Assembly (NCBI RefSeq): GCF_019578655.1
Contig: NC_063265.1
Span: 6,296,501 to 6,360,500 of the forward strand
From: Ricinus communis
Taxonomy: Eukaryota; Streptophyta; Magnoliopsida; Malpighiales; Euphorbiaceae
Reading direction: 5' to 3'
DNA: 64,000 bases
The notes under the pieces were generated by a model. It searched no databases, was not told the DNA's origin, and saw only the letters and a program-made list of their open reading frames with translations. Numbering within the stretch: position 1 is the stretch's first letter; each line of letters starts with the position of its first letter. Shown here piece by piece: positions 1-64,000 of the stretch. The translations under genes were made by a program, and so were the position numbers.

Positions 1-3000
1 TACAAATCTCAAGTTTAGACAGAGTGAAAAGAGTTCTCACAGAAGCAGCTATGCTATATTCTTCAACCAAAGGCTCTTTAGTCAGGTGGATTTGGAGTGG
101 ATCATCTGTTGACAGGGAGACATTGAGACCGCGCAGGAAAAACATAGGAAAAGGGTTCCGATGGTAGTCTAAAAATAATGAATTATTGCTCAGAGGAGAC
201 ATTGCCAGACCAATCTGATAAAGACATGCCATGATTTGTCAATTAAATATCACAAAATTGAAGTGAAAAACCTCACTTTTCCTTCCTTCCATCGCCACCC
301 CTCAAACCCAAAAAAAGACCTCTCAAACCCAAAAAGAAAAAGAGTATAACACTTAAAAGAAAAAAATTACCTGTGCTAGATAGTATAAATATTGAAGCAC
401 AGGAGATTTCCTCAAATTGATCCCATGCGCAATGTTATGAGACGTAAGAAATGTTGCCGCAAGGTGGTCAATGTCACCAGCCTGACAATAACAGCCATAT
501 GAGAAAATCCAACATTTACACATTTACATCAAGTAGGTTAAAGCTTCCATTAATACCTCTCCAGAATGTGGGCGGAATTTGATGGTGGTCATACCCTTAG
601 ATTCACGAAGCTGGAAAATGAAATAAAGCATTAGATTGTTTAAAAAGATTGCACTACTTAAATCATAGCATTTCCCAAACTCAGCTGTCGAGAACTGAAA
701 ATAGATAAATTTTCAGACTAATGACCTCATGAGAAACAAAAAGAGAACAAAAAGGAAAAAGGGATAAACTTTGCAACAACTTCTAGAGAAAATTATCAAC
801 AAAGAAGACAGGCGAATAGAGACTGACAAAGCATCCACAAGTAAAACCTCAATACTTGTGATATTTTCTTATGATACATTACACACCTTGTTTAACGTGT
901 ACAGGTTGGCATAACAATAATACACATAATATGAAAATGCAGGATTGAACACATTCGTCCATTGAGCCGGTGTAGGCATGTGCTTTGTGGGGCGTCTTTC
1001 AGGCTTACTTTCATCATCAACCAAATCCAATCCAACAACCTGACCATTAAAGAAAAGCAAAGTCAGACATCATTGATCAGAGAAGAGACTTATGCCGTTG
1101 AAGTCTCCTAACTATTTCTCCACACAAATAGGAATGGAAGGTGAGGTTACCAGATCAAGGAAAAAATAAGTGACAGAAATTTAAGTACTTCTAGTACCCA
1201 AATCATTTTATGCTTCAGTCCTAACTCATATACTTGATCCACTGAAACTCCTAGTTGACCTTTTTCTCTTCCTTGACAACCCAACCAGATGTTGTCATTT
1301 GAACTCATTAAATAGTATTGTATGACGGAGTTCACATTAAAATCCTAATCTCCAACAACAATGCTTCTTCTAGAGTAGGATTTTTTTTATTGATCTACCA
1401 GTTTGTTCAATAATGATTTAAATTTTATTTTTCATACATGCATAACATAGCAAATAATGTACATAGAATGTAGGCAGATAAAATTGGAAACTAGCACCCA
1501 TGAAAGGCAAAAAGAAGAATCTAGAGAAATGAAGCAAGCAAACTAATCAAGTTTATCAAAATCAGTTCGCTAACTCCATGACTGTAATTATCTTCATATA
1601 CAGATCAATAATCAAATATATAATCCAAACACCATGCCTTGCACCCTTTGGCATGTGAACTAACAGATCCTACAAACAGAAAATGACAAACCTGTTTCAA
1701 GAAAACATGCAACTGAGGATGTGAATCTGGATCCACAGTAACCTCAAAGAGTGGAATGAATATATTGTCAAGAATGTTCTGAAATGATGTCACGATCCCC
1801 ATCTCTTTGTAGATATTGTACAGTCTTGGAAGCTGAAAAGAGTACAAGAAATTAAACAATAGAAACTCAATGAGACTCAAAAAGTTTTTCTTCTGCAGAA
1901 GTTGAAAAATAACATAATAGTTTAAACAGCCAAATAATATCCAGAATCATGTCAGGTATCATATCATATTAACTAGTAGGTTCCGTGACAGTTAAGTATC
2001 ATCATCATCATCATCAATAAAACCAATGAAACTGGCAAAAGCTCTGATCCAAGAAACTCTTTTTCAATGCCACTGTCCTAAGCTTACAATAAACTAAGGC
2101 GCGTTCCAAGACCACACATTATAGTCATGCCAACAAGGAATTAGATATTTACTTCACAACTTAAAAAGAAAAAGAATGTCCAGAACTTCCTATTATCATC
2201 ATATAAGCATGTATACAAGCACATGACGTTTTAATGTATCACAAGCACAGACAATATTTTGTTGTTGGGCAGTGATTTTCTTTTGATGAATATATGAAAA
2301 ACAATCAACTTCCATAAGAGGAGTTTAGATATTTTGTTGCCAATACCTGAATTAACCAAACAACATTCTCACTGTATAATTCATTATTCACTATCCAGCT
2401 TGCCAATTGATCCCATTCACTCTGCTTCCGACCATATATTGATATTCGATATTCAGCCATCTGCAGCCACAAAATTGTGTATCAGGCATATATAATTTCT
2501 CTCAAAAATTTCCATAGATGAAAGTCATACATCAGAAGCAAAATCTAGAAGAAAAAGATTTCACCATTATATATAGAATATCAAATATTAGAAGAAGTTA
2601 GAACTTATACACGTTGGAAAGAAGAAGAAAAAAAAAAAAAAAACCTCCCTCCCATTTTTCAAGATACTATTCAATTTCTTTTTAATACCAGAAAAGCTTC
2701 TAAAAGTCCTCTGCACTTGTGCAATGCAGTTACAATTTGACAATGTTCATAAACATGCTTGCAGTTACAAGCAAATGCAAGTATGTCAACAAGTTGAACA
2801 ACATATCAGCAAACATATTTCATCTGTCCTTGATTCTCAGCATGATGTCTGGAAGCTTGTGAAGAAAAATAGGAATGATCAACAACTCATATCCCGAGCA
2901 ACATAGCAGAGGCACTTGAGATATGAACATTTCAGAAGTTCACATCACTATGGTAATATGCCATTTTCCCTTCACTTGATCACCAGATCAGGAAAGAGAG

Positions 3001-6000
3001 TGAGACATAAATAACAAAAGCAAGCTCTTAAATTTACAGCGAATATATGCCAGTTTGTTTGTTCAAAACAAAAAGAACTTCCGATCCATTTTAGCACCCC
3101 AAAACAGAAGTCTTTTTCCTTTAGTTCATTGTGGTTCTAATATGAATACAAGGTTTCAATCGATTTATAATACAAAATATGAAAATATAAATTGAATACA
3201 ACTATATAGAAACAAATTATTCATTTATATAATAAATAATTAGTAACAATGCCAAGAAAGAATTTAAGAATGACTCAAAGCATGCATTTACTTCTGGCCA
3301 TCCTTGGTCATCAAAAGACCACGGATCTCAAGATTCTATGATTTCATTTCTCGTGAGCATTGACTAGCAAATCCAAGAAGACAAGTGAAATAAAACATAT
3401 GCATAAAAATTTATCCATGTAAGGAATCACCTGATATTTACTTGCACCAAGATCAGAAAATACTTGTTTTGTCAGCTCAGCGAGGAAACGACCTGCCCAT
3501 GCACAGACAAGATAAGATCATACTAAGCCTGGTCAAAAGCTCAGATAGGTGAGACTACCTCCAACTACCTACCCTTTACCATGCTCAGCCTGGCTCTAAT
3601 TAATATATAAAAATACATATAAGATATATAAAAAATATTGATCTGGGCAGGTGAGGCTTGGGCTTGCCTAATCCCAATAGATTTGAGGTTGGGCCGGTTG
3701 AATACTGAGGTCCATGAACAGGTCTAAATCATAGTGGAAAGTAGGATTGTAAATTAAAGACAAACCTTACATAGTGGCTGAAATAGAGGCTGGATAAATT
3801 TACAATACTACTGAATTCTACTACTGTGAATTTAACAATGCAAGCACTCCCGAAGTCACCACCCCCACCCCCGCGCCCAAAAAAAAAAAAAAGAAAACAA
3901 AAAAGGAACACACTATACGAACTCGGCATAAATAGTAGTTTTTTATCTTGAGTTCAACATCGCAAGGGCCATCCCTTAATCAAGAAACAAGACATACCTT
4001 GGATGAGATTATCCTGCTTCAGAAAAATCTCCCTGAGTCTACTCTGACCACATGGATTGTACTTGAGGTTGAACTTATCAAAGCGATGAAATGTGCTCTT
4101 GTCAGCATGAACATCCAAAAGGTCAACATTTAGGTCATACCTATTTGTGAAAATATGTGTGTAGTTAAGCTTCTAACCGAAGTGTGTATTTGTATGACCG
4201 TGTATATATATACATGGTCATACATACATATATATGTATCTGTACACAGTTACATATGCATAACCATGCAGAATCGTATACACTGTTACTTTTAATATAT
4301 AAGAAATGAATAATTACATCAATTAATATATTTTTGAGGAACCGACTCAAATCCACATTGGGCAATTAATAATTCCATCATTTAATAATTAATAAATCTT
4401 AATTAAAATCCTTCATAAATAATTATTATTAGAGATGATTTTAGATAACAGTTAAGGGTTTGTTAGTGACAACGCCAACTTTAAGGTATGAGTTGGCAAA
4501 TGACGTCACATTAAATTATTACTTATTCATTGAGAAAATTGAAAAAAAAATTAGGATACAAGCACATAAAACAATCTCATCATTGCTATAAAAGACATTA
4601 AAAATTTTTTCTAGCGCATGATATTTTTAAGTAATCGCTTATTAAAGTGGAGTCTAAGTATTTATTTGAGAATATAATCTTTTTAGTTCAATAATTTGTT
4701 CACTTTAAACCTATATACATGAGTTGTTTTGAATAAATATGATGTTATAACTATATTATAGTTTTCGATCTTTATAAATTTGATAAATTAAAACTTCTAA
4801 AATTTAATATTTTTTCTATCCACCCAATATTAGAGGGTCAACTGTATAAACCAATGAACTACAGGCCACAAAAACTTTACCCAGTCAAATCCAAGCTCTC
4901 AAAAACTTCTTTTAAAGTCAAGTATGTCCCATCCCGAAATATGACGACCTGAAAGTCACATAAAGTTCAAGATATCAAATATGTTATACATTTCAGTAAC
5001 CAATAGATAAATTATAATGTTGCTTTGCAAGTCTTTAATCTTAGAATACTGGTCAAATGACTCAAATCAGCAAAACTTTTTGGCTATGTTAACAGGTCCC
5101 AACACATAAGCAGGGAATACGAAGTTTCACCTCATCAGGCTCTTTCCTCAATTTTGACTTTATAAATCTTAAAAGATGTTTCTGGTTCATGCACGCCGAA
5201 TGATGAACATGTGTATCAACTTTCCTGACATTATAAAAGTCACGATGAGGGGCACTTTTTTGAGCAAGAAACTCCCTATCCGCATTAAGCATCAAATGAA
5301 GGTTGAATTTCTGAACAGCATAGAAACAAGCAAAATGTCAAAGGTCAGTCATTTTTCCGTCATGTAACAAGCTTGCATTTCCGTGATTTGCTTCCATCAA
5401 ACAAAAGGATATGTACTTGCTCAAGAAGATTTAGTCGATGATGGCACAAAGTTCTGATATTCCCAGCTGCAATAACTCTAAGTATGTGATGCAAATCAGT
5501 GAAGAAAGTTGTTGCATCAGCAACTGGAAAGAGCTCTTCCTTACAATCTTTATTTGGATAGACATGAATGACCCCATCTTGCATCTCAAAATAATGCTGC
5601 AAAGTTGAACATGTGTGTGAATAAAGAATAAAATAGGTGAAAACCTGCATAATAGTTTGCAAATACAAGAACCGCATATTAGACTCACATCAGATTTTCC
5701 CTCTGGGGCATAGAAGAATGGATCAGGATTAGGCTTCGGTGTGCCAGGGTCAGAAATAATTTCTTTCTCCCACGGAGCAATTGCTTCCTTGAATATATAC
5801 CTCTTTCGCATTTCAAGACATTCTTGAAGAACTATATAGGACTCCACTTCATCAGGAGATGGCACCTCTGTTTAAATTATAAATTACAAAGAAAGGCGAA
5901 CAAGAAGAAAATAAATCAAATCCCACTGTTAAACATCAAAGAAATTATCATGTACAAAATAACAAGGGACAAAGAAGTTGATCTCAAAATGAGAATTCAA

Positions 6001-7977
6001 GTCATAATAGAAACTTAATAAACTAACAGATGAAAAGATAATTTATAAAGATAGGACAGACTAAACATAATTTAAAGCACATAATTTAAAGTGATAACAT
6101 CCCCCTTGACTTTATAAAACACATACAAACAATGGCAGTATCACAATTAAAATCAAGTGGAGATGGAGACAAAAGGCAGCAAGTACCAGTGGGCGTAACT
6201 TTAAGCCGTGCAAAAGTTTCTTGTTCTGGCTCTTTCCTTAGAATATCAGCTGCAATAGGATCAGGCTGAACACCATGCAGGTCACCAGATACACTATGCG
6301 ATCGAATCAAAGTTGAAGCAGGTATAGGGATTTGCTCCCCATTGGCATTAATGTGTTCAGCTAACAGGCTTTTACACTCAGGACCCTGAAATTGGTAAGT
6401 ACCTATAGATCTTAAAAATGCGGAACATATAACCAAAAAGTAACCTCAAGCTCTTTGGCAAGATTGGAAGTACTTTGTTGACATGTCTGTGTGTGGAAGT
6501 TGGAGGCAATGAGAGAGATTGCCCATTAAGAGGAAGCGGGAGAATTACCCCATTGCACAGAATAAGGAATAAGCACATAACAATAAACTTACAGCATTTC
6601 CATTGGTATGCAGATATGCCGTATCCAGCTTGGAATTGTCAGTGAGGTTATCTTCTTCATCTGATCCTTCCATACTTTCAAAGGCACTGGCACTAGCAAC
6701 AGGAGATTTTGGAGAAGTTGGTCTAATAAGATTTCCAGATCTCTTTGGATGACTAGCAGCTTTTCCTGAAATAGTGTTATTACCTTTAATCAGGATCCCA
6801 AATTCCCATTTTACAATAAGAAGAAGAAAGAAGGAAAGAATGATCAGAGTAATTAAACTAGAGTTTATAGGAGGTAGCAAGAATTTATTGACAAAGGCGA
6901 AATATTTCAGCTGCAACCAAGTTCATCTCTTGATGTAACACAGTATAATTGGACGCGCAGAAAAGCAACAAAAAAGAAAAAGGCCAAAATGAGCTGGAGC
7001 GTCCACAATTTATTAATTGTGATGAATTGCATTCTCAACATCTATAAGTCCCTGGCCTTGGTTTCCTATATCCTCTCTGCTGGATGACCATCTTCGCAAC
7101 CAAATACGCCTAACCCTAACCTGACAAGTTAACAATATAGGATTCACAACATTAAGTCGCTAAGATTTATAAATCCTCTGCTTGTAGTTGGCTGAAAACT
7201 GTTATTTTTGTTTTCCCATCATTTTGATATCATCTTTTTCTCACAACAAAAAGGGAAAATAAATGATAAGTGCAAAAGCTTTTGAACTATACCAAAATGA
7301 ATCAAATTCTCCATAATATGATCAAGTGTGGTTCCAATATCATTTTATCTAAACAATTAGCAAAAGTAAACTGGAAAGCCCCAATCACTTGCAAATTGGT
7401 ATATCACACTGCAAAAACTAAATCCAGGCTTAATCAGATTTATATATATATATATTTTAACAATTAACTACATAATTATTTGAAAAAAGAAAGGCCTAAT
7501 TAAAACATTCCTAAAAGCATCTCTCTCTAAATTCAACAACATTTAAAGTTATATAAATATCATGCAAGCCGAGTTAAATTACTCCGGCAAGAACTCCGAC
7601 AAGCCCGTACCTTCCGGCAGCGTGTGAAGTCTAGGTAATCCCGGCGGAATACCGTCGACATGAATAGGACCATTCCGTTTCTCCTCTCCATCGCCAGCAG
7701 AAATGACAGTTACATCCGGCAGAGAAGCAGAGCCCCGACGGTAATAACCGTTCCCCTTTCTCCGACCACCACCACCGTGATGGCTACGGCGCTTCTGCTT
7801 TAAATGCAGAGGCGAGTCTAAATCCGAGTTATTATCATCTCTATCTCTCTCAACAGTCTTTGCAAATTCTAACAACTGAGTTAGGGTTTTACGATGCATA
7901 TAATATGCCGATACTGCCACTAGTGAAGCTCCTACTAGCGCCGCCATCGCTAGATGCACTGTATAATTTGTATCCAT
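1..7977 (-). CDS. FAC1: AMP deaminase (FAC1-like), 3' end beyond left edge
   Basis: AMP deaminase converts AMP to IMP and ammonia in purine salvage and energy balance; the Arabidopsis homolog FAC1 is needed for embryo development. Coding exons read on the minus strand: 7611-7977, 6593-6766, 6187-6385, 5689-5867, 5417-5596, 5131-5310, 4881-4948, 3998-4140, 3431-3492, 2347-2460, 1692-1832, 887-1039, 557-610, 371-481, 41-214. They give about 766 residues; the family has about 840, so the C-terminal ~10% lies outside the window. The N-terminus (from the ATG at 7977) has a hydrophobic segment at about residues 8-27, the membrane anchor of plant AMPDs, then a basic, disordered stretch. Metal-binding HVHHSACM is in exon 6 and catalytic [11 protein letters not shown] in the exon at 41-214. 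The in-frame GTG one codon upstream of the ATG is not the start. Introns at 2461-3430 and 4141-4880 are repeat-rich. Confidence 0.96.
3525..3727. repeat. Intronic repeat of the 'GGGCTTGGGC' type in AMP deaminase
   Basis: Within the intron between the exons at 3431-3492 and 3998-4140, a stretch much richer in G+C than its surroundings carries GGGCAGG, GGGCTTGGGC and GGGCCGG motifs on one side and AAGCCTGG/CTCAGCCTGG on the other. A related-looking stretch sits at 14280-14575 (CAAGCCCAACCCGAAG). Such motifs mark a widespread plant repeat class that I cannot name; the boundaries are approximate. Confidence 0.4.
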
Positions 7978-7994
7978 CACTTTCTCTCTCTAGA

Positions 7995-7998
<4 letters not shown>

Positions 7999-8031
<33 letters not shown>
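7999..8031. repeat. (TC)n microsatellite in AMP deaminase 5' leader
   Basis: About 16 TC units begin 22 bp upstream of the AMP deaminase ATG, so the transcript would carry a (GA)n tract in its 5' UTR. A second CT-rich run lies at about 8155-8170. GA/CT tracts are common in plant 5' leaders and can bind BPC factors; that role here is inference. Confidence 0.9.
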
Positions 8032-8035
<4 letters not shown>

Positions 8036-8045
8036 TTATGTATAG

Positions 8046-9600
8046 ACACTTTTACAGTAGAGTACTGGAAAACAGTAGAGGTCGAAATGAGAAGCCAAAT
8101 TAGAAAGCTCCTGAATAACAGTAGAGAGAGCTATAGAGGGAAGAGGAAAGAGTTCTCTCTCTCTCTCTTTTTTTTTCCTGTGTGTTTTTATTCGAGACAA
8201 GTGCGGCTTCTTGTGATATTTATAGGCTTGAAGAAAAAAAAGAAAAAAGAAAAGGACATATTTATTAATACTTTCTGTGCCTACTTTTTAAATGTGCACT
8301 ACTCAACTGGCAGTGCTCTGCTGCTTTTTACTCGTTTTAATCATTTTTTTATCTTCTCATTTTATTAAATTGGAAATTTAACTGCATTTATGATTCCTCA
8401 ATTACAGAGCTTGCTTATAATAATTAATATTTTCAATATTCATAACTATAGACATTTAAGTGTATACTATAATTTTAAGAGATTAAAAAATAAGCTAAAA
8501 TAATTTATGAGCATATAAATTTAACTCAGTAAGATATTTAATATTAATTATATTGAACTTGAGCTATTTGATTTAAAAAATTATTGAATTTAATTAATTT
8601 TATTTTAACTCAATAGATATTTTATTTAGTTTCTGTTACATTATTAAAGATATTTATTAAAAATTGAGTTAAATTTAATTTTCGTGAACTGATTTCGTAT
8701 TTTTGAAATAAAATATGATCAAATAATTTTAAATTTTATAATTTAAATATCTTCTATTTAGAGTGAATTTCACTTTTTTATACACTCAATTTAGAGCATT
8801 ACAATGCATAATTATAATTTATTAAATTTAAAATAATTAATATAAAGCGATTAATGTAATTGTATAAATTGGTAGATACATAATTAAAATATCAAGATAT
8901 TTTAATTTTTATAAAATAATTATTTTGCTGTGCTGTTTTGAGTTTTTAGAAAATTTATGTAATAATGATTTAATGTAATGAGTACATTTTAGTATAGAAA
9001 CAGATCAAGTTTGACGTTTGATGGTTTAAACCTTTGGTATAACGAAAACGAGATTTCAATTTGAGATTTGGGATTTGGGATTTTTCTGTGATATAGAAAG
9101 AAAAAAGAAAAGTATTTTGGATTGAAATAAAGGAGAGAGAGTGGGGCATGGATTCGGTGGGGAATGGGAGAAGAATGCGTGGAAAGAGAAGAGTGGACGG
9201 TCAGTCCTTTTCGTTATCCATTACTAATGTGGTATCTATGCAGATGCAACACACATGTTAAAGGAGCTCTTTTTCTTTCTTTTTTTTATGTTGCTGTTAC
9301 TCTTTATTTCAGATGTTTCACATTAAAGCAAAAAGAATTAGAATATTATTTTCAAGGATTTTCGAATATTATTATTATATTAACTATATTTTTTAATTTA
9401 TAAGGAGAAATTGAATTCCTTTGTATACATAAAATCTGCTTAATTATTAAATTGAATAAGTAAAAATATACCTTCCTTATCTATTTAAGGAAACAATCAG
9501 ACTAGTGAATAAATAGGGTAACTCATTTTTATGCTTATAAGTTCAAGTCTCTTTGATTATAGTTCATCAATGCTGATGGAGTTTGTATTAATTAAATAAT
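8046..9600. other. AT-rich intergenic DNA, no gene seen
   Basis: Upstream flank of AMP deaminase, then AT-rich DNA. A short stretch of higher G+C at about 9130-9270 has an open frame of 79 codons (9164-9403) with no recognisable similarity; I do not call it a gene. Confidence 0.5.
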
Positions 9601-9608
9601 CAGAAATC

Positions 9609-9633
9609 TATATATATATATATATATATATAT
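9609..9633. repeat. (TA)n microsatellite
   Basis: Uninterrupted TA dinucleotide run at the left edge of the duplicated AT-rich unit. Confidence 0.9.
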
Positions 9634-10665
9634 GAAAGTAATATTTTAACATTATTTTCTCTCTCCTACATAATATATTATATGAAACTTAAATTATTTT
9701 TTAAAATTTTTAGAAAGATAATTTTATATATTTTTAATATGTTATATAAAATATTATATTACACCTTAATTATGATATATAATTATTTCATTTTCCTCCA
9801 CCTTTTAAATTCTTTTCAATACTTTCACTTTAGATAATTCTTTTACATATTGCAACATAAAACAACTTAATTATAAATTTTAATTATTTTATAATTTTTT
9901 TTTATAATTTCAAATTTTGGTTTATTTTTTTAGAATTTTTATTTTTATAATGTAATAATTATTTTATTAATTAAAAAATATTTTTCTTTCTACTTGTCAC
10001 ATTTGTACTCATTTATTCTCTTATTCTATCTTTTCATTCTATCTTACATATACTTCATTGAAATTATTTTGGCAGAATTTAGTTTCAAGTAAAAGGACTT
10101 CGTTAATGAAATTAATTTTTATATTAATAAATAAAGTATTGTTAATGTATTTATTATCTATTTATATATGAGAGTAATTTTTAATATTATTTTTCTCTAT
10201 CCTATATGTCATGTCATATGATTTTTAAACTATTTTCTTTTAACTTTTAGAGAATTAATCTATTTTAACATATTTTTCTACTATTTTAAAGAATATTATG
10301 TTACAACTTCCAACATTTTAATTATGATATTTAATTATTTCATATTCCTATACCCTTTTGGGTTCTTATTTATAACTTCCACTTTGAATAATTTTCTTTT
10401 CAAATATTGTATTACAATATACAACACCTTAATTATAAATTTTAAGTATTTAATAGTCCTTTTTTTCTCTAAATTCTTTAAGATTTTCTATTTTCATAGT
10501 TGAATAATTATCTTATCAATTAAAGAACTATTTTTTAATTATAGTGTTTATATTTATTTATATCTTTCATCCCTCATTGCATTTTATCTTAAATATATTC
10601 CAATGAGATTATTTAGATATGGTTCAATTTCAAGTAAAGAATTCAGTTAATTAAAAATGAGATTT
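9628..10665. repeat. Two tandem copies of a ~530-bp AT-rich unit
   Basis: Copy A (about 9628-10150) and copy B (about 10165-10665) run in parallel. Each starts near TATATGA(A/G)AGTAAT, then has a CTCT.TCCTA segment, TTAATTATGATAT, a CATT(T/A)TCCT segment, TTAATTATAAATTTTAA, CTAT.TTACAT-like blocks and ends near TTTCAAGTAAA. Identity looks like roughly 70% with small indels. A partial third copy of the left part lies at about 27620-27750 (TATATGAAAATAATATTTTAAC, then ACATGACATATTATATGA). No coding capacity seen. Confidence 0.6.
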
Positions 10666-13600
10666 TTAGATTAGTTTTTTTTATAATTTAAATCAAAAAA
10701 ATAACATAAAATATTTTTATTTTTTATATGTAAATAAAAAAATTACTAAATTCTATACTTAAAATATATAAAATACTAAATCAACAAAAATATTAAAAAT
10801 AAATGACATAATCTAATATTAAATCAAGTTATAACATAGTAATTTAATTTGATTTGATTAATATTATTAAAATATTTAATTTATTTAATTTTATGAGATA
10901 CTCTTATTTATTTGATTTTATATAGATGTTACGAACGTAAAAAAATAAAATTAGTGAGTTCAAACTATAGAAAATTATTAAATTATGTAAAAAAAATAAA
11001 CATTTCTTAATGAATGAATGTAACGTTATTAAAATTAATAAGTACTTAAATCATTTTAAAAGATATAACAGGCGTATATATCCACTAAAAAACTTAACAT
11101 AATATATATTGTTAATTAATTAGTTATATAATCAATTAATCTTTTCAATATTTTGCTAAATCTTTATGGTATGATGTTATTCAATTTTAATTTTAATAAT
11201 TTTATAATTTTTATTAATATTAAAATTAAACTGCTTATAAGACATGCAATCATCTAATTATTAAATAAGCTAGTTCAGTTCACTACATAGAATTCTGAAA
11301 TTATTGTAATTATCCATTTTATATAATTTATGATATATTACACGAATTACATATTAATATTATACAATATGTTATGTTATATAATAATATTAAAGAAAGG
11401 AATATATTATTGATATCGGAGAATAATATCTTTTTAACAATAAATAAATAAAGCAATAAAAGCCATGTAGTTCCTAGTATATTAGGGGGGGAATTGCGTT
11501 AGATTCCCGCAAACAAATTGTACCTCAACATTTAATGTTTGTGATGATTTTCTTATTTCGTTTTGTAATCAAGATTATCTTTATTTTCTCCTATTTCCTC
11601 TCATGTTTAATGTTTTTGTATTCGAATTTCAATGATGTTGGCTAATATGGAAGGCTAATAGTATATTCCTTTTTAGCATTTCGTCATGCCGATGAAGAAT
11701 AATCCCTTGACACGGAAAATATGCCAATTCAGCTCAACAGGAATACTTCTTTCTTTCTTTCTTTCTTTTTTTCCTTTTGCAAATGCTTAAAAAATAAACA
11801 TAAAATAAATATCTTCTATATTTTTAATTAATATATAAATTGTATCATAATACTTTTTTAAAATTTATCTTGCAACTCCTCTATTGAAGTCCCACTGAAA
11901 AGAAAGGAGTAACTCGCTAAAGAAGAGGAGACAATTACTTCTTACTCTTAATAAAATAATATATTATTTAATACTAAAATTATAGTTACATTTTAGATTT
12001 TTGCCCTTCTTGTAAACAATAAATAACTGGCCTAAAATGATACAGTGGGGTAGGCCACTAATACAACCGCCTAAGGCCCTTCAGTTATGATGCTCTTCGT
12101 TTGTAAAAGTTTCATGTAAATTATAGTCTGAAAATTGAAAACTTTGGTTATCTTTAACTATAACATATATAAAAAGTAAAAAATCATAATTTTATTAATT
12201 ATAATTAATGTTATTAAGATTTATTATATTTTAATATTTTATTAATTAAATATAATTAATAGAAAATAATGATATGTAATAGTAGTATATAAATAAAATT
12301 TATATAAAAATAGCACACTAAAATATTATTAATAAAAAAGAAAAAAATTACATCAATAAAAAGAAAAGAACCAATGATTGAAAATCAAAAAAGTAAAGAA
12401 AATTCTATTTAGAATAAAAGAAGAAAAAAAATCAACAGAAACTATGAGTTTTAGATATATCTTAATGCTCATCAAGTATCAAATTTGGACATCATCATCA
12501 TCATTAAATGCAAATTTGGACATAGTGATTAAATTTTTTAAGATATATTATATTATATTATATATTGTATACATGAATTATAATTAATTAGAAATGACAT
12601 TTAATTTAAATTTTATAGTTGTAGAAAATAATTGACTCTTAACTTTATTTTCTTTTTGTTTCTAAAAAAAAGAAATTTTTTTATAAAAGTTTTTTATGGG
12701 CACAAAGTAATAGAAAATGATATTCAAATAATATATAATTATGAGACTCACATAATTTATTAATTTTCATTCATAAATTAAATATGAAAGAAAAAGTTAA
12801 TATCATTACTATGTTAACCTACTAAACAAAAAACTAAAAGTTTATAGATTCTTAGTATTTATAATATAAATTATAAATACAATTTTTTATTTTTCTATTT
12901 ATTAGAGGTCTAATAGTTTATAGGTCTGATATAAAAAATAAATATTAAATTCTAACTAACAGTGAAAAGATTATAAATAAATAAAAAACAAAGAAATACA
13001 GTTTCAACATTAGAAAGAGATAATAAAAACTAAGTTGACTCCCATGGTCACTGTTTAAAGTGGCGAAGGTCGCTACCATCACCACATTCTATTTAATTGC
13101 ATGTGACCATCCATAATCGCCACTTTAGGTGGCCAACGCATGACACATTTTTTTTAATGATTTGTATTGGTATTAATTATTTTCTAGAAAATAATTCAAT
13201 TAGTTGACGACTTAAGTATCCAAAAGCAACATTTGAATAATATTTGAATTTCTGACTTTATGGATTTTGAACTAAAAACTAATTACTAATGCATATGATA
13301 TGTTTTGCATATCTTCAATTAATAGCCACATATATTATAATATTATTGAAGAATTAATATAAGTTGTAGAGATAAAATATTAAAAGATTGTCAATAAAAT
13401 TTTTAAAAATTCTACAAAAAAAAATGATTGCAATTAAGATATATTTCGTTAATATATCGATTTATTAAGTCATTATGTATATAATTTATAAACTGAATCA
13501 GTTTTGCAGAGAGTTATTATTATTATTCTTTAATAATATATTCTGGAGAACTATTAAATCAGTTTTTACAGTGTATTATTAAGGTTTTGTGTTGAAATGT

Positions 13601-16600
13601 ATTTTAACTTGGATTTTTCACTTACAATTGAGAAATTAAAGACTCCTTTCAAGTCTATTTAAATAGGTCTCTTAGTTTGAGTAGCTATTTCTAATTGTAA
13701 ATTTTTTTGTTAATTGATAAAAATATGATTATCAAAACAAGAAAAAAGTTGAATTTAATTATAATAAAGAAATAATTTGATATTTTATTTATTAGAATAA
13801 TTCAACTAATTATTAAAATCTATTAGTACTAAGATTTAAATCTATTAACTAATTAATTACACACATGTGTATGACTAATATGAGAAATTTGAAATAAAGC
13901 AACAACTGTGCATATTAATATTCTTTGTGAAAAATTGAAATTTCTTAAAATGTTTAATGAAAATAAAATAAAATAATAGATTAGGATAAAATTAAAAAAG
14001 AAATTTAAAATAGATTAATATTGTTGTAATATTATTATCTAAAATTAATACTATTGACAATTGATATATTTTATAATAATTTAATATTGTGATCGACTAT
14101 ATATGAATTTTATAATAATAGTAAAAAATAGAAAAAAAAAGACCGAAAAAAGTGATAATTCAAGGTTTAACATACAATAATGCTAGATTAGAGCTTTAAT
14201 AATAAAAAAATTTGATGAAAGAAAAACTTAAATAGAGATAGCCCTATTATATTATCCTTATTAAGAATATTGATTTTCTATATCCGACTGACCTGTCTAA
14301 GCCCGCCCAAAAATTTCTGAATTTGGACACCTTCCTTTATGTAAGCTCGCCTAAGTTTGAACCCGCAAAAGTTCGATTATTTTTTGAGCAAGCTTGAGGA
14401 TATCATTTCTTTGAAATCCCCCAAACAAGCCTGACCGAAAAATTATAAAAAAAATATAGTAGATTTTTTATGATAAATTGGGCTTGATCAAAAGTTTAAG
14501 CTTGTATAGCCGGATCAAAGCGAGCTCAGACCTAGATTTGAAAATTTCAAGCCCAACCCGAAGTTTGAATAGTGTTACTATTAATAACTAATAAATTTAA
14601 TAATTTAATAATATTTTATTAGTGATTACTGTTAATATATTAAATGATCATTGATAGTATATTTAATTTTAAATATATTTTATTTTGTTATACTATTTTC
14701 AATTATTAAAATTAATAAAATAATTTATAATAATATTATAGTTAATTTTATTTAGCTCAATTGTATTCATTATTATAAAATTATTTTAAAAATAGAAATT
14801 CAAATTTAAATTTCACTAATAAAAAGTTTATAATTTCAAATGGTAGAATTATAAATATCATAATTATTTAACTATTAAGTATAATTTAAAATAATAATAT
14901 CAATTATGAATTATTTAAAAAAATTATTATATTGGATGAACTTTTTTTTTGAAATAAGAGTTTTTCATTAATAATGATTAATAAGTATAACTTATGGCGG
15001 ACAAGTAAATTTGACTACGTTTAAGAAATACATACTAATCTTGCTATAACGATGAACTTTTCCTCTAAGCTCCATTGATCATGTTAATGGAACAATTTTA
15101 TACAGCATTTTTCTTGCATTTGGCTCATCGACAAGCAACACATTCCATTTGATGTCTATAATAAACCACAAATCGACTTTATTATCGTTTGGCGAGTCTT
15201 TAAATGAGTATGATCTTTCTAATATTATAATTAAATTTATGTTAATTCCCATGACGAAAGATAAATAAACTCCCATAAAAGAAGAATAATAAAATCCTAT
15301 TAAGGAAGATAAAACAAAAGACTCATAATATTTCATATACAAAATTAACAAACAACTAAGAAAAGTAAATCTAACATAAAATCCTAAACGAATTTTCAAT
15401 CAAATAAATTCATCTTCATTGTTGTGAGGCTTTGATTTATCTCCGAATATTGAAATCTTAGTAGTCATGAGATTTTCTTTCATGCATTTTTAATTTGCTA
15501 TTTATTTTCTCAAATTCACTACTTAAAAAAAAAAAACAAAACCCTAAGACATTTTACCATCAAAATCTATAAGTTTCGATCAATTCATATAAAAGAAATC
15601 AAGATATAATTTGGTTAGTTATTATAATTTGAAAAAACTATTAGAGGAGAAAATGAAAAAAGTAGCTAGCAAAGAGTTGAAATGGCTACCGTCGATGGGA
15701 AAAAAGCCACACCCGACAGTAAAAAGAGAAAATAAAAAAGAAATGTCTATAGGTGGCTAGGGTTTTCTCTTTTTATTATTAGGTAACTATTACAAGATTA
15801 TATAGAATCAATTTAAAATAAACTATTATTAATATATTTTAATAGGAATAATAATATTTGAATAAATAAAAGAATTAAATCAATTATCAACTGATAAAAA
15901 ATTCTAAAATAGAGTTGATACAATCTGTAATTATTTGAGACTAAATGAATTATTATATACTAATTTTTAAATATTTACTAAATAGTTTAATATAGATATG
16001 GAATAAAATACAAGTGTGAACTACAACACCTTTCAATCTTGCATTTTACTCATTTTCCAAAACTCCATCCTTTATTATAATATTTAGGTTTACTTTGCAT
16101 TTTCTTTTTTATTACAAACTTTGCATCTTAGTTAATTGGCATTTTAATTAATTTCAGATTTTAGTTCTTATATTTTTCATAAAAGAGAAGACAAAAACAA
16201 TATGTAAGAAAGTTATCAAAATCTATGACATGAAAAAGGCCTAATAAAAATAAAATCTAAGCATTTTTTAGTCAATTATATGCAGAAGTGGCGTTTGTCA
16301 TTAACACCGTTGGGTTCCAGCTTCAGAAGGATGAGGCCAAATGAAATTATTAATAGCGGAGCGAGGACCAAGATAATGTTGGATCAAAGTGACATGTTTT
16401 CTTGTCTCCTTTGTACTATTTGTTGAGATTAACCAAAAATTGAAAGTATTAATTTAATTTACCAACAGGATTTAGACTGATTGCATTTACCCAAGACTAA
16501 ATCTACAAAAGACTTTAATCAATTCATTTTTACTTTTTCTTTTAAAATTCAGAATCTCATATTTGTTTCATTCAAAGTTATCTTTTTAATATTTATCATT

Positions 16601-17090
16601 AACTGGAATAAGATTTTTAATATTAATGATATAGTATATGATAGTATTCATTTCTTAAAATAATTATACAAATTTTATTTTACTGCTAAAATAAAATCGT
16701 CGTTTTGATTGAAACCTTAAAGTTTATTATCGATCAATGCATATAAAAACAAAACTTTAAATGGGATTTTGAATTTTATTGATTTTAAAATTACAATTTG
16801 TTTGTTATGTATATAAATTTTATAGAGTTTAAAATAATTTTAGAGAAAAAAAGAAAGTTGGATAAAATTTAAAAACTGATTTTTGAAATATTATTTTAAA
16901 GAAATAAATGATGAATTTCAAATAAAAAATCTATTGACTTTAGTCATTCTTTTAACTATTAAATTATGTTTTTTTTTCCAAATTCATGACTCTTACAAAA
17001 TGGCGGACCGAACATTGCCTGAGGCACAAATTGTCTGGCGGCAGTAAGTATTGAAAGGCAAAGGCATAAATCTAGAAACGCAAAAGTCAG
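10666..17090. other. Gene-free AT-rich DNA with degenerate repeats
   Basis: Six kilobases with no supportable gene. It contains the repeat-like stretch at 14280-14575 noted under the AMP deaminase intron, a short inverted motif (AAAGTGGCGA near 13060 against TCGCCACTTT near 13119), and long AT-rich low-complexity runs. A 106-codon open frame on the minus strand at 15079-15399 has no recognisable domains and is taken as chance. Confidence 0.5.
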
Positions 17091-17094
17091 GACT

Positions 17095-17098
17095 AAAA
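17095..17098 (-). terminator. Pol III oligo-T terminator of tRNA-iMet
   Basis: TTTT on the minus strand, about 22 nt beyond the tRNA 3' end; the first T4 run after the gene and therefore the likely RNA polymerase III stop. Confidence 0.6.
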
Positions 17099-17120
17099 GG
17101 TAAACACGGAAGCCACTCTA

Positions 17121-17192
17121 TATCAGAGCCAGGTTTCGATCCTGGGACCTGTGGGTTATGGGCCCACCACGCTTCCGCTGCGCCACTCTGAT
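17121..17192 (-). tRNA. Initiator tRNA-Met (CAT)
   Basis: The 72-nt minus-strand sequence starts AUCAGAGUGGCGCAGCGG, has the anticodon loop CCCAUAACCC (anticodon CAU) and the T arm GGAUCGAAACC, and ends CUGAUA without encoded CCA. The acceptor arm pairs AUCAGAG with CUCUGAU. Starting with A and carrying AUCGAAA in the T loop is diagnostic of eukaryotic initiator tRNA-Met rather than the elongator. It has no intron. A CAACAAT motif just upstream (around 17191-17200) resembles the CAA start motif of plant tRNA genes. Confidence 0.97.
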
Positions 17193-20100
17193 TGTTGTTC
17201 AACAAAGCAGGAATAAACTCAAAAACAAAGTAGGTCAGGAAAACGTGCCCCTGGCGTGCAGAGTGTGAAATGCTGATGGTGTTGCAATACATTCTGGCAC
17301 ATTATAATCAGGCGATTATTCCTGTTTCCTAAGAGAAGAATCAAAAATAAATTTTAATTGACTATATTTTGGAACTGATGGTACACTATTTTCAGTTTTC
17401 ACCAACATTTGAACTTTCATGAATCACTCTTTTCACGCAACCTGGTTGATATTTTTCACTTGCGAGAGCTGAAGGAGCTCATTTGGATCTCTTCATCAAC
17501 CATCCACCAATTTTAATATACTCATTGTTCTCCAATTAATAAAACGAAAGCTCATCATATCAACCCTCATCTTTACCCTGCACGCCATATTGGATCGTAA
17601 TCTTTTCTTCATCCCAATTAAAAACCTAATGTTTTAAAATTACTCCAATGAAAATCCTGCATTAATATTTTTTTATTCTAACTTTTTATTCAATATTCTC
17701 TATTCTAATTTTCACCTTTTTTCTAAAAATATTTATACTTAAACTTTTCTTCATCTTCGTAGCTATACCTTATCTTTCAAACTATCTATTCCACCATCAA
17801 TATATCCATCTCCATCACAAGTCATAAACCCTTCTCCTTTCTCATTCGAATCACACCCCAAATCAAACCCATCAAAGCTCATGCCAAACTCATCCAAATT
17901 CAAACCCATTTGCTACATACCTTTCTCATAAATAGTATTGCAGCAAAAGGGCGGAACTACCTTGGAGCTGGGGTGGCTGTAGTACTAGATAGTTTTGGAA
18001 AAAAAAAAAAATATATATTATCTTTTAACTTTTTTAATTTATTCTAGTTCGGAGATAATTTATAAAAAATATAATTAAAAGAATACAATTTTAACTCGGA
18101 ATTAATTAGCAATTATTATTATAAAAATATATTTATAGTCTAACTCAGACTGACTAAAATTTCCGGTTACGCAACAACGCCAAGACAATGATAGCAACTC
18201 CTTTCCATACTGGTGGTGGTGAGCAACCAGTGAGCAGTTGGATTTTCTTTTTCTTCTTTTTTCGCATTTTTCTTGTATTTGTTGTTAAAGGCGAATAATC
18301 TTTTTGGGTTACAAGGCAAAGTTTAGGCCTTGATTCAATATGCATTTGTCGCTATTTTTTGTGTGTGAAGATGGTGGAATTGGGAGGAGGCGATGAAGAG
18401 TATCAACTATGGATTATGGCGACAAGCAATGACAGCAACATAATTGATGATTTTTTTTTTCTGGTGTTGATGGTGAGGTTGTGGTTGTGATGGTGCAATG
18501 ATGTTGGACGAGTTGGGATGAGGTGGTAAGAATAACAATCATAGATGATAACAGATAGATTTGGTGGCATGACGATGGATGGATTTTGGTGCAGTGGCGG
18601 CGATAGAGGAGAGTCGTAATAGGATTCGGTCCCGTCTATCTCGCATAGTTAGTATAATGGTATAAAGATTCAGTTCATCTAAGCCTAAAGAAATTCAAAT
18701 ACGAGCAGAGGCATATATAAGAGACTCGAAAGGTAAGAATACTCTATTCAAGCCATTCACCAGCAAATTATCTCACCTCATTATTATTAAAATATAAATC
18801 TAATTTGATTGTTGTAGTAAATATGGAAGCACCGGTTCAATATTCCCTCTAATCCTTTGTTTTTATAGAATCAGCCAGGGAAACAACGAATGAAATTAGA
18901 CTAGAAATCAAAACAGATTGACTTTATAGAAATCAAATAAGACTAGAAAGAAAATAAAAGTAGGTTTTGAAATTGGAATAGAATCCATTAATAATCCAAC
19001 TTGTCATTAAAGCCACAGGAACTATGAGCATAAGAATCAACAGATGACCGAACGAGGGCCACTAAGGAAAATTCTGTGTTTCCAACTCAGGACGTGCTTT
19101 CATTTACAGCAGGGAATATGGAGTAGTAGACTAACATCCTCCTTTTTATTTTAAAAAAAGCAAAAATTTTATGATAAATAATATTCTTTATTATACTTTT
19201 ATTTTTATAAGTATTAATAGTATATATATTTTTTTATTTTTCTAACTTTAGCTAATAATAAAATAAAATTAAAAATATTAATTAATCTTTTTGTATTAAT
19301 AGTATATATAAATTTTATTAAAAAGAGCAGCTTAAAGAGCATGTATTTATCTAGTTTATTAGTATTTGTTAAGAATCTCATATAAAAATAAAATAATTTG
19401 AATATGTATAAATATAGGCGGTGGCAACTCACTTTGACGGTACTTTATTGATATAATTAATTTTTAAAGTATAAAAGTTACTTTTTTTGGCTTCTTAAAA
19501 TACAAAATCACCATTATTAATCTTTTTGTATTATCGTCTAGAATGTAATCTTTTGTCACTGACAATTTAGAGTCCTTAATATCATTTTGCTAAATAAAAA
19601 TAATTTATAAGCAATCAAAATTGTAGCACTGGATTTATGTTATTATGACAAACTAATGTAGAATTAGTCGTTTAACCGTGATTTATACTGCCGCTATTTT
19701 TATTTTAATTATAAAATAAAATTTATAAATAAAATTTATAAATAAAATTTAATAAAAAATTAATATCAGTATTAATTTATAATATTTTAAAAAAATAGCA
19801 AACTAATTATTTTAAATGTTTTTATAATTTTTATAGTATAATAATATAAAAATTATTTAAAAATATTTATTAATTAATTTTACTGTTATATAAGTTACTA
19901 CCATCAAAATAATTGAGATTATTATTTTTTAGGATTAAAAATATTTTATATAATTATAAAATTAATTTATTATTGAATTTAATATTAAATATATAATTTA
20001 AGATATTATTGTTTAGAATTAAAATTATTATCTAATTATCTAATTAGTTTATTAATTAATATAATATTAAAATATAATTAATATGCTATTTCTTAAGATA

Positions 20101-20789
20101 GAATTAATATCATTATCTGATTAGAAAAATATTTATTAGTTAATATACTATATTTTTTAGGATTAGAGTCATGTAACTTATTAATTAATAAACTAATAAA
20201 AAAGTTATAAAATTACACATAAATTTGAATCTCATGTGTCAAAAACAAGTAGATATGTCAAAATAAAAATTTCATGTATCAAAAATTAAACACACATATC
20301 AAAAATATTTTAGGCTGAAAATTTTATATATATACTATTTTGTTAGAATTAAGTTTGGCTATAACCAATTCTATATAAATTTGGATATATAGAATTATAA
20401 ATTAATTTTGACTTCATTCAAAGCACATAAAATTTATATTTACAAATGAATTCTATAAATTTTATTAATTTCAATCAAACACAATATAAGTGTATATATA
20501 TCAAATCGATAGATGATCTATACATATATATTTATTAATTTTAAATAACTAAATATGTGTCAATTATTAATGCTGAAGAATAAAAAAAATACTAATACAT
20601 ATATGTCATTTTTCTGTTCATTACAGTATATAAACATAATATAGGTAGGAATTAGCCATTATGACAATAATTTCGCCAACAATTACAACCAATTAGATGT
20701 GTGCAATATATATGCGAGATCATGCAAATCAATCTTAAACATTTTTTTTCATGGACTAAAAGAAAGAAAGTTATTGTTTAGACTTAGTA

Positions 20790-20930
20790 TATGTCTCTAT
20801 CTATACACCAAACCAATGAATATTTGACACATATTCATTAGTTCTAAATAACAGATATGTGTCAATTATCTACTACCAAAATATAAAACACTTACAGTAT
20901 TTATTATTCTCTTATTTGTTATAGTATATA
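20790..20930. repeat. Small dispersed repeat with TGACACATAT palindrome
   Basis: The core has TGACACATAT, a ~20-bp spacer, and ATATGTGTCA, a perfect 10-bp inverted repeat able to form a hairpin. Diverged relatives occur at 20490-20600 (AATATGTGTCAATTAT half kept) and at 32165-32260 (ACCTATATACCAAATCAATAAATG, then TTGACACATATTTATTAG). All three share a CTATA.ACCAAA(C/T)CAAT.AATG approach to the hairpin. Probably a MITE-like family; the ends are not resolved. Confidence 0.5.
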
Positions 20931-21064
20931 CACCAATCTTATATAAAATTTCTCTGAAAACAAACTCTTCGTGGCCAATGAATCACAATTCTTCATGGTT
21001 ATTAAAGGATTAAAATATGTCTTCACCAATGCTTAGGGTTAAAATATTTAACCTACTCACTTAT

Positions 21065-21532
21065 TCATATAAATCTAGCCCTTAGAAAACTTTGACTATT
21101 ATTGATTAAAAAATTTATTTTGACAAAAATGGATGGAAGGATATCGAAAATGACCTTGGTGCATCTTATACCTGTATCGGTGGTTCCTTGCAACATGATC
21201 AAACCTAACAAAAAGATAGATTTCATTGCCAAATAACCATGACGACATTTGCCGAACCATACATTTTTGGGCATGACTAACGTTCCAGTAGGTTCCTCTG
21301 TCAAGTATAAGTTGAAAATTAGACTATAGAATCGAGGGAGTTGAAGTTGAGAACCCAATTCTCTTAAAATGCATGAATGCATGTAATTCGTCAAGAATCT
21401 GAAATAATACATTTGAAAAAAAGGAAAAATGAAAAATGATAATAGCACAACTTGATTGGAGAATAGAGAATATTTCTCCATTTGTAGCAACATTTCCGGA
21501 CCAACTAGATTGGAGTAATATCTTTCAACCAA
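21065..21532 (-). other. Unrecognised 155-codon open frame
   Basis: This frame is long for DNA of this composition. The middle (LTEEPTGTLVMPKNVWFGKC) has a less AT-biased residue mix than its ends, which are rich in Phe, Ile and Leu. I recognise no family and see no flanking exons. It could be a decayed gene or transposon fragment, or chance. Confidence 0.15.
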
Positions 21533-22057
21533 TAGTTCGTCCCTAACTCATCTCTTTATGCTGTTAACCTTCTCCTTTTCTAGGATAAGGTCAATGACTG
21601 ATCTCTTTCTCGTGTATTTTGGTTAACCTTCTCCTTTTATAGGACATGTCTGGTTGGAAGTTAAAAAAAGGTTTCTCTTTTATTACAAGTAGAGGGAAAG
21701 GAACTTGAATTTAAAACTTTGGCCAAATTGAGATATGCACCTATGACGAGCTAAACCTACGTCTGCGTACGGGGTTAAAAGAGGTTAACCAATTAATAAA
21801 TTAACACTTGATTGGTGTGTGTATATATATAAACACTGAGACCAAATTTTCTTGACACAGATATATAATTCTGGTACATAAGTTTTTATGTTTCGTTGGA
21901 TTATTATTATTGTATTAATAATATTATATTATAACTAACACATTAAGTAATTGCACAAGTCTCGTCGGTGCTCTTCAATATTTGACACATACAAGACCAG
22001 ACATGTCTTTCAACATTAACAAATTGAGCCAATTTCTTGAAAGTCCTACCTTGAATT

Positions 22058-22157
22058 AGAAGGACCTCTACCACTGCCAAATTCGTTGCACTCGAGAGTT
22101 CAGCTTCTTGGAGACAAACTTAGAGTGATAGAAGGACCTCTACCACTGCCAAATTCG
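22058..22157. repeat. 28-bp perfect direct repeat
   Basis: The same 28 bp (starting AGAAGGACCTCTACC, ending AAATTCG) occur at 22058-22085 and 22130-22157, starts 72 bp apart. The perfect match suggests a recent small duplication. Just downstream (22200-22240) is a GGCCCAGACCGAGGACCCC patch of transposon-like composition. Confidence 0.85.
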
Positions 22158-22479
22158 AAAGTGGATGTTGAAGCAAGGACTCCAAATGACTGGTAGTTAG
22201 AGGCCCAGACCGAGGACCCCAAGAAATAGGGGCCCAACAAATTATATATATTATGTTATAATCATTGATTATAGAAAGCTAATTTTATTAAAAAGCCTAA
22301 TGACCTTAAAAATTTAAATATTTATGTTCTTTTGCATATTTGACCAATTTTTTAAATTTTTATTTAAATGATTCAATTTGGCTAGTATCACTAATAGTGG
22401 TTACAAAATTGGATACTGCTCTCTTAATTCATAAAATAATTTTAAAAATTCATACACTCTTAAAATATATGAAAAGTTA

Positions 22480-23405
22480 GCTTAATTCATGAAAATATAT
22501 GAAGATTATCGTTATTTTTCTTAATTCAGCAATAAATTTTGCAATTATAAAAAGATTTAGTATTTTTCATAAATTATTAAATTTCATAAAATTATCATTT
22601 TTTTTCGTAATATTATTCATTTTTTCGCAACTAGTAATTTATGAAAAAAATGAAAAAAATTGTAATTTAGCAATACTTTTCATAAATTTATCAATTTTTT
22701 TATAAATCATTAAATTCCGGAAAAGTAATCATTTTTTCGTATCAATTATTTTTTTGCAACTAATAACACTTACGAAAATTTAGTATGGCTTGTAAAAAAT
22801 ATGAAAGTAATTTAATAAAATATTTTGTAATTACAAAAAGATTTAGTATTTTACGTAAATTTATCATTTTTCCATAAGTTACTAAATTTTATAAAAGTAA
22901 TCATTATTTCATAATATCCTTCATTTTTTTGCAACCAGTAACACTGAGAAAAAACTAGTATAATTTGTAAAAAAATATGAAAAAGATTGTCATTTTTCAT
23001 AATTTAATAATATATTTTACGATTACGAAATGTTTAGTATTTTTTCATAAATTTAATTTTTTCATAAATCATTAGATTTATTTATAGTAATAATTTTTCG
23101 TAATACTATTTATTTTTTTACAATTAGTAACTCTTATGAAAAATTAGTTTAATTAGAAAAAATATAAAAATAATTGTCATTTTTCGTAATTTAGCAATAT
23201 ATTTTGTAATTATAAAAAATTTAGTTTATTTTTTATAAATTTATCAAAAATTTTATAAATCATTAAATTTTATAAAAGTAATTATTTTTTCATAATATCC
23301 TTCAATTTTCTTAATTAGTAACACATACAAAAAATTACTATAATTTATAAAAAAATGAAAAGAATTGTTATTTTCGTAAGATATTAATTATTTTTATAAT
23401 TATAG
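22480..23405. repeat. Tandem array of a ~190-bp AT-rich unit, about 5 copies
   Basis: A landmark near TTTAGTATTTTTCATAAA recurs at about 22554, 22670 (altered), 22840, 23031 and 23220. A second landmark, AGTAACACTTATGA-like, recurs at about 22632, 22757, 22935, 23126 and 23318. The last three intervals are 170-192 bp; the first copies are shortened. Within each unit the order is conserved: GCAATATATTTTG, ATTATAAAAAG, TTTAGTATTTTTC, ATTTATCATTTTT, CATTAAATTTTATAAAAGTAATCA, AATATCCTTCA, then AGTAACAC. No coding potential. Confidence 0.75.
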
Positions 23406-23777
23406 AAGTATAAAAGATTTCACAGATTATAATTCATTTTTATTTATAAAATTTAAATTAATTAATAATTAACGATGATATAAATACAATTAGTTTATTT
23501 TAAACAAAGTGACCTATAAAGCACCTATTGTTTATGCATATGTATTTGTCTTTTATGTTATGCATGGCTTTGAAATAGTTTCTTGCTTACACATAATTTT
23601 CCCTCAAGGGTACGTGTCGGTGATCTGCCATGAAGACTTCAATTTCTAGTACTAATTGTCTTAACAGAACATCACATTGCTCGAGGTTTTCTGTTTTCTT
23701 TTTTGTTTTTCCATATGGATGCTAGAATGTTAGAATTTGCCGATAAAATTGTAAAAATGGAACGGCTTACTTCTATA

Positions 23778-26512
23778 TTGTGGAATGAGAAAAGGTGCAT
23801 TTTAGCCCTTAACGTTTTAACACAATGAGTAAATTGGTCTCTAATCTATTTTTTGGAAGAAATAACAGTAAAAACTATATTTTTGTGTGGTTTTAACACC
23901 TCAACAGACAAAAGTATAAACTGTGATTAGTTGAAAATGATGTGGTAAATTTTTTGACTTTTATTTAAAGTGGATCTCATTTTAGTGCATAAAATCACTT
24001 AAAATTATAAAATTATTAATTATAAAACACTTAAATTTATGTTTTCTCTTTTAATAGTATATTCAATTTTTTTATTTTTTCTAACTTATTCAATCAACCA
24101 TGGTTTTTTTTATCCACCATTCCACCACCATCCATTATCACCACCGTCTCTCCACCATCTTTGGTGTTGCTTTAAGACCAACTGCCACCACAAAGCACTA
24201 TCACATCTCATTATCACCATCAAAGTAACCAACAACGAACCAACATATTTTAATTTTATTAAATTTCTCAAATACCTAAAGTGCTCTATCGTTCATTACT
24301 TTCTTCATTGCAAATGCAAGACTCAATATTACTGTCAAATGAAGCTTTTCTGGAACTGCAACAATAGTTATAGTCACTGAATCTGCATTAAGCTCCACTT
24401 TCAATGGTATCTCATTTTTCTCTGTTTCACTCAAGGTAACTATTAATCTGCCTCATTTAGTCCTCATACCAACTGTTGTGACCAACATTTACTATATCTT
24501 TGGTCCTTGGAGAAGAAAAGGTATGTTCTTACTCATATCCACTGGTTCACTCTCCCCTAACAAACTTGATTCATTGATGCATAAGCTATGTCATAATATA
24601 AGAACACCATTTGCAAGAACTAGATCTCTAATAGAATGTGAAATAAAAAAATCCATCAAACTGATAGTGTGCATTTTATGCATACTAATTATCATATTTT
24701 CTTGGCTATTATTGAAGTACTTATGCTTAATTATGGATTTTAAATGTGATTATTGATTTTCATGTTAGAAGGAACGCTTTGATGCAACATGAAGCTGAAA
24801 GGATGATATTTGATGAGTTTTCATAGAGATTGATGCTTTGGAGAATTTTGGATAAAATGGAGAAAAGATGGCAGAAGATCACTTCAGTTAGAGCGTGCCC
24901 GCGGCATATTCTAGAAATCCGAATTTGGGAAAAGAAGCTTAAAGTGATACTATTTGCCATGTGACTTTTTAATTTATTTTTGGGAATGTTTATTTACTAA
25001 AAACCCCTCACAACTTAAGGTTATTTTAGGAATTCTTAGGGATCAAGTTCTTCTATAAAAAGAAAAAGATGAAAAAGAGAAAAGGAGAGTTTTTTTTAGG
25101 TTTGAAGAAAAGGGGGCTACAAACTAGTTTTCTTCCTATCATCCATTGTTTTCCTTCTTTGCTTTATTTTCTCTACAACAATTATGTGTGGCTGAACTCT
25201 TTTCTTTCCAACTCAAGATTAATTAAGGTTTGAATTCATATGGGTTGTGAGATTTAATTATTCTTCATTATTTTCTCAAATCTATTAATATTCATGTATC
25301 TTCTATGTCTATTAGGAATTCTATTTTTGTTGATTGTGTGAGAAGGCCTATTACTCAATTATCAAAATAGTCTATGCCAAATTAGAATATTAAATCCGTA
25401 ATTGTTTAATTATTCTAATAATTAGTGGTAGAATAACATGCCCATGTTATGTGAATACATGATATAGTCTAAATGAATTCATCTTATGTATTTGTTGGTT
25501 AGGGTTGGGTTTCTCTAAATTGCATTGCTATTGGTAAATTAAATCTTGGAATCTTTTCTAGGGTTGTTTATTCAGTAAGAGAATTAATCAAATGGCTTCT
25601 ATTGATTAACGAAAAATTAAGGAGAAATTAGGTTGTTAGAGTTTCTCAACAACTATAACCAATTTATTAATGGATTTGGAAATTATATTTGCATCAATGA
25701 TCAATTCAATGAATTAAAACTGAGATTATACATTGGGTTGGAGTTTTCTCATATTGATTTATCTTCTCAAATTTTATTATTGCTTCTAATTGATTTCTAG
25801 TTTAATTTGTTTTGATTCCAAATTTAAAATCTCTCTAATTTTATTTGAATTTTGTTAAAGAAATAAATCTTACCAATCTCTATGGATTCGACCCTACTTG
25901 TCACTATTTACAAGTTGTTTTTATTTGAAGAATAGGAACTTATTTTTGTTGGATTCGACACCCATCACAAACACTAGAGAAAGACAAGTTGTGCAAGTTG
26001 TTGCTTCAATGACAACGAGGACGAGCCGAACAACGATGAGCATCAAAAATGTCGTAGAGCATCAACGCCGTCGCAAAGAATCAATGTCATCGCAAAGCAT
26101 CAAAGTTCTCGCGGAAAATCAACATGGACGCAGGATTTTAGAGGAAGAATAGAAGAAAAATGGCACTTTTTGAATACTTAGGATTTAATAAAGAAGAAAA
26201 AGGAAATAGATTTTGGGGATTCAATGGAAATAGGGAAGATAACTTCTTTTTTCCCTTCCTTTTAGTTTTTGTTTCTTTTAATTAATAAAAATATTACATT
26301 TAAAAAATTTAATTAAATATTGATGAAACACTCCTAATGTCAGTTTAATGGCAACTTTATTAGCCATGTCAGGGATAAATAATGAAAGTTCATTCTGTTT
26401 AGTTTTCAGTAAGATAGAAGGACCTGAATTACGAATTTTGTAAAGTTTCATAGCTCATCTGCTCTTCGGCCTCAACATTAAGGGTGAAAATGCACCTTCT
26501 CCCTTGTAGAAT
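23778..26512. mobile_element. Mutator-like (MULE) non-autonomous element with 9-bp TSD
   Basis: The element spans 23787-26503 (2717 bp). Its ends are inverted copies over about 30 bp (left 23787-23816; right 26474-26503 reversed). The shared core is AAGGTGCATTTT, followed by CCCTTAA.GTT; about 25 of 30 positions match. Immediately outside are TTGTGGAAT (23778-23786) and TTGTAGAAT (26504-26512), a 9-bp target-site duplication with one mismatch, the size expected for Mutator-like elements. Without the nested solo LTR and its TSD copy the element is about 1.4 kb. No transposase is seen. The interior (24060-24660) is less AT-rich than its surroundings and could be captured host sequence, but I recognise no gene in it. 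Confidence 0.8.
24657..25972 (+). mobile_element. Solo LTR of a retrotransposon with 5-bp TSD CAAAC
   Basis: The LTR spans 24662-25967 (1306 bp), begins TGATAGTG, ends ACACCCATCA (TG...CA), and is flanked by perfect direct repeats CAAAC at 24657-24661 and 25968-25972. The 3' end has the GGATTCGAC...GATTCGACACCCATCA layout seen at the LTR ends of many plant Ty3/gypsy elements. No primer binding site or internal domain follows, so it is a solo LTR left by LTR-LTR recombination. It sits inside the Mutator-like element and is therefore younger than it. The orientation is inferred from the 3' end motif. Confidence 0.85.
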
Positions 26513-29160
26513 TTATTGGAGAGGAAATTTTTTTATTTTTTTTCATGTTGGTTATAACAAAACTTAATAGTAAACACATTAATCGATGTTAATTTACTTA
26601 CTTCTATATAATCTACATTTGTTTAGATGGCAAGCTTATTTGCTAAGTTCTTAATTCATCAGTTGGGTTATGCGAGGAAGTACAATGATCTGTCAATCTT
26701 TTCTTTCTTTTTTTTCTCTATTGATTTCTTTTAATTCAATTTACAGAGTTGAATTTTCCTTTCTCTAAAAAAAAGGAGTTGAATTTTCTAACTTTCTAAT
26801 AAAAAAAAAAAATCCATAGTCCAGATTTTAATTAAAAAATTACTATCTAATAAATTAATTAATTAAATTTTTTTCTTTATCGTTGTAATTGAAAATAGAA
26901 AATAGAAAATATTAATGAACAATACAAGTAAAGAGAAATATGAAATAAAATTATTAATTCATAAATAGCAACACAAATCTATACGCATAAATTTAATTAT
27001 TAATTGATTTATTGGACTGCTAAGTTTAATCCATTAAAATTAATCCTAATAAGAATGTGTAGTTGAGACTTGAGCTTATGCCAAAAAATTATATTAAAAA
27101 GCTAAATTGTCTTTATTTGTAATTTTAATTTTGCATGAATGAAATTTATAAGCAACTATGTGTTATTATTAAATAAATATAAAATCAAGTATATAATGTG
27201 TTATTATTATATAAATATAATGTAATTCCTTATATATGTAATGTTTACGGTTATTATAAATGAATTATTTAAATATTATTTATATATATATATTATATTT
27301 AAATAATGTAATTCTTTTCGTTATATAATATATAATTCATTTATAATAACCTCATTACATATATAAGAAATTACATTTAAATTAACATAAAAATAATAGT
27401 TCATATGCATTAAAGTAATGAAAAAATGGTTGTTATTTTGTATATTTTGTAACCTTACTATTTTTAAATTCTCTATTCTACTATTCCTTTACACTTTTTT
27501 ATACTCTTAATTCATAGTTATTTCTAATTATAATAACAAATTAAATTAAGTAGAAAATATAATAATTGACCCTAATGTAAGTTATTATATAATAATCCGC
27601 CCTACAGACAAACACAAAAACTAGTGTATATGAAAATAATATTTTAACTTTTTTTTTTTTTTTTTACATGACATATTATATGAATCCTAAAACTGGTTTT
27701 TTTTTTTTTAATTCTTAGAGAACTAATCTATTATAATATATTATTTCAAAATGAAGAAGGCTTTTGGAGAATAAAGAGCGATGATCAATCTTTTTCATTA
27801 TAGGAAGCCTATATCTACTGTTTTATTTTTTATATTTAACTATTTAATTATTATGACCATTTGATTAAATATGTTAAGCTAAATTTTTTTTAATATTTAG
27901 TTTAACCTTTTTACTTTTGTATGAAACCTTGTTATTTTTATATTTAATGAATTATTTATTTGTTAACATTTCTTTATTAGTTTCATATATTATTATTATT
28001 ATTTAACTATCGTATTAATTAAATAATAATAATTGTTATAAAAATATTTAAGTTGAATACATTAAAAACACCATCTTTATTTCAATCTATATTGATATAA
28101 GGAACTTTAGTTACACAATTAATTTGAGTGATTAAAAGAAAATGAATATCACAATCTTATTCATTAAATTCATATTTATTATTAAAACAAAAGGAGTATT
28201 AAGTAATTGGTTAGGCCAGATACTGCTCTTATTATATAATTTTTTAAAATTATCTCATTTATTACTTTATTAGTTTATTTATTTATTTTAAAAATTTATT
28301 TATTTATTTTAAAATATTTTTTTAGTGTGTTTAGATTTACCTTTTGTGTTTTGAACTCGATAATTAGTCTTTATAATAAATGACTTCACATTCATTGAGA
28401 GATCTATCTCGGAATGTAATTATCTCTTTACTATGCATTTGCGAATTCTAAGTTTGACAAATTAATAAATGAATAACAACTAAGAAAATGATGTTGATTT
28501 TCTGTATTTGCAAGTTCTAAATTTGACAAATCAATAAATAAATAACAATTAAGAAAATGATATTGATTTTCAAGTTTCATCTTGATTGAGAGCTGCAATG
28601 GAACTCTTGTACTAATTTTTATTTGTCAATTAATTTATATAAATAATAGATAAGATATGGATAAAATTATATTATATTATTTAGAAACATTATGTACGGT
28701 TAAGAAACAATTTTTTTTAAAACCATAATCTTTAGTTTTTTAAAACACAAATTCTGTTTATTAAACTGTTTTGAAAAGAATTAAATACTTCTAAACAACA
28801 CGTGTTATTTAATTTTATAAAAAAAGAAAAGAAAAAAAAAAAACAGAAAACCAAAACGATAAAAAGCACTCCCTAAAATGTTCATCCTTTTTTATTCTTT
28901 TAATCGAATAGTTTTTTATTAATTAAAGTTCCAGAATATTAACTAAATAAGCCTTAAATTTTACTTGCATGCACATTTCACATTCATCACAAATAGCATT
29001 AAGATGATTTTTCTTTTATACTTTTATACGCCTTTTAACCTTTTTTAGAAAAAACTTTGAACACTTTTTGAATTCTTTTTCTTACTTCGGTACACTTTTT
29101 GGATTCTTACTTTAATACATGTTTTAAACTCTTTTAACTTGATAAGATAAATAATATCTA
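26513..29160. other. AT-rich intergenic DNA, no gene seen
   Basis: Includes homopolymer T runs, the partial copy of the 9.6-10.7 kb repeat (27620-27750), an ATTATATAAATATAATG-type repeated patch around 27160-27360, and a pair of similar ~70-bp segments at 28440-28500 and 28505-28575 (both with GACAAAT.AATAAAT.AATAACAA.TAAGAAAATGAT.TTGATTTT). Nothing coding. Confidence 0.5.
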
Positions 29161-29406
29161 TGCATAAAAATATGACCGATCCGATTAGGATTAAAAAGTC
29201 AGAACAATTCGGATTAATAACAGCTCAATGTGCAAGTCACAAGTGAATAAAGATTAATAACTAGTAGAGAAACTCGAACAACATGCTCATTCCGAAATAT
29301 AGGAATAAATCCGAACAGAATAAAAAATAGAATTTAAGTAGAAGACTAATGCTCTACAAGCAAGAAGATAAATTCTATTTTTATACAATTAAGGATCAAT
29401 CAAGCA

Positions 29407-29443
29407 GTATATAAGGAGGAGGTTTGACATCCTCCTTATATAC
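29407..29443. repeat. Perfect 14-bp inverted repeat (hairpin)
   Basis: GTATATAAGGAGGA (29407-29420) and its exact reverse complement (29430-29443) flank a 9-bp loop GGTTTGACA. The surrounding 29160-29670 looks like a retrotransposon LTR (higher complexity, TATATAAGG box-like element, a TGCCAGGCGTTCATTTACCC patch), but I could not place LTR ends or a TSD. Confidence 0.8.
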
Positions 29444-30054
29444 AATTATATATTATTTAAGTAGAATACAATTATATAATCGTAATATTCATCTTACGAT
29501 TATATATTCCTTCACTTGTCCTCCAAATCACTCATTTAACCATCGCAGTAGATTTAAAAGATTCCCTTCTGGTGATTCTTTTGTTTTACTTATTTATAGG
29601 TATTCATTTTTAAAGATTATTGTGCCAGGCGTTCATTTACCCAACCAGGTGATTTTTCAATATATATATCAAATACAAATGATATAAACATAATATTACT
29701 AAATTCAAAAAATATATACTTATGATATATCTATATATATTCGATATATGTTATTCTATATTTTTTTGCAAAATATATATAATCTCTTAATTTTCTAAAA
29801 TTATGAGTTTTAAAATCTAATATTCATCTTCCACAATTTTTAAATCCTTATAAAAATTAGCCATTTAAAAATTTTAATGCAATAAAATTTAAACCAATAT
29901 AAATTCAACTAAATTTTTTTGAAATTAAATTTACCTTTTATGAAATTAAAAAATTTGATGATTAGTTTGGCAGAATAATACAATGAATATATTGAAAGGT
30001 AGAACAATATACTAATAAATATGGTTGCGGGGTATATTTGAGGTGGTATAAACA

Positions 30055-30255
30055 AAAATGGATCTTAAAAGTAAATGTCAAAAGGCTTTTGGTACGAGAG
30101 ATAAAGGTTCTGAGTTCAAGATTTCCATTTATTTTCTATGGAGGTAATCTTTATAATTGAAAACTACGAAAAGTGTGAAATCCATAAAAAAAATTCTTCA
30201 TTCCTCTAATATTAACATTTAACATATACTAATCATATTTTTGATAAACAAAATA
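30055..30255 (+). mobile_element. tRNA-derived SINE, copy 1
   Basis: A Pol III B-box-like GAGTTCAAGATTTCC lies at 30111-30125. The following ~120 bp align with the element at 39786-39985 through CTATGG, AATCTTTAT, GAAAA.CTA.GAAAA, TAACATTTAACATATACTAATCATATTTTT. The A-box half is more diverged than in copy 2. The ends and target-site duplication are not resolved. Confidence 0.55.
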
Positions 30256-30450
30256 TAAAAAATGCCACAGGTTTTCCTTTGATACTGATCCAGCAATGGA
30301 ACATTGGGTCGAGCAGAATAGAATCTGAAAGTTTGGCTTTCATATATATGGATGCATTGTACAATGGTGAAAAATCCTTGTTGAGGATGAATTCCAGCCT
30401 TACATTTCAAGTTTTGGACTGACCCATCTGGTGTCCAGGTACCTCCAATT
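30219..30450 (-). pseudogene. Unrecognised coding-like fragment
   Basis: A minus-strand frame running from about 30450 down to 30219 has balanced residue composition (GGTWTPDGSVQNLKCKAG, then PQQGFFTIVQCIHIYES and RPNVPLLDQYQRK), unlike the Phe/Ile/Lys/Asn-rich chance frames of this region. It has no clear start and an in-frame stop just upstream. It may be a gene relic or an exon of a decayed gene. I do not recognise the family. Confidence 0.3.
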
Positions 30451-30559
30451 TCTCAATTTCGCCATCCTAAAAGCAATTGTAAACCCGACAATGAGATCAA
30501 ACAAATATCAGCTCTCTCTAATTCCTACTTGGTACCGGAAGCTCCAGTATTCAGAAACC

Positions 30560-32860
30560 AGATAGAGGCGTGTTTTTTTAGGTCAATATTATTGTTTGAT
30601 TTTGAGCAAAATCATGTGATTTTAAAGCCTGAAAGTATAAAAGTTAGATGAGTTAGTTATTTTGAGCACTATGACGTCATAAATCAGAAGTGTGCATTGG
30701 CTGACTCGGTTTGTAAACCAAAATTTGTTAATTTTTATAAACCGATGCAGATCAAATAAGAAAATTTCAATTCGATTTATAAAATCAAATTATAAACCGA
30801 ACCGAATAAAAGATGACAATAAACTAATATGATTTAGGTGAATGAGATGCTTGCACTTTACCTTATGAACCATAGTTTGATACGTAAGGCTTGCCATTTC
30901 TTTCTTTTAAACTTCTTTTTTAATTTCTTTCTTGTTTACTTCCTTCTATTTTTAATTTCTTTTTCCGTTAATATACATATAACTTTAAAATCAAAGGCTT
31001 ATCATTTCTTTCTTTTATTTTCTTTCTTGTTAATCTACATATAACTATAAAATCAATTAGTATATATTTCAAAATAATTATTATAAATAATTCATAGTAT
31101 TTCTTTTTGAAGAAAAAAAATTAAAATTTAACCTACTAACTGCTATTCTAATATTTTTTTCATTATCAAATTTAATATATTACATACAACTAAATTGATT
31201 TCTTAAAACTTATTAAAAATAATCTGTTACATAATTTCCAAAATTGGTTTAATAGTGTATTTTATTTTATTAAGCGCTAAATGAAAAAAGTTAAAAAAGA
31301 AAATCATAATTAAAACATCGAAATAAAACACACCCTAAACAAGATTGCATTACAGCAGAAGACAAAGTTTCATAGTCGCCAAACAATTTGCAGTATAGAC
31401 AAAATCTCCTGTGCAAACCTATATTTAAAAAGAGAGCAATTATATAAAAAATTTGAAAAAAAACTCTCACTCATAAAAAAAAAAAATATCTGACTAATAA
31501 GCAACACTTAAGATAAGAAATTGTTCTTTTTTTTCAAAAAATTATGGCACGTTATGATATCAACAAAAAAATCATTAAAATTATAATTGATTGTTTGTAT
31601 AATGGAAGACCGAAAATTGTAACCGACTCCTAAGAATTAGTTAAGGTATAATCTTTTATGTCAAGTGACATCTATGTGACAAATGGGACTTCTATAGTTT
31701 AAATCAAGTGGTATATATGTGTCAAATGGAACTTCTATAACAACAGAGATAATACAATCTCTTTAAGAAATTAAGAATATATAATTTAAAATTATATAAC
31801 TTGCCATATGGAATATATAAAGTAATGGTAGAGAATAATGTTAATAGTAAACATTAACTTGATTTTAATAGTTTAAATTTCTTATAATAAATAAGAAGTT
31901 ATACTTTAAATGTTACTTATAATTTAACAAACCTAATAGTGCACTAAAATAACTAAAATTCTTATAATTTAAAAAAATAGTGTTAAAATTTATACAAATT
32001 GCTAAATAAGAAAGAAATTTTTTTGTATAGATAACTGCTTTCATATATATATATAATTTGTTATATTTTTTCTTGTGAATCGTAAGAAGATAAAAGGCAT
32101 ATAATTTTTCAACTTTTATATATTGATTATACAATAACTATTAATTAATAATTTTAAATTTTTTTTATTTAGATATATACGTTTCCACCTATATACCAAA
32201 TCAATAAATGATTGACACATATTTATTAGTATTAAATTACACGGTGTTAGCTATTTATTTGGAAGTGCGGTTTGATGAGTTGAAATTTTATGTTAGTTGC
32301 TGTTTAGGAAGAAAAGTAAAGCATGTTAGTGACTACCACTTCTCCTTTCAATCGTCCACTTCCACGATTCTTTGCTATTCCGTTTCCAAGTTCTGGTACC
32401 AATCTTTTCAAAGAATCGACTGGAAGTTTTGAGTTTGTTCTTGCTAATAAATGTAGAAAGCTAAAGGGAGAAGGTGTCCCTTCGATAAGATATTATTACC
32501 TCATTAATAAGATATTATGATGAAATTATTAGAAAATCATAGACAAGAATCAACTATAAAACATCATATAGACAGATTCTGTAATCTTAAAATGCATGTT
32601 TTGAAGGGAGAATACAATACGTATCCCATGTCCCTTACTTTGCAAGAACTGGACATCTTTATTTGTAGTAAGACACATGATCATTAGATAAGACAGGCGA
32701 TGCAATCAGATATCACTTCTTTGTTTTTCTGTTGGCTTCTTTCTCATCAAAGCCAACCTTCTTTCCATGCATATGTCATACCTCATACACACAAGGAAAA
32801 CACAGTAACGTAGTTATACTGGACACGAACAACTTCACAGAAAGAAAAAAAATAAAATAA
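30560..32860. other. AT-rich intergenic DNA, no gene seen
   Basis: Holds the third copy of the small palindromic repeat (about 32165-32260) and a pair of ~37-bp direct repeats at about 31661 and 31704 (TCAAGTG..AT.TATGTG.CAAATGG.ACTTCTATA). A stretch at 32300-32480 is less AT-rich with two overlapping short open frames and no recognised similarity. Confidence 0.5.
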
Positions 32861-32873
32861 AGAAAAGGGTAAG

Positions 32874-33536
32874 TCACAGAGCAGTTGATCCAATAAGTTT
32901 GGTTAGACCGAAGGTTATAGCAATAGCTATCAGTCCTCCAACCAAAACCCTAGCTGAGGACCTCACCACTGGAGCCTTCCCCAACACAGCCCCAACCCAT
33001 CCAAAGATCACCAAAGCCAAGCTCACAGCTCCAACTACTGCTCCTAGTCTCGCCTTATAATTACTTATGAATGAGGCAGCTAGCAATGGCACTATTGCAC
33101 CCATTGAAAAGGCAAGAGCTGAGGCTACAGCAGCTTGCAATGGGTTTGGTAAACTCTCCTTATCTCCTTCTTCTTCTTCTTCTTCTTCATTTCCATGGTC
33201 TCTCTTTTCTTGAGCTAGCTCTATATCCAACTGAGAATACACAGACACAAACTCGCCTATAGCCATACTACAAGCACCAGCTACCAAACCAGCAAACCCA
33301 GTTAATATCATGGCCTTAATGTCTTGTTTTATAGCACCAACACCCATCATCAATGATCCAATGGAGACCAAACCATCATTTGCGCCAAGAACAGCCGCTC
33401 GCAGCCATTGTGCTCTTTTTGAGTAGTCAAAGTTGTCCTTGGCTTCAAGCTCCAGAGTAGTTATTTGTTGCTCAACATCATTATGAACAGCAAGAGGAAA
33501 CTTGGTGCTGTTGAGAGATGCTTGATTGCTTGCCAT
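32874..33536 (-). CDS. Vacuolar iron transporter homolog (VIT/CCC1, nodulin-21 type)
   Basis: Single-exon gene for 220 residues, the usual size of plant VIT-like (VTL) proteins, which move ferrous iron, and probably manganese, into the vacuole. The conserved first helix region RAAVLGANDGLVSIGSLMMG starts near residue 46. It is followed by helix 2 with GACSMAIGEFVSVYSQ (about 87-102), a hydrophilic cytoplasmic loop, and three C-terminal hydrophobic helices (about 134-156, 162-187 and 196-215). The loop holds an uninterrupted acidic run of seven Glu (EEEEEEEGD) encoded by a trinucleotide repeat at 33165-33190. VTLs lack the long metal-binding domain of VIT1; whether the acidic run acts in metal handling is inference. 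The ATG at 33536 is the only one giving the full N-terminus. Confidence 0.95.
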   Translation of the reverse strand: MASNQASLNSTKFPLAVHNDVEQQITTLELEAKDNFDYSKRAQWLRAAVLGANDGLVSIGSLMMGVGAIKQDIKAMILTGFAGLVAGACSMAIGEFVSVYSQLDIELAQEKRDHGNEEEEEEEGDKESLPNPLQAAVASALAFSMGAIVPLLAASFISNYKARLGAVVGAVSLALVIFGWVGAVLGKAPVVRSSARVLVGGLIAIAITFGLTKLIGSTAL

Positions 33537-33640
33537 TGAAAATAGAAAAAGAAAAGGTGGAATGGGAATGTGACAAAGATGTTATATGATGATGGAAAGC
33601 AGATAGAGAAGTGGGGAGGACACAAGCCCCTGAAGAAGGG

Positions 33641-33650
33641 TATTTATAGA
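33641..33650 (-). promoter_or_regulatory. TATA box of the iron transporter gene
   Basis: TCTATAAATA on the minus strand about 105 bp upstream of the ATG, which would put transcription start at roughly 33610-33615 and give a leader of about 75-80 nt. Confidence 0.65.
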
Positions 33651-33659
33651 GGGACAACT

Positions 33660-33809
33660 TTGCTCGGTGGAGGCAAAAATGGCCATATATTTATGAATAA
33701 AACTCGTTGCACTGAACAACACTGTAATAAAATGATTTCTCACGCTCAGTTTTGGTAAACATTTATCTGCGGAGTCATTTCAGTAGCTTTAGCTTTTGTC
33801 ATAGAAGAC

Positions 33810-33844
<35 letters not shown>

Positions 33845-34730
33845 CATAATCTGACTTTCTGCAGCATACCGAACCTACCTAAGTTGTATCAATTTTAGTA
33901 CAAATTGATTAATTAAAGACAGCTTTTTAATAGCATCACTGACTATAAGTAAGACTGTATAGATAACTAAAAGAAACATAGTTAATGACTCATTATAAGG
34001 CCTAAAGAACGCACACACACACTCAAAATGAATTGCTGAATCGGAGAGCACTTGTGGATGAAGTTGCGGGTAAGGATATAATATTTGTAAATTAGAGGGA
34101 GTGTGCCTTCCACACGAAAGCCGCCATCTTCCCATTATATTTAATTAACAAAAGCAGCAATGCCGATATTGGGGAATATCCCACTCAAAAGAGGCCATCG
34201 CTATATGTGTCATTATTCGGTTTTTTTCCATCTTTAATGGAGGCCCAACTCTCTCTTATTATGCATTTATAATTTTATTCGTTTCTTTGTCTTTGTTCAC
34301 GTGGGTGATACTTATAAGGAGGATTAAGTATCGTTTTTTATTTTTTGCATAGGCTTGAAATCTGGCAAGATTTCATTGTGGAACTTTACATGCTAAAATA
34401 ATGAAAGAAAAATATGGTATTTATATCCCTTCATTTACTAGTTTATCCACAAATTAACTCATCTGACGTGATTCTACTATAAATTAGAAATTTGAGGCAT
34501 CTCAATTTTAACCACCAGAGGCGCTTGTGCCGCGCACGCATTCGAGACCCACCTCTTCCTCTTCCTCCTCCAAAATTATAATTGTTAAAAGAAAAAATCT
34601 CTCAATTCTTTATATCCCATGGTGTCCTGAATTTCTAATAAACAAATAAGCACTTCCTTATGGTGGAGACCTTGCACTATGGTTTTTTATATATAAAAGA
34701 AAGCAAATTATATCTAGAATCGCTGGGATC

Positions 34731-34765
<35 letters not shown>

Positions 34766-35553
34766 ATAAGGAGCAGTTAGCTTTACAATTTTGAAGTAGT
34801 TAATAATCACTTGACCCAATACCTCAATGAGCAACAGTTGGAGTCGCAAAAGAAAAGAACTGTGAAAGATTAGAATACAAGTAAGCTATCTGCAACCACT
34901 CCAAGCAATCCATGAGGCCTCATTTAATACAAGCAAGCATGGATAAAAAGGACAATTGACACAGAAACACAACGCAGCCATATTTCCAGCACTAAAATCT
35001 TAAGCAAAACTCTATGGTTTTGCCATAAAAGATGCATGTTATCGTCCTCTTAAGAAATTCTAATCTCTCTTCTTCATTCCCAAACCTGTTCCCATCTCTT
35101 CTCTCTATCACGGGTCTGATATTATCATCAGCTTTTATGCAACAAAGATGCTACATAACCACTTCAAAACATATGCCACATTACTAGAAAAATGCTCTAA
35201 AACCACTTAAAAGTGAACAATTTGCCAACAATATTCAAAATTGATGCCACGTAATTTCTAAACCAAATGCTACCAGCAGAAGGGAAAAAAAATGAAGCTA
35301 AACATGTTTGCCACTCAATTTTACCTTGGGATGTAACACCCACTTGGAACTGGAATAATACAGGCTGAATAAGATAGGGAAATTCAAGAACCTATGAATA
35401 ATACAAGGTGTACTTAAAAGGTGTTATCAACCAGGCCGACCTTTGGTTGGTTATGAGTAAGTGACCTTTTGAATTCCCTCGTTGACTGTTATATCCCTAT
35501 TTGACATTATCAGGTTATGAGCAAGTGACTTTTTGATTTCTTACTAACACCAA
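33660..35553. other. Intergenic; microsatellites and RRP41 3' flank
   Basis: Contains (TTA)n runs at 33812-33841 and 34731-34763, otherwise mixed sequence without a supportable gene. At 35448-35475 and 35513-35540 the segment GGTTATGAG.AAGTGAC.TTTT occurs twice, in the 3' flank of RRP41. Confidence 0.5.
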
Positions 35554-38500
35554 CTACAACCCTCTCCGATATTCCAGTTGCTTGGTATTCTCCAGCAATA
35601 TCTGCAAGGAAGCCGTCACAGAAAAATAACTCTAATTAGGCCGTCACAGACACACATGTGCTTCTCAGAAGGAATAAAAACATTCAAATTGCACAAGATA
35701 TTGATTTCTTAGTGCTGATACTCAAACAACATTTTGTGCAAAATTTTCCTTACTTCTCGAATATAATTTGCTATTGCCTTGCAGCCCTCGACAGCAAGTT
35801 GCATAACGTTTTCAAAGGTATCAATTGGCAACTTAGCATCCATCTGCATTAGAAAGTACAACACTTCATGAGTTTTAACTTTCATCTCGGGAAAAGGAAA
35901 ACTAAAAAAGCTAGTGAAGGAAAAAAAAACTAAGCCCTAATTCTCTAAAGATGGCTTAGAAGTTAGAAAAAAACGAGATTGGTTGAAATCCAAGAAGTTA
36001 ACAAAATTTTAAGTCATTGAAGGAATTAAAGAAGCAGACAATGTTAGCCGACCCTTAGCCCAACAAAGCTGGACAAAATCATGCTCAGACAACTACAATG
36101 ACTTGGTGTTTTCTTTCTTCTAATTCTTACATGAAGAAAGATTCACCTGGAAATTGCAGCCGAAAGGGGACAATGAAAAGATTAAAGAAACAGAGAAAAA
36201 AAAAAAAACAGAAATAGGAACCTCAAAAAGATATCACGCTGCAAGATTACATAAGCACAAAACAGGAAGCACAAGTCTCAACAAATTTGTGACAATTAAA
36301 TGAGAGACGGATCAGATCTTGAATGATGCAAACCTGAAGAAGAGTGACTTTGTCCAACTTAGGTAAGATTCCAACAGTAACATCCGGACCTCCTGCACTG
36401 TCTTCAACATAGTTCAAATCTGCATACATTTGACTAGTGTCAACTTCACAATTAAACATCAAATTATCATTGGGAAAGAGAACTACATACTCCCATAAAG
36501 TTCAATTACCAAGAAGAGGAGTGCTATTGAGATATCCAGCACTACAAGAAGTAACAAGATCACGCATGGGGATTCCAGCATCTGCCAGGGCCAAGGTTGC
36601 AGCATTGATACATGCAGATCTAGTTCCTGCAGACAACATATAGCAGGATCAAGAAAACCTGTTTCATTCTTGAAGATAGATCTTTAACAGGAATAAAGTG
36701 AAGCATGGAGTAATTCCCACTATTAAAGATGCTACATAAACTCTAAGAGATATAGGCTGGTTGAGCTTCTTTACTTTAGGTTGTCTTGAGAGTCTATGCC
36801 TCCATGCACCACCACAGGATCAATTTGTTTTACAAACATATTACGAGTTGACAATTAATCATCTAGTTAGCAAAAGAACTCATTAGTGACTTGGATGTTA
36901 CCTCCATCTGCTTGCAGAACTCGTACATAGATATCTATCTGCAAAGTAAAATACAATGCTTTAGAGATAGGATAAGAAGGATGGGGATGTGGAGGGTAGC
37001 AATATCCAGTCATGTTAGAAAGATCCCAAGAAGTTGCAACAAGACCTGAGATCGAGGCATCAAGTGTGTCAATATGCATTCTTCCATTGTCTGACGAATA
37101 ACTAGAGATATTTCTGTTGATCGCCTGCATTTAAAACAACTAAATAACCATACAAAGCCAATATATAGAGTGACAACCATCAAAACATAAAAGCCTTGCC
37201 AATGTGTTAACAGCATGCAGAATGTGTTACTACTACTGCAACAACCAACTATATATGTAAGCAATGCAAACACAGCCCAATTTGTGACTACCATTTGAAA
37301 AATGAAAGCAGCCTTATTAACACTAGCTATTCAGGATACAATAGCGTAAACTAGAAAATTAAGGAAGTATTAGTGTAGGTGATCTCTTTAATGTTCTAGA
37401 TATTCCTTCACTTGAATATCCTGGGTATGATCTAATAAAAATTAACAATCACAATAGACCCAAATTGTTGACTAGTTATCAATGATTTTAACATTTAGTT
37501 CTTAATAACAATTGCTGCATTTATTTATGAGTTCAAATATGAACCTCCATTGCAACTAAAATGAAAAAAGAAGGTCCATAAAAGTAAATTTGTTACAGTT
37601 TGACGTTTACCATTCTTTGGATGCTAAGATGTCAACCTATTAGCAATTCCAAGATGGCATAGGCAACATCGGAAATCTTGTAAAAGCATTGGTTCAATTG
37701 AGAAAAGCAATTGCCCCCTGAAGCATGAGTTTGACAATATACTTGAAACAACAGCTGCATTATGGACAATCTGAACTACATATCAATAAGCAGTTGCTCT
37801 TACTATACTTGCAGAACCTCCAGCTAATTATTGTTGGCATCATTTGAAAGTAGATGGGTTTATTTATTACTTCACGAAAACAAACAGGATTTTTTAAGCT
37901 TAAAATTTTACAAGAGTAGCTCCCAAACAAATATTTCTTCCTCTTTCAATTATATTATAGATATGATTTGCGTTGACTACCACTAAACAGTTATTTTGAC
38001 ATAATAAAACTAGCTGAATCCCGATTTTAACGGATTAACAGTTCTTAATGAAATAAAGATTACAATAACTTCTTTAAACGTAATATAAGACTAAAAAAAT
38101 AAAAAGAATACATTAAAAAGTCAAATGAAACAGTCCATTTTCAAGTAAATGAACCTCACAAAATAAAAGGTTGATTACCTGTCCCCCTTTGGTTTTCTCA
38201 TGCGATCTCCAGTACTAAAATTAGCCATGGTGTACTCACATCGCACCTGAGATATGCATAAAGACAAACATTATGTGAGAGTTACTCCTAATCAAAAGGA
38301 AGATACCAAAATGTAGGGGTTCAAATACAGAAATAAAAATATTACCAATGCCTGATCAATAATCTGTTGGCTTCTGTTTTGGACCTGGACAAGAAGGGAG
38401 TAGAAACCAATTTAAACTGACACAAATATATGACCTCACAACCTGACAGAGGAAATATATATAAAGAAAGAATACCTCTCTTGGCCCATAAACTGCAGCA

Positions 38501-38868
38501 ATCACTTTAGTGTTACCCATCTCAAAAACAGCAGAACTGCAAAACCCCAACTTTACTTCAAATATTCTAAAACAGAGCCAAGAATAATTGAAATATGAGT
38601 TGTTCACATACCCATCGGCTTTGGAAACAGCACCAATCTGTGCTCGAAGTTGCCTCATCTGATATTAAGAAAACAAATGAGAATCTAAAAAATAGGCAAT
38701 GAAGCAAAAGCTGAAAATGGAAATTAAAGTTCTACTATTAAACTACTAAACTAGGATCAATGTACCTAAACCGATGAATAAAAAAATATAGTGTGAAGAG
38801 AAAGAGAGGCATACTTCCATGGGGCGCCGACCATCCAGACGGAGTCCTTCAGGACTAACGTACTCCAT
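35554..38868 (-). CDS. RRP41: Exosome complex core subunit RRP41 (RNase PH family)
   Basis: RRP41 is one of six RNase PH-fold subunits of the RNA exosome, which trims and degrades rRNA precursors, snoRNAs and other RNAs 3'-to-5'; plant RRP41 is reported to keep phosphorolytic activity. Exons: 38815-38868, 38612-38658, 38476-38536, 38346-38384, 38179-38246, 37046-37124, 36902-36938, 36510-36626, 36334-36419, 35754-35843, 35554-35601. They total 726 nt, giving 241 residues, the same length as Arabidopsis RRP41. The protein starts [16 protein letters not shown], with [15 protein letters not shown] in exon 3, the [19 protein letters not shown] segment in exon 6, and [21 protein letters not shown] spanning exons 7-8. 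It ends QLEYRRGL. The last intron uses GTAAGG at 35748-35753. No broken reading frame is seen. Confidence 0.95.
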
Positions 38869-38869
38869 C

Positions 38870-40670
38870 TTCTGCTGATGATGGAGCAAAGGAATAAAGA
38901 GAGAGAACCAAAGCAACAATACTATAACAGGAATAAGAGCGTGATGGCCTAAGATGTCACTTCCAAATCAGCAAATCCTGAACATACAATGCAATAAGGA
39001 TCAACTTAGGCTAACCCAAAAACAGTACTAACAGCTAAAGACCCATGAGAAGCTATTATTCAGCGTAAGCTAAAAACATTGAGCATGTCATCAAATTCGA
39101 AAATTTTCAATTTGAAACTATTTAGGCGAAGGGCACAGTGACAGCAATTCGGTTTTATATTTAACATGTCAAGAAATCAGAAACTGCTATTGAATGTTAT
39201 TATTCCATGTCAAGAAAAAAGAAAAAGAAGAAGAAGGAATTAAATAAGACTAAACATGCTTCCTGCTGTAAAATCCTTCTCAACAAATCTAAAAATTCAA
39301 TCTTAAGCTTTCACAAAAGAAATGTCTAATTAAAAACCTTCAAATCTATCAAACCAACTAGTTTTAATCAACAAAAAACAAGCAAACAAACCTTTTTCTA
39401 TGGGAGAGCAGAAATCAATGCCATTCCCTTGCCATCCATGTTTCGACAAAACTCGATGAACGGGTCTTACTCAATGGAGGCTGGCGTCGTGAAAACTCAA
39501 CAGCACCACCTCAAAGAAGCAGTGAAAGATTTCTACTTAAGGTGGAGCGAGGATGGTGAGAGAATGGGTTCGAGTTTAGGTTTTTGGCATGATTTTTTTT
39601 TTTTTCTTTGTAATATGTTTATTTTTAAATTCACTTTTTTTATAAATTAATTAAGAGTATAGTATTTTGGACAAAGGGTCAATCCTGTTAAGTGGTCAAA
39701 CAAGTCGAATTTAGACTATTTCAACAAATTGGCCCAAATTCTATTTTTTAGAGCAATTTAGTTCAAATTATATTTAAATATTATCAATTCACTAGCTTAA
39801 CTGGTAAAGACTTTTACCACTAGAAATAGAAGTCTTAAATTCGAAATCCATATATTTCTTATGGGATTAATTCTTTATCCAATGAAAAACTAAGAAAAAT
39901 ATAAAATTCAAAGTGACCCATTCAAGAATCTAACATTCTAATAACTAACATATATTAATCGTATTTTTAATTAAAAAACATTTAAATATTATATATATTT
40001 TTTACTCTTTAAAATATATTAAAATACTTATTCTTAATTTTTTATACTAATTTATTATTTTTGTTAGAAATGTAAAGAAAAGTATTGCTTCCCCACACCA
40101 ATATCAAAAGCAACTAAAATCATAAGATTCAATTGGGAAACAAAATTAAAAGCTACGAAGCAATAGAATAAATAAGATATAACAATTTAATACCTTATCA
40201 ATCTCCTATTTATCTTTTATAAGGATTAAAAATATCTTAAATTTTAAATTTCTAGAACGTCCAACATAAAATTGAGAGATAAATTTTTATTTAAAATGTA
40301 TAAGAATAAGTTAGTAATTCTAATACTAATTCAATATTTTTATTATTGTTGTAGTTTTAGTAATTTCATTAGAGGTTAAAACTAAAATTAATATTAGAAA
40401 TATAAAAACCATTTATGTACTAGATTTAAAATAAAGTGTAAATTAAAATATTAATTTAGCAATCAAAAGAATTTGTAACAAAAAAAAAATAGACATATTG
40501 CATGATGTTCTTACATTTTATTTGATTTTTTTAGCTTTTCAATAAAATAAAATAAAATAACATATTTATTACTGGAGATTCGTATCTCAAAATTTAAGAA
40601 ATATAACAATTTTTCTTCTCATATTTTAACTGAAAATAAAAGATTCAGAAAAAAAAAAAACTGAAATAAA
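38870..40670. other. RRP41 upstream region and repeats
   Basis: The RRP41 promoter should lie at about 38870-39450. At 39430-39590 there is a higher G+C stretch with a 73-codon open frame (39429-39650) of unknown meaning. At 39660-39780 a GGTCAAACAAGTCGAATTTAG, AAATTGGCCCAAATT patch resembles transposon ends and abuts SINE copy 2. The rest is AT-rich. Confidence 0.45.
39786..39985 (+). mobile_element. tRNA-derived SINE, copy 2
   Basis: Has a Pol III A-box-like TAGCTTAACTGG (39793-39804) and a B-box-like AATTCGAAATCC (39838-39849), spaced as in tRNA-derived plant SINEs. The 3' body aligns with the copy at 30055-30255 and ends near a short A-rich tail after TATTAATCGTATTTTTAATT. The two copies run in the same orientation about 9.7 kb apart. 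Confidence 0.65.
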
Positions 40671-40671
40671 A

Positions 40672-40869
40672 TTTACATTTTGCTAGTTGAGATTAATTCA
40701 TCATTTCTCAATTTCATGGAGAAAAAATAATAATAAGCTGGTGAAGCAAGCAACATTAAAGCAAATGAAGCTACTAGAAAAAATATTCAAAAGCAAATTG
40801 TCTATATTTACAACACTTATTAATCCAGCAAAATTATCAAAATCAACTTATTAACTTAACATTGTTCTG
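40672..40869 (+). repeat. Distal part of duplicated EBP1 upstream region
   Basis: Aligns with 59384-59550 upstream of EBP1. Shared blocks in order: CATTTTGCTAGTTGAGATT, ATTTC/TATAGG-AAAAA.AATA, AAGCT.GTGA, AGCAA..A..AAAGCAAA, GAAGC.ACTAGAAAAA, AAAAGCAA, then ATCAAA.TCAACT.ATT. Copying of a proximal promoter alone would not include this. The alignment stops at the foldback element starting near 40871 and resumes near 43910. Confidence 0.75.
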
Positions 40870-40870
40870 T

Positions 40871-42026
40871 AAGAGCATCTCAATAATTTTAAAGAATATA
40901 ATTTTTATTATAAAAGGTATTTTAAAATATTATAAATAGTCTTTTATTTTAAAAAATTTAATTTTTATAATAAATTTTATTTGAAATAATGAACTCTTAG
41001 TAATTTACTTTTCTTTATTCTATAAATATTTATAAGTTCTTTCTTTTCAAAAATTTCTGATAGGAAAGATAAAAATAAAAAACTTCAATTAATAAAGTAT
41101 ATGAAAACTGTTAGTCCATTTAATTAATTTTAAAATAGAAAATGAAGTTTGATTCTTTAAATGTAGAGAGTCAAACCAAAACTCACTTTATATTTAAATA
41201 ATAAAAGTCTATTAAAATTTTACTTTATGAAATGGCTTTTTAAAATAAATTTTTTTATTTATATAAAAAATACGTTTAAGGTAGTCTAACAAAATATTTC
41301 AATATAAAAAATAAAATAATTTATTTAAGTCCAGTAATTTTTATATTTTACTTTCTATTTATTTTTATAAACATCAATAATTTAAATTTTTTTAATTTTT
41401 TTGTCAAAAAATTAAAGATATCAATTAATAAAATATATGAAGATTTATACTGCATTTAATTAACTCAAAAAAAAATTAAAATTGGGCTATTTAAATATGT
41501 AAAGTCATACTAATTTTTGTTTTATATCTAAAAAAAGTAAAAAAATTATTAAAATCTTATTTTATTTTTATGAGATGAGTCATTAAAGTAAAAAATTAAT
41601 ATATATTAAAAACAGGATAATTACTATTTATCCATTGCCTTTTTATTTAAGAAATTATCTCACAAAATAAAATTTTGATGGATTTTTTGTATAGAGATTG
41701 ACTCTTTATTTTTTTTTAAGTATAAAATGAATAGTTGATTTGACTTTCTATGTTTGGAGCCACACATTTCACTTTCTATTTGAAATTTAATAGATACACT
41801 ATAAATTTGTATATACTTTATTGTTTGATATTTTTAATTTAATTTTTATTGTCAAAAGTTAAAAAGATAATGAAAAATTAAAACCATAAATATTAATAAA
41901 ATAAAAATAAATAATAAATAATAAAATATTGAAAATCTCACTAAACTTAAATAAATTCTTATATATTAAAATATTTTTTAAAATATTATTTATTATAGAA
42001 ATCAATAGTATTATTGGAGATGCTTT
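40871..42026. mobile_element. Foldback MITE-like element, ~1.15 kb
   Basis: The left end reads AGAGCATCTCAATAAT (from 40873) and the right end ATTATTGGAGATGCT (about 42010-42024). The two are near-perfect inverted repeats of the GAGCATCTCCAAT type that caps common plant MITEs. The interior repeats this theme imperfectly in both orientations: GTCAAACCAAAACTCAC.TTATAT with GTCTATTAAAATTTTA near 41170-41220, against AAATAAAATTTTGATGGA, TTGACTCTTTA and GAGCCACACATTTCACTTT near 41655-41780. No transposase. The TSD is not clear. Confidence 0.6.
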
Positions 42027-42029
42027 TAT

Positions 42030-43900
42030 ATTATTTTTATTATATTATTTCCTTTTTATATTTCTACAAAATTAATTATTAGCGTTCTCCTTTCCAATCA
42101 ACACAATTAGAAGACCAAATTAATAAATAAAAATATAATTTGATCATTAAATTTATTATTAACAGTTAAATCATTAAAATTAATTTTTTACTCAATTAAA
42201 ATAAAAATTTTATTTTTAGTATTACTTAATTCTAATATCTAATAAAATAATAGTAAAAATAAATATTTTAACTATGAATTTGTTTTTATTTTAGGCTGTC
42301 TATTTCCTTTAAAATAACTTGTTTCTTGAAAATACTTTGTAAGGAAAATATTTTTTTATGTGTGGCTGCAATGTTCAAAGTCATTAAAAGTGAAGAAAGA
42401 GTATGTACTTTGAGAAGAGGAAAGAAAAATATTTACTTCAATTAAGATAAAGAAAATTATTTTACCGTTTTAGATAAAATTTTCGGTTGTTAGTGAAAAA
42501 ATATTAAATTAATATTTAATACATAATATATAGTATAATAATATAATAAATTAATATACATAGTATGATATAGTATAATAATAAATTATTAAATAATATA
42601 GTTAATAAATAATATAAATTAATATAAATTAATATTAATATTAATAATTATTAATAAATAATTAATAATTAATAATTAATTAATATTAAATAAATAAATT
42701 ATTTAAATTAAATTTATATTAAATATTCAATTTAAATTATATTAGATAATTCTAGAAAATAATTATAATTATATATAGTTGAATATTTTAATTTTAATAT
42801 AATTAAATATTATATTCAATTAAAATATTATAATAAAATATAATGAAATTAATATAAAATATAATAAATTTAAATATTCAAATTAATAAAATTTATAAAT
42901 AAAATTGATTTTTCTTCAAATTATAAAAAGAATAAATTAATAAAAATATTAATATAAAATAAATATAATGCGAGATAAAAATAGATAAGACTGCTTCCTA
43001 CATATTTTATACCCTCTCTTATAAAAAAACTGGTAACACCGACTCTATTGGTAATTTCATCAATCATTCATTTATCATAAAAATAAATTAATTCAACTAA
43101 TCTTTTTATACCTCTAGTAAAAAATATTTCATAAAAAATATCTATATGATCTTAATTATAGAATGAGTTAAATATGACATTTATTATTTTGTCTTAAAAA
43201 TTCTCTTAAAATATTTTTTGACGAGCAAATTGAAAAATTTTAAATTTTGTAACGATGAATAAACATGCTTATATAAAGAGGATGTGTAAATATTATAACA
43301 AAAACTAAATTGGTAAAAAGAATATTGTTTTAATTTTTAAAAGGAAAGTTATTTTCTTCTAAAAATTATAAGATTTTTTATCTATTAAAAAATATACTTT
43401 TTAAGTCATTTTCTTAAGCATCGAAAATATGAGAAAGTTTAGAAAATACTTTTTTGATAATATTTTATGTAAAATAAATAGAACTTTAATAATCTTTAAA
43501 TAATTTAATAATTTAATAACCTTATTCTAAATATAAGTATGTTTAAAATATTTAAAATATTAAGACTAAATTATAATAGAATTAAATAATTTTAAAAAAT
43601 ATTTAATTATTTTCACTATGTACTAAAATTAATTTATTATAAAGCTAATTATTATTTCCACTAAGATTAATAAACACAATACAAAAATAATAATTTCGAA
43701 TGAGTTTTATATTTATAACAATTTAAAAAATTAAATATAATCTTTTTATAAATTTAACTATTTAGCCATATTGATTTTATTTTTAATATAATAAAATGAT
43801 ACGAAAAATAAGTCATGTATTAAAAGAAAAATTGAAAGATAAATAATAATTTTGTCATGAGTAAAATATTGAAAATGCTTTAAAAACATTTGAACACTCA
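42030..43900. other. AT-rich low-complexity insertion within the EBP1-like promoter
   Basis: Almost pure A+T with TATATTAATATAATAATT-type simple-sequence stretches, most extreme at 42500-42960. It lies between the two halves of the duplicated EBP1 upstream region and has no counterpart at the EBP1 locus, so it is inserted or expanded DNA. No gene seen. Confidence 0.6.
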
Positions 43901-44189
43901 ATTTATCTTCATTTCAGGTCACAAAGAAAACCCTAAAACGCATTTCCATTGCCTCGCACAAAATGCCAAACATGCCCTTTTAACTCTTTCGGCCCCAAAA
44001 TTTTACTTTTACTTGTAAATATATATATATATATATATATATATAAGCCTTCAAAGGCAGAGAACGGGAAGATTCCTATGTAGCTGCCACAAGGACTAAA
44101 TCTAGCTCTTCACTGAGCCACCTCTTTTTTTTTTTTTTTTTTCGGGTAAATATTTATTCTCTCTCTTTTCTTCTCTTCTTTTCTCTGCT

Positions 44190-44198
44190 AAACCCTAG
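44190..44198 (+). promoter_or_regulatory. Telo-box in front of the carrier gene (EBP1-derived)
   Basis: AAACCCTAG, at the position corresponding to 59882-59890 upstream of EBP1. Telo-boxes (AAACCCTAA type) with site II motifs are typical of plant ribosome-biogenesis and translation genes. Confidence 0.6.
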
Positions 44199-44391
44199 CT
44201 TCTAAATTATACTCTCACCCACCAATTCGCCGTCAATTTTACTTATTTATAAATTATCTCTGTAGGTTCTATTTTCCTTCTTAGATCGATTTGTTTCGTT
44301 TTTGATATTAATACTTTGTTTTTTGCTTGAATTGACTCCAAGTGATATTTCTGGTAATTTAGGAGGAAGTTTCTTTAAACTTTATCGAACG

Positions 44392-44427
44392 ATGTCGGAC
44401 GATGAAAGAGAGGAAAACTTCTCCTGA
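44392..44427 (+). other. Upstream [14 protein letters not shown] in the carrier leader
   Basis: The frameshifted relic of EBP1 exon 1 leaves an 11-codon ORF ending TGA. If the EBP1-derived promoter drives the carrier, this uORF precedes the carrier ATG in the mature mRNA and may lower its translation. It is absent if transcription starts further downstream. Confidence 0.6.
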
Positions 44428-44847
44428 AGTATTTACCAAATAAAAATACCCTGCTGAGATCGTCAATAGTATATTTCTCTTTCTCTCCATCCTTGTTTTT
44501 ACTCTCTGTAATTAATGTTTATTAAATGTGTTTTTTCTCTTTTCTTTTTATTGGTATGCGGCTTGTATCGAATTAAGTACTGTTTGATTTTTGAGTTTGA
44601 GCTAAAAAGGTGAAATCTTTATTTGCGAAGGCATTGCAGTTGGGGATTTCAGAATCTAAACCTAAGGCTGAGATCGTTGACGTTTGTGCGAAAAGAGATA
44701 CATTTGTCTGAGAGTAAATAAATCACTTAATCTCTACTAATGGATAATGTAGGCTTTTTTGGTTATTTCACTTGTTAATTATGTAAATGATCTTTGGGTT
44801 TTTTTTTTTTTTTTTGTTGTTGTTGTGTTTATAGGCAAACTGGTAAT

Positions 44848-47384
44848 ATGTACAAGAATGTGACGGAGAAGAAATCAAAGTCCCAAAATGACAGCAGGAT
44901 AGCAATCCCACCCTACATGAAAGCAGTGTCAGGGTCAATAGGCGGGGTTATGGAGGCGTGTTGTTTACAGCCAATTGATGTAATCAAAACAAGATTACAG
45001 CTGGATAGGAGTGGGACTTACAAGGGAATAATCCACTGTGGTAAAACCGTTTCGAGAACGGAAGGAGTGAGGGCTTTATGGAAAGGATTGACACCGTTTG
45101 CTACTCACTTAACGTTGAAATATGCATTGAGAATGGGATCTAATGCGTTGTTTCAATCTGCGTTCAAGGATTCTGAGACTGGCAAGATTAGTAATCGAGG
45201 CCGAGTGTTATCTGGCTTTGGTGCTGGTGTTCTTGAAGCTCTTGCTATTGTTACTCCCTTTGAGGTCTGCTTATCTTTTGTCACCCTTTTGTTTTCTTAA
45301 TATTTTTTTATTGAAATTTAATTCCTTGTGCTTCTCAGTATTTGGATTTTGCTGTTAATCTTTGTGAACAGGCATCATCTTTGTGTTTCTTAAACTACCA
45401 AATTCAACAAATGCTAAATTTTGGTGATACAACAGTGAAACTAAAGGGTCTGTTTGACAGTAGAGGAGTTGCCCATTTCATGCTAGCTTTTCTGATATTT
45501 TGTGCCTATCATTTTGTTTGCAACAATACTATTGGTCCGATCAGGTTTATGTAATTTTTATTTTTCAAATGGATTTTACTTTGTGCAAATGGAAGCTCAC
45601 ATGAAAGGGAAATAATTTTCAGGATTCGTATTGTGCTTGTCTGGACAAAAAAAAAAGACTTTGTGTTGAGGAAAATCGTGGCACTCGCTTTGCTTTTTCA
45701 AATTATTAATACATTCTATTTCATAGCCTGGTGGAGGTCAAGGAGATCGTGTTTTGTTGTTATTAGTATTATTTTTGTGTTTCCCTTTCCTTGCATTCTG
45801 CAAAAAGTAAATCGAGCAAAGGGGTAGATTTGTGTTTTAACCATATGACCTTGTTGATGGTCAATTTGGTACATGTGAGGTCAGTTCATACTTTACCCTC
45901 TTGGCATATTTGCATATTTGAAGAGGTTATAGTATTAGATGCCTTTAAAGTGAGATCTCCTATATGTAGGATGGTAATGATATAATGATCCTTGGTTCAG
46001 GTTTTTAGTATTAAGCTTCTTCAGTCGCTTTTATCTTTCTTTTCATTTATATCTTTATTTCCTTAAAATTCATAGTTATTTGGATTAAAATGATGATTGC
46101 TAAAGCTGCGCTATGAATTTAAGGTTGTTTAATACATGGAGATTGGTTAGCATCTTTCAAGATTATTTTCAACTGATAGATTGCTGCCTGCGAAATCACA
46201 ATTTGTTTTTCAACTAATCTGCCCATAATGTTTAAATCAAAGAGATAGGTAGCCTTTTTTTTGGAGTTATCATGTCATATTGTATGCTTGCTAAACTTAG
46301 GAGCTCTATTGGCAAATTAAGCTTTATTTGTTTAAACCTTATGCTTTCCAAAATGAGGATGAAAAGAAACGATAATGCTTAATGATTTAAATTCATGAAA
46401 AGCACCATTATCATAAACAATGATGCCAGTGGCATGATCTATTATCTCACTAGAACATTTTGTCTTATATTTATGTGGGGTATTTCTTTGTTATTATCAA
46501 GAATTAAACTGAGATTAATTTCCAACTAATTCTCATTAATCCAACAAACAGAATTACATTGCTTATATCTATACAGAATTGCTGAGTCAACAATGAAAGA
46601 ATCTACTTTGACTAGTTAGTCTAGTAACCAATAAGAACAGGAGATAGAAAAGAGAATCTAACAAACTAGCTAACTAATCCAGAATAAATAAATTAATTCT
46701 ACTTGGTATTATATCCTGTTGTTGCTGTACTGCTAACTTTTTGTCTGCTTGAATAGTTATAGCATGGGCATATCAGCATCTATGCAGTCTCTTTTATAAG
46801 ATTTTAGGAGATGACTTTAAAGTTCACCTGATATCTGGTTGGTGCAGGTAGTGAAAATTAGACTGCAGCAGCAAAAAGGGTTGAGTCCCGATCTTCTGAA
46901 GTACAAGGGTCCTGTACATTGTGCTCGTATGATCATCCGTGAAGAAGGCATCCTTGGGCTCTGGGCAGGGGCTGCTCCAACTGTGATGCGAAATGGGACA
47001 AATCAGGCAGCCATGTTTACGGCAAAAAATGCTTTCGATGTAGTGTTATGGAAGAAACATGAAGGTGATGGGAAAGTCCTTCTACCTTGGCAGTCTATGA
47101 TATCTGGATTTCTTGCTGGGACAGCAGGTCCAGTGTGCACTGGGCCGTTTGATGTTGTCAAAACAAGATTGATGGCTCAGAGCAGAGAGGGGGGCAATTT
47201 GAAATACAAAGGCATGATCCATGCTATCAGAACAATATATGCTGAGGAAGGCCTCCGTGCCTTGTGGAAGGGACTGCTGCCCCGGCTCATGAGAATTCCC
47301 CCGGGCCAGGCCATAATGTGGGCTGTGGCTGACCAAATTATTGGTTTGTATGAGAAGAGATATATACACAATGCTCCCTTGTAG
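44848..47384 (+). CDS. SFC1: Mitochondrial succinate/fumarate carrier, chimeric 5' end
   Basis: A mitochondrial carrier family protein closest to plant SFC1 (yeast SFC1/ACR1 type), which exchanges cytosolic succinate for matrix fumarate and links fatty-acid mobilisation to the TCA cycle. CDS exons are 44848-45264 and 46848-47384, giving 317 residues (Arabidopsis about 309). Three carrier repeats carry PIDVIK (42-47), PFEVVK (137-142) and PFDVVK (239-244). The protein ends AVADQIIGLYEKRYIHNAPL, as in the family. The start is odd: ATG at 44848 and the codons for MYKNV are identical to EBP1 exon 3, and carrier-like sequence begins with TEKKSKSQND. Where other plant SFC1 genes start at ATG, this one reads GTG, so it now depends on an EBP1-derived start codon. 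The acceptor of this exon is at 44834. The intron at 45265-46847 is 1.6 kb. Confidence 0.93.
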
Positions 47385-48494
47385 GTAGTTTTTTTTTTTA
47401 CCATGTCTTGCTCCTTCTGATCTTAAATACTAAGCAATTTTGCCGGCTGAGAGGACATTGTACCCCCTTGTAAGTACTATTTACCCTGTTTTGTCTATTC
47501 ACCCTTGTAGGTATTGCTTACATTATTTTGCTTGTTCTGGTTTCAAGTCCGGTGCAAGTATATTTCTTCTTGAATTTGTTGTTTAGAAGAAATTATTGAA
47601 GTATGAATTGGACAATGATAATAAGCAGTGTAATGTTTACATTGTCTTTATTGAGGGACAACAACTTCAGTATTTTTGAGACGCTGGGGTGAGTGTGGAT
47701 TTGTGTTTTCTAGGAGTGTAATGGCACTTAAGGTTCATATAAGGTGGTATCTTCTCCCCAATGTATAGATGTATAATATTAACGAGCTTTTCATAGTACA
47801 TGTATTTTATTGATATTAAATAAGTCGTATTGTATAAAGGAATTAAGTGCTTAATGCTATACAATTGAAGTTTAATGCCATACAATTGATGTTTAATAGT
47901 TTAATAAAACGCACATGAAAATTTACAGACTACAAAATAAGCTTCATCAGTATTTCTTTTAATCGCCAATCAGAAAGATTACAGAAATAAAAATGTAACA
48001 ACTTAGATAGAATACAAAGAGTAAAACTGTTAATGTAATACAATTAAAGTTTAAAAACTTATTTAAAACAAAATGTGAAAGTCTGAGGCTTAAAAATGTA
48101 AGAAAAAGGAAAAACATCTTTACTACGTCGTTTTAAAGTTAATTGCTGAGCTGACCTTGAATTGAGTACTGTCGGAGATTGGTAGCTTAATCTGGTCCGA
48201 TCAAAAGCCAAAATCACCGGACCAAAGTTTCTCAATATGAGGTCCCAATCAAACTCCAGAATCAACTAATTCAACGCCGCCACGTCACGGATAGACCTCA
48301 CTTTGAGTACAATCAAACACACATTAATCGCACTCCTCTTTCTTCAAATTTTTTTTAATCGTCGTCTTCATCATCACCAGCATTACATTACATTATATTA
48401 ATATTATTACTATTTTTACACTTATTCTTCTGCTTTAACTATCTCCGCCAATTTGAAACCTCCATTAGCTACAGCTTCCTGCTCTTTATCTTGA
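47385..48494. other. Carrier 3' flank and chlorophyll synthase promoter
   Basis: The first ~500 bp should hold the carrier 3' UTR (AATAAA-like and TTGTA-rich segments). From about 48120 to the ATG at 48495 is the presumed promoter and leader of chlorophyll synthase, with a CCACGTCACG G-box-like element at about 48280-48290 and a pyrimidine-rich leader. Confidence 0.45.
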
Positions 48495-49542
48495 ATGGCG
48501 TCCTCACTGCATACCGTTTTGTCAGTTAGTGCATCATCATCAAATATCTACACTAATAAACGAGTTTTTAAAACTCGGTCACTTCTCTCTCCGCTCTCTG
48601 TTTCTTTTTCAAGTGAGTCAACTCAACTCAACTCATCCAAGTTATATTCATTTGTTATCAGTTCTTGAGGACAGTTCTTTCTTTTTTCTTTTCTGAAATG
48701 TTGTTTTCAGGACGTAGGCTCACAATTAGAGCAACAGAGACCGATGCAAATGAAGGTTTTTGAGTTTTTGTTCTTTTTTTTTTTTTTTTTTTTCTATTTC
48801 TATGCAGATTATGAAATGAAAAGGATTTTTGTTTTCTTTTTAGTGGAATTTCTGAATTGTTGGTTTATGTGGCAGTTAAACCTGAGGCACCGGATAAGGC
48901 TCCAGCTAGTAGTAGTGGTGGTTCAAGCTTTAATCAGCTTCTTGGAATTAAAGGAGCTGCGCAAGAAACTGTCAGCACTCAATACTCCTTATGATACTAT
49001 TATTGTTCAAGTTGTTGCTTTTAATTATTGTTGTTATTATTATTATTATTGTTATTATTATTTGGAGATATTATGTTGAGATTCAGTTCCTAGATTTCTT
49101 TCTTTCTTGCTAATATACCAAGAAATTTGATTGATTTGTCGGATAACTAATTATGAATCTTAATCTCAAAAATATCCATCTCTGTAGCATATTAATTCAT
49201 CAAGATTGAGACTTTGGCACATGGAAAAGGCAAAATCATCTATATTGTTTGATCCTACAAGTAAACAGGATATAAGATTGACAGCTAGCATTATATCAAT
49301 GTAATAAGCAACATTTTTAAAACGAGGAGAGACAACTGGTTTATTAGACTGGTAATACTATTATGATTCAAATAGAGTACTGGCACTAAGCATTAGTGTA
49401 ATTTTGAATTTTGTATGCAAGATATAAGTAAATGTGAGTTGGCATTCTATGCCTAAAATCAAGGTTTCCATTCATAGCATTCATGTTTTGTCGTTGCCTA
49501 GTAGACGGCATATAAATTTATTTCTCATCAGATAAACAGGTA

Positions 49543-49574
<32 letters not shown>

Positions 49575-52500
49575 TAAAAGGGCAATTATGTACCAAGGAA
49601 AATTGTACTGTTTTGGTACAGCTTTCTGAATTTCATTTTGTTCTCCTATAATTGATTTCATCTGCAGTTTAATTGTATATTTTGACATAGAGTTAAGAAA
49701 GAATTATAAGCCATGAAAAGGTATGAGCTGATTGTGTGACTTTAATCTGCAGAACAAATGGAAGATCCGTCTTCAACTCACAAAACCTGTTACTTGGCCT
49801 CCATTGGTCTGGGGAGTAGTCTGTGGAGCTGCTGCTTCTGGTATATCCATATATATTCTTAAAGAAATTCTGTATAAGTTTTCCTGGTCACTTGATATGT
49901 AACACAGGACATTTCAATTCCAAGTTGCTAGCATAATCCCGAAGTTTGAATATTTTCCTGGTCATTTTCTCATGCAGTGGATGAATTTTGGCCATACATA
50001 ATCTTTCTCTCGTTAAATGTATAGATTGTCACTTTTCTAAATTTATGGTGCGAGGATAGCCAGATCATTAATTAGCTCATTAGTACTAGTAGACTCATTA
50101 CTCAGAATGCTTAGTTAATAGCTTTTCATTCTGTGCGAAAGAATTGTAAGGAATCTAAACCTAGTAATGCACTTTTGACAATATTTGCTTGCTTGGCAGG
50201 AAACTTCCATTGGAATTTGGAAGATGTTGCTAAATCAGTTGTTTGCATGCTGATGTCTGGCCCATTTCTTACTGGATACACGCAGGTTAATTTCACAGAT
50301 TAAAATGGTCCAAGTATCTGACTGACTTTATATCATTGACCTCATATTTTGCAATTTTTCTTCACTTTTGTAGACAATTAATGATTACTACGACCGAGAA
50401 ATCGATGCTATTAATGAACCTTATCGGCCAATTCCATCAGGGGCTATTTCTGAGAGTGAGGTTTGTAATACAACTCATTCTTACAAATTTTTTTGTATGT
50501 AATAGAGCTTGGGCAATATATATATCTTCTTACCTTTTTCTTGAAACTTACTGTAGGTTATTACCCAGATATGGGTATTGCTTCTTGGAGGGCTTGGCTT
50601 GGGTGGTTTATTGGATGTGTGGGTAGGTAAAATGTATGAACATGTTTTTTTAAGTTTATAAAATTAATACCAAGTCTTGATTCCATGTACTTTATAGGCG
50701 GGGCATGACTTTCCTATAGTATTTTACCTTGCACTGGGTGGATCCTTACTGTCATACATCTACTCTGCACCACCTTTGAAGGTTAGTTTACATTCAAGAC
50801 AAACCATATCATTTTCATGTTATGTACACCAAAAATAAAAGAAAAATGCTTAAAGAATGACTAGGCTTCAAATTTATTGCAGCTGAAACAAAATGGATGG
50901 ATTGGAAATTTTGCCCTGGGAGCAAGCTATATCAGTTTGCCATGGTGTGAGATCATCCCTTTTTCCGTTCTGTCAAATTGATGTTTCTAGAATTGTTAAG
51001 TGATTATTGTCATCTACTATGTCAACTAGCTCATTCATTTACTTAACCTCTGAAACTCCAAACAGAAAGTTTAAGATATTCTATCGTAGTTAGTATGGTG
51101 TACAGTGCACATCGCACCATGCACATGAGGGGGGCAGGGCGCGTTTGGTGGGCTATGATCAGAAGATTCTTTTATGTTTCCAATTGAAAATGATTCTAGA
51201 ATAACCCTTTATCTTGAAATATATAGGAACTTCTGCTGATCATGAAACCAGTCATGGTAAGCAATAAATAAGATGGGCACCATATTTTCTTATTCTTGCA
51301 GATGATATCTTAGTAAGGACTCTCCATCTGCTTGTGGCTTTTGTTACTTTTACATCTCACAAACTTTGCTAGTTTGCATTGATAGGCAGGTCCTGGCCCA
51401 TCAAAAATCATTTTTCTAGCATCTTACAATTGGAAAGTAAAAATCTATACTATATACCATTAGGCATCTTTCAAAGTTTTAAACTCGATCTCTTATTGAT
51501 AGGTGGGCTGGTCAAGCTTTGTTTGGGACCCTTACACCGGACATAATTGTTCTAACTCTCTTATACAGCATAGCTGGGGTATGAGCTAACTGAAATTTCT
51601 CATATGAGAGCTATTGGTTCTATCCAACCATTATTACCTCACAATTAACATTTCACATTTCAGCTGGGAATTGCAATCGTGAATGACTTTAAGAGTATTG
51701 AAGGAGACAGAGCAATGGGTCTTCAGGTTAACGCTATTTTCTGCAGATGCTCATAACATGAAAATCTTATCATCTTCGAATGTAACATCACATGTGATTA
51801 TGTGCGTAATTTTTTCTATATGTAACTTTATTGTGCTAATGCCGTTTAAACAGTCACTTCCAGTAGCTTTTGGCGCTGAAACTGCCAAGTGGATTTGTGT
51901 GGGTGCTATTGACATCACTCAGATCTCTGTGGCTGGTATGCCTTTCATGATGGATTCATGTTTCGTAAATATAGCACTTCTTGTACAACATATTGATCTA
52001 CTTCCATTCTCATGATTGTAGGATATCTACTAGGAGCTGGTAAACCTTACTATGCTTTGGCCCTACTTGCTTTGATAATTCCACAGGTTGTTTTCCAGGT
52101 AAAAGAAACTCCTTAATTATTTGATTAACATCATGCTCAGAAATTTTATTTTGTGATACCCTTGTTGCTTTAATATGCTATTTTAACATGTTGGGAGCTG
52201 AGTGAAAGTAATAAAATCTTGCATCACCGAGTATTTATATGCGGAAAGGACTATACATATTGCCTTCGGGTTTTAGTTGGATGTGGTTTCCATTCTGCAT
52301 GAATACTCCTCTTAATTACCCTGCTATTGCCGTCTTGTCTAACTTATATGTACTGCAGTTTCAATACTTTCTGAAGGATCCTGTCAAGTATGATGTTAAA
52401 TATCAGGTAAATCTTGACAAGCTATTCTTTTTGACATTCCATTGATATGAACTGAAATGAGTTTTATTTAAAAGCCATCAGCATCATATATTCTATGATT

Positions 52501-52576
52501 CCTCGTGTTTCAGGCTAGCGCGCAGCCCTTTCTTGTGCTTGGTTTGTTGGTAACAGCTTTAGCAACTAGCCACTGA
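48495..52576 (+). CDS. CHLG: Chlorophyll synthase, chloroplastic
   Basis: Esterifies chlorophyllide with phytyl (or geranylgeranyl) diphosphate in the thylakoid/envelope membrane, the last step of chlorophyll synthesis. Exons: 48495-48612, 48711-48755, 48876-48970, 49753-49840, 50200-50285, 50374-50460, 50557-50622, 50698-50781, 50883-50944, 51503-51578, 51664-51726, 51854-51935, 52022-52098, 52359-52406, 52514-52576. They sum to 1140 nt, 379 residues. The first ~50 residues are Ser/Thr/Arg-rich, a chloroplast transit peptide. The UbiA prenyltransferase fold follows: first Asp-rich motif NDYYDREIDAINEPYRPIPSG from residue 147, second NDFKSIEGDRAMGLQSLPV from residue 276. The C-terminus is VLGLLVTALATSH. 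Frame is kept at every junction. Intron 3 contains (AAT)n at 49543-49570. Confidence 0.96.
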
Positions 52577-53361
52577 TTCCCTAAACGAGGCAACGACAAT
52601 AGCAAACTGCTGGGTAGGAAAGGTGCTCCACGCTAGCGCATAAATGCCAGACATCCATACACATCACAGGTTTGCTCTAGGAATGGTGTCTGCATTAATA
52701 AGGTCCCCTCTCCTCCACTCCCCCTGCCTTGAACAAAATTCTACTCTTAAAAAAGAAATATTTTTTCCCTCCTATGTTCCTTCTCCTGCCCTCTTTTTTT
52801 TGACCGTGTCATCTTATTCATGAAGGAACCAGTAGTAACACTTGCTGTAAAATTTTCCAAGGATGATTTAAGCTTTGTTCTGTACTCCCACTGTTAAGGA
52901 CAAATATAAGAGAATCTTCTTAGGGCTTAGCACACAAGGCTCAAAGGCACCCAAATTACACAACTTGAAATAATCAATCAAATTGGTAAAAGATCAATCA
53001 ACTGAGAGACTTACTAACAAAAGTGACCATCTGTATTTCGTACACAAACTACAAGCTTTTAACTGCTAGCACATATAACAGACACTGCATACTGTAACAA
53101 AAGGCCACAAAAACAGCCATGGATGACGGGAACGGGAGGCCTGTGCCAGATAAGAGGAGAAGCTAACCTACATAAAACTTTCTACAGTACAACAGGTACC
53201 ACACGTATTGCACTGCTCAAAGTCATTTAAACAAACAAACAAACAAACTAGAACGAGAAGTAACATGTCTATGCACTATCCCTACTACTGCCATGAAAAA
53301 ACTAAGTACTAGAAAGACGAACAACTACTGGAAAACAAAGACCGAAGATCCTAATTACGGG
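52577..53361. other. Intergenic space between convergent genes
   Basis: 3' flanks of chlorophyll synthase (plus) and the Em gene (minus), which converge here. There is a small (AAAC)n run near 53230-53250. No gene seen. Confidence 0.5.
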
Positions 53362-53790
53362 CTAACTACGGGCTTTGTACTTGGACTCGTCAATTTCGAT
53401 CCCTTCCTCAGCAGCACGTTCTCCACCGGACTTGTCAATAGTGCTAAGTCCACCTTTGCGTCCCATTTCCTGATACCCTTCAGTCCCAATCTGCTCCCTT
53501 CTGGTTTCCCCTCCTTTGTGACCTAGCTCCTTGTAGCCCTCAGTTCCCAGCTGCTCCCTTCTCGTCTGTCCACCGCGGCTCCGCCCTATATGTAACCATC
53601 GCCAGGAAAAAAGGAAATTATAGTTATCAAAGTTTGAAGAAGATTAATTGACAAGCAAATTGGTAAGGAACATACCTTCAGCAAGGTGTTCTTGAGCTTC
53701 AAGACTCTTGCCACCAGTTCCACCAGGAACAACAGTCTCTCCTCGCTTAGCTCTAGCGTCAAGTTCAGCTCTTTCTTGATCAGAAGACAT
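53362..53790 (-). CDS. Em-type (group 1) LEA protein
   Basis: Group 1 late-embryogenesis-abundant proteins are highly hydrophilic, disordered proteins that protect seeds during drying and are induced by ABA through ABI3/ABI5. Exon 1 is 53676-53790 and exon 2 is 53362-53585, with a 90-bp intron, the usual position for Em genes. The 112 residues start [20 protein letters not shown]. They contain [20 protein letters not shown] and then two tandem copies of the 20-residue group 1 motif ([20 protein letters not shown] and [20 protein letters not shown]), and end [12 protein letters not shown]. One-motif Em proteins are ~93 residues and two-motif ones ~112, so the length fits. An upstream in-frame extension (to 53889) reads through leader and is rejected as the start because family members begin at MSSDQ/MASQQ. 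Confidence 0.96.
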
Positions 53791-53918
53791 TCTTCTGGCT
53801 TGAAGTAGTAACCCCTTTCTTTCCTGTCTAACAAGGATGGTTTTCTTTACCAAGCCTACAAACTCTCGATATCCCACTCTGCTCAGCACTCAACTGAGAC
53901 ACGGCACATGTAGAAAAC

Positions 53919-53928
53919 ATATTTATAG
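53919..53928 (-). promoter_or_regulatory. TATA box of Em gene
   Basis: CTATAAATAT on the minus strand, about 130 bp upstream of the Em ATG. Confidence 0.6.
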
Positions 53929-53974
53929 TGCAAAATAGTGACAGTGAGTGAGGAAGCAGAAGAAAGGAGAAAGA

Positions 53975-53982
53975 GACACGTA
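53975..53982 (-). promoter_or_regulatory. ABA-response element (ABRE) of Em gene
   Basis: TACGTGTC on the minus strand about 50 bp upstream of the TATA box. This matches the classical ABRE found in LEA promoters and bound by ABI5-type bZIP factors, and it fits the known ABA/seed control of Em genes. Confidence 0.75.
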
Positions 53983-54118
53983 AGAATACAGACGCGGCAA
54001 AGCAGGAAGAGAAAGCTATGTAGTAATGACACGCTTGCTACATACAAAAGCAAGCAGAATGACACGAGTCCTGGCCTGGTGGTGAATATATTTTCTTTTT
54101 TCTTTCATTTCTCGATTT

Positions 54119-54436
54119 TCATCAAACAAGATAATAACAAATGGAAAACAAGAAAGCAAAACAACAACTAGATTTTGTATAAATGAGATATCACTGATCT
54201 GCATATGCAACGTCCACCTCAATCTCGAAGAGAATTACTCAGATAGAATTAAAGAAGACATCCATTCCGCAAAAGTATTCCTCCACCTGCTGCACATGAG
54301 GAATCTCTTCCTACGGCTGGGGTTTCAACGTCAGTTCAATTCCTTTGCCAACTTCGCCTACCATTTCGAGATTCCTCATCAGTGTCGTTCTTCTGTGGCT
54401 TTTATTCAACTATTTGATGTTCTTTCTGAAGTCTAG
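54119..54436 (+). other. Unrecognised open frame upstream of the Em gene
   Basis: A plus-strand frame runs without stop for about 105 codons and ends TAG at 54434-54436. The second half (VHLNLEENYSDRIKEDIHSA, FLHLLHMRNLFLRLGFQRQF, NSFANFAYHFEIPHQCRSS) has a coding-like residue mix. It could be an exon or relic of an unknown gene. I recognise no family and no partner exon. Confidence 0.25.
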
Positions 54437-54439
54437 GAT

Positions 54440-55002
54440 TTTTTTAGATATGATCAAATGCCTTATATTCATGCTTATTGTTATGTTATTGTCCGCCTCT
54501 AGGATAATATGTCCTTTTTACAAACTGGTAGACAGTTTCGTTAGAATTTCTGCATATGCAGTCAATTAAGAACCAACAGAATTAGAAAATAAGGACCACT
54601 TCAAATAAAATTGAAATAGATGAATAGAGACCGAATGAAACTGAGTCGACAAGTGCAGGAACAAAAATATGCATTCGGCCCGTCCGTTTAAATGAACAGA
54701 TGCTTTACATTAATCTAAGCAGCTCAATTAAATTCTGTAACAAAATTATTATTAAAAGAAATGCAAATTATATTGAGGATAGTGTTTCAGTGAAATTGGA
54801 GGCTATGATTGTTTTCTTTTTCTTTTCATGAAAAGAATGAGATCATTAAAAGAAATTGAAACTGCAGCAATGAAGCTTATAATCATAGAAGACACCTCCA
54901 ATATATTTATACTTGGGATACAGGAAAATCCATCACTCAAATCTCTAAACCACAAAAAAAAAAAAAAACACAAATCTCCTTCAAGACAACCAAAATCCTA
55001 AT
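54440..55002. other. Intergenic, TRM112 3' flank
   Basis: AT-rich DNA with a poly-A run near 54955-54970 that probably lies in or near the TRM112 3' UTR. No gene seen. Confidence 0.45.
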
Positions 55003-55371
55003 CTACACCTCATCTTCATGAAGAAGCATATTAGGAATCCCTTTATTAACAGGAAACTTACGACCAGTTTCAGGGCAAATCAAAGCCCCTTCTTCAAGAT
55101 CAACCTCTAAAAGCGCGTGATGGAACTTCCTCATAAACTCCTCCGACTCGAGCATCGACGATTCCGCCGCGTCCGGCAACTCAGTATATCCCATGGTTCT
55201 TGCCGCGTCGACGAGTGCTTTCCATTCGATTTTTGAGAACATGTTTTTCAAAAAATCGGGATTGAAATCTACTTCCTTTTCAATTACTTTCTGCACTTCT
55301 ATTCGAAGAGGGAAACCGTTGGCTACTCCCTTGATATTGGAGGACAGCATGTTGTGAGTGAGGAGTCTCAT
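55003..55371 (-). CDS. TRM112: TRM112 methyltransferase activator subunit
   Basis: TRM112 is the shared small partner that stabilises and activates tRNA, rRNA and protein methyltransferases (TRM9, TRM11, BUD23 and MTQ2 types). The Arabidopsis homolog SMO2 affects organ growth through cell division. Single exon of 122 residues, the family length. It starts MRLLTHNMLSSNIKGVANGFPLRIE, has the VDFNPDFLKNMFSKIEWKALVDAA helix region, and ends CPETGRKFPVNKGIPNMLLHEDEV, the conserved C-terminal half of the zinc-ribbon-like domain. Plant and animal forms commonly keep only part of the zinc ligand set seen in yeast; only one Cys is present here. Confidence 0.96.
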   Translation of the reverse strand: MRLLTHNMLSSNIKGVANGFPLRIEVQKVIEKEVDFNPDFLKNMFSKIEWKALVDAARTMGYTELPDAAESSMLESEEFMRKFHHALLEVDLEEGALICPETGRKFPVNKGIPNMLLHEDEV

Positions 55372-55445
55372 GTCTCTCTGGCAGCAGTAGCAAAAGTCGC
55401 AGAACTAGAATTGGCTACGAGGAAAGAAGAGTATTTAGGAAAGGC

Positions 55446-55461
55446 ATGGGCTAACCCTAGG
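55446..55461 (-). promoter_or_regulatory. Telo-box/site II-like element of TRM112
   Basis: On the minus strand CCTAGGGTTAGCCCAT: a TAGGGTTA telo-box next to GCCCA, about 75-90 bp upstream of the ATG. This pairing is typical of plant translation and ribosome-biogenesis promoters and resembles the element upstream of EBP1. Confidence 0.6.
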
Positions 55462-55479
55462 CCGCCTTTGGGTCCTCAT

Positions 55480-57050
55480 ATAACAAGAAGGCACTGTGTT
55501 TGTTAGGCCTGATAATGGACTCTTACTTTAGGTTTTACACCCGTTATGCACAAGAACCAGAAAAAAGAAAAGAAAAATTGAAAACATCTTAGAAAATTAA
55601 TACTAATGTTGTGTTTGTTTGGTGGAAAGTAATCCATTACAAAGTTTATTTTGCTTAGAAAAAATATAAGATAGGAAATAAATTAAAAATAATAAAATCA
55701 AAAATTTATTTCAAATTCCTTTTATTTAAAAAATTCAAAATTAAAAATTTACTAAAAAATTAATTTTATTTAAGAAAATATATAAAATAATAAACTAAAA
55801 ATATTTCTGATATTATAAAATATGTTGGTGTGAAAATTTTATTTATTTTATTAAAATCTAATTTAATTATAGATTAAATTTTATATAAATTTAATTATGT
55901 ATAGTTTTAAATTAAATTTTATTTTATTTAAAATACATAGATTTTAAATTTGTAAATAAATTTTTTGAATTTGAACATTTTCTGTTGGTTTTAATAAGGA
56001 TTATACTTTCTTTTACCGATTGCCAAAAGCAAGTGTTGTTAATTACTTTTTTTTTTTTCTTCTTATGTTGTAAGCTAGTTGAGTAGAATATCATATTGAA
56101 AATACCCTTTAAAACTATGAAATTCTGAATTATAACTTTAAATGAGCTCAATTATAGAAAACTATCTCAATTTTAATGAAAGTTATTTGGCTATTAAAAT
56201 TCAACCAAGGTTAAATCACCGACTAGTACGAAATAGCAGTAGGAAAGAGTGAAGGAAATAATAGTCCCATGGGGTGCAAGATGGGAACTAATATTCCATT
56301 TTGTTTTTATAATATATAATGTTTTCTTTCTTTTCTTGGAAACGATAAATATATTTATTAGCCTAAGTTACTTCCTTTTTGTCAATAGAAAGGGATATTT
56401 GCATTAAAAAGTATTTATTAGCAGAGTCTCATTGGCTGGAGTTTGAAGAAAAAACTTGTACCGAAGGACCCAAACACTAATCCACGAAAAGGAAAAGGAT
56501 TTAAGATGGGCACACAAGTGACATAGTGTTAACTCCTTTTGTCATAGCTTTGTAGATCTACCACTTGTGATGAAGAAGGTCCATTCTATCTTAATAACAA
56601 AAACTTGCTTCCACTTTTGAATCTTTGTCAATATCCTCTTCTCCCTCTCACCGCTAGCCATCAGAGACAACAACCTCAAAGGGCTAATTTCAGTGAAAGA
56701 GCCAAACGGCGCCGGACTTAACTAAGGCTGGCATATCACCGCCACAAAAAAAGATTTGCATATCAACATCAATAATAAAAAGACAACAACCAACATATAA
56801 GACACATGGCCATAAAATAAGAAAAACCCATTAACTAAATTATATAAACATAATAAAAGAAAAAGACAACCGGAGAGGTAGATTCCAGTGGCTAGAGCCA
56901 CTAGAAATCACCCCTCTGGGATAACCCAAATCCTGGGTACTGCAACTAATGGAAAACTATGAGAGGAAAGACACTAGAGAGAGAGAGACGGTACAAACTT
57001 AAATGCCTAAGTTTTTTCATTCACTTGGTCATCTTTAATTATAATATTGA
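55480..57050. other. Intergenic; repeats, no gene seen
   Basis: At 55605-55870 is an AT-rich element starting ACTAATGTTGTGTTTGTTTGG; a relative lies at 58740-58980 (TTAATGTCGTGTTTTGTTAA, then AGTAAATTAAAAATAATAAA). A GC-richer imperfect hairpin lies at 56869-56920. The remainder is unremarkable. Confidence 0.5.
56869..56920. repeat. GC-rich imperfect hairpin
   Basis: The left arm (CCGGAGAGGTAGATTCCAGT) and the right arm (ACTAGAAATCACCCCTCTGG) pair imperfectly around GGCTAGAGCC, an arm length of about 23 bp. A second small hairpin (ACCC..GGGT) follows at 56924-56940. It stands out in composition; it may be an internal part of an unknown transposon. No function is assigned. Confidence 0.5.
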
Positions 57051-57079
57051 CAATAAAATTAAACAGTATTAATATTATT

Positions 57080-57971
57080 TTTAAACAATTTTCATATATA
57101 CTCATCATTTTAAGATTGAGCTTTTATAAATCAATTTCTGCATAAAAATTGCGACAGTAAATTTCAAGATGCAACCATAATTTTGAAGTTGTAACCGCAA
57201 AAATAGATAATTTCAATATAGAGAAATTTGACTTAATTTTACAACAGCTAAATAAGAAAGTTCAATTGTAAAAATTATATAAAATCAAACTGTTAAAGAC
57301 TGTCAACGGCTATTTTTTTCACGTATACTAGTTATTGCAGAAATTTTGCAAATTGTCACTACAATTCTTGGTTTTTCAATGCAATTGATGCACTATGTAA
57401 AGTAAAATAAAAAGTAATAGCCTAAGGTTTTAATATAATGAATCTTTAGAGTTTGAAGAGTATAAATATCCTCTCCAAAAGTCATTCATGGATGATCGAC
57501 AACCTACATAAGTGTCAAATCTTTGCTTACTAATTTTTTATTTTATTATAACCATTTTAATTTGGTTTTGGTTTTTGTGAGGTTTGATTGTAAGCCGTAA
57601 GCACTTTTAGGGTTTGAGTATGAGCTTCAAATACTTGGGAGAGTGTTTGAGAGTTAGCATTAGGAATTACTTTTGTATGGTTTAGTATAAACCTAAACAC
57701 TAAATTTGAAGGTGAACTTGAAAAAACTCTTAAAGAAAAGTTTGAGTGTGAGTTTGGAAACACTTGGATTTGATCTTGTATCTGTAAAATGATCATTGAT
57801 AGTGAAATACTGAATTAGAGATTGGGGAATAGATGTAAGGTTGATTTATACCCGAACTACTATAAATTTTTGTGTTTATTTTTTTTCTTCTTTCATTCTC
57901 TTCTTTGCATAAAATTGTTATTTATCATTGTTTCTACTTCACCAATTCAGCCCCTCTTTCTTGGTGTATCA
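57080..57971 (+). mobile_element. Ty1/copia-type LTR (solo or fragment)
   Basis: The layout is that of copia LTRs: GCAACC/GTAACC repeats and TCAACGGCTA (57300-57315), a TATA region GAGTATAAATATCCTC (57459-57474), a GATTGGGGAATAGATGTAAGG, then CCCGAACTACTATAAATTTTTGTG segment (57817-57873), and a 3' end ...TCTTGGTGTATCA at 57971. No primer binding site follows at 57972, so it is solo or truncated. The left end is not placed and no TSD was found. Confidence 0.65.
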
Positions 57972-58149
57972 AGGGCCAACAATGTCATTAGTGTTCAAGA
58001 GGATGTAATCCAACTAGAGTGACCTCTCCAGCTGCTGATCAGGAACAACCAAAAACCAGTTGGGATTACATATTAAAGAGTAATCAATCCGCAACAACAT
58101 TACAAAACCTGCTAATATATATACAAAAAAAAAAAAAACTCAATAGAAT

Positions 58150-59270
58150 TTGCTAATTTTTTGATATTCTTGACAATGGATTTAATCTCTCAAAGAATTT
58201 TCTTACTGTGGTTGTTACACTATCAGCAACTACTAAGGAGTCAGCTTCACAAACTACCCTATTTAATATGAGATAGTTTGCGCGTATGGCTGGATCCTTA
58301 GAGCTTGAGCTTCTACTAATAACACATAACTGCACAAGATTCTTTTTGCTCCACCAACAATCAAATGATCCTCTCAAATCTTTACCAACATAAGTTGCTG
58401 ACACTTACTTGAATTGAACTGGCATCAAATAAGACATCTGAATTCAGTTTAATAATTCCAACTTGAAGGGGTTTCCATCTGCTATCAGTATTATCCCCGT
58501 TATAAATAATGAAGGGTTGCATCTCCTTGTCTTTAGATCGTCCACAATTTATAATTGAATCCTTGTATATGAATATTACTTAAAGGGTACCTTTAGGATC
58601 AATAGTCTTGCAACTATAAATGGCTTTATTCCTAGCTATCGACATCGCCTAAAAGATATGAACAACCTTCTCAATCCAACCATACCAATCTCAAAACTAC
58701 AAGAAACCTACTTGTTTTATAATTTGTTGTAACGTATAATATTAATGTCGTGTTTTGTTAAATTTATTAAAAAAATTATTTCATTTGAGAGAGAAGACAC
58801 AAGAAAGAAAGTAAATTAAAAATAATAAAGTTAAAAAATATATTTTAATATTATGAAATATATTAACTTACTAATATAAATTTTATTTAAATTTTTTAAA
58901 TTATTTTTGTTAAAATTAATTTAATTATAACTAATTTTATGAATTTGATTCCGTAAAAATTTAAATTAAATAATTATTTTAATAAAAATATATATATAAA
59001 TATTAATTAAATATAATATAAATAATTAGAATTAAAGCGCGTATTAGAGGCAAACCATGCAGCCCGAGCATGGCTACATAGCAAGCACGTCCATGATTGT
59101 GTTGTGGCTCCTGATCACAGACACGACACACATTTGGTAAGCAGCAGTTCCTTTTAAACAAATTGTCCATTACTGCAATCACGCTCTTACGGCACCTCCA
59201 AACGAAATTGGATCCTCTGGTGGCACTTTCAATTTCCACACCAAGTATATCTGCACAATTTGCGTTCAAC
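58150..59270 (-). pseudogene. LINE (L1-type) retrotransposon 3' remnant
   Basis: Two decayed domains lie in the right order on the minus strand. First, 59003-59269 encodes a zf-RVT-like segment (FVWRCRKSV, DNLFKRN, then CRVCDQEPQHNHGRACYVAM), the zinc-binding region after reverse transcriptase. Second, 58150-58500 encodes an RNase H-like (RVT_3) segment: WKPLQVGIIKLNSDVLFDAS, then AIRANYLILNRVVCEADSLV. The intervening and flanking sequence is broken by stops and an AT-rich insertion (58740-58990). No intact reverse transcriptase is present. Confidence 0.7.
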
Positions 59271-59383
59271 TGTTTTTCTCTTTTACTTTGTAATTTTACA
59301 AATTTGAATTAACAATAATTGTAACAATCGTTATGCAATAACTCTAACATTGAATTTGAAGCACTAAACATAACGTGGTATTC

Positions 59384-60085
59384 ATTTTGCTAGTTGAGAT
59401 TTTAATTCTGCCATTTATCAAATTTATAGGAAAAACAATATAACAAGCTAGTGAGTGAAGCAAGACAAGCGACATAAAGCAAAGTGAAGCCACTAGAAAA
59501 ACAAAAGCAATCAAACTCAACTAATTTACTAAAAATAGTTTTGTGAGGACAGTTGTACACTCCTGCAGTCAAAAGGACACAAAGAAAATACTAAACCGTA
59601 TTTATTTATATCGCCTCACACAAAATGCCAAAACAAATAAAAGGCCAAACAGGCCCTTAACTCTGTAAGCCCAAAAACTTGATTTTTTTCTTAATTTTAC
59701 GCCCCCAAAAGGAAAAGAAAAAAGAAAAAAAAACCTACAAAGGCAGAGAAGTGGGGAGAAAAAGGTTCCTATATAAGCAAACGCTGCCACAAGGACTAGA
59801 ACCCTAGCTCTTCAGTGAGCCACCTCATCTTGGTTTCTTTATATATTTTGCTTTCTCTTCTCTTTTTTTCTTATCTCTGCTAAACCCTAGCTTCTTACTT
59901 TATATTCTCACCTTCCGCTTCGCCGTCAATTTTGTTTATTTATAATTTATCACTGTAGGTTTTGTTTTCCTTCTTAAATCGATTCGTTTCGTTTTCGATA
60001 TTAATACTCTATTCTTTGCTTGAATTGACGTCAAGTGGTATTTCTGCTAAATTCAGGAGGAAGTTCTTTAAAGCTTATCAAAACG
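59384..60085 (+). promoter_or_regulatory. EBP1 upstream region and leader
   Basis: Contains the intact counterpart of the sequence duplicated at 40672-40869 and 43905-44390. Visible elements: GGCCAAACAGGCCCTTAAC and AAGCCCAAAAAC (site II-like GCCCA cores, 59643-59680), a TTCCTATATAAGC TATA-like box (59766-59778), the telo-box AAACCCTAG (59882-59890) and a pyrimidine-rich leader (59825-59980). This combination is usual for plant translation-apparatus genes. Confidence 0.65.
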
Positions 60086-63000
60086 ATGTCGGACGACGAA
60101 AGAGAGGAGAAGGAGTTGGATCTCACTTCTCCTGAAGTTGTTACCAAGTACAAAAGCGCTGCTGAGATCGTTAATAGTATATTTTCTTTCTCTTTATCCT
60201 TATTTTTACTTTATTTGAAATGCTAATGTTTGTTACTCTCTTTAAAATGATAGTATTTGTTAATTGTGTTTGTGTTATTATGTGGTTTGTGATGTATTGG
60301 GTATTGTTAGTTTATTGAGTTTGAAATCTTTATTTGCAGAGGCATTGCAGTTAGTAATTTCAGAATGCAAACCAAAGGCTAAGATTGTTGACCTTTGTGA
60401 GAAAGGAGATGCATTTATCAGAGAGTAAGTAAATTACTGAATCTCTGCTAATTGACAGTGTACTTGTCTTCTTGGTTATTTTGTTAATGATGTAAATGAT
60501 TTATGGGTCTTTCTTTTTGTGTGCTTTTAGGCAAACTGGTAATATGTACAAGAATGTGAAGAAGAAGATTGAAAGAGGAGTTGCATTTCCTACTTGTGTT
60601 TCTGTAAACAATACTGTCTGCCATTGTTCTCCACTTGCTAGTGATGAGACTCTGTTGGAAGAAGGTGATGTTGTCAAGATGTAAGCTTTCTCCAACATCC
60701 TTTTTATCCCCTTTTACATGTATTGTATTTAATTTCTTGGTCACTTTGGTTAGTCGTGTGATTATGTGTTTTTACTGGGATGCAGTGATATGGGATGTCA
60801 TATAGATGGTTTCATTGCTGTGGTTGGACATACTCATGTTCTTCAGGCAGGACCAGTTACTGGCAGGGCAGCTGATGTTATTGCGGCTGCAAATACTGCT
60901 GCTGAAGTTGCCTTAAGGCTTGTAAGGCCAGGAAAGAAGGTAATTTATTTCTGTAGTAATTTTCTTTTGTTTTGTAATGACTATCTTTGTGTCAATTGTT
61001 GCATTTTGTTGAGTTTCTTTTATTCACTACTCATATTTTTTGCACCATTTGCTAGTGATATGCAACAAATAAATGATTTCAGTTCATGATATCTTTGATG
61101 TGCTAGTTATAACACCTGCCCATCCTGGAATGACACTTATCGTGCCATCTAATAGGGATTGCATTTTATACCTTCTATCTTGTCCCCTAAATGATGAAGT
61201 TTTTTAGTATGCTATGGATTAACATCCAAATGATGCATTAAGTCATAGTTACTCTGATAGGGGTATCCTTGTAATGCAAGAAAATCATTTCTTTGAAGCA
61301 GCAGTTTGTATTTTTAATGTCAACAAGATCATTCCTTGTGATGCCAAAATGAGTCTCATTTCGTTTTGTGCATATTAAAATCCAACAGTTATACATTTGA
61401 CTACATTTCTTTTTCCTCCTTAGTTCTTTGTTGGTCTGAATGTAAACCATTTTGAAGTTTGAAATACAGGCAACTTTGCCGAGGTGATTAATTGTTTGTT
61501 GATTTCCTCTTTTCCCTGTTGCCTAAATTTTTTCTGGCCATATTGCAACTATTTTTGGTTGATACATCTTATTCAGATTATACCTATTGTTAGCATGTGC
61601 CAACATCTCTAATCATCAAGCATTAATTAAGTACTGTTGAGCTCTCAACATAAATTTGCTGACTTTTTGTTTGTTAAGCATCTTCTAAATGATGTCATCT
61701 TATTTCTAATTTGTGTACGATATTAGCTTGCTTCAACTTCCCTTTTTCCTCTAATATTAGATGGGGTTTCATTTAGGCAGGTTAAATCCAACAAAAATAA
61801 TTCGTCTGTTGTCATGATCTCTATATGATGAAAACTTTAACGGGCTAAGGACTAAGCTCCAATGAAGCTTGTTTTAGTCATAGTTACACTGATAGAGAGC
61901 ATAATCTATGTTATGCCATTTTCTTTTTAGTTATTCTCGTGTGTTTTTACTTTTCTGCATTTTGTGTGTTCAATGGCCTTGGAGATATATCTTGTGTACT
62001 GTTGCACTGCCTTCTCAAGAGTTTAGCCTTTAGGTTTTTAGCAAGTGTTTTGTTGTATGCTTTACTGCAATTTGACTGGACTTTCTGAATTTACTACTTG
62101 CATTTTATATGACGGTAATTTTGGTTGCAGCTGATTTTACAGTAGCACTTAAGACTGACTGAAGATTGTGACTAGCTATGGTATCCCTAAATGATGATAT
62201 ATGTTTTAAAGGCCATGGGCTATCAGTGTCCAAGTGAGGCTTTTTGTCATAGTTACTCTGATAGGGCAGTTTTCCTTCTAATTATTTTTTTTCTTCCGCT
62301 GACTATTTTCTTGTGTGTAGGCCAAAGGTTAAATGACAAGTTTAGACTGGTCCTTGGTTTTAGTTAGAAAAAAATGAAAAAGTAAACCACTTCATTATCA
62401 ACTTATTTTTGAAGATGATTTCTTAAGCACTATGTTTTGGAAAAATAATGTGAGCAGTGAATAATCTTAATGCTAATAGAAAGGCAACTTTGCCGAGGTG
62501 ATCAGTGCAATATTGATTACCTCTTTTCCCTGTTGCCTATATTATAAATGGCTGGATTTTGTTGTTTGGGACCAATCTGTTTACTGTTGGTGTGCATTCA
62601 ATCTACACTTGCCTAAATAGCCATAAAAACATTGATAACATATATAATTACTGCTAATAGAAAGGCAACTTTGCCGAGGCGATCAGTGCAATATTGATTT
62701 CCTCTTTTCCCTGTTGCCAATATTATGTATGGCTGGATTTTGTTGTTTGGCACCAATCTGTTTACTGTTGGTGTGCATTCAATCTACACTGGCCTAAATA
62801 GCCAAAAAAACATTAATAACATATCTACTTCATGCTAATAGAAAGGCAACTTTGCCGAGGTCAACAGTGCAATATTGATTTCCTCTTTTCCCTGTTGCCA
62901 ACATTATGAATGGCTGGATTAGATTGTTTAGGACCAATCTATATTTTTGTGTTGGTATGCATTTAATCTCCACTGGCCTAAATACCAAAAATGCATTTAT

Positions 63001-64000
63001 ATGTATATAAATAAATGTGTGTATATTATTTATTTATTGTTAAATGATATCTGTGTCTTGCTAATTCATTTCCTTCTGATTTTATATATTTTTGTGATAT
63101 TTAAATTATATTCAACTTTTAATTTAATATAATATTGTTGGTTGATTGACTTTGAAGTTCCCTCTATTTCCTGTTATGGACTGGTTCATTCTCAAGTCTT
63201 TCATTTATTGCAGAACAAGGATGTGACAGAAGCGATTCAGAAAGTTGCTGCTGCTTATGACTGCAAAATTGTTGAAGGTGTCCTCAGTCACCAGCTGAAG
63301 CAGTTTGTTATAGATGGGAACAAGGTTATACTGAGCGTCTCTAATCCTGAAACAAGAGTCGATGATGCTGAATTTGAGGAGAATGAAGTGTATGCCATAG
63401 ATATAGTTACTACCACAGGTGAAGGCAAGGTAATTATGAGCCTGGTGTCTCTGAAGCTTCTATTTCTGTGATTGTCAAAGCTATTTTCGTCCTTTGACAT
63501 TTCAGCATTGATTTTTGCAGCCTAAGCTGCTGGATGAAAAGCATACGACCATTTACAAGAGAGCTGTGGACAAGAATTATCACTTGAAGATGAAAGCTTC
63601 TAGATTTATCTTCAGTGAAATTAGTCAAAAGTTCCCCATCATGCCATTCACTGCCAGGTTTTTCAATTTTACATTGTTATATAGCAATGTCGTCTAGTTC
63701 TTGTTCTGTATGTCTTTACATTCATTTGAGTTTCTGTGGATAGGGCATTGGAAGAGAAAAGAGCTAGACTTGGATTAGTGGAATGTGTGAATCATGATCT
63801 TCTACAGCCATATCCTGTGCTTCACGAGAAGCCTGGTAAGAATTGTGGGAATATTTTGTTTTTGGCTTAATGTAAAGAGATTTTGACTTAAAGACTATTG
63901 AAACCGTGCGTTGCAGGTGATATTGTTGCTCATATCAAGTTCACGGTCTTGCTAATGCCAAACGGGTCAGATAGGATCACATCTCACTCTCTGCAGGAGC
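60086..64000 (+). CDS. EBP1: EBP1 / proliferation-associated 2G4 protein, 3' end beyond right edge
   Basis: EBP1 (PA2G4, G2p homolog) has a methionine-aminopeptidase-like pita-bread fold without peptidase activity; in plants it binds RNA and ribosomes and promotes cell growth in a dose- and auxin-dependent way. Exons: 60086-60176, 60340-60424, 60531-60680, 60786-60939, 63214-63429, 63521-63657, 63744-63835, 63917-beyond 64000. The protein begins [19 protein letters not shown], then [40 protein letters not shown] and [20 protein letters not shown]. Then come [20 protein letters not shown] and [17 protein letters not shown], reaching [20 protein letters not shown] at the edge. About 285 of the expected ~390-400 residues are inside. 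Intron 4 (60940-63213) is unusually long and carries snoRNA genes. The first three exons are duplicated at 44.4-44.9 kb. Confidence 0.96.
61184..61263 (+). ncRNA. C/D-box snoRNA 1 in EBP1 intron 4
   Basis: The terminal stem CCCCTA/TAGGGG (61184-61189 with 61258-61263) flanks box C ATGATGA (61191-61197) and box D CTGA (61254-61257). The 12 nt before box D, GTCATAGTTACT, are complementary to AGUAACUAUGAC of 25S rRNA, just upstream of the conserved UCUCUUAAGGUAGC. By the box D plus five rule the target is the A in AGUA[A]C. An internal box C'-like ATGATGC lies at 61230-61236. About 80 nt, a normal size. Confidence 0.85.
61468..61608 (+). ncRNA. H/ACA-like snoRNA, diverged copy
   Basis: Shares its 5' hairpin (GGCAACTTTGCCGAGGTGAT ... 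TTTCCTCTTTTCCCTGTTGCC) with the three copies at 62482-62995. The 3' hairpin has diverged but opens with TGGCC and closes with GTGCC, followed by ACA (61603-61605) three nt before the inferred end. The hinge lacks a clean ANANNA box, so it may be a decaying copy. Confidence 0.55.
61818..61898 (+). ncRNA. C/D-box snoRNA 2 in EBP1 intron 4
   Basis: The stem TCTCTAT/ATAGAGA (61818-61824 with 61892-61898) flanks box C ATGATGA (61825-61831) and box D CTGA (61889-61892). The D guide GTCATAGTTACA matches copies 1 and 3 except for its last base, so the same 25S rRNA adenosine is predicted. The middle of the RNA (ACGGGCTAAGGACTAAGC) is unlike the other copies. Confidence 0.85.
62185..62266 (+). ncRNA. 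C/D-box snoRNA 3 in EBP1 intron 4
   Basis: The stem CCCTA/TAGGG flanks box C ATGATGA (62191-62197) and box D CTGA (62258-62261). The D guide GTCATAGTTACT is identical to that of copy 1. The internal part (GGCCATGGGCTATCAGTGTCC) differs from copies 1 and 2. Confidence 0.85.
62482..62634 (+). ncRNA. H/ACA-box snoRNA, tandem copy 1
   Basis: 5' hairpin: outer GGCAAC/GTTGCC and inner GAGGTGATCA/TGATTACCTC pairing. The hinge carries box H ATATTA (ANANNA, 62540-62545). The 3' hairpin has outer TGGCT/AGCCA and inner ACCAA/TTGGTG pairing. Box ACA lies at 62629-62631, three nt from the inferred end. About 153 nt, within the usual H/ACA range. The rRNA or snRNA target has not been worked out. Confidence 0.7.
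62663..62815 (+). ncRNA. H/ACA-box snoRNA, tandem copy 2
   Basis: Nearly identical to copy 1, starts 181 bp further on. 5' hairpin GGCAAC/GTTGCC, box H ATATTA (62720-62725), 3' hairpin GGCTGG...GGCACCAA/TTGGTGTGC...TAGCC, box ACA at 62810-62812. The hairpin pairing is kept where bases differ. Confidence 0.7.
62844..62995 (+). ncRNA. H/ACA-box snoRNA, tandem copy 3 (probably decayed)
   Basis: Starts 181 bp after copy 2. The 5' hairpin and hinge (ACATTA, ANANNA) are kept, but the 3' hairpin has lost pairing (ATACCAAA in place of ATAGCCA) and the ACA box is replaced by AAATGC. It is followed by AT-rich DNA. Likely a pseudogene copy. Confidence 0.55.

Follow-up and report, generated by a model that had tools for sequence, protein, structure and literature searches.

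An SFC1-type mitochondrial carrier gene of castor owes its 5' end to the neighbouring gene EBP1, its transcript probably being spliced into an acceptor at position 44835 and translated from an ATG at 44848. The window, that is, the whole stretch of 64,000 nucleotides analysed, is Ricinus communis C10:6296501-6360500 within the 315.5-Mb assembly, and in it the 5' end of EBP1 is duplicated in front of the carrier with its orientation unchanged, donor and recipient being less than 16 kb apart. In a BLASTN comparison of the window with itself, 44045-44872 matches 59731-60568 (75.2%, E = 4e-170) and 40676-40796 matches 59383-59510 (77.0%, E = 8e-15); in a MAFFT alignment judged by eye, the proximal match reaches up to about 43890/59555 and the distal match down to about 40870. 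The source, comprising the EBP1 upstream region, leader, exons 1 and 2 and the start of exon 3, is 59383-60559 (+ strand; BLASTN, MAFFT). Its duplicate lies in two blocks with an AT-rich insertion between them: a distal part of the upstream region at 40676-40870 (+), homologous to approximately 59383-59545, and a proximal block at 43890-44863 (+) with a promoter-like region, the leader, remnants of exons 1 and 2 and the start of exon 3. The EBP1-like segment that the earlier note had described in front of the carrier is confirmed. Among six candidates scored in the 315-Mb castor assembly, the only long match to the duplicate besides itself was the neighbouring EBP1. This second parent gene is still present and reads through in frame; its coding exons, placed by hand, occupy 60086-64000 (+), and the gene continues beyond the window. 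The lysine-rich C-terminal part of EBP1 lies just past the window end.

The carrier frame is open from the ATG at 44848, as had been claimed, and consists of two coding exons at 44848-45264 (+; MYKNVTEKK...PFE) and 46848-47384 (+; to the stop). The resulting product of 317 residues is 100% identical over its length to the public castor protein P0001, the representative of a 90% cluster of six sequences, of which this one was examined. Three Mito_carr repeats (PF00153, 3 stretches, 223.4 bits) were identified in Pfam scans that took in 19 hand-picked window ORFs out of 77. The carrier has the majority residue in all 217 of the 217 columns conserved at ≥90% among 149 other homologues, 20 of 170 homologue rows having been left out for length or as fragments, and castor is named once among the matches listed for it. 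"Succinate/fumarate carrier" is to be read as a name for the castor gene; the main substrates reported for Arabidopsis SFC1 are citrate, isocitrate and aconitate (PMC7408384). The main text of a castor endosperm proteome study contains neither "SFC" nor "fumarate" and ascribes succinate import to DTC (PMC10588648).

At 44835-44863 (+) lies the first part of EBP1 exon 3, fused with the carrier; it holds the carrier start codon (44848-44850) and is identical to EBP1 60531-60559 at 29 of 29 nucleotides, whereas the flanking introns are approximately 75% identical (Fisher p = 0.0005 against introns 1 and 2 together, p = 0.014 against the remnants of exons 1 and 2). The five annotated first residues of the carrier, MYKNV, derive from EBP1 exon 3, which makes an in-frame coding contribution across the join. 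Conservation of the broken remnants of exons 1 and 2 also exceeds that of the introns (p = 0.011). The ATG of EBP1 corresponds to 44392 in the copy, and the exon 1 remnant (44392-44468, +) carries a 14-nt deletion, so that the frameshift noted earlier was seen, as was the intact exon 3 acceptor. Two upstream ORFs lie in this remnant, 44392-44427 (11 residues) and 44402-44443 (MKERKTSPEVFTK). In the exon 2 remnant (44631-44713, +) the acceptor changed from CAG/AG to CGAAG/G and the donor from GTAAGT to GTAAAT; the acceptor, previously described as lost, is weakened rather than certainly lost, and the donor is weakened too. The sequence is best explained if the EBP1 5' end, comprising the upstream region, the leader and its probable 5'-UTR intron, exons 1 and 2 and the opening bases of exon 3, was copied and fused in frame with coding exon 1 of the nearby carrier, whose own start would have been displaced. 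Carrier transcription would then begin in the EBP1-derived region; splicing would most likely skip exon 2, joining the EBP1 leader and exon 1 remnant to the acceptor at 44835, and translation would begin at 44848. If exon 1 is retained, its two short upstream ORFs would damp carrier translation.

The join itself can be placed anywhere within approximately 44863-44872, the homology score peaking at 44872. The earlier note had put it inside an old carrier start codon at a shared TGA; this TGA is one option, but the proposal is not established and an ATG changed to GTG at 44860 is not needed, as GTG is EBP1's own sequence at that codon. Of 920 offsets in the carrier coding sequence, 5 give a 7-of-9 match such as that of 44864-44872. 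The residues TE occur in castor and equally in Euphorbia lathyris (STEE) and in Erythroxylum (MTEP), an agreement in favour of a join before T6. The overall interpretation in the note is partly supported: its leader, start codon, MYKNV, derived state and intact carrier stand, and the join may lie outside the old start.

A comparison of carrier starts with those of relatives, which the note had suggested, indicates that the EBP1-derived start is a derived state. Among the homologues listed, 1 of 170 begins with MYKN, namely castor alone. MYKN is absent from five sequences of four other Euphorbiaceae species: Mercurialis annua, which belongs to the same tribe, E. lathyris, E. peplus (two sequences) and Hevea. 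These outgroup starts are gene models, from homologues clustered at 90%. Three of the five (Mercurialis, Hevea and E. lathyris) start with MKES or MKDS and both E. peplus sequences with MTSS, and three further MKES starters belong to Malvales (Shorea, Durio and Gossypium). In addition, four fragments on another chromosome, C2, share the EBP1/carrier junction of the window, the rest of the carrier gene being missing there. Since these fragments already have the junction, the fusion, which is real, is older than they are and probably old. At 44860, one C2 copy reads ATG, taken as a later change, and the remaining three read GTG. The 29-nt leader has 3, 4, 5 and 4 changes in the C2 copies and 0 in the window copy, and for this reason selection probably acts on the leader and the start codon of the carrier; three of the changes are found in all four C2 copies, so that they are largely common and not independent. 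Constraint on EBP1 alone may partly account for the leader conservation, because the broken remnants of exons 1 and 2 also surpass the introns, and a very short gene conversion could be an alternative source of the 29/29 identity.

Replacement of the carrier promoter by that of EBP1 is plausible, and the upstream region bears on an alternative in which the EBP1 piece gave the carrier an ATG and a splice acceptor while another promoter drives it, such as one in the AT-rich insert, the TA repeat or a residual carrier promoter 5' of 40676. This alternative appears unlikely, but several features fit it. The TATA box of EBP1 (TATATAA, TATATAAG, at 59770) is altered in the copy to TATGTA with a 7-nt gap and is thereby destroyed. 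A TA repeat that is not in EBP1 (44019-44046, +) was gained, as was the AT-rich insertion of approximately 3.0 kb that splits the duplicated upstream region (40873-43889, boundaries approximate), and 59574-59730 is just 65% identical to the copy (84/129). On the other hand, 59731-60057, with the putative start region, leader and first intron, is conserved at 261 of 309 positions against 190 of 252 for introns 1 and 2 (p = 0.005). Kept within it are a telo-box in the leader (AAACCCTA, 44190-44197, +; at 59882 in EBP1) and, at 44283-44291, ARATCGA/CGATT, motifs taken from PMC8157754. The latter lie inside a putative EBP1-derived 5'-UTR intron (44262-44362, +), whose donor could be either 44262 or 44266 and whose conservation (86/99) surpasses that of the other two introns. 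The duplicate has a second telo-box at 43928, and the 28 nt preceding the EBP1 ATG are identical in the copy at 19 positions. Far less probable is that the EBP1 piece is inert debris and that the carrier start site lies in the former intron 2/exon 3 or on an upstream exon of other origin that supplies its own ATG. The broken exon 1 and exon 2 remnants would agree with this, as would the genomic frame 5' of 44848, which is open for 19 codons with no ATG, but the unchanged leader of the window copy, set against the 3-5 changes on C2, argues against it. Moreover, 44848 is the sole in-frame ATG ahead of the conserved IPPYMK; the methionine of PPYMK is not the family's start, because another residue replaces it in 28 of the 165 homologues having the motif.

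As to origin only, a larger tandem unit (carrier, LEA_5, Trm112 and the EBP1 5' end) might have been duplicated and its first copy later lost, as opposed to a direct copy-in of approximately 1.2 kb; either would be compatible with an EBP1-derived carrier start. Breakpoints in EBP1 exon 3 and at the carrier start would yield exactly such a join. The larger unit is nevertheless disfavoured and improbable, as homology ends at 40676/59383, no further carrier or EBP1 copy was found in the window by TBLASTN, and BLASTN of 1-40700 against 47385-59400 returned one weak AT-rich match (20302-20462, 70.6%). Captured fragments of the Pack-MULE or Helitron type are bounded by transposon ends. Transposon capture of the EBP1 piece was rejected, as its right edge lies within the carrier coding exon and no element end is present there. 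The repeat ends seen belong to the insertion inside the duplicate and not to the join edge: the insertion opens with a GAGCATCTC-like end and has a reverse-complement partner, GGAGATGC, near 42020 in an inverted-repeat analysis, and no clear target-site duplication was found in its flanks by k-mers or alignment.

Gene fusion has been described before in other organisms, and a literature search at the level of listings found no castor carrier/EBP1 fusion. In type II fusion genes of Oryza, a duplicate of one parent was inserted beside an unduplicated partner, and as in castor a duplicated gene piece adjoins and fuses with another gene; purifying selection was reported for most gene pairs (PMC9199173). 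The castor donation, in contrast, goes barely beyond an upstream region, a leader and a few codons and leaves the protein nearly unchanged. The tandem-duplication chimeras altering expression in Drosophila yakuba likewise involve shuffled regulatory pieces and chimeric structures, but they come from a population sample with RNA-seq, whereas the castor case is known from sequence and is probably old (PMC5460883). In tomato, as perhaps in castor, a duplication places a plant gene, SUN, under the expression of another, DEFL1; there the Rider retrotransposon moved the SUN region into DEFL1 (PMC6762207), while in castor it is the donor's 5' end that was copied in front of the recipient, and the join shows no transposon end.

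The castor carrier offers a clean example of a conserved metabolic gene that appears to have acquired another start codon, and perhaps another promoter, through a local duplication that left its protein nearly the same. Transport is probably unaffected by so short an N-terminal swap, and any effect would lie in expression. A more far-reaching reading, which we regard as possible but somewhat doubtful, is that this is the only SFC1-type (citrate-class) carrier of castor, that its ancestral promoter and start are gone, and that it has been expressed from the copy of EBP1, a growth/ribosome gene, for millions of years through a leader with upstream ORFs, tying organic-acid exchange to growth. If true, an EBP1-driven carrier would link mitochondria to the cell-growth programme in seedlings that live on sugar derived from seed oil. 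In castor, a classical plant of seed-oil mobilisation, the duplication in front of the carrier suggests that carrier regulation is not to be transferred from Arabidopsis. Co-expression of the carrier and EBP1 is directly testable because donor and recipient lie within 16 kb, and the C2 junction copies without the remaining gene provide a built-in comparison seldom present in such cases.

The fusion between EBP1 and the SFC1-type mitochondrial carrier gene is real. The EBP1 duplicate that an earlier note had claimed to precede the carrier was borne out by window self-BLASTN, in which 44045-44872 matches 59731-60568 (75.2%, E 4e-170) and 40676-40796 matches 59383-59510 (77.0%, E 8e-15), and by MAFFT, which aligned both matches as one duplicate of the EBP1 5' end in unchanged orientation. 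In the carrier copy the duplicated upstream region is split by an AT-rich insert of ~3.0 kb (40873-43889) with MITE-like ends (GAGCATCTC / GGAGATGC), around which no clear target-site duplication was found. The castor assembly searched comprises 315.5 Mb in 140 contigs, with the window at C10:6296501-6360500, and the neighbouring EBP1 is its sole other long match to 43905-44862 (6 candidates scored).

Pfam scans of 19 hand-picked ORFs gave the gene order as a probable AMP deaminase (-; 26.0 bits, slightly below the 27.0 cut-off), VIT (-), an RNase PH-type gene (-), the carrier (+), a LEA_5 seed-protein gene (53365-53643, -), a Trm112 gene (55006-55404, -) and finally EBP1 (+), named from its own sequence. 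The carrier translation equals, over all 317 residues, the public protein P0001, annotated as 'mitochondrial succinate-fumarate transporter 1 [Ricinus communis]'. The EBP1 reading frame is intact, as hand-placed exons 1-8 stay in frame up to the window end and the lysine-rich C-terminal part lies directly beyond it. Self-BLASTN also revealed direct repeats of ~180 bp (84-90% identical) in an EBP1 intron at 62466-63013, a related 60-70-bp stretch of which recurs once at ~61468, and local direct repeats (65-77% identical) at 22468-23407.

From the alignments, the join is placed somewhere in 44863-44872, because copy and EBP1 exon 3 are identical at 29/29 bases (44835-44863), a log-odds walk for continued homology peaks at 44872 with match rates of 0.75, 0.80 and 0.85 alike, and a 7/9 match like that of 44864-44872 arises at only 5/920 offsets of the carrier coding sequence. 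The carrier would thus owe 5 to ~8 codons to EBP1: the proposed EBP1 contribution stands, its length need not be exactly five residues, and the suggestion that an old carrier ATG turned into GTG is not needed. Castor V5 aligns with the fourth or fifth residue of other named Euphorbiaceae carriers, and the TE common to E. lathyris and Erythroxylum argues that the castor TE is carrier-derived. As ATG 44848 is the only in-frame ATG ahead of IPPYMK, and the M of this motif is replaced by another residue in 28/165 motif-bearing homologues, translation from 44848 appears to be the simplest reading, the start having been called by eye. Capture of the start codon is likely.

Comparison of SFC1 starts in relatives, as the earlier note had proposed, drew on three protein searches (best 120 of 1934; 120 of 150, with 46 new; 120 of 855, with 4 new) and identified the MYKN start in castor only, 1/170 homologues among the matches listed. 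These homologues each represent a 90% cluster whose other members stay out of sight (six sequences in the case of P0001), their starts are those of gene models, and Manihot and Jatropha are absent from the matches listed. A search with residues 1-46 only, expected to place MYKNV carriers of similar length near the top, found no other such carrier among the best 120 of 150. The carriers of Mercurialis (P0005), which like castor belongs to tribe Acalypheae, and Hevea (P0153) start with MKES, that of E. lathyris (P0007) with MKDS, and two from E. peplus (P0034, P0124) with MTSS.

A genome search detected at least four more fragments of the junction on chromosome C2 (27485018, 27718024, 27743733 and 30589827), each being the same 0.8-kb piece (window 44739-45559, 89-93% identity), which runs from EBP1-derived intron 2 through the exon 3 leader and carrier exon 1 into the beginning of the carrier intron; carrier exon 2 was not found within the surrounding 9-kb stretches. 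As the join is already present in these copies, the fusion firmly predates them. A 39-bp tandem array adjoins the C2 copy L009, similar repeats were seen by eye beside the remaining copies, and L009 and the copy L010 have a common 3' flank that differs from the window copy; the C2 copies probably stem from one insertion multiplied along with the array. Distances from the window copy to the C2 copies are 0.035-0.097 for the carrier intron; for the intron 2 part they are 0.05-0.12, versus 0.395 to EBP1 in the same part (75 aligned sites) and 0.272 over the whole intron 2.

Among the C2 copies, L011 has lost start codon and frame and L009 contains a stop, and the frame is still open along exon 1 in L010 and L012. 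The C2 majority departs at Q41P, G80V, T82I, G123S and V135D from residues that are invariant in 149/149 other homologues and retained in the window copy, which for its part deviates from the commoner residue at position 31 and alone carries a 6-nt insertion. Between window copy and C2 majority, 12/21 coding differences alter the residue (random expectation 77%). The best evidence for a role of leader and start codon in the window copy is that the 29-nt leader has 3, 4, 5 and 4 changes in the four C2 copies and none in the window copy, although three changes are common to all four, which are hence not independent trials; the promoter lies outside this evidence. In an alignment with 149 other homologues, the castor carrier has the majority residue at all 217/217 columns with at least 90% conservation (length or fragment status excluded 20/170 rows). 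The fusion is probably still under constraint.

Identity between copy and EBP1 is 190/252 in introns 1 and 2, 261/309 for 59731-60057 (p 0.005 against these introns), 138/162 in the decayed remnants of exons 1 and 2 (p 0.011) and 29/29 for the leader from exon 3 (p 0.0005 versus introns, 0.014 versus remnants), all uncorrected and for regions drawn from the inferred EBP1 structure. Identity in EBP1 exons and leader is raised by constraint on EBP1 alone, and the opposite trend is seen in 59574-59730 (84/129) and in the 28 nt ahead of the EBP1 ATG (19/28).

Promoter capture is moderately likely. The copy keeps a telo-box (AAACCCTA, 44190) from the EBP1 leader, and 3/5 plus-strand telo-boxes in the window fall within the EBP1 and copy 5' regions; telo-boxes with site II or TEF elements are tied to ribosome-biogenesis promoters in PMC3022908. 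A site II-like hexamer was seen on the EBP1 side only (59668), and the EBP1 TATATAA is gone from the copy, which instead has a TA repeat ~30-55 nt farther upstream. The first intron is also retained, and at 44283-44291 it has ARATCGA/CGATT, motifs that PMC8157754 discusses in connection with intron-mediated enhancement. By eye, the exon 3 acceptor is kept, as proposed earlier, and both exon 2 sites are weakened, the acceptor not certainly being lost; an mRNA joining leader-exon 1 to exon 3, with exon 2 skipped, thus seems likeliest. Upstream of 44848, where translation would begin, this mRNA would contain two complete ORFs (11 and 13 codons); a direct splice from the leader donor to 44835 would bypass both.

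Introns 1 and 2 differ between copy and EBP1 by 33 transitions and 29 transversions over 252 sites, a two-parameter distance of ~0.30. Plants accumulate between ~2.5e-9 and 1.5e-8 substitutions per site and year, by which the duplication would be about 10-60 million years old; only its precedence over the C2 copies is firm.

EBP1 genes are described as auxin-responsive and correlated with ribosome-biogenesis genes (PMC5107689), Arabidopsis SFC1 reportedly transports chiefly citrate, isocitrate and aconitate (PMC7408384), and castor endosperm mitochondria turn succinate into malate during seed-oil mobilisation, succinate import being ascribed to DTC with SFC unmentioned in the main text of that proteome paper (PMC10588648). 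On this background, a functional gain through the new carrier 5' end is speculative. No earlier report of the castor fusion was found in the open-access listings covered; chimeric genes with captured 5' ends are already known, and the castor fusion is a further case.
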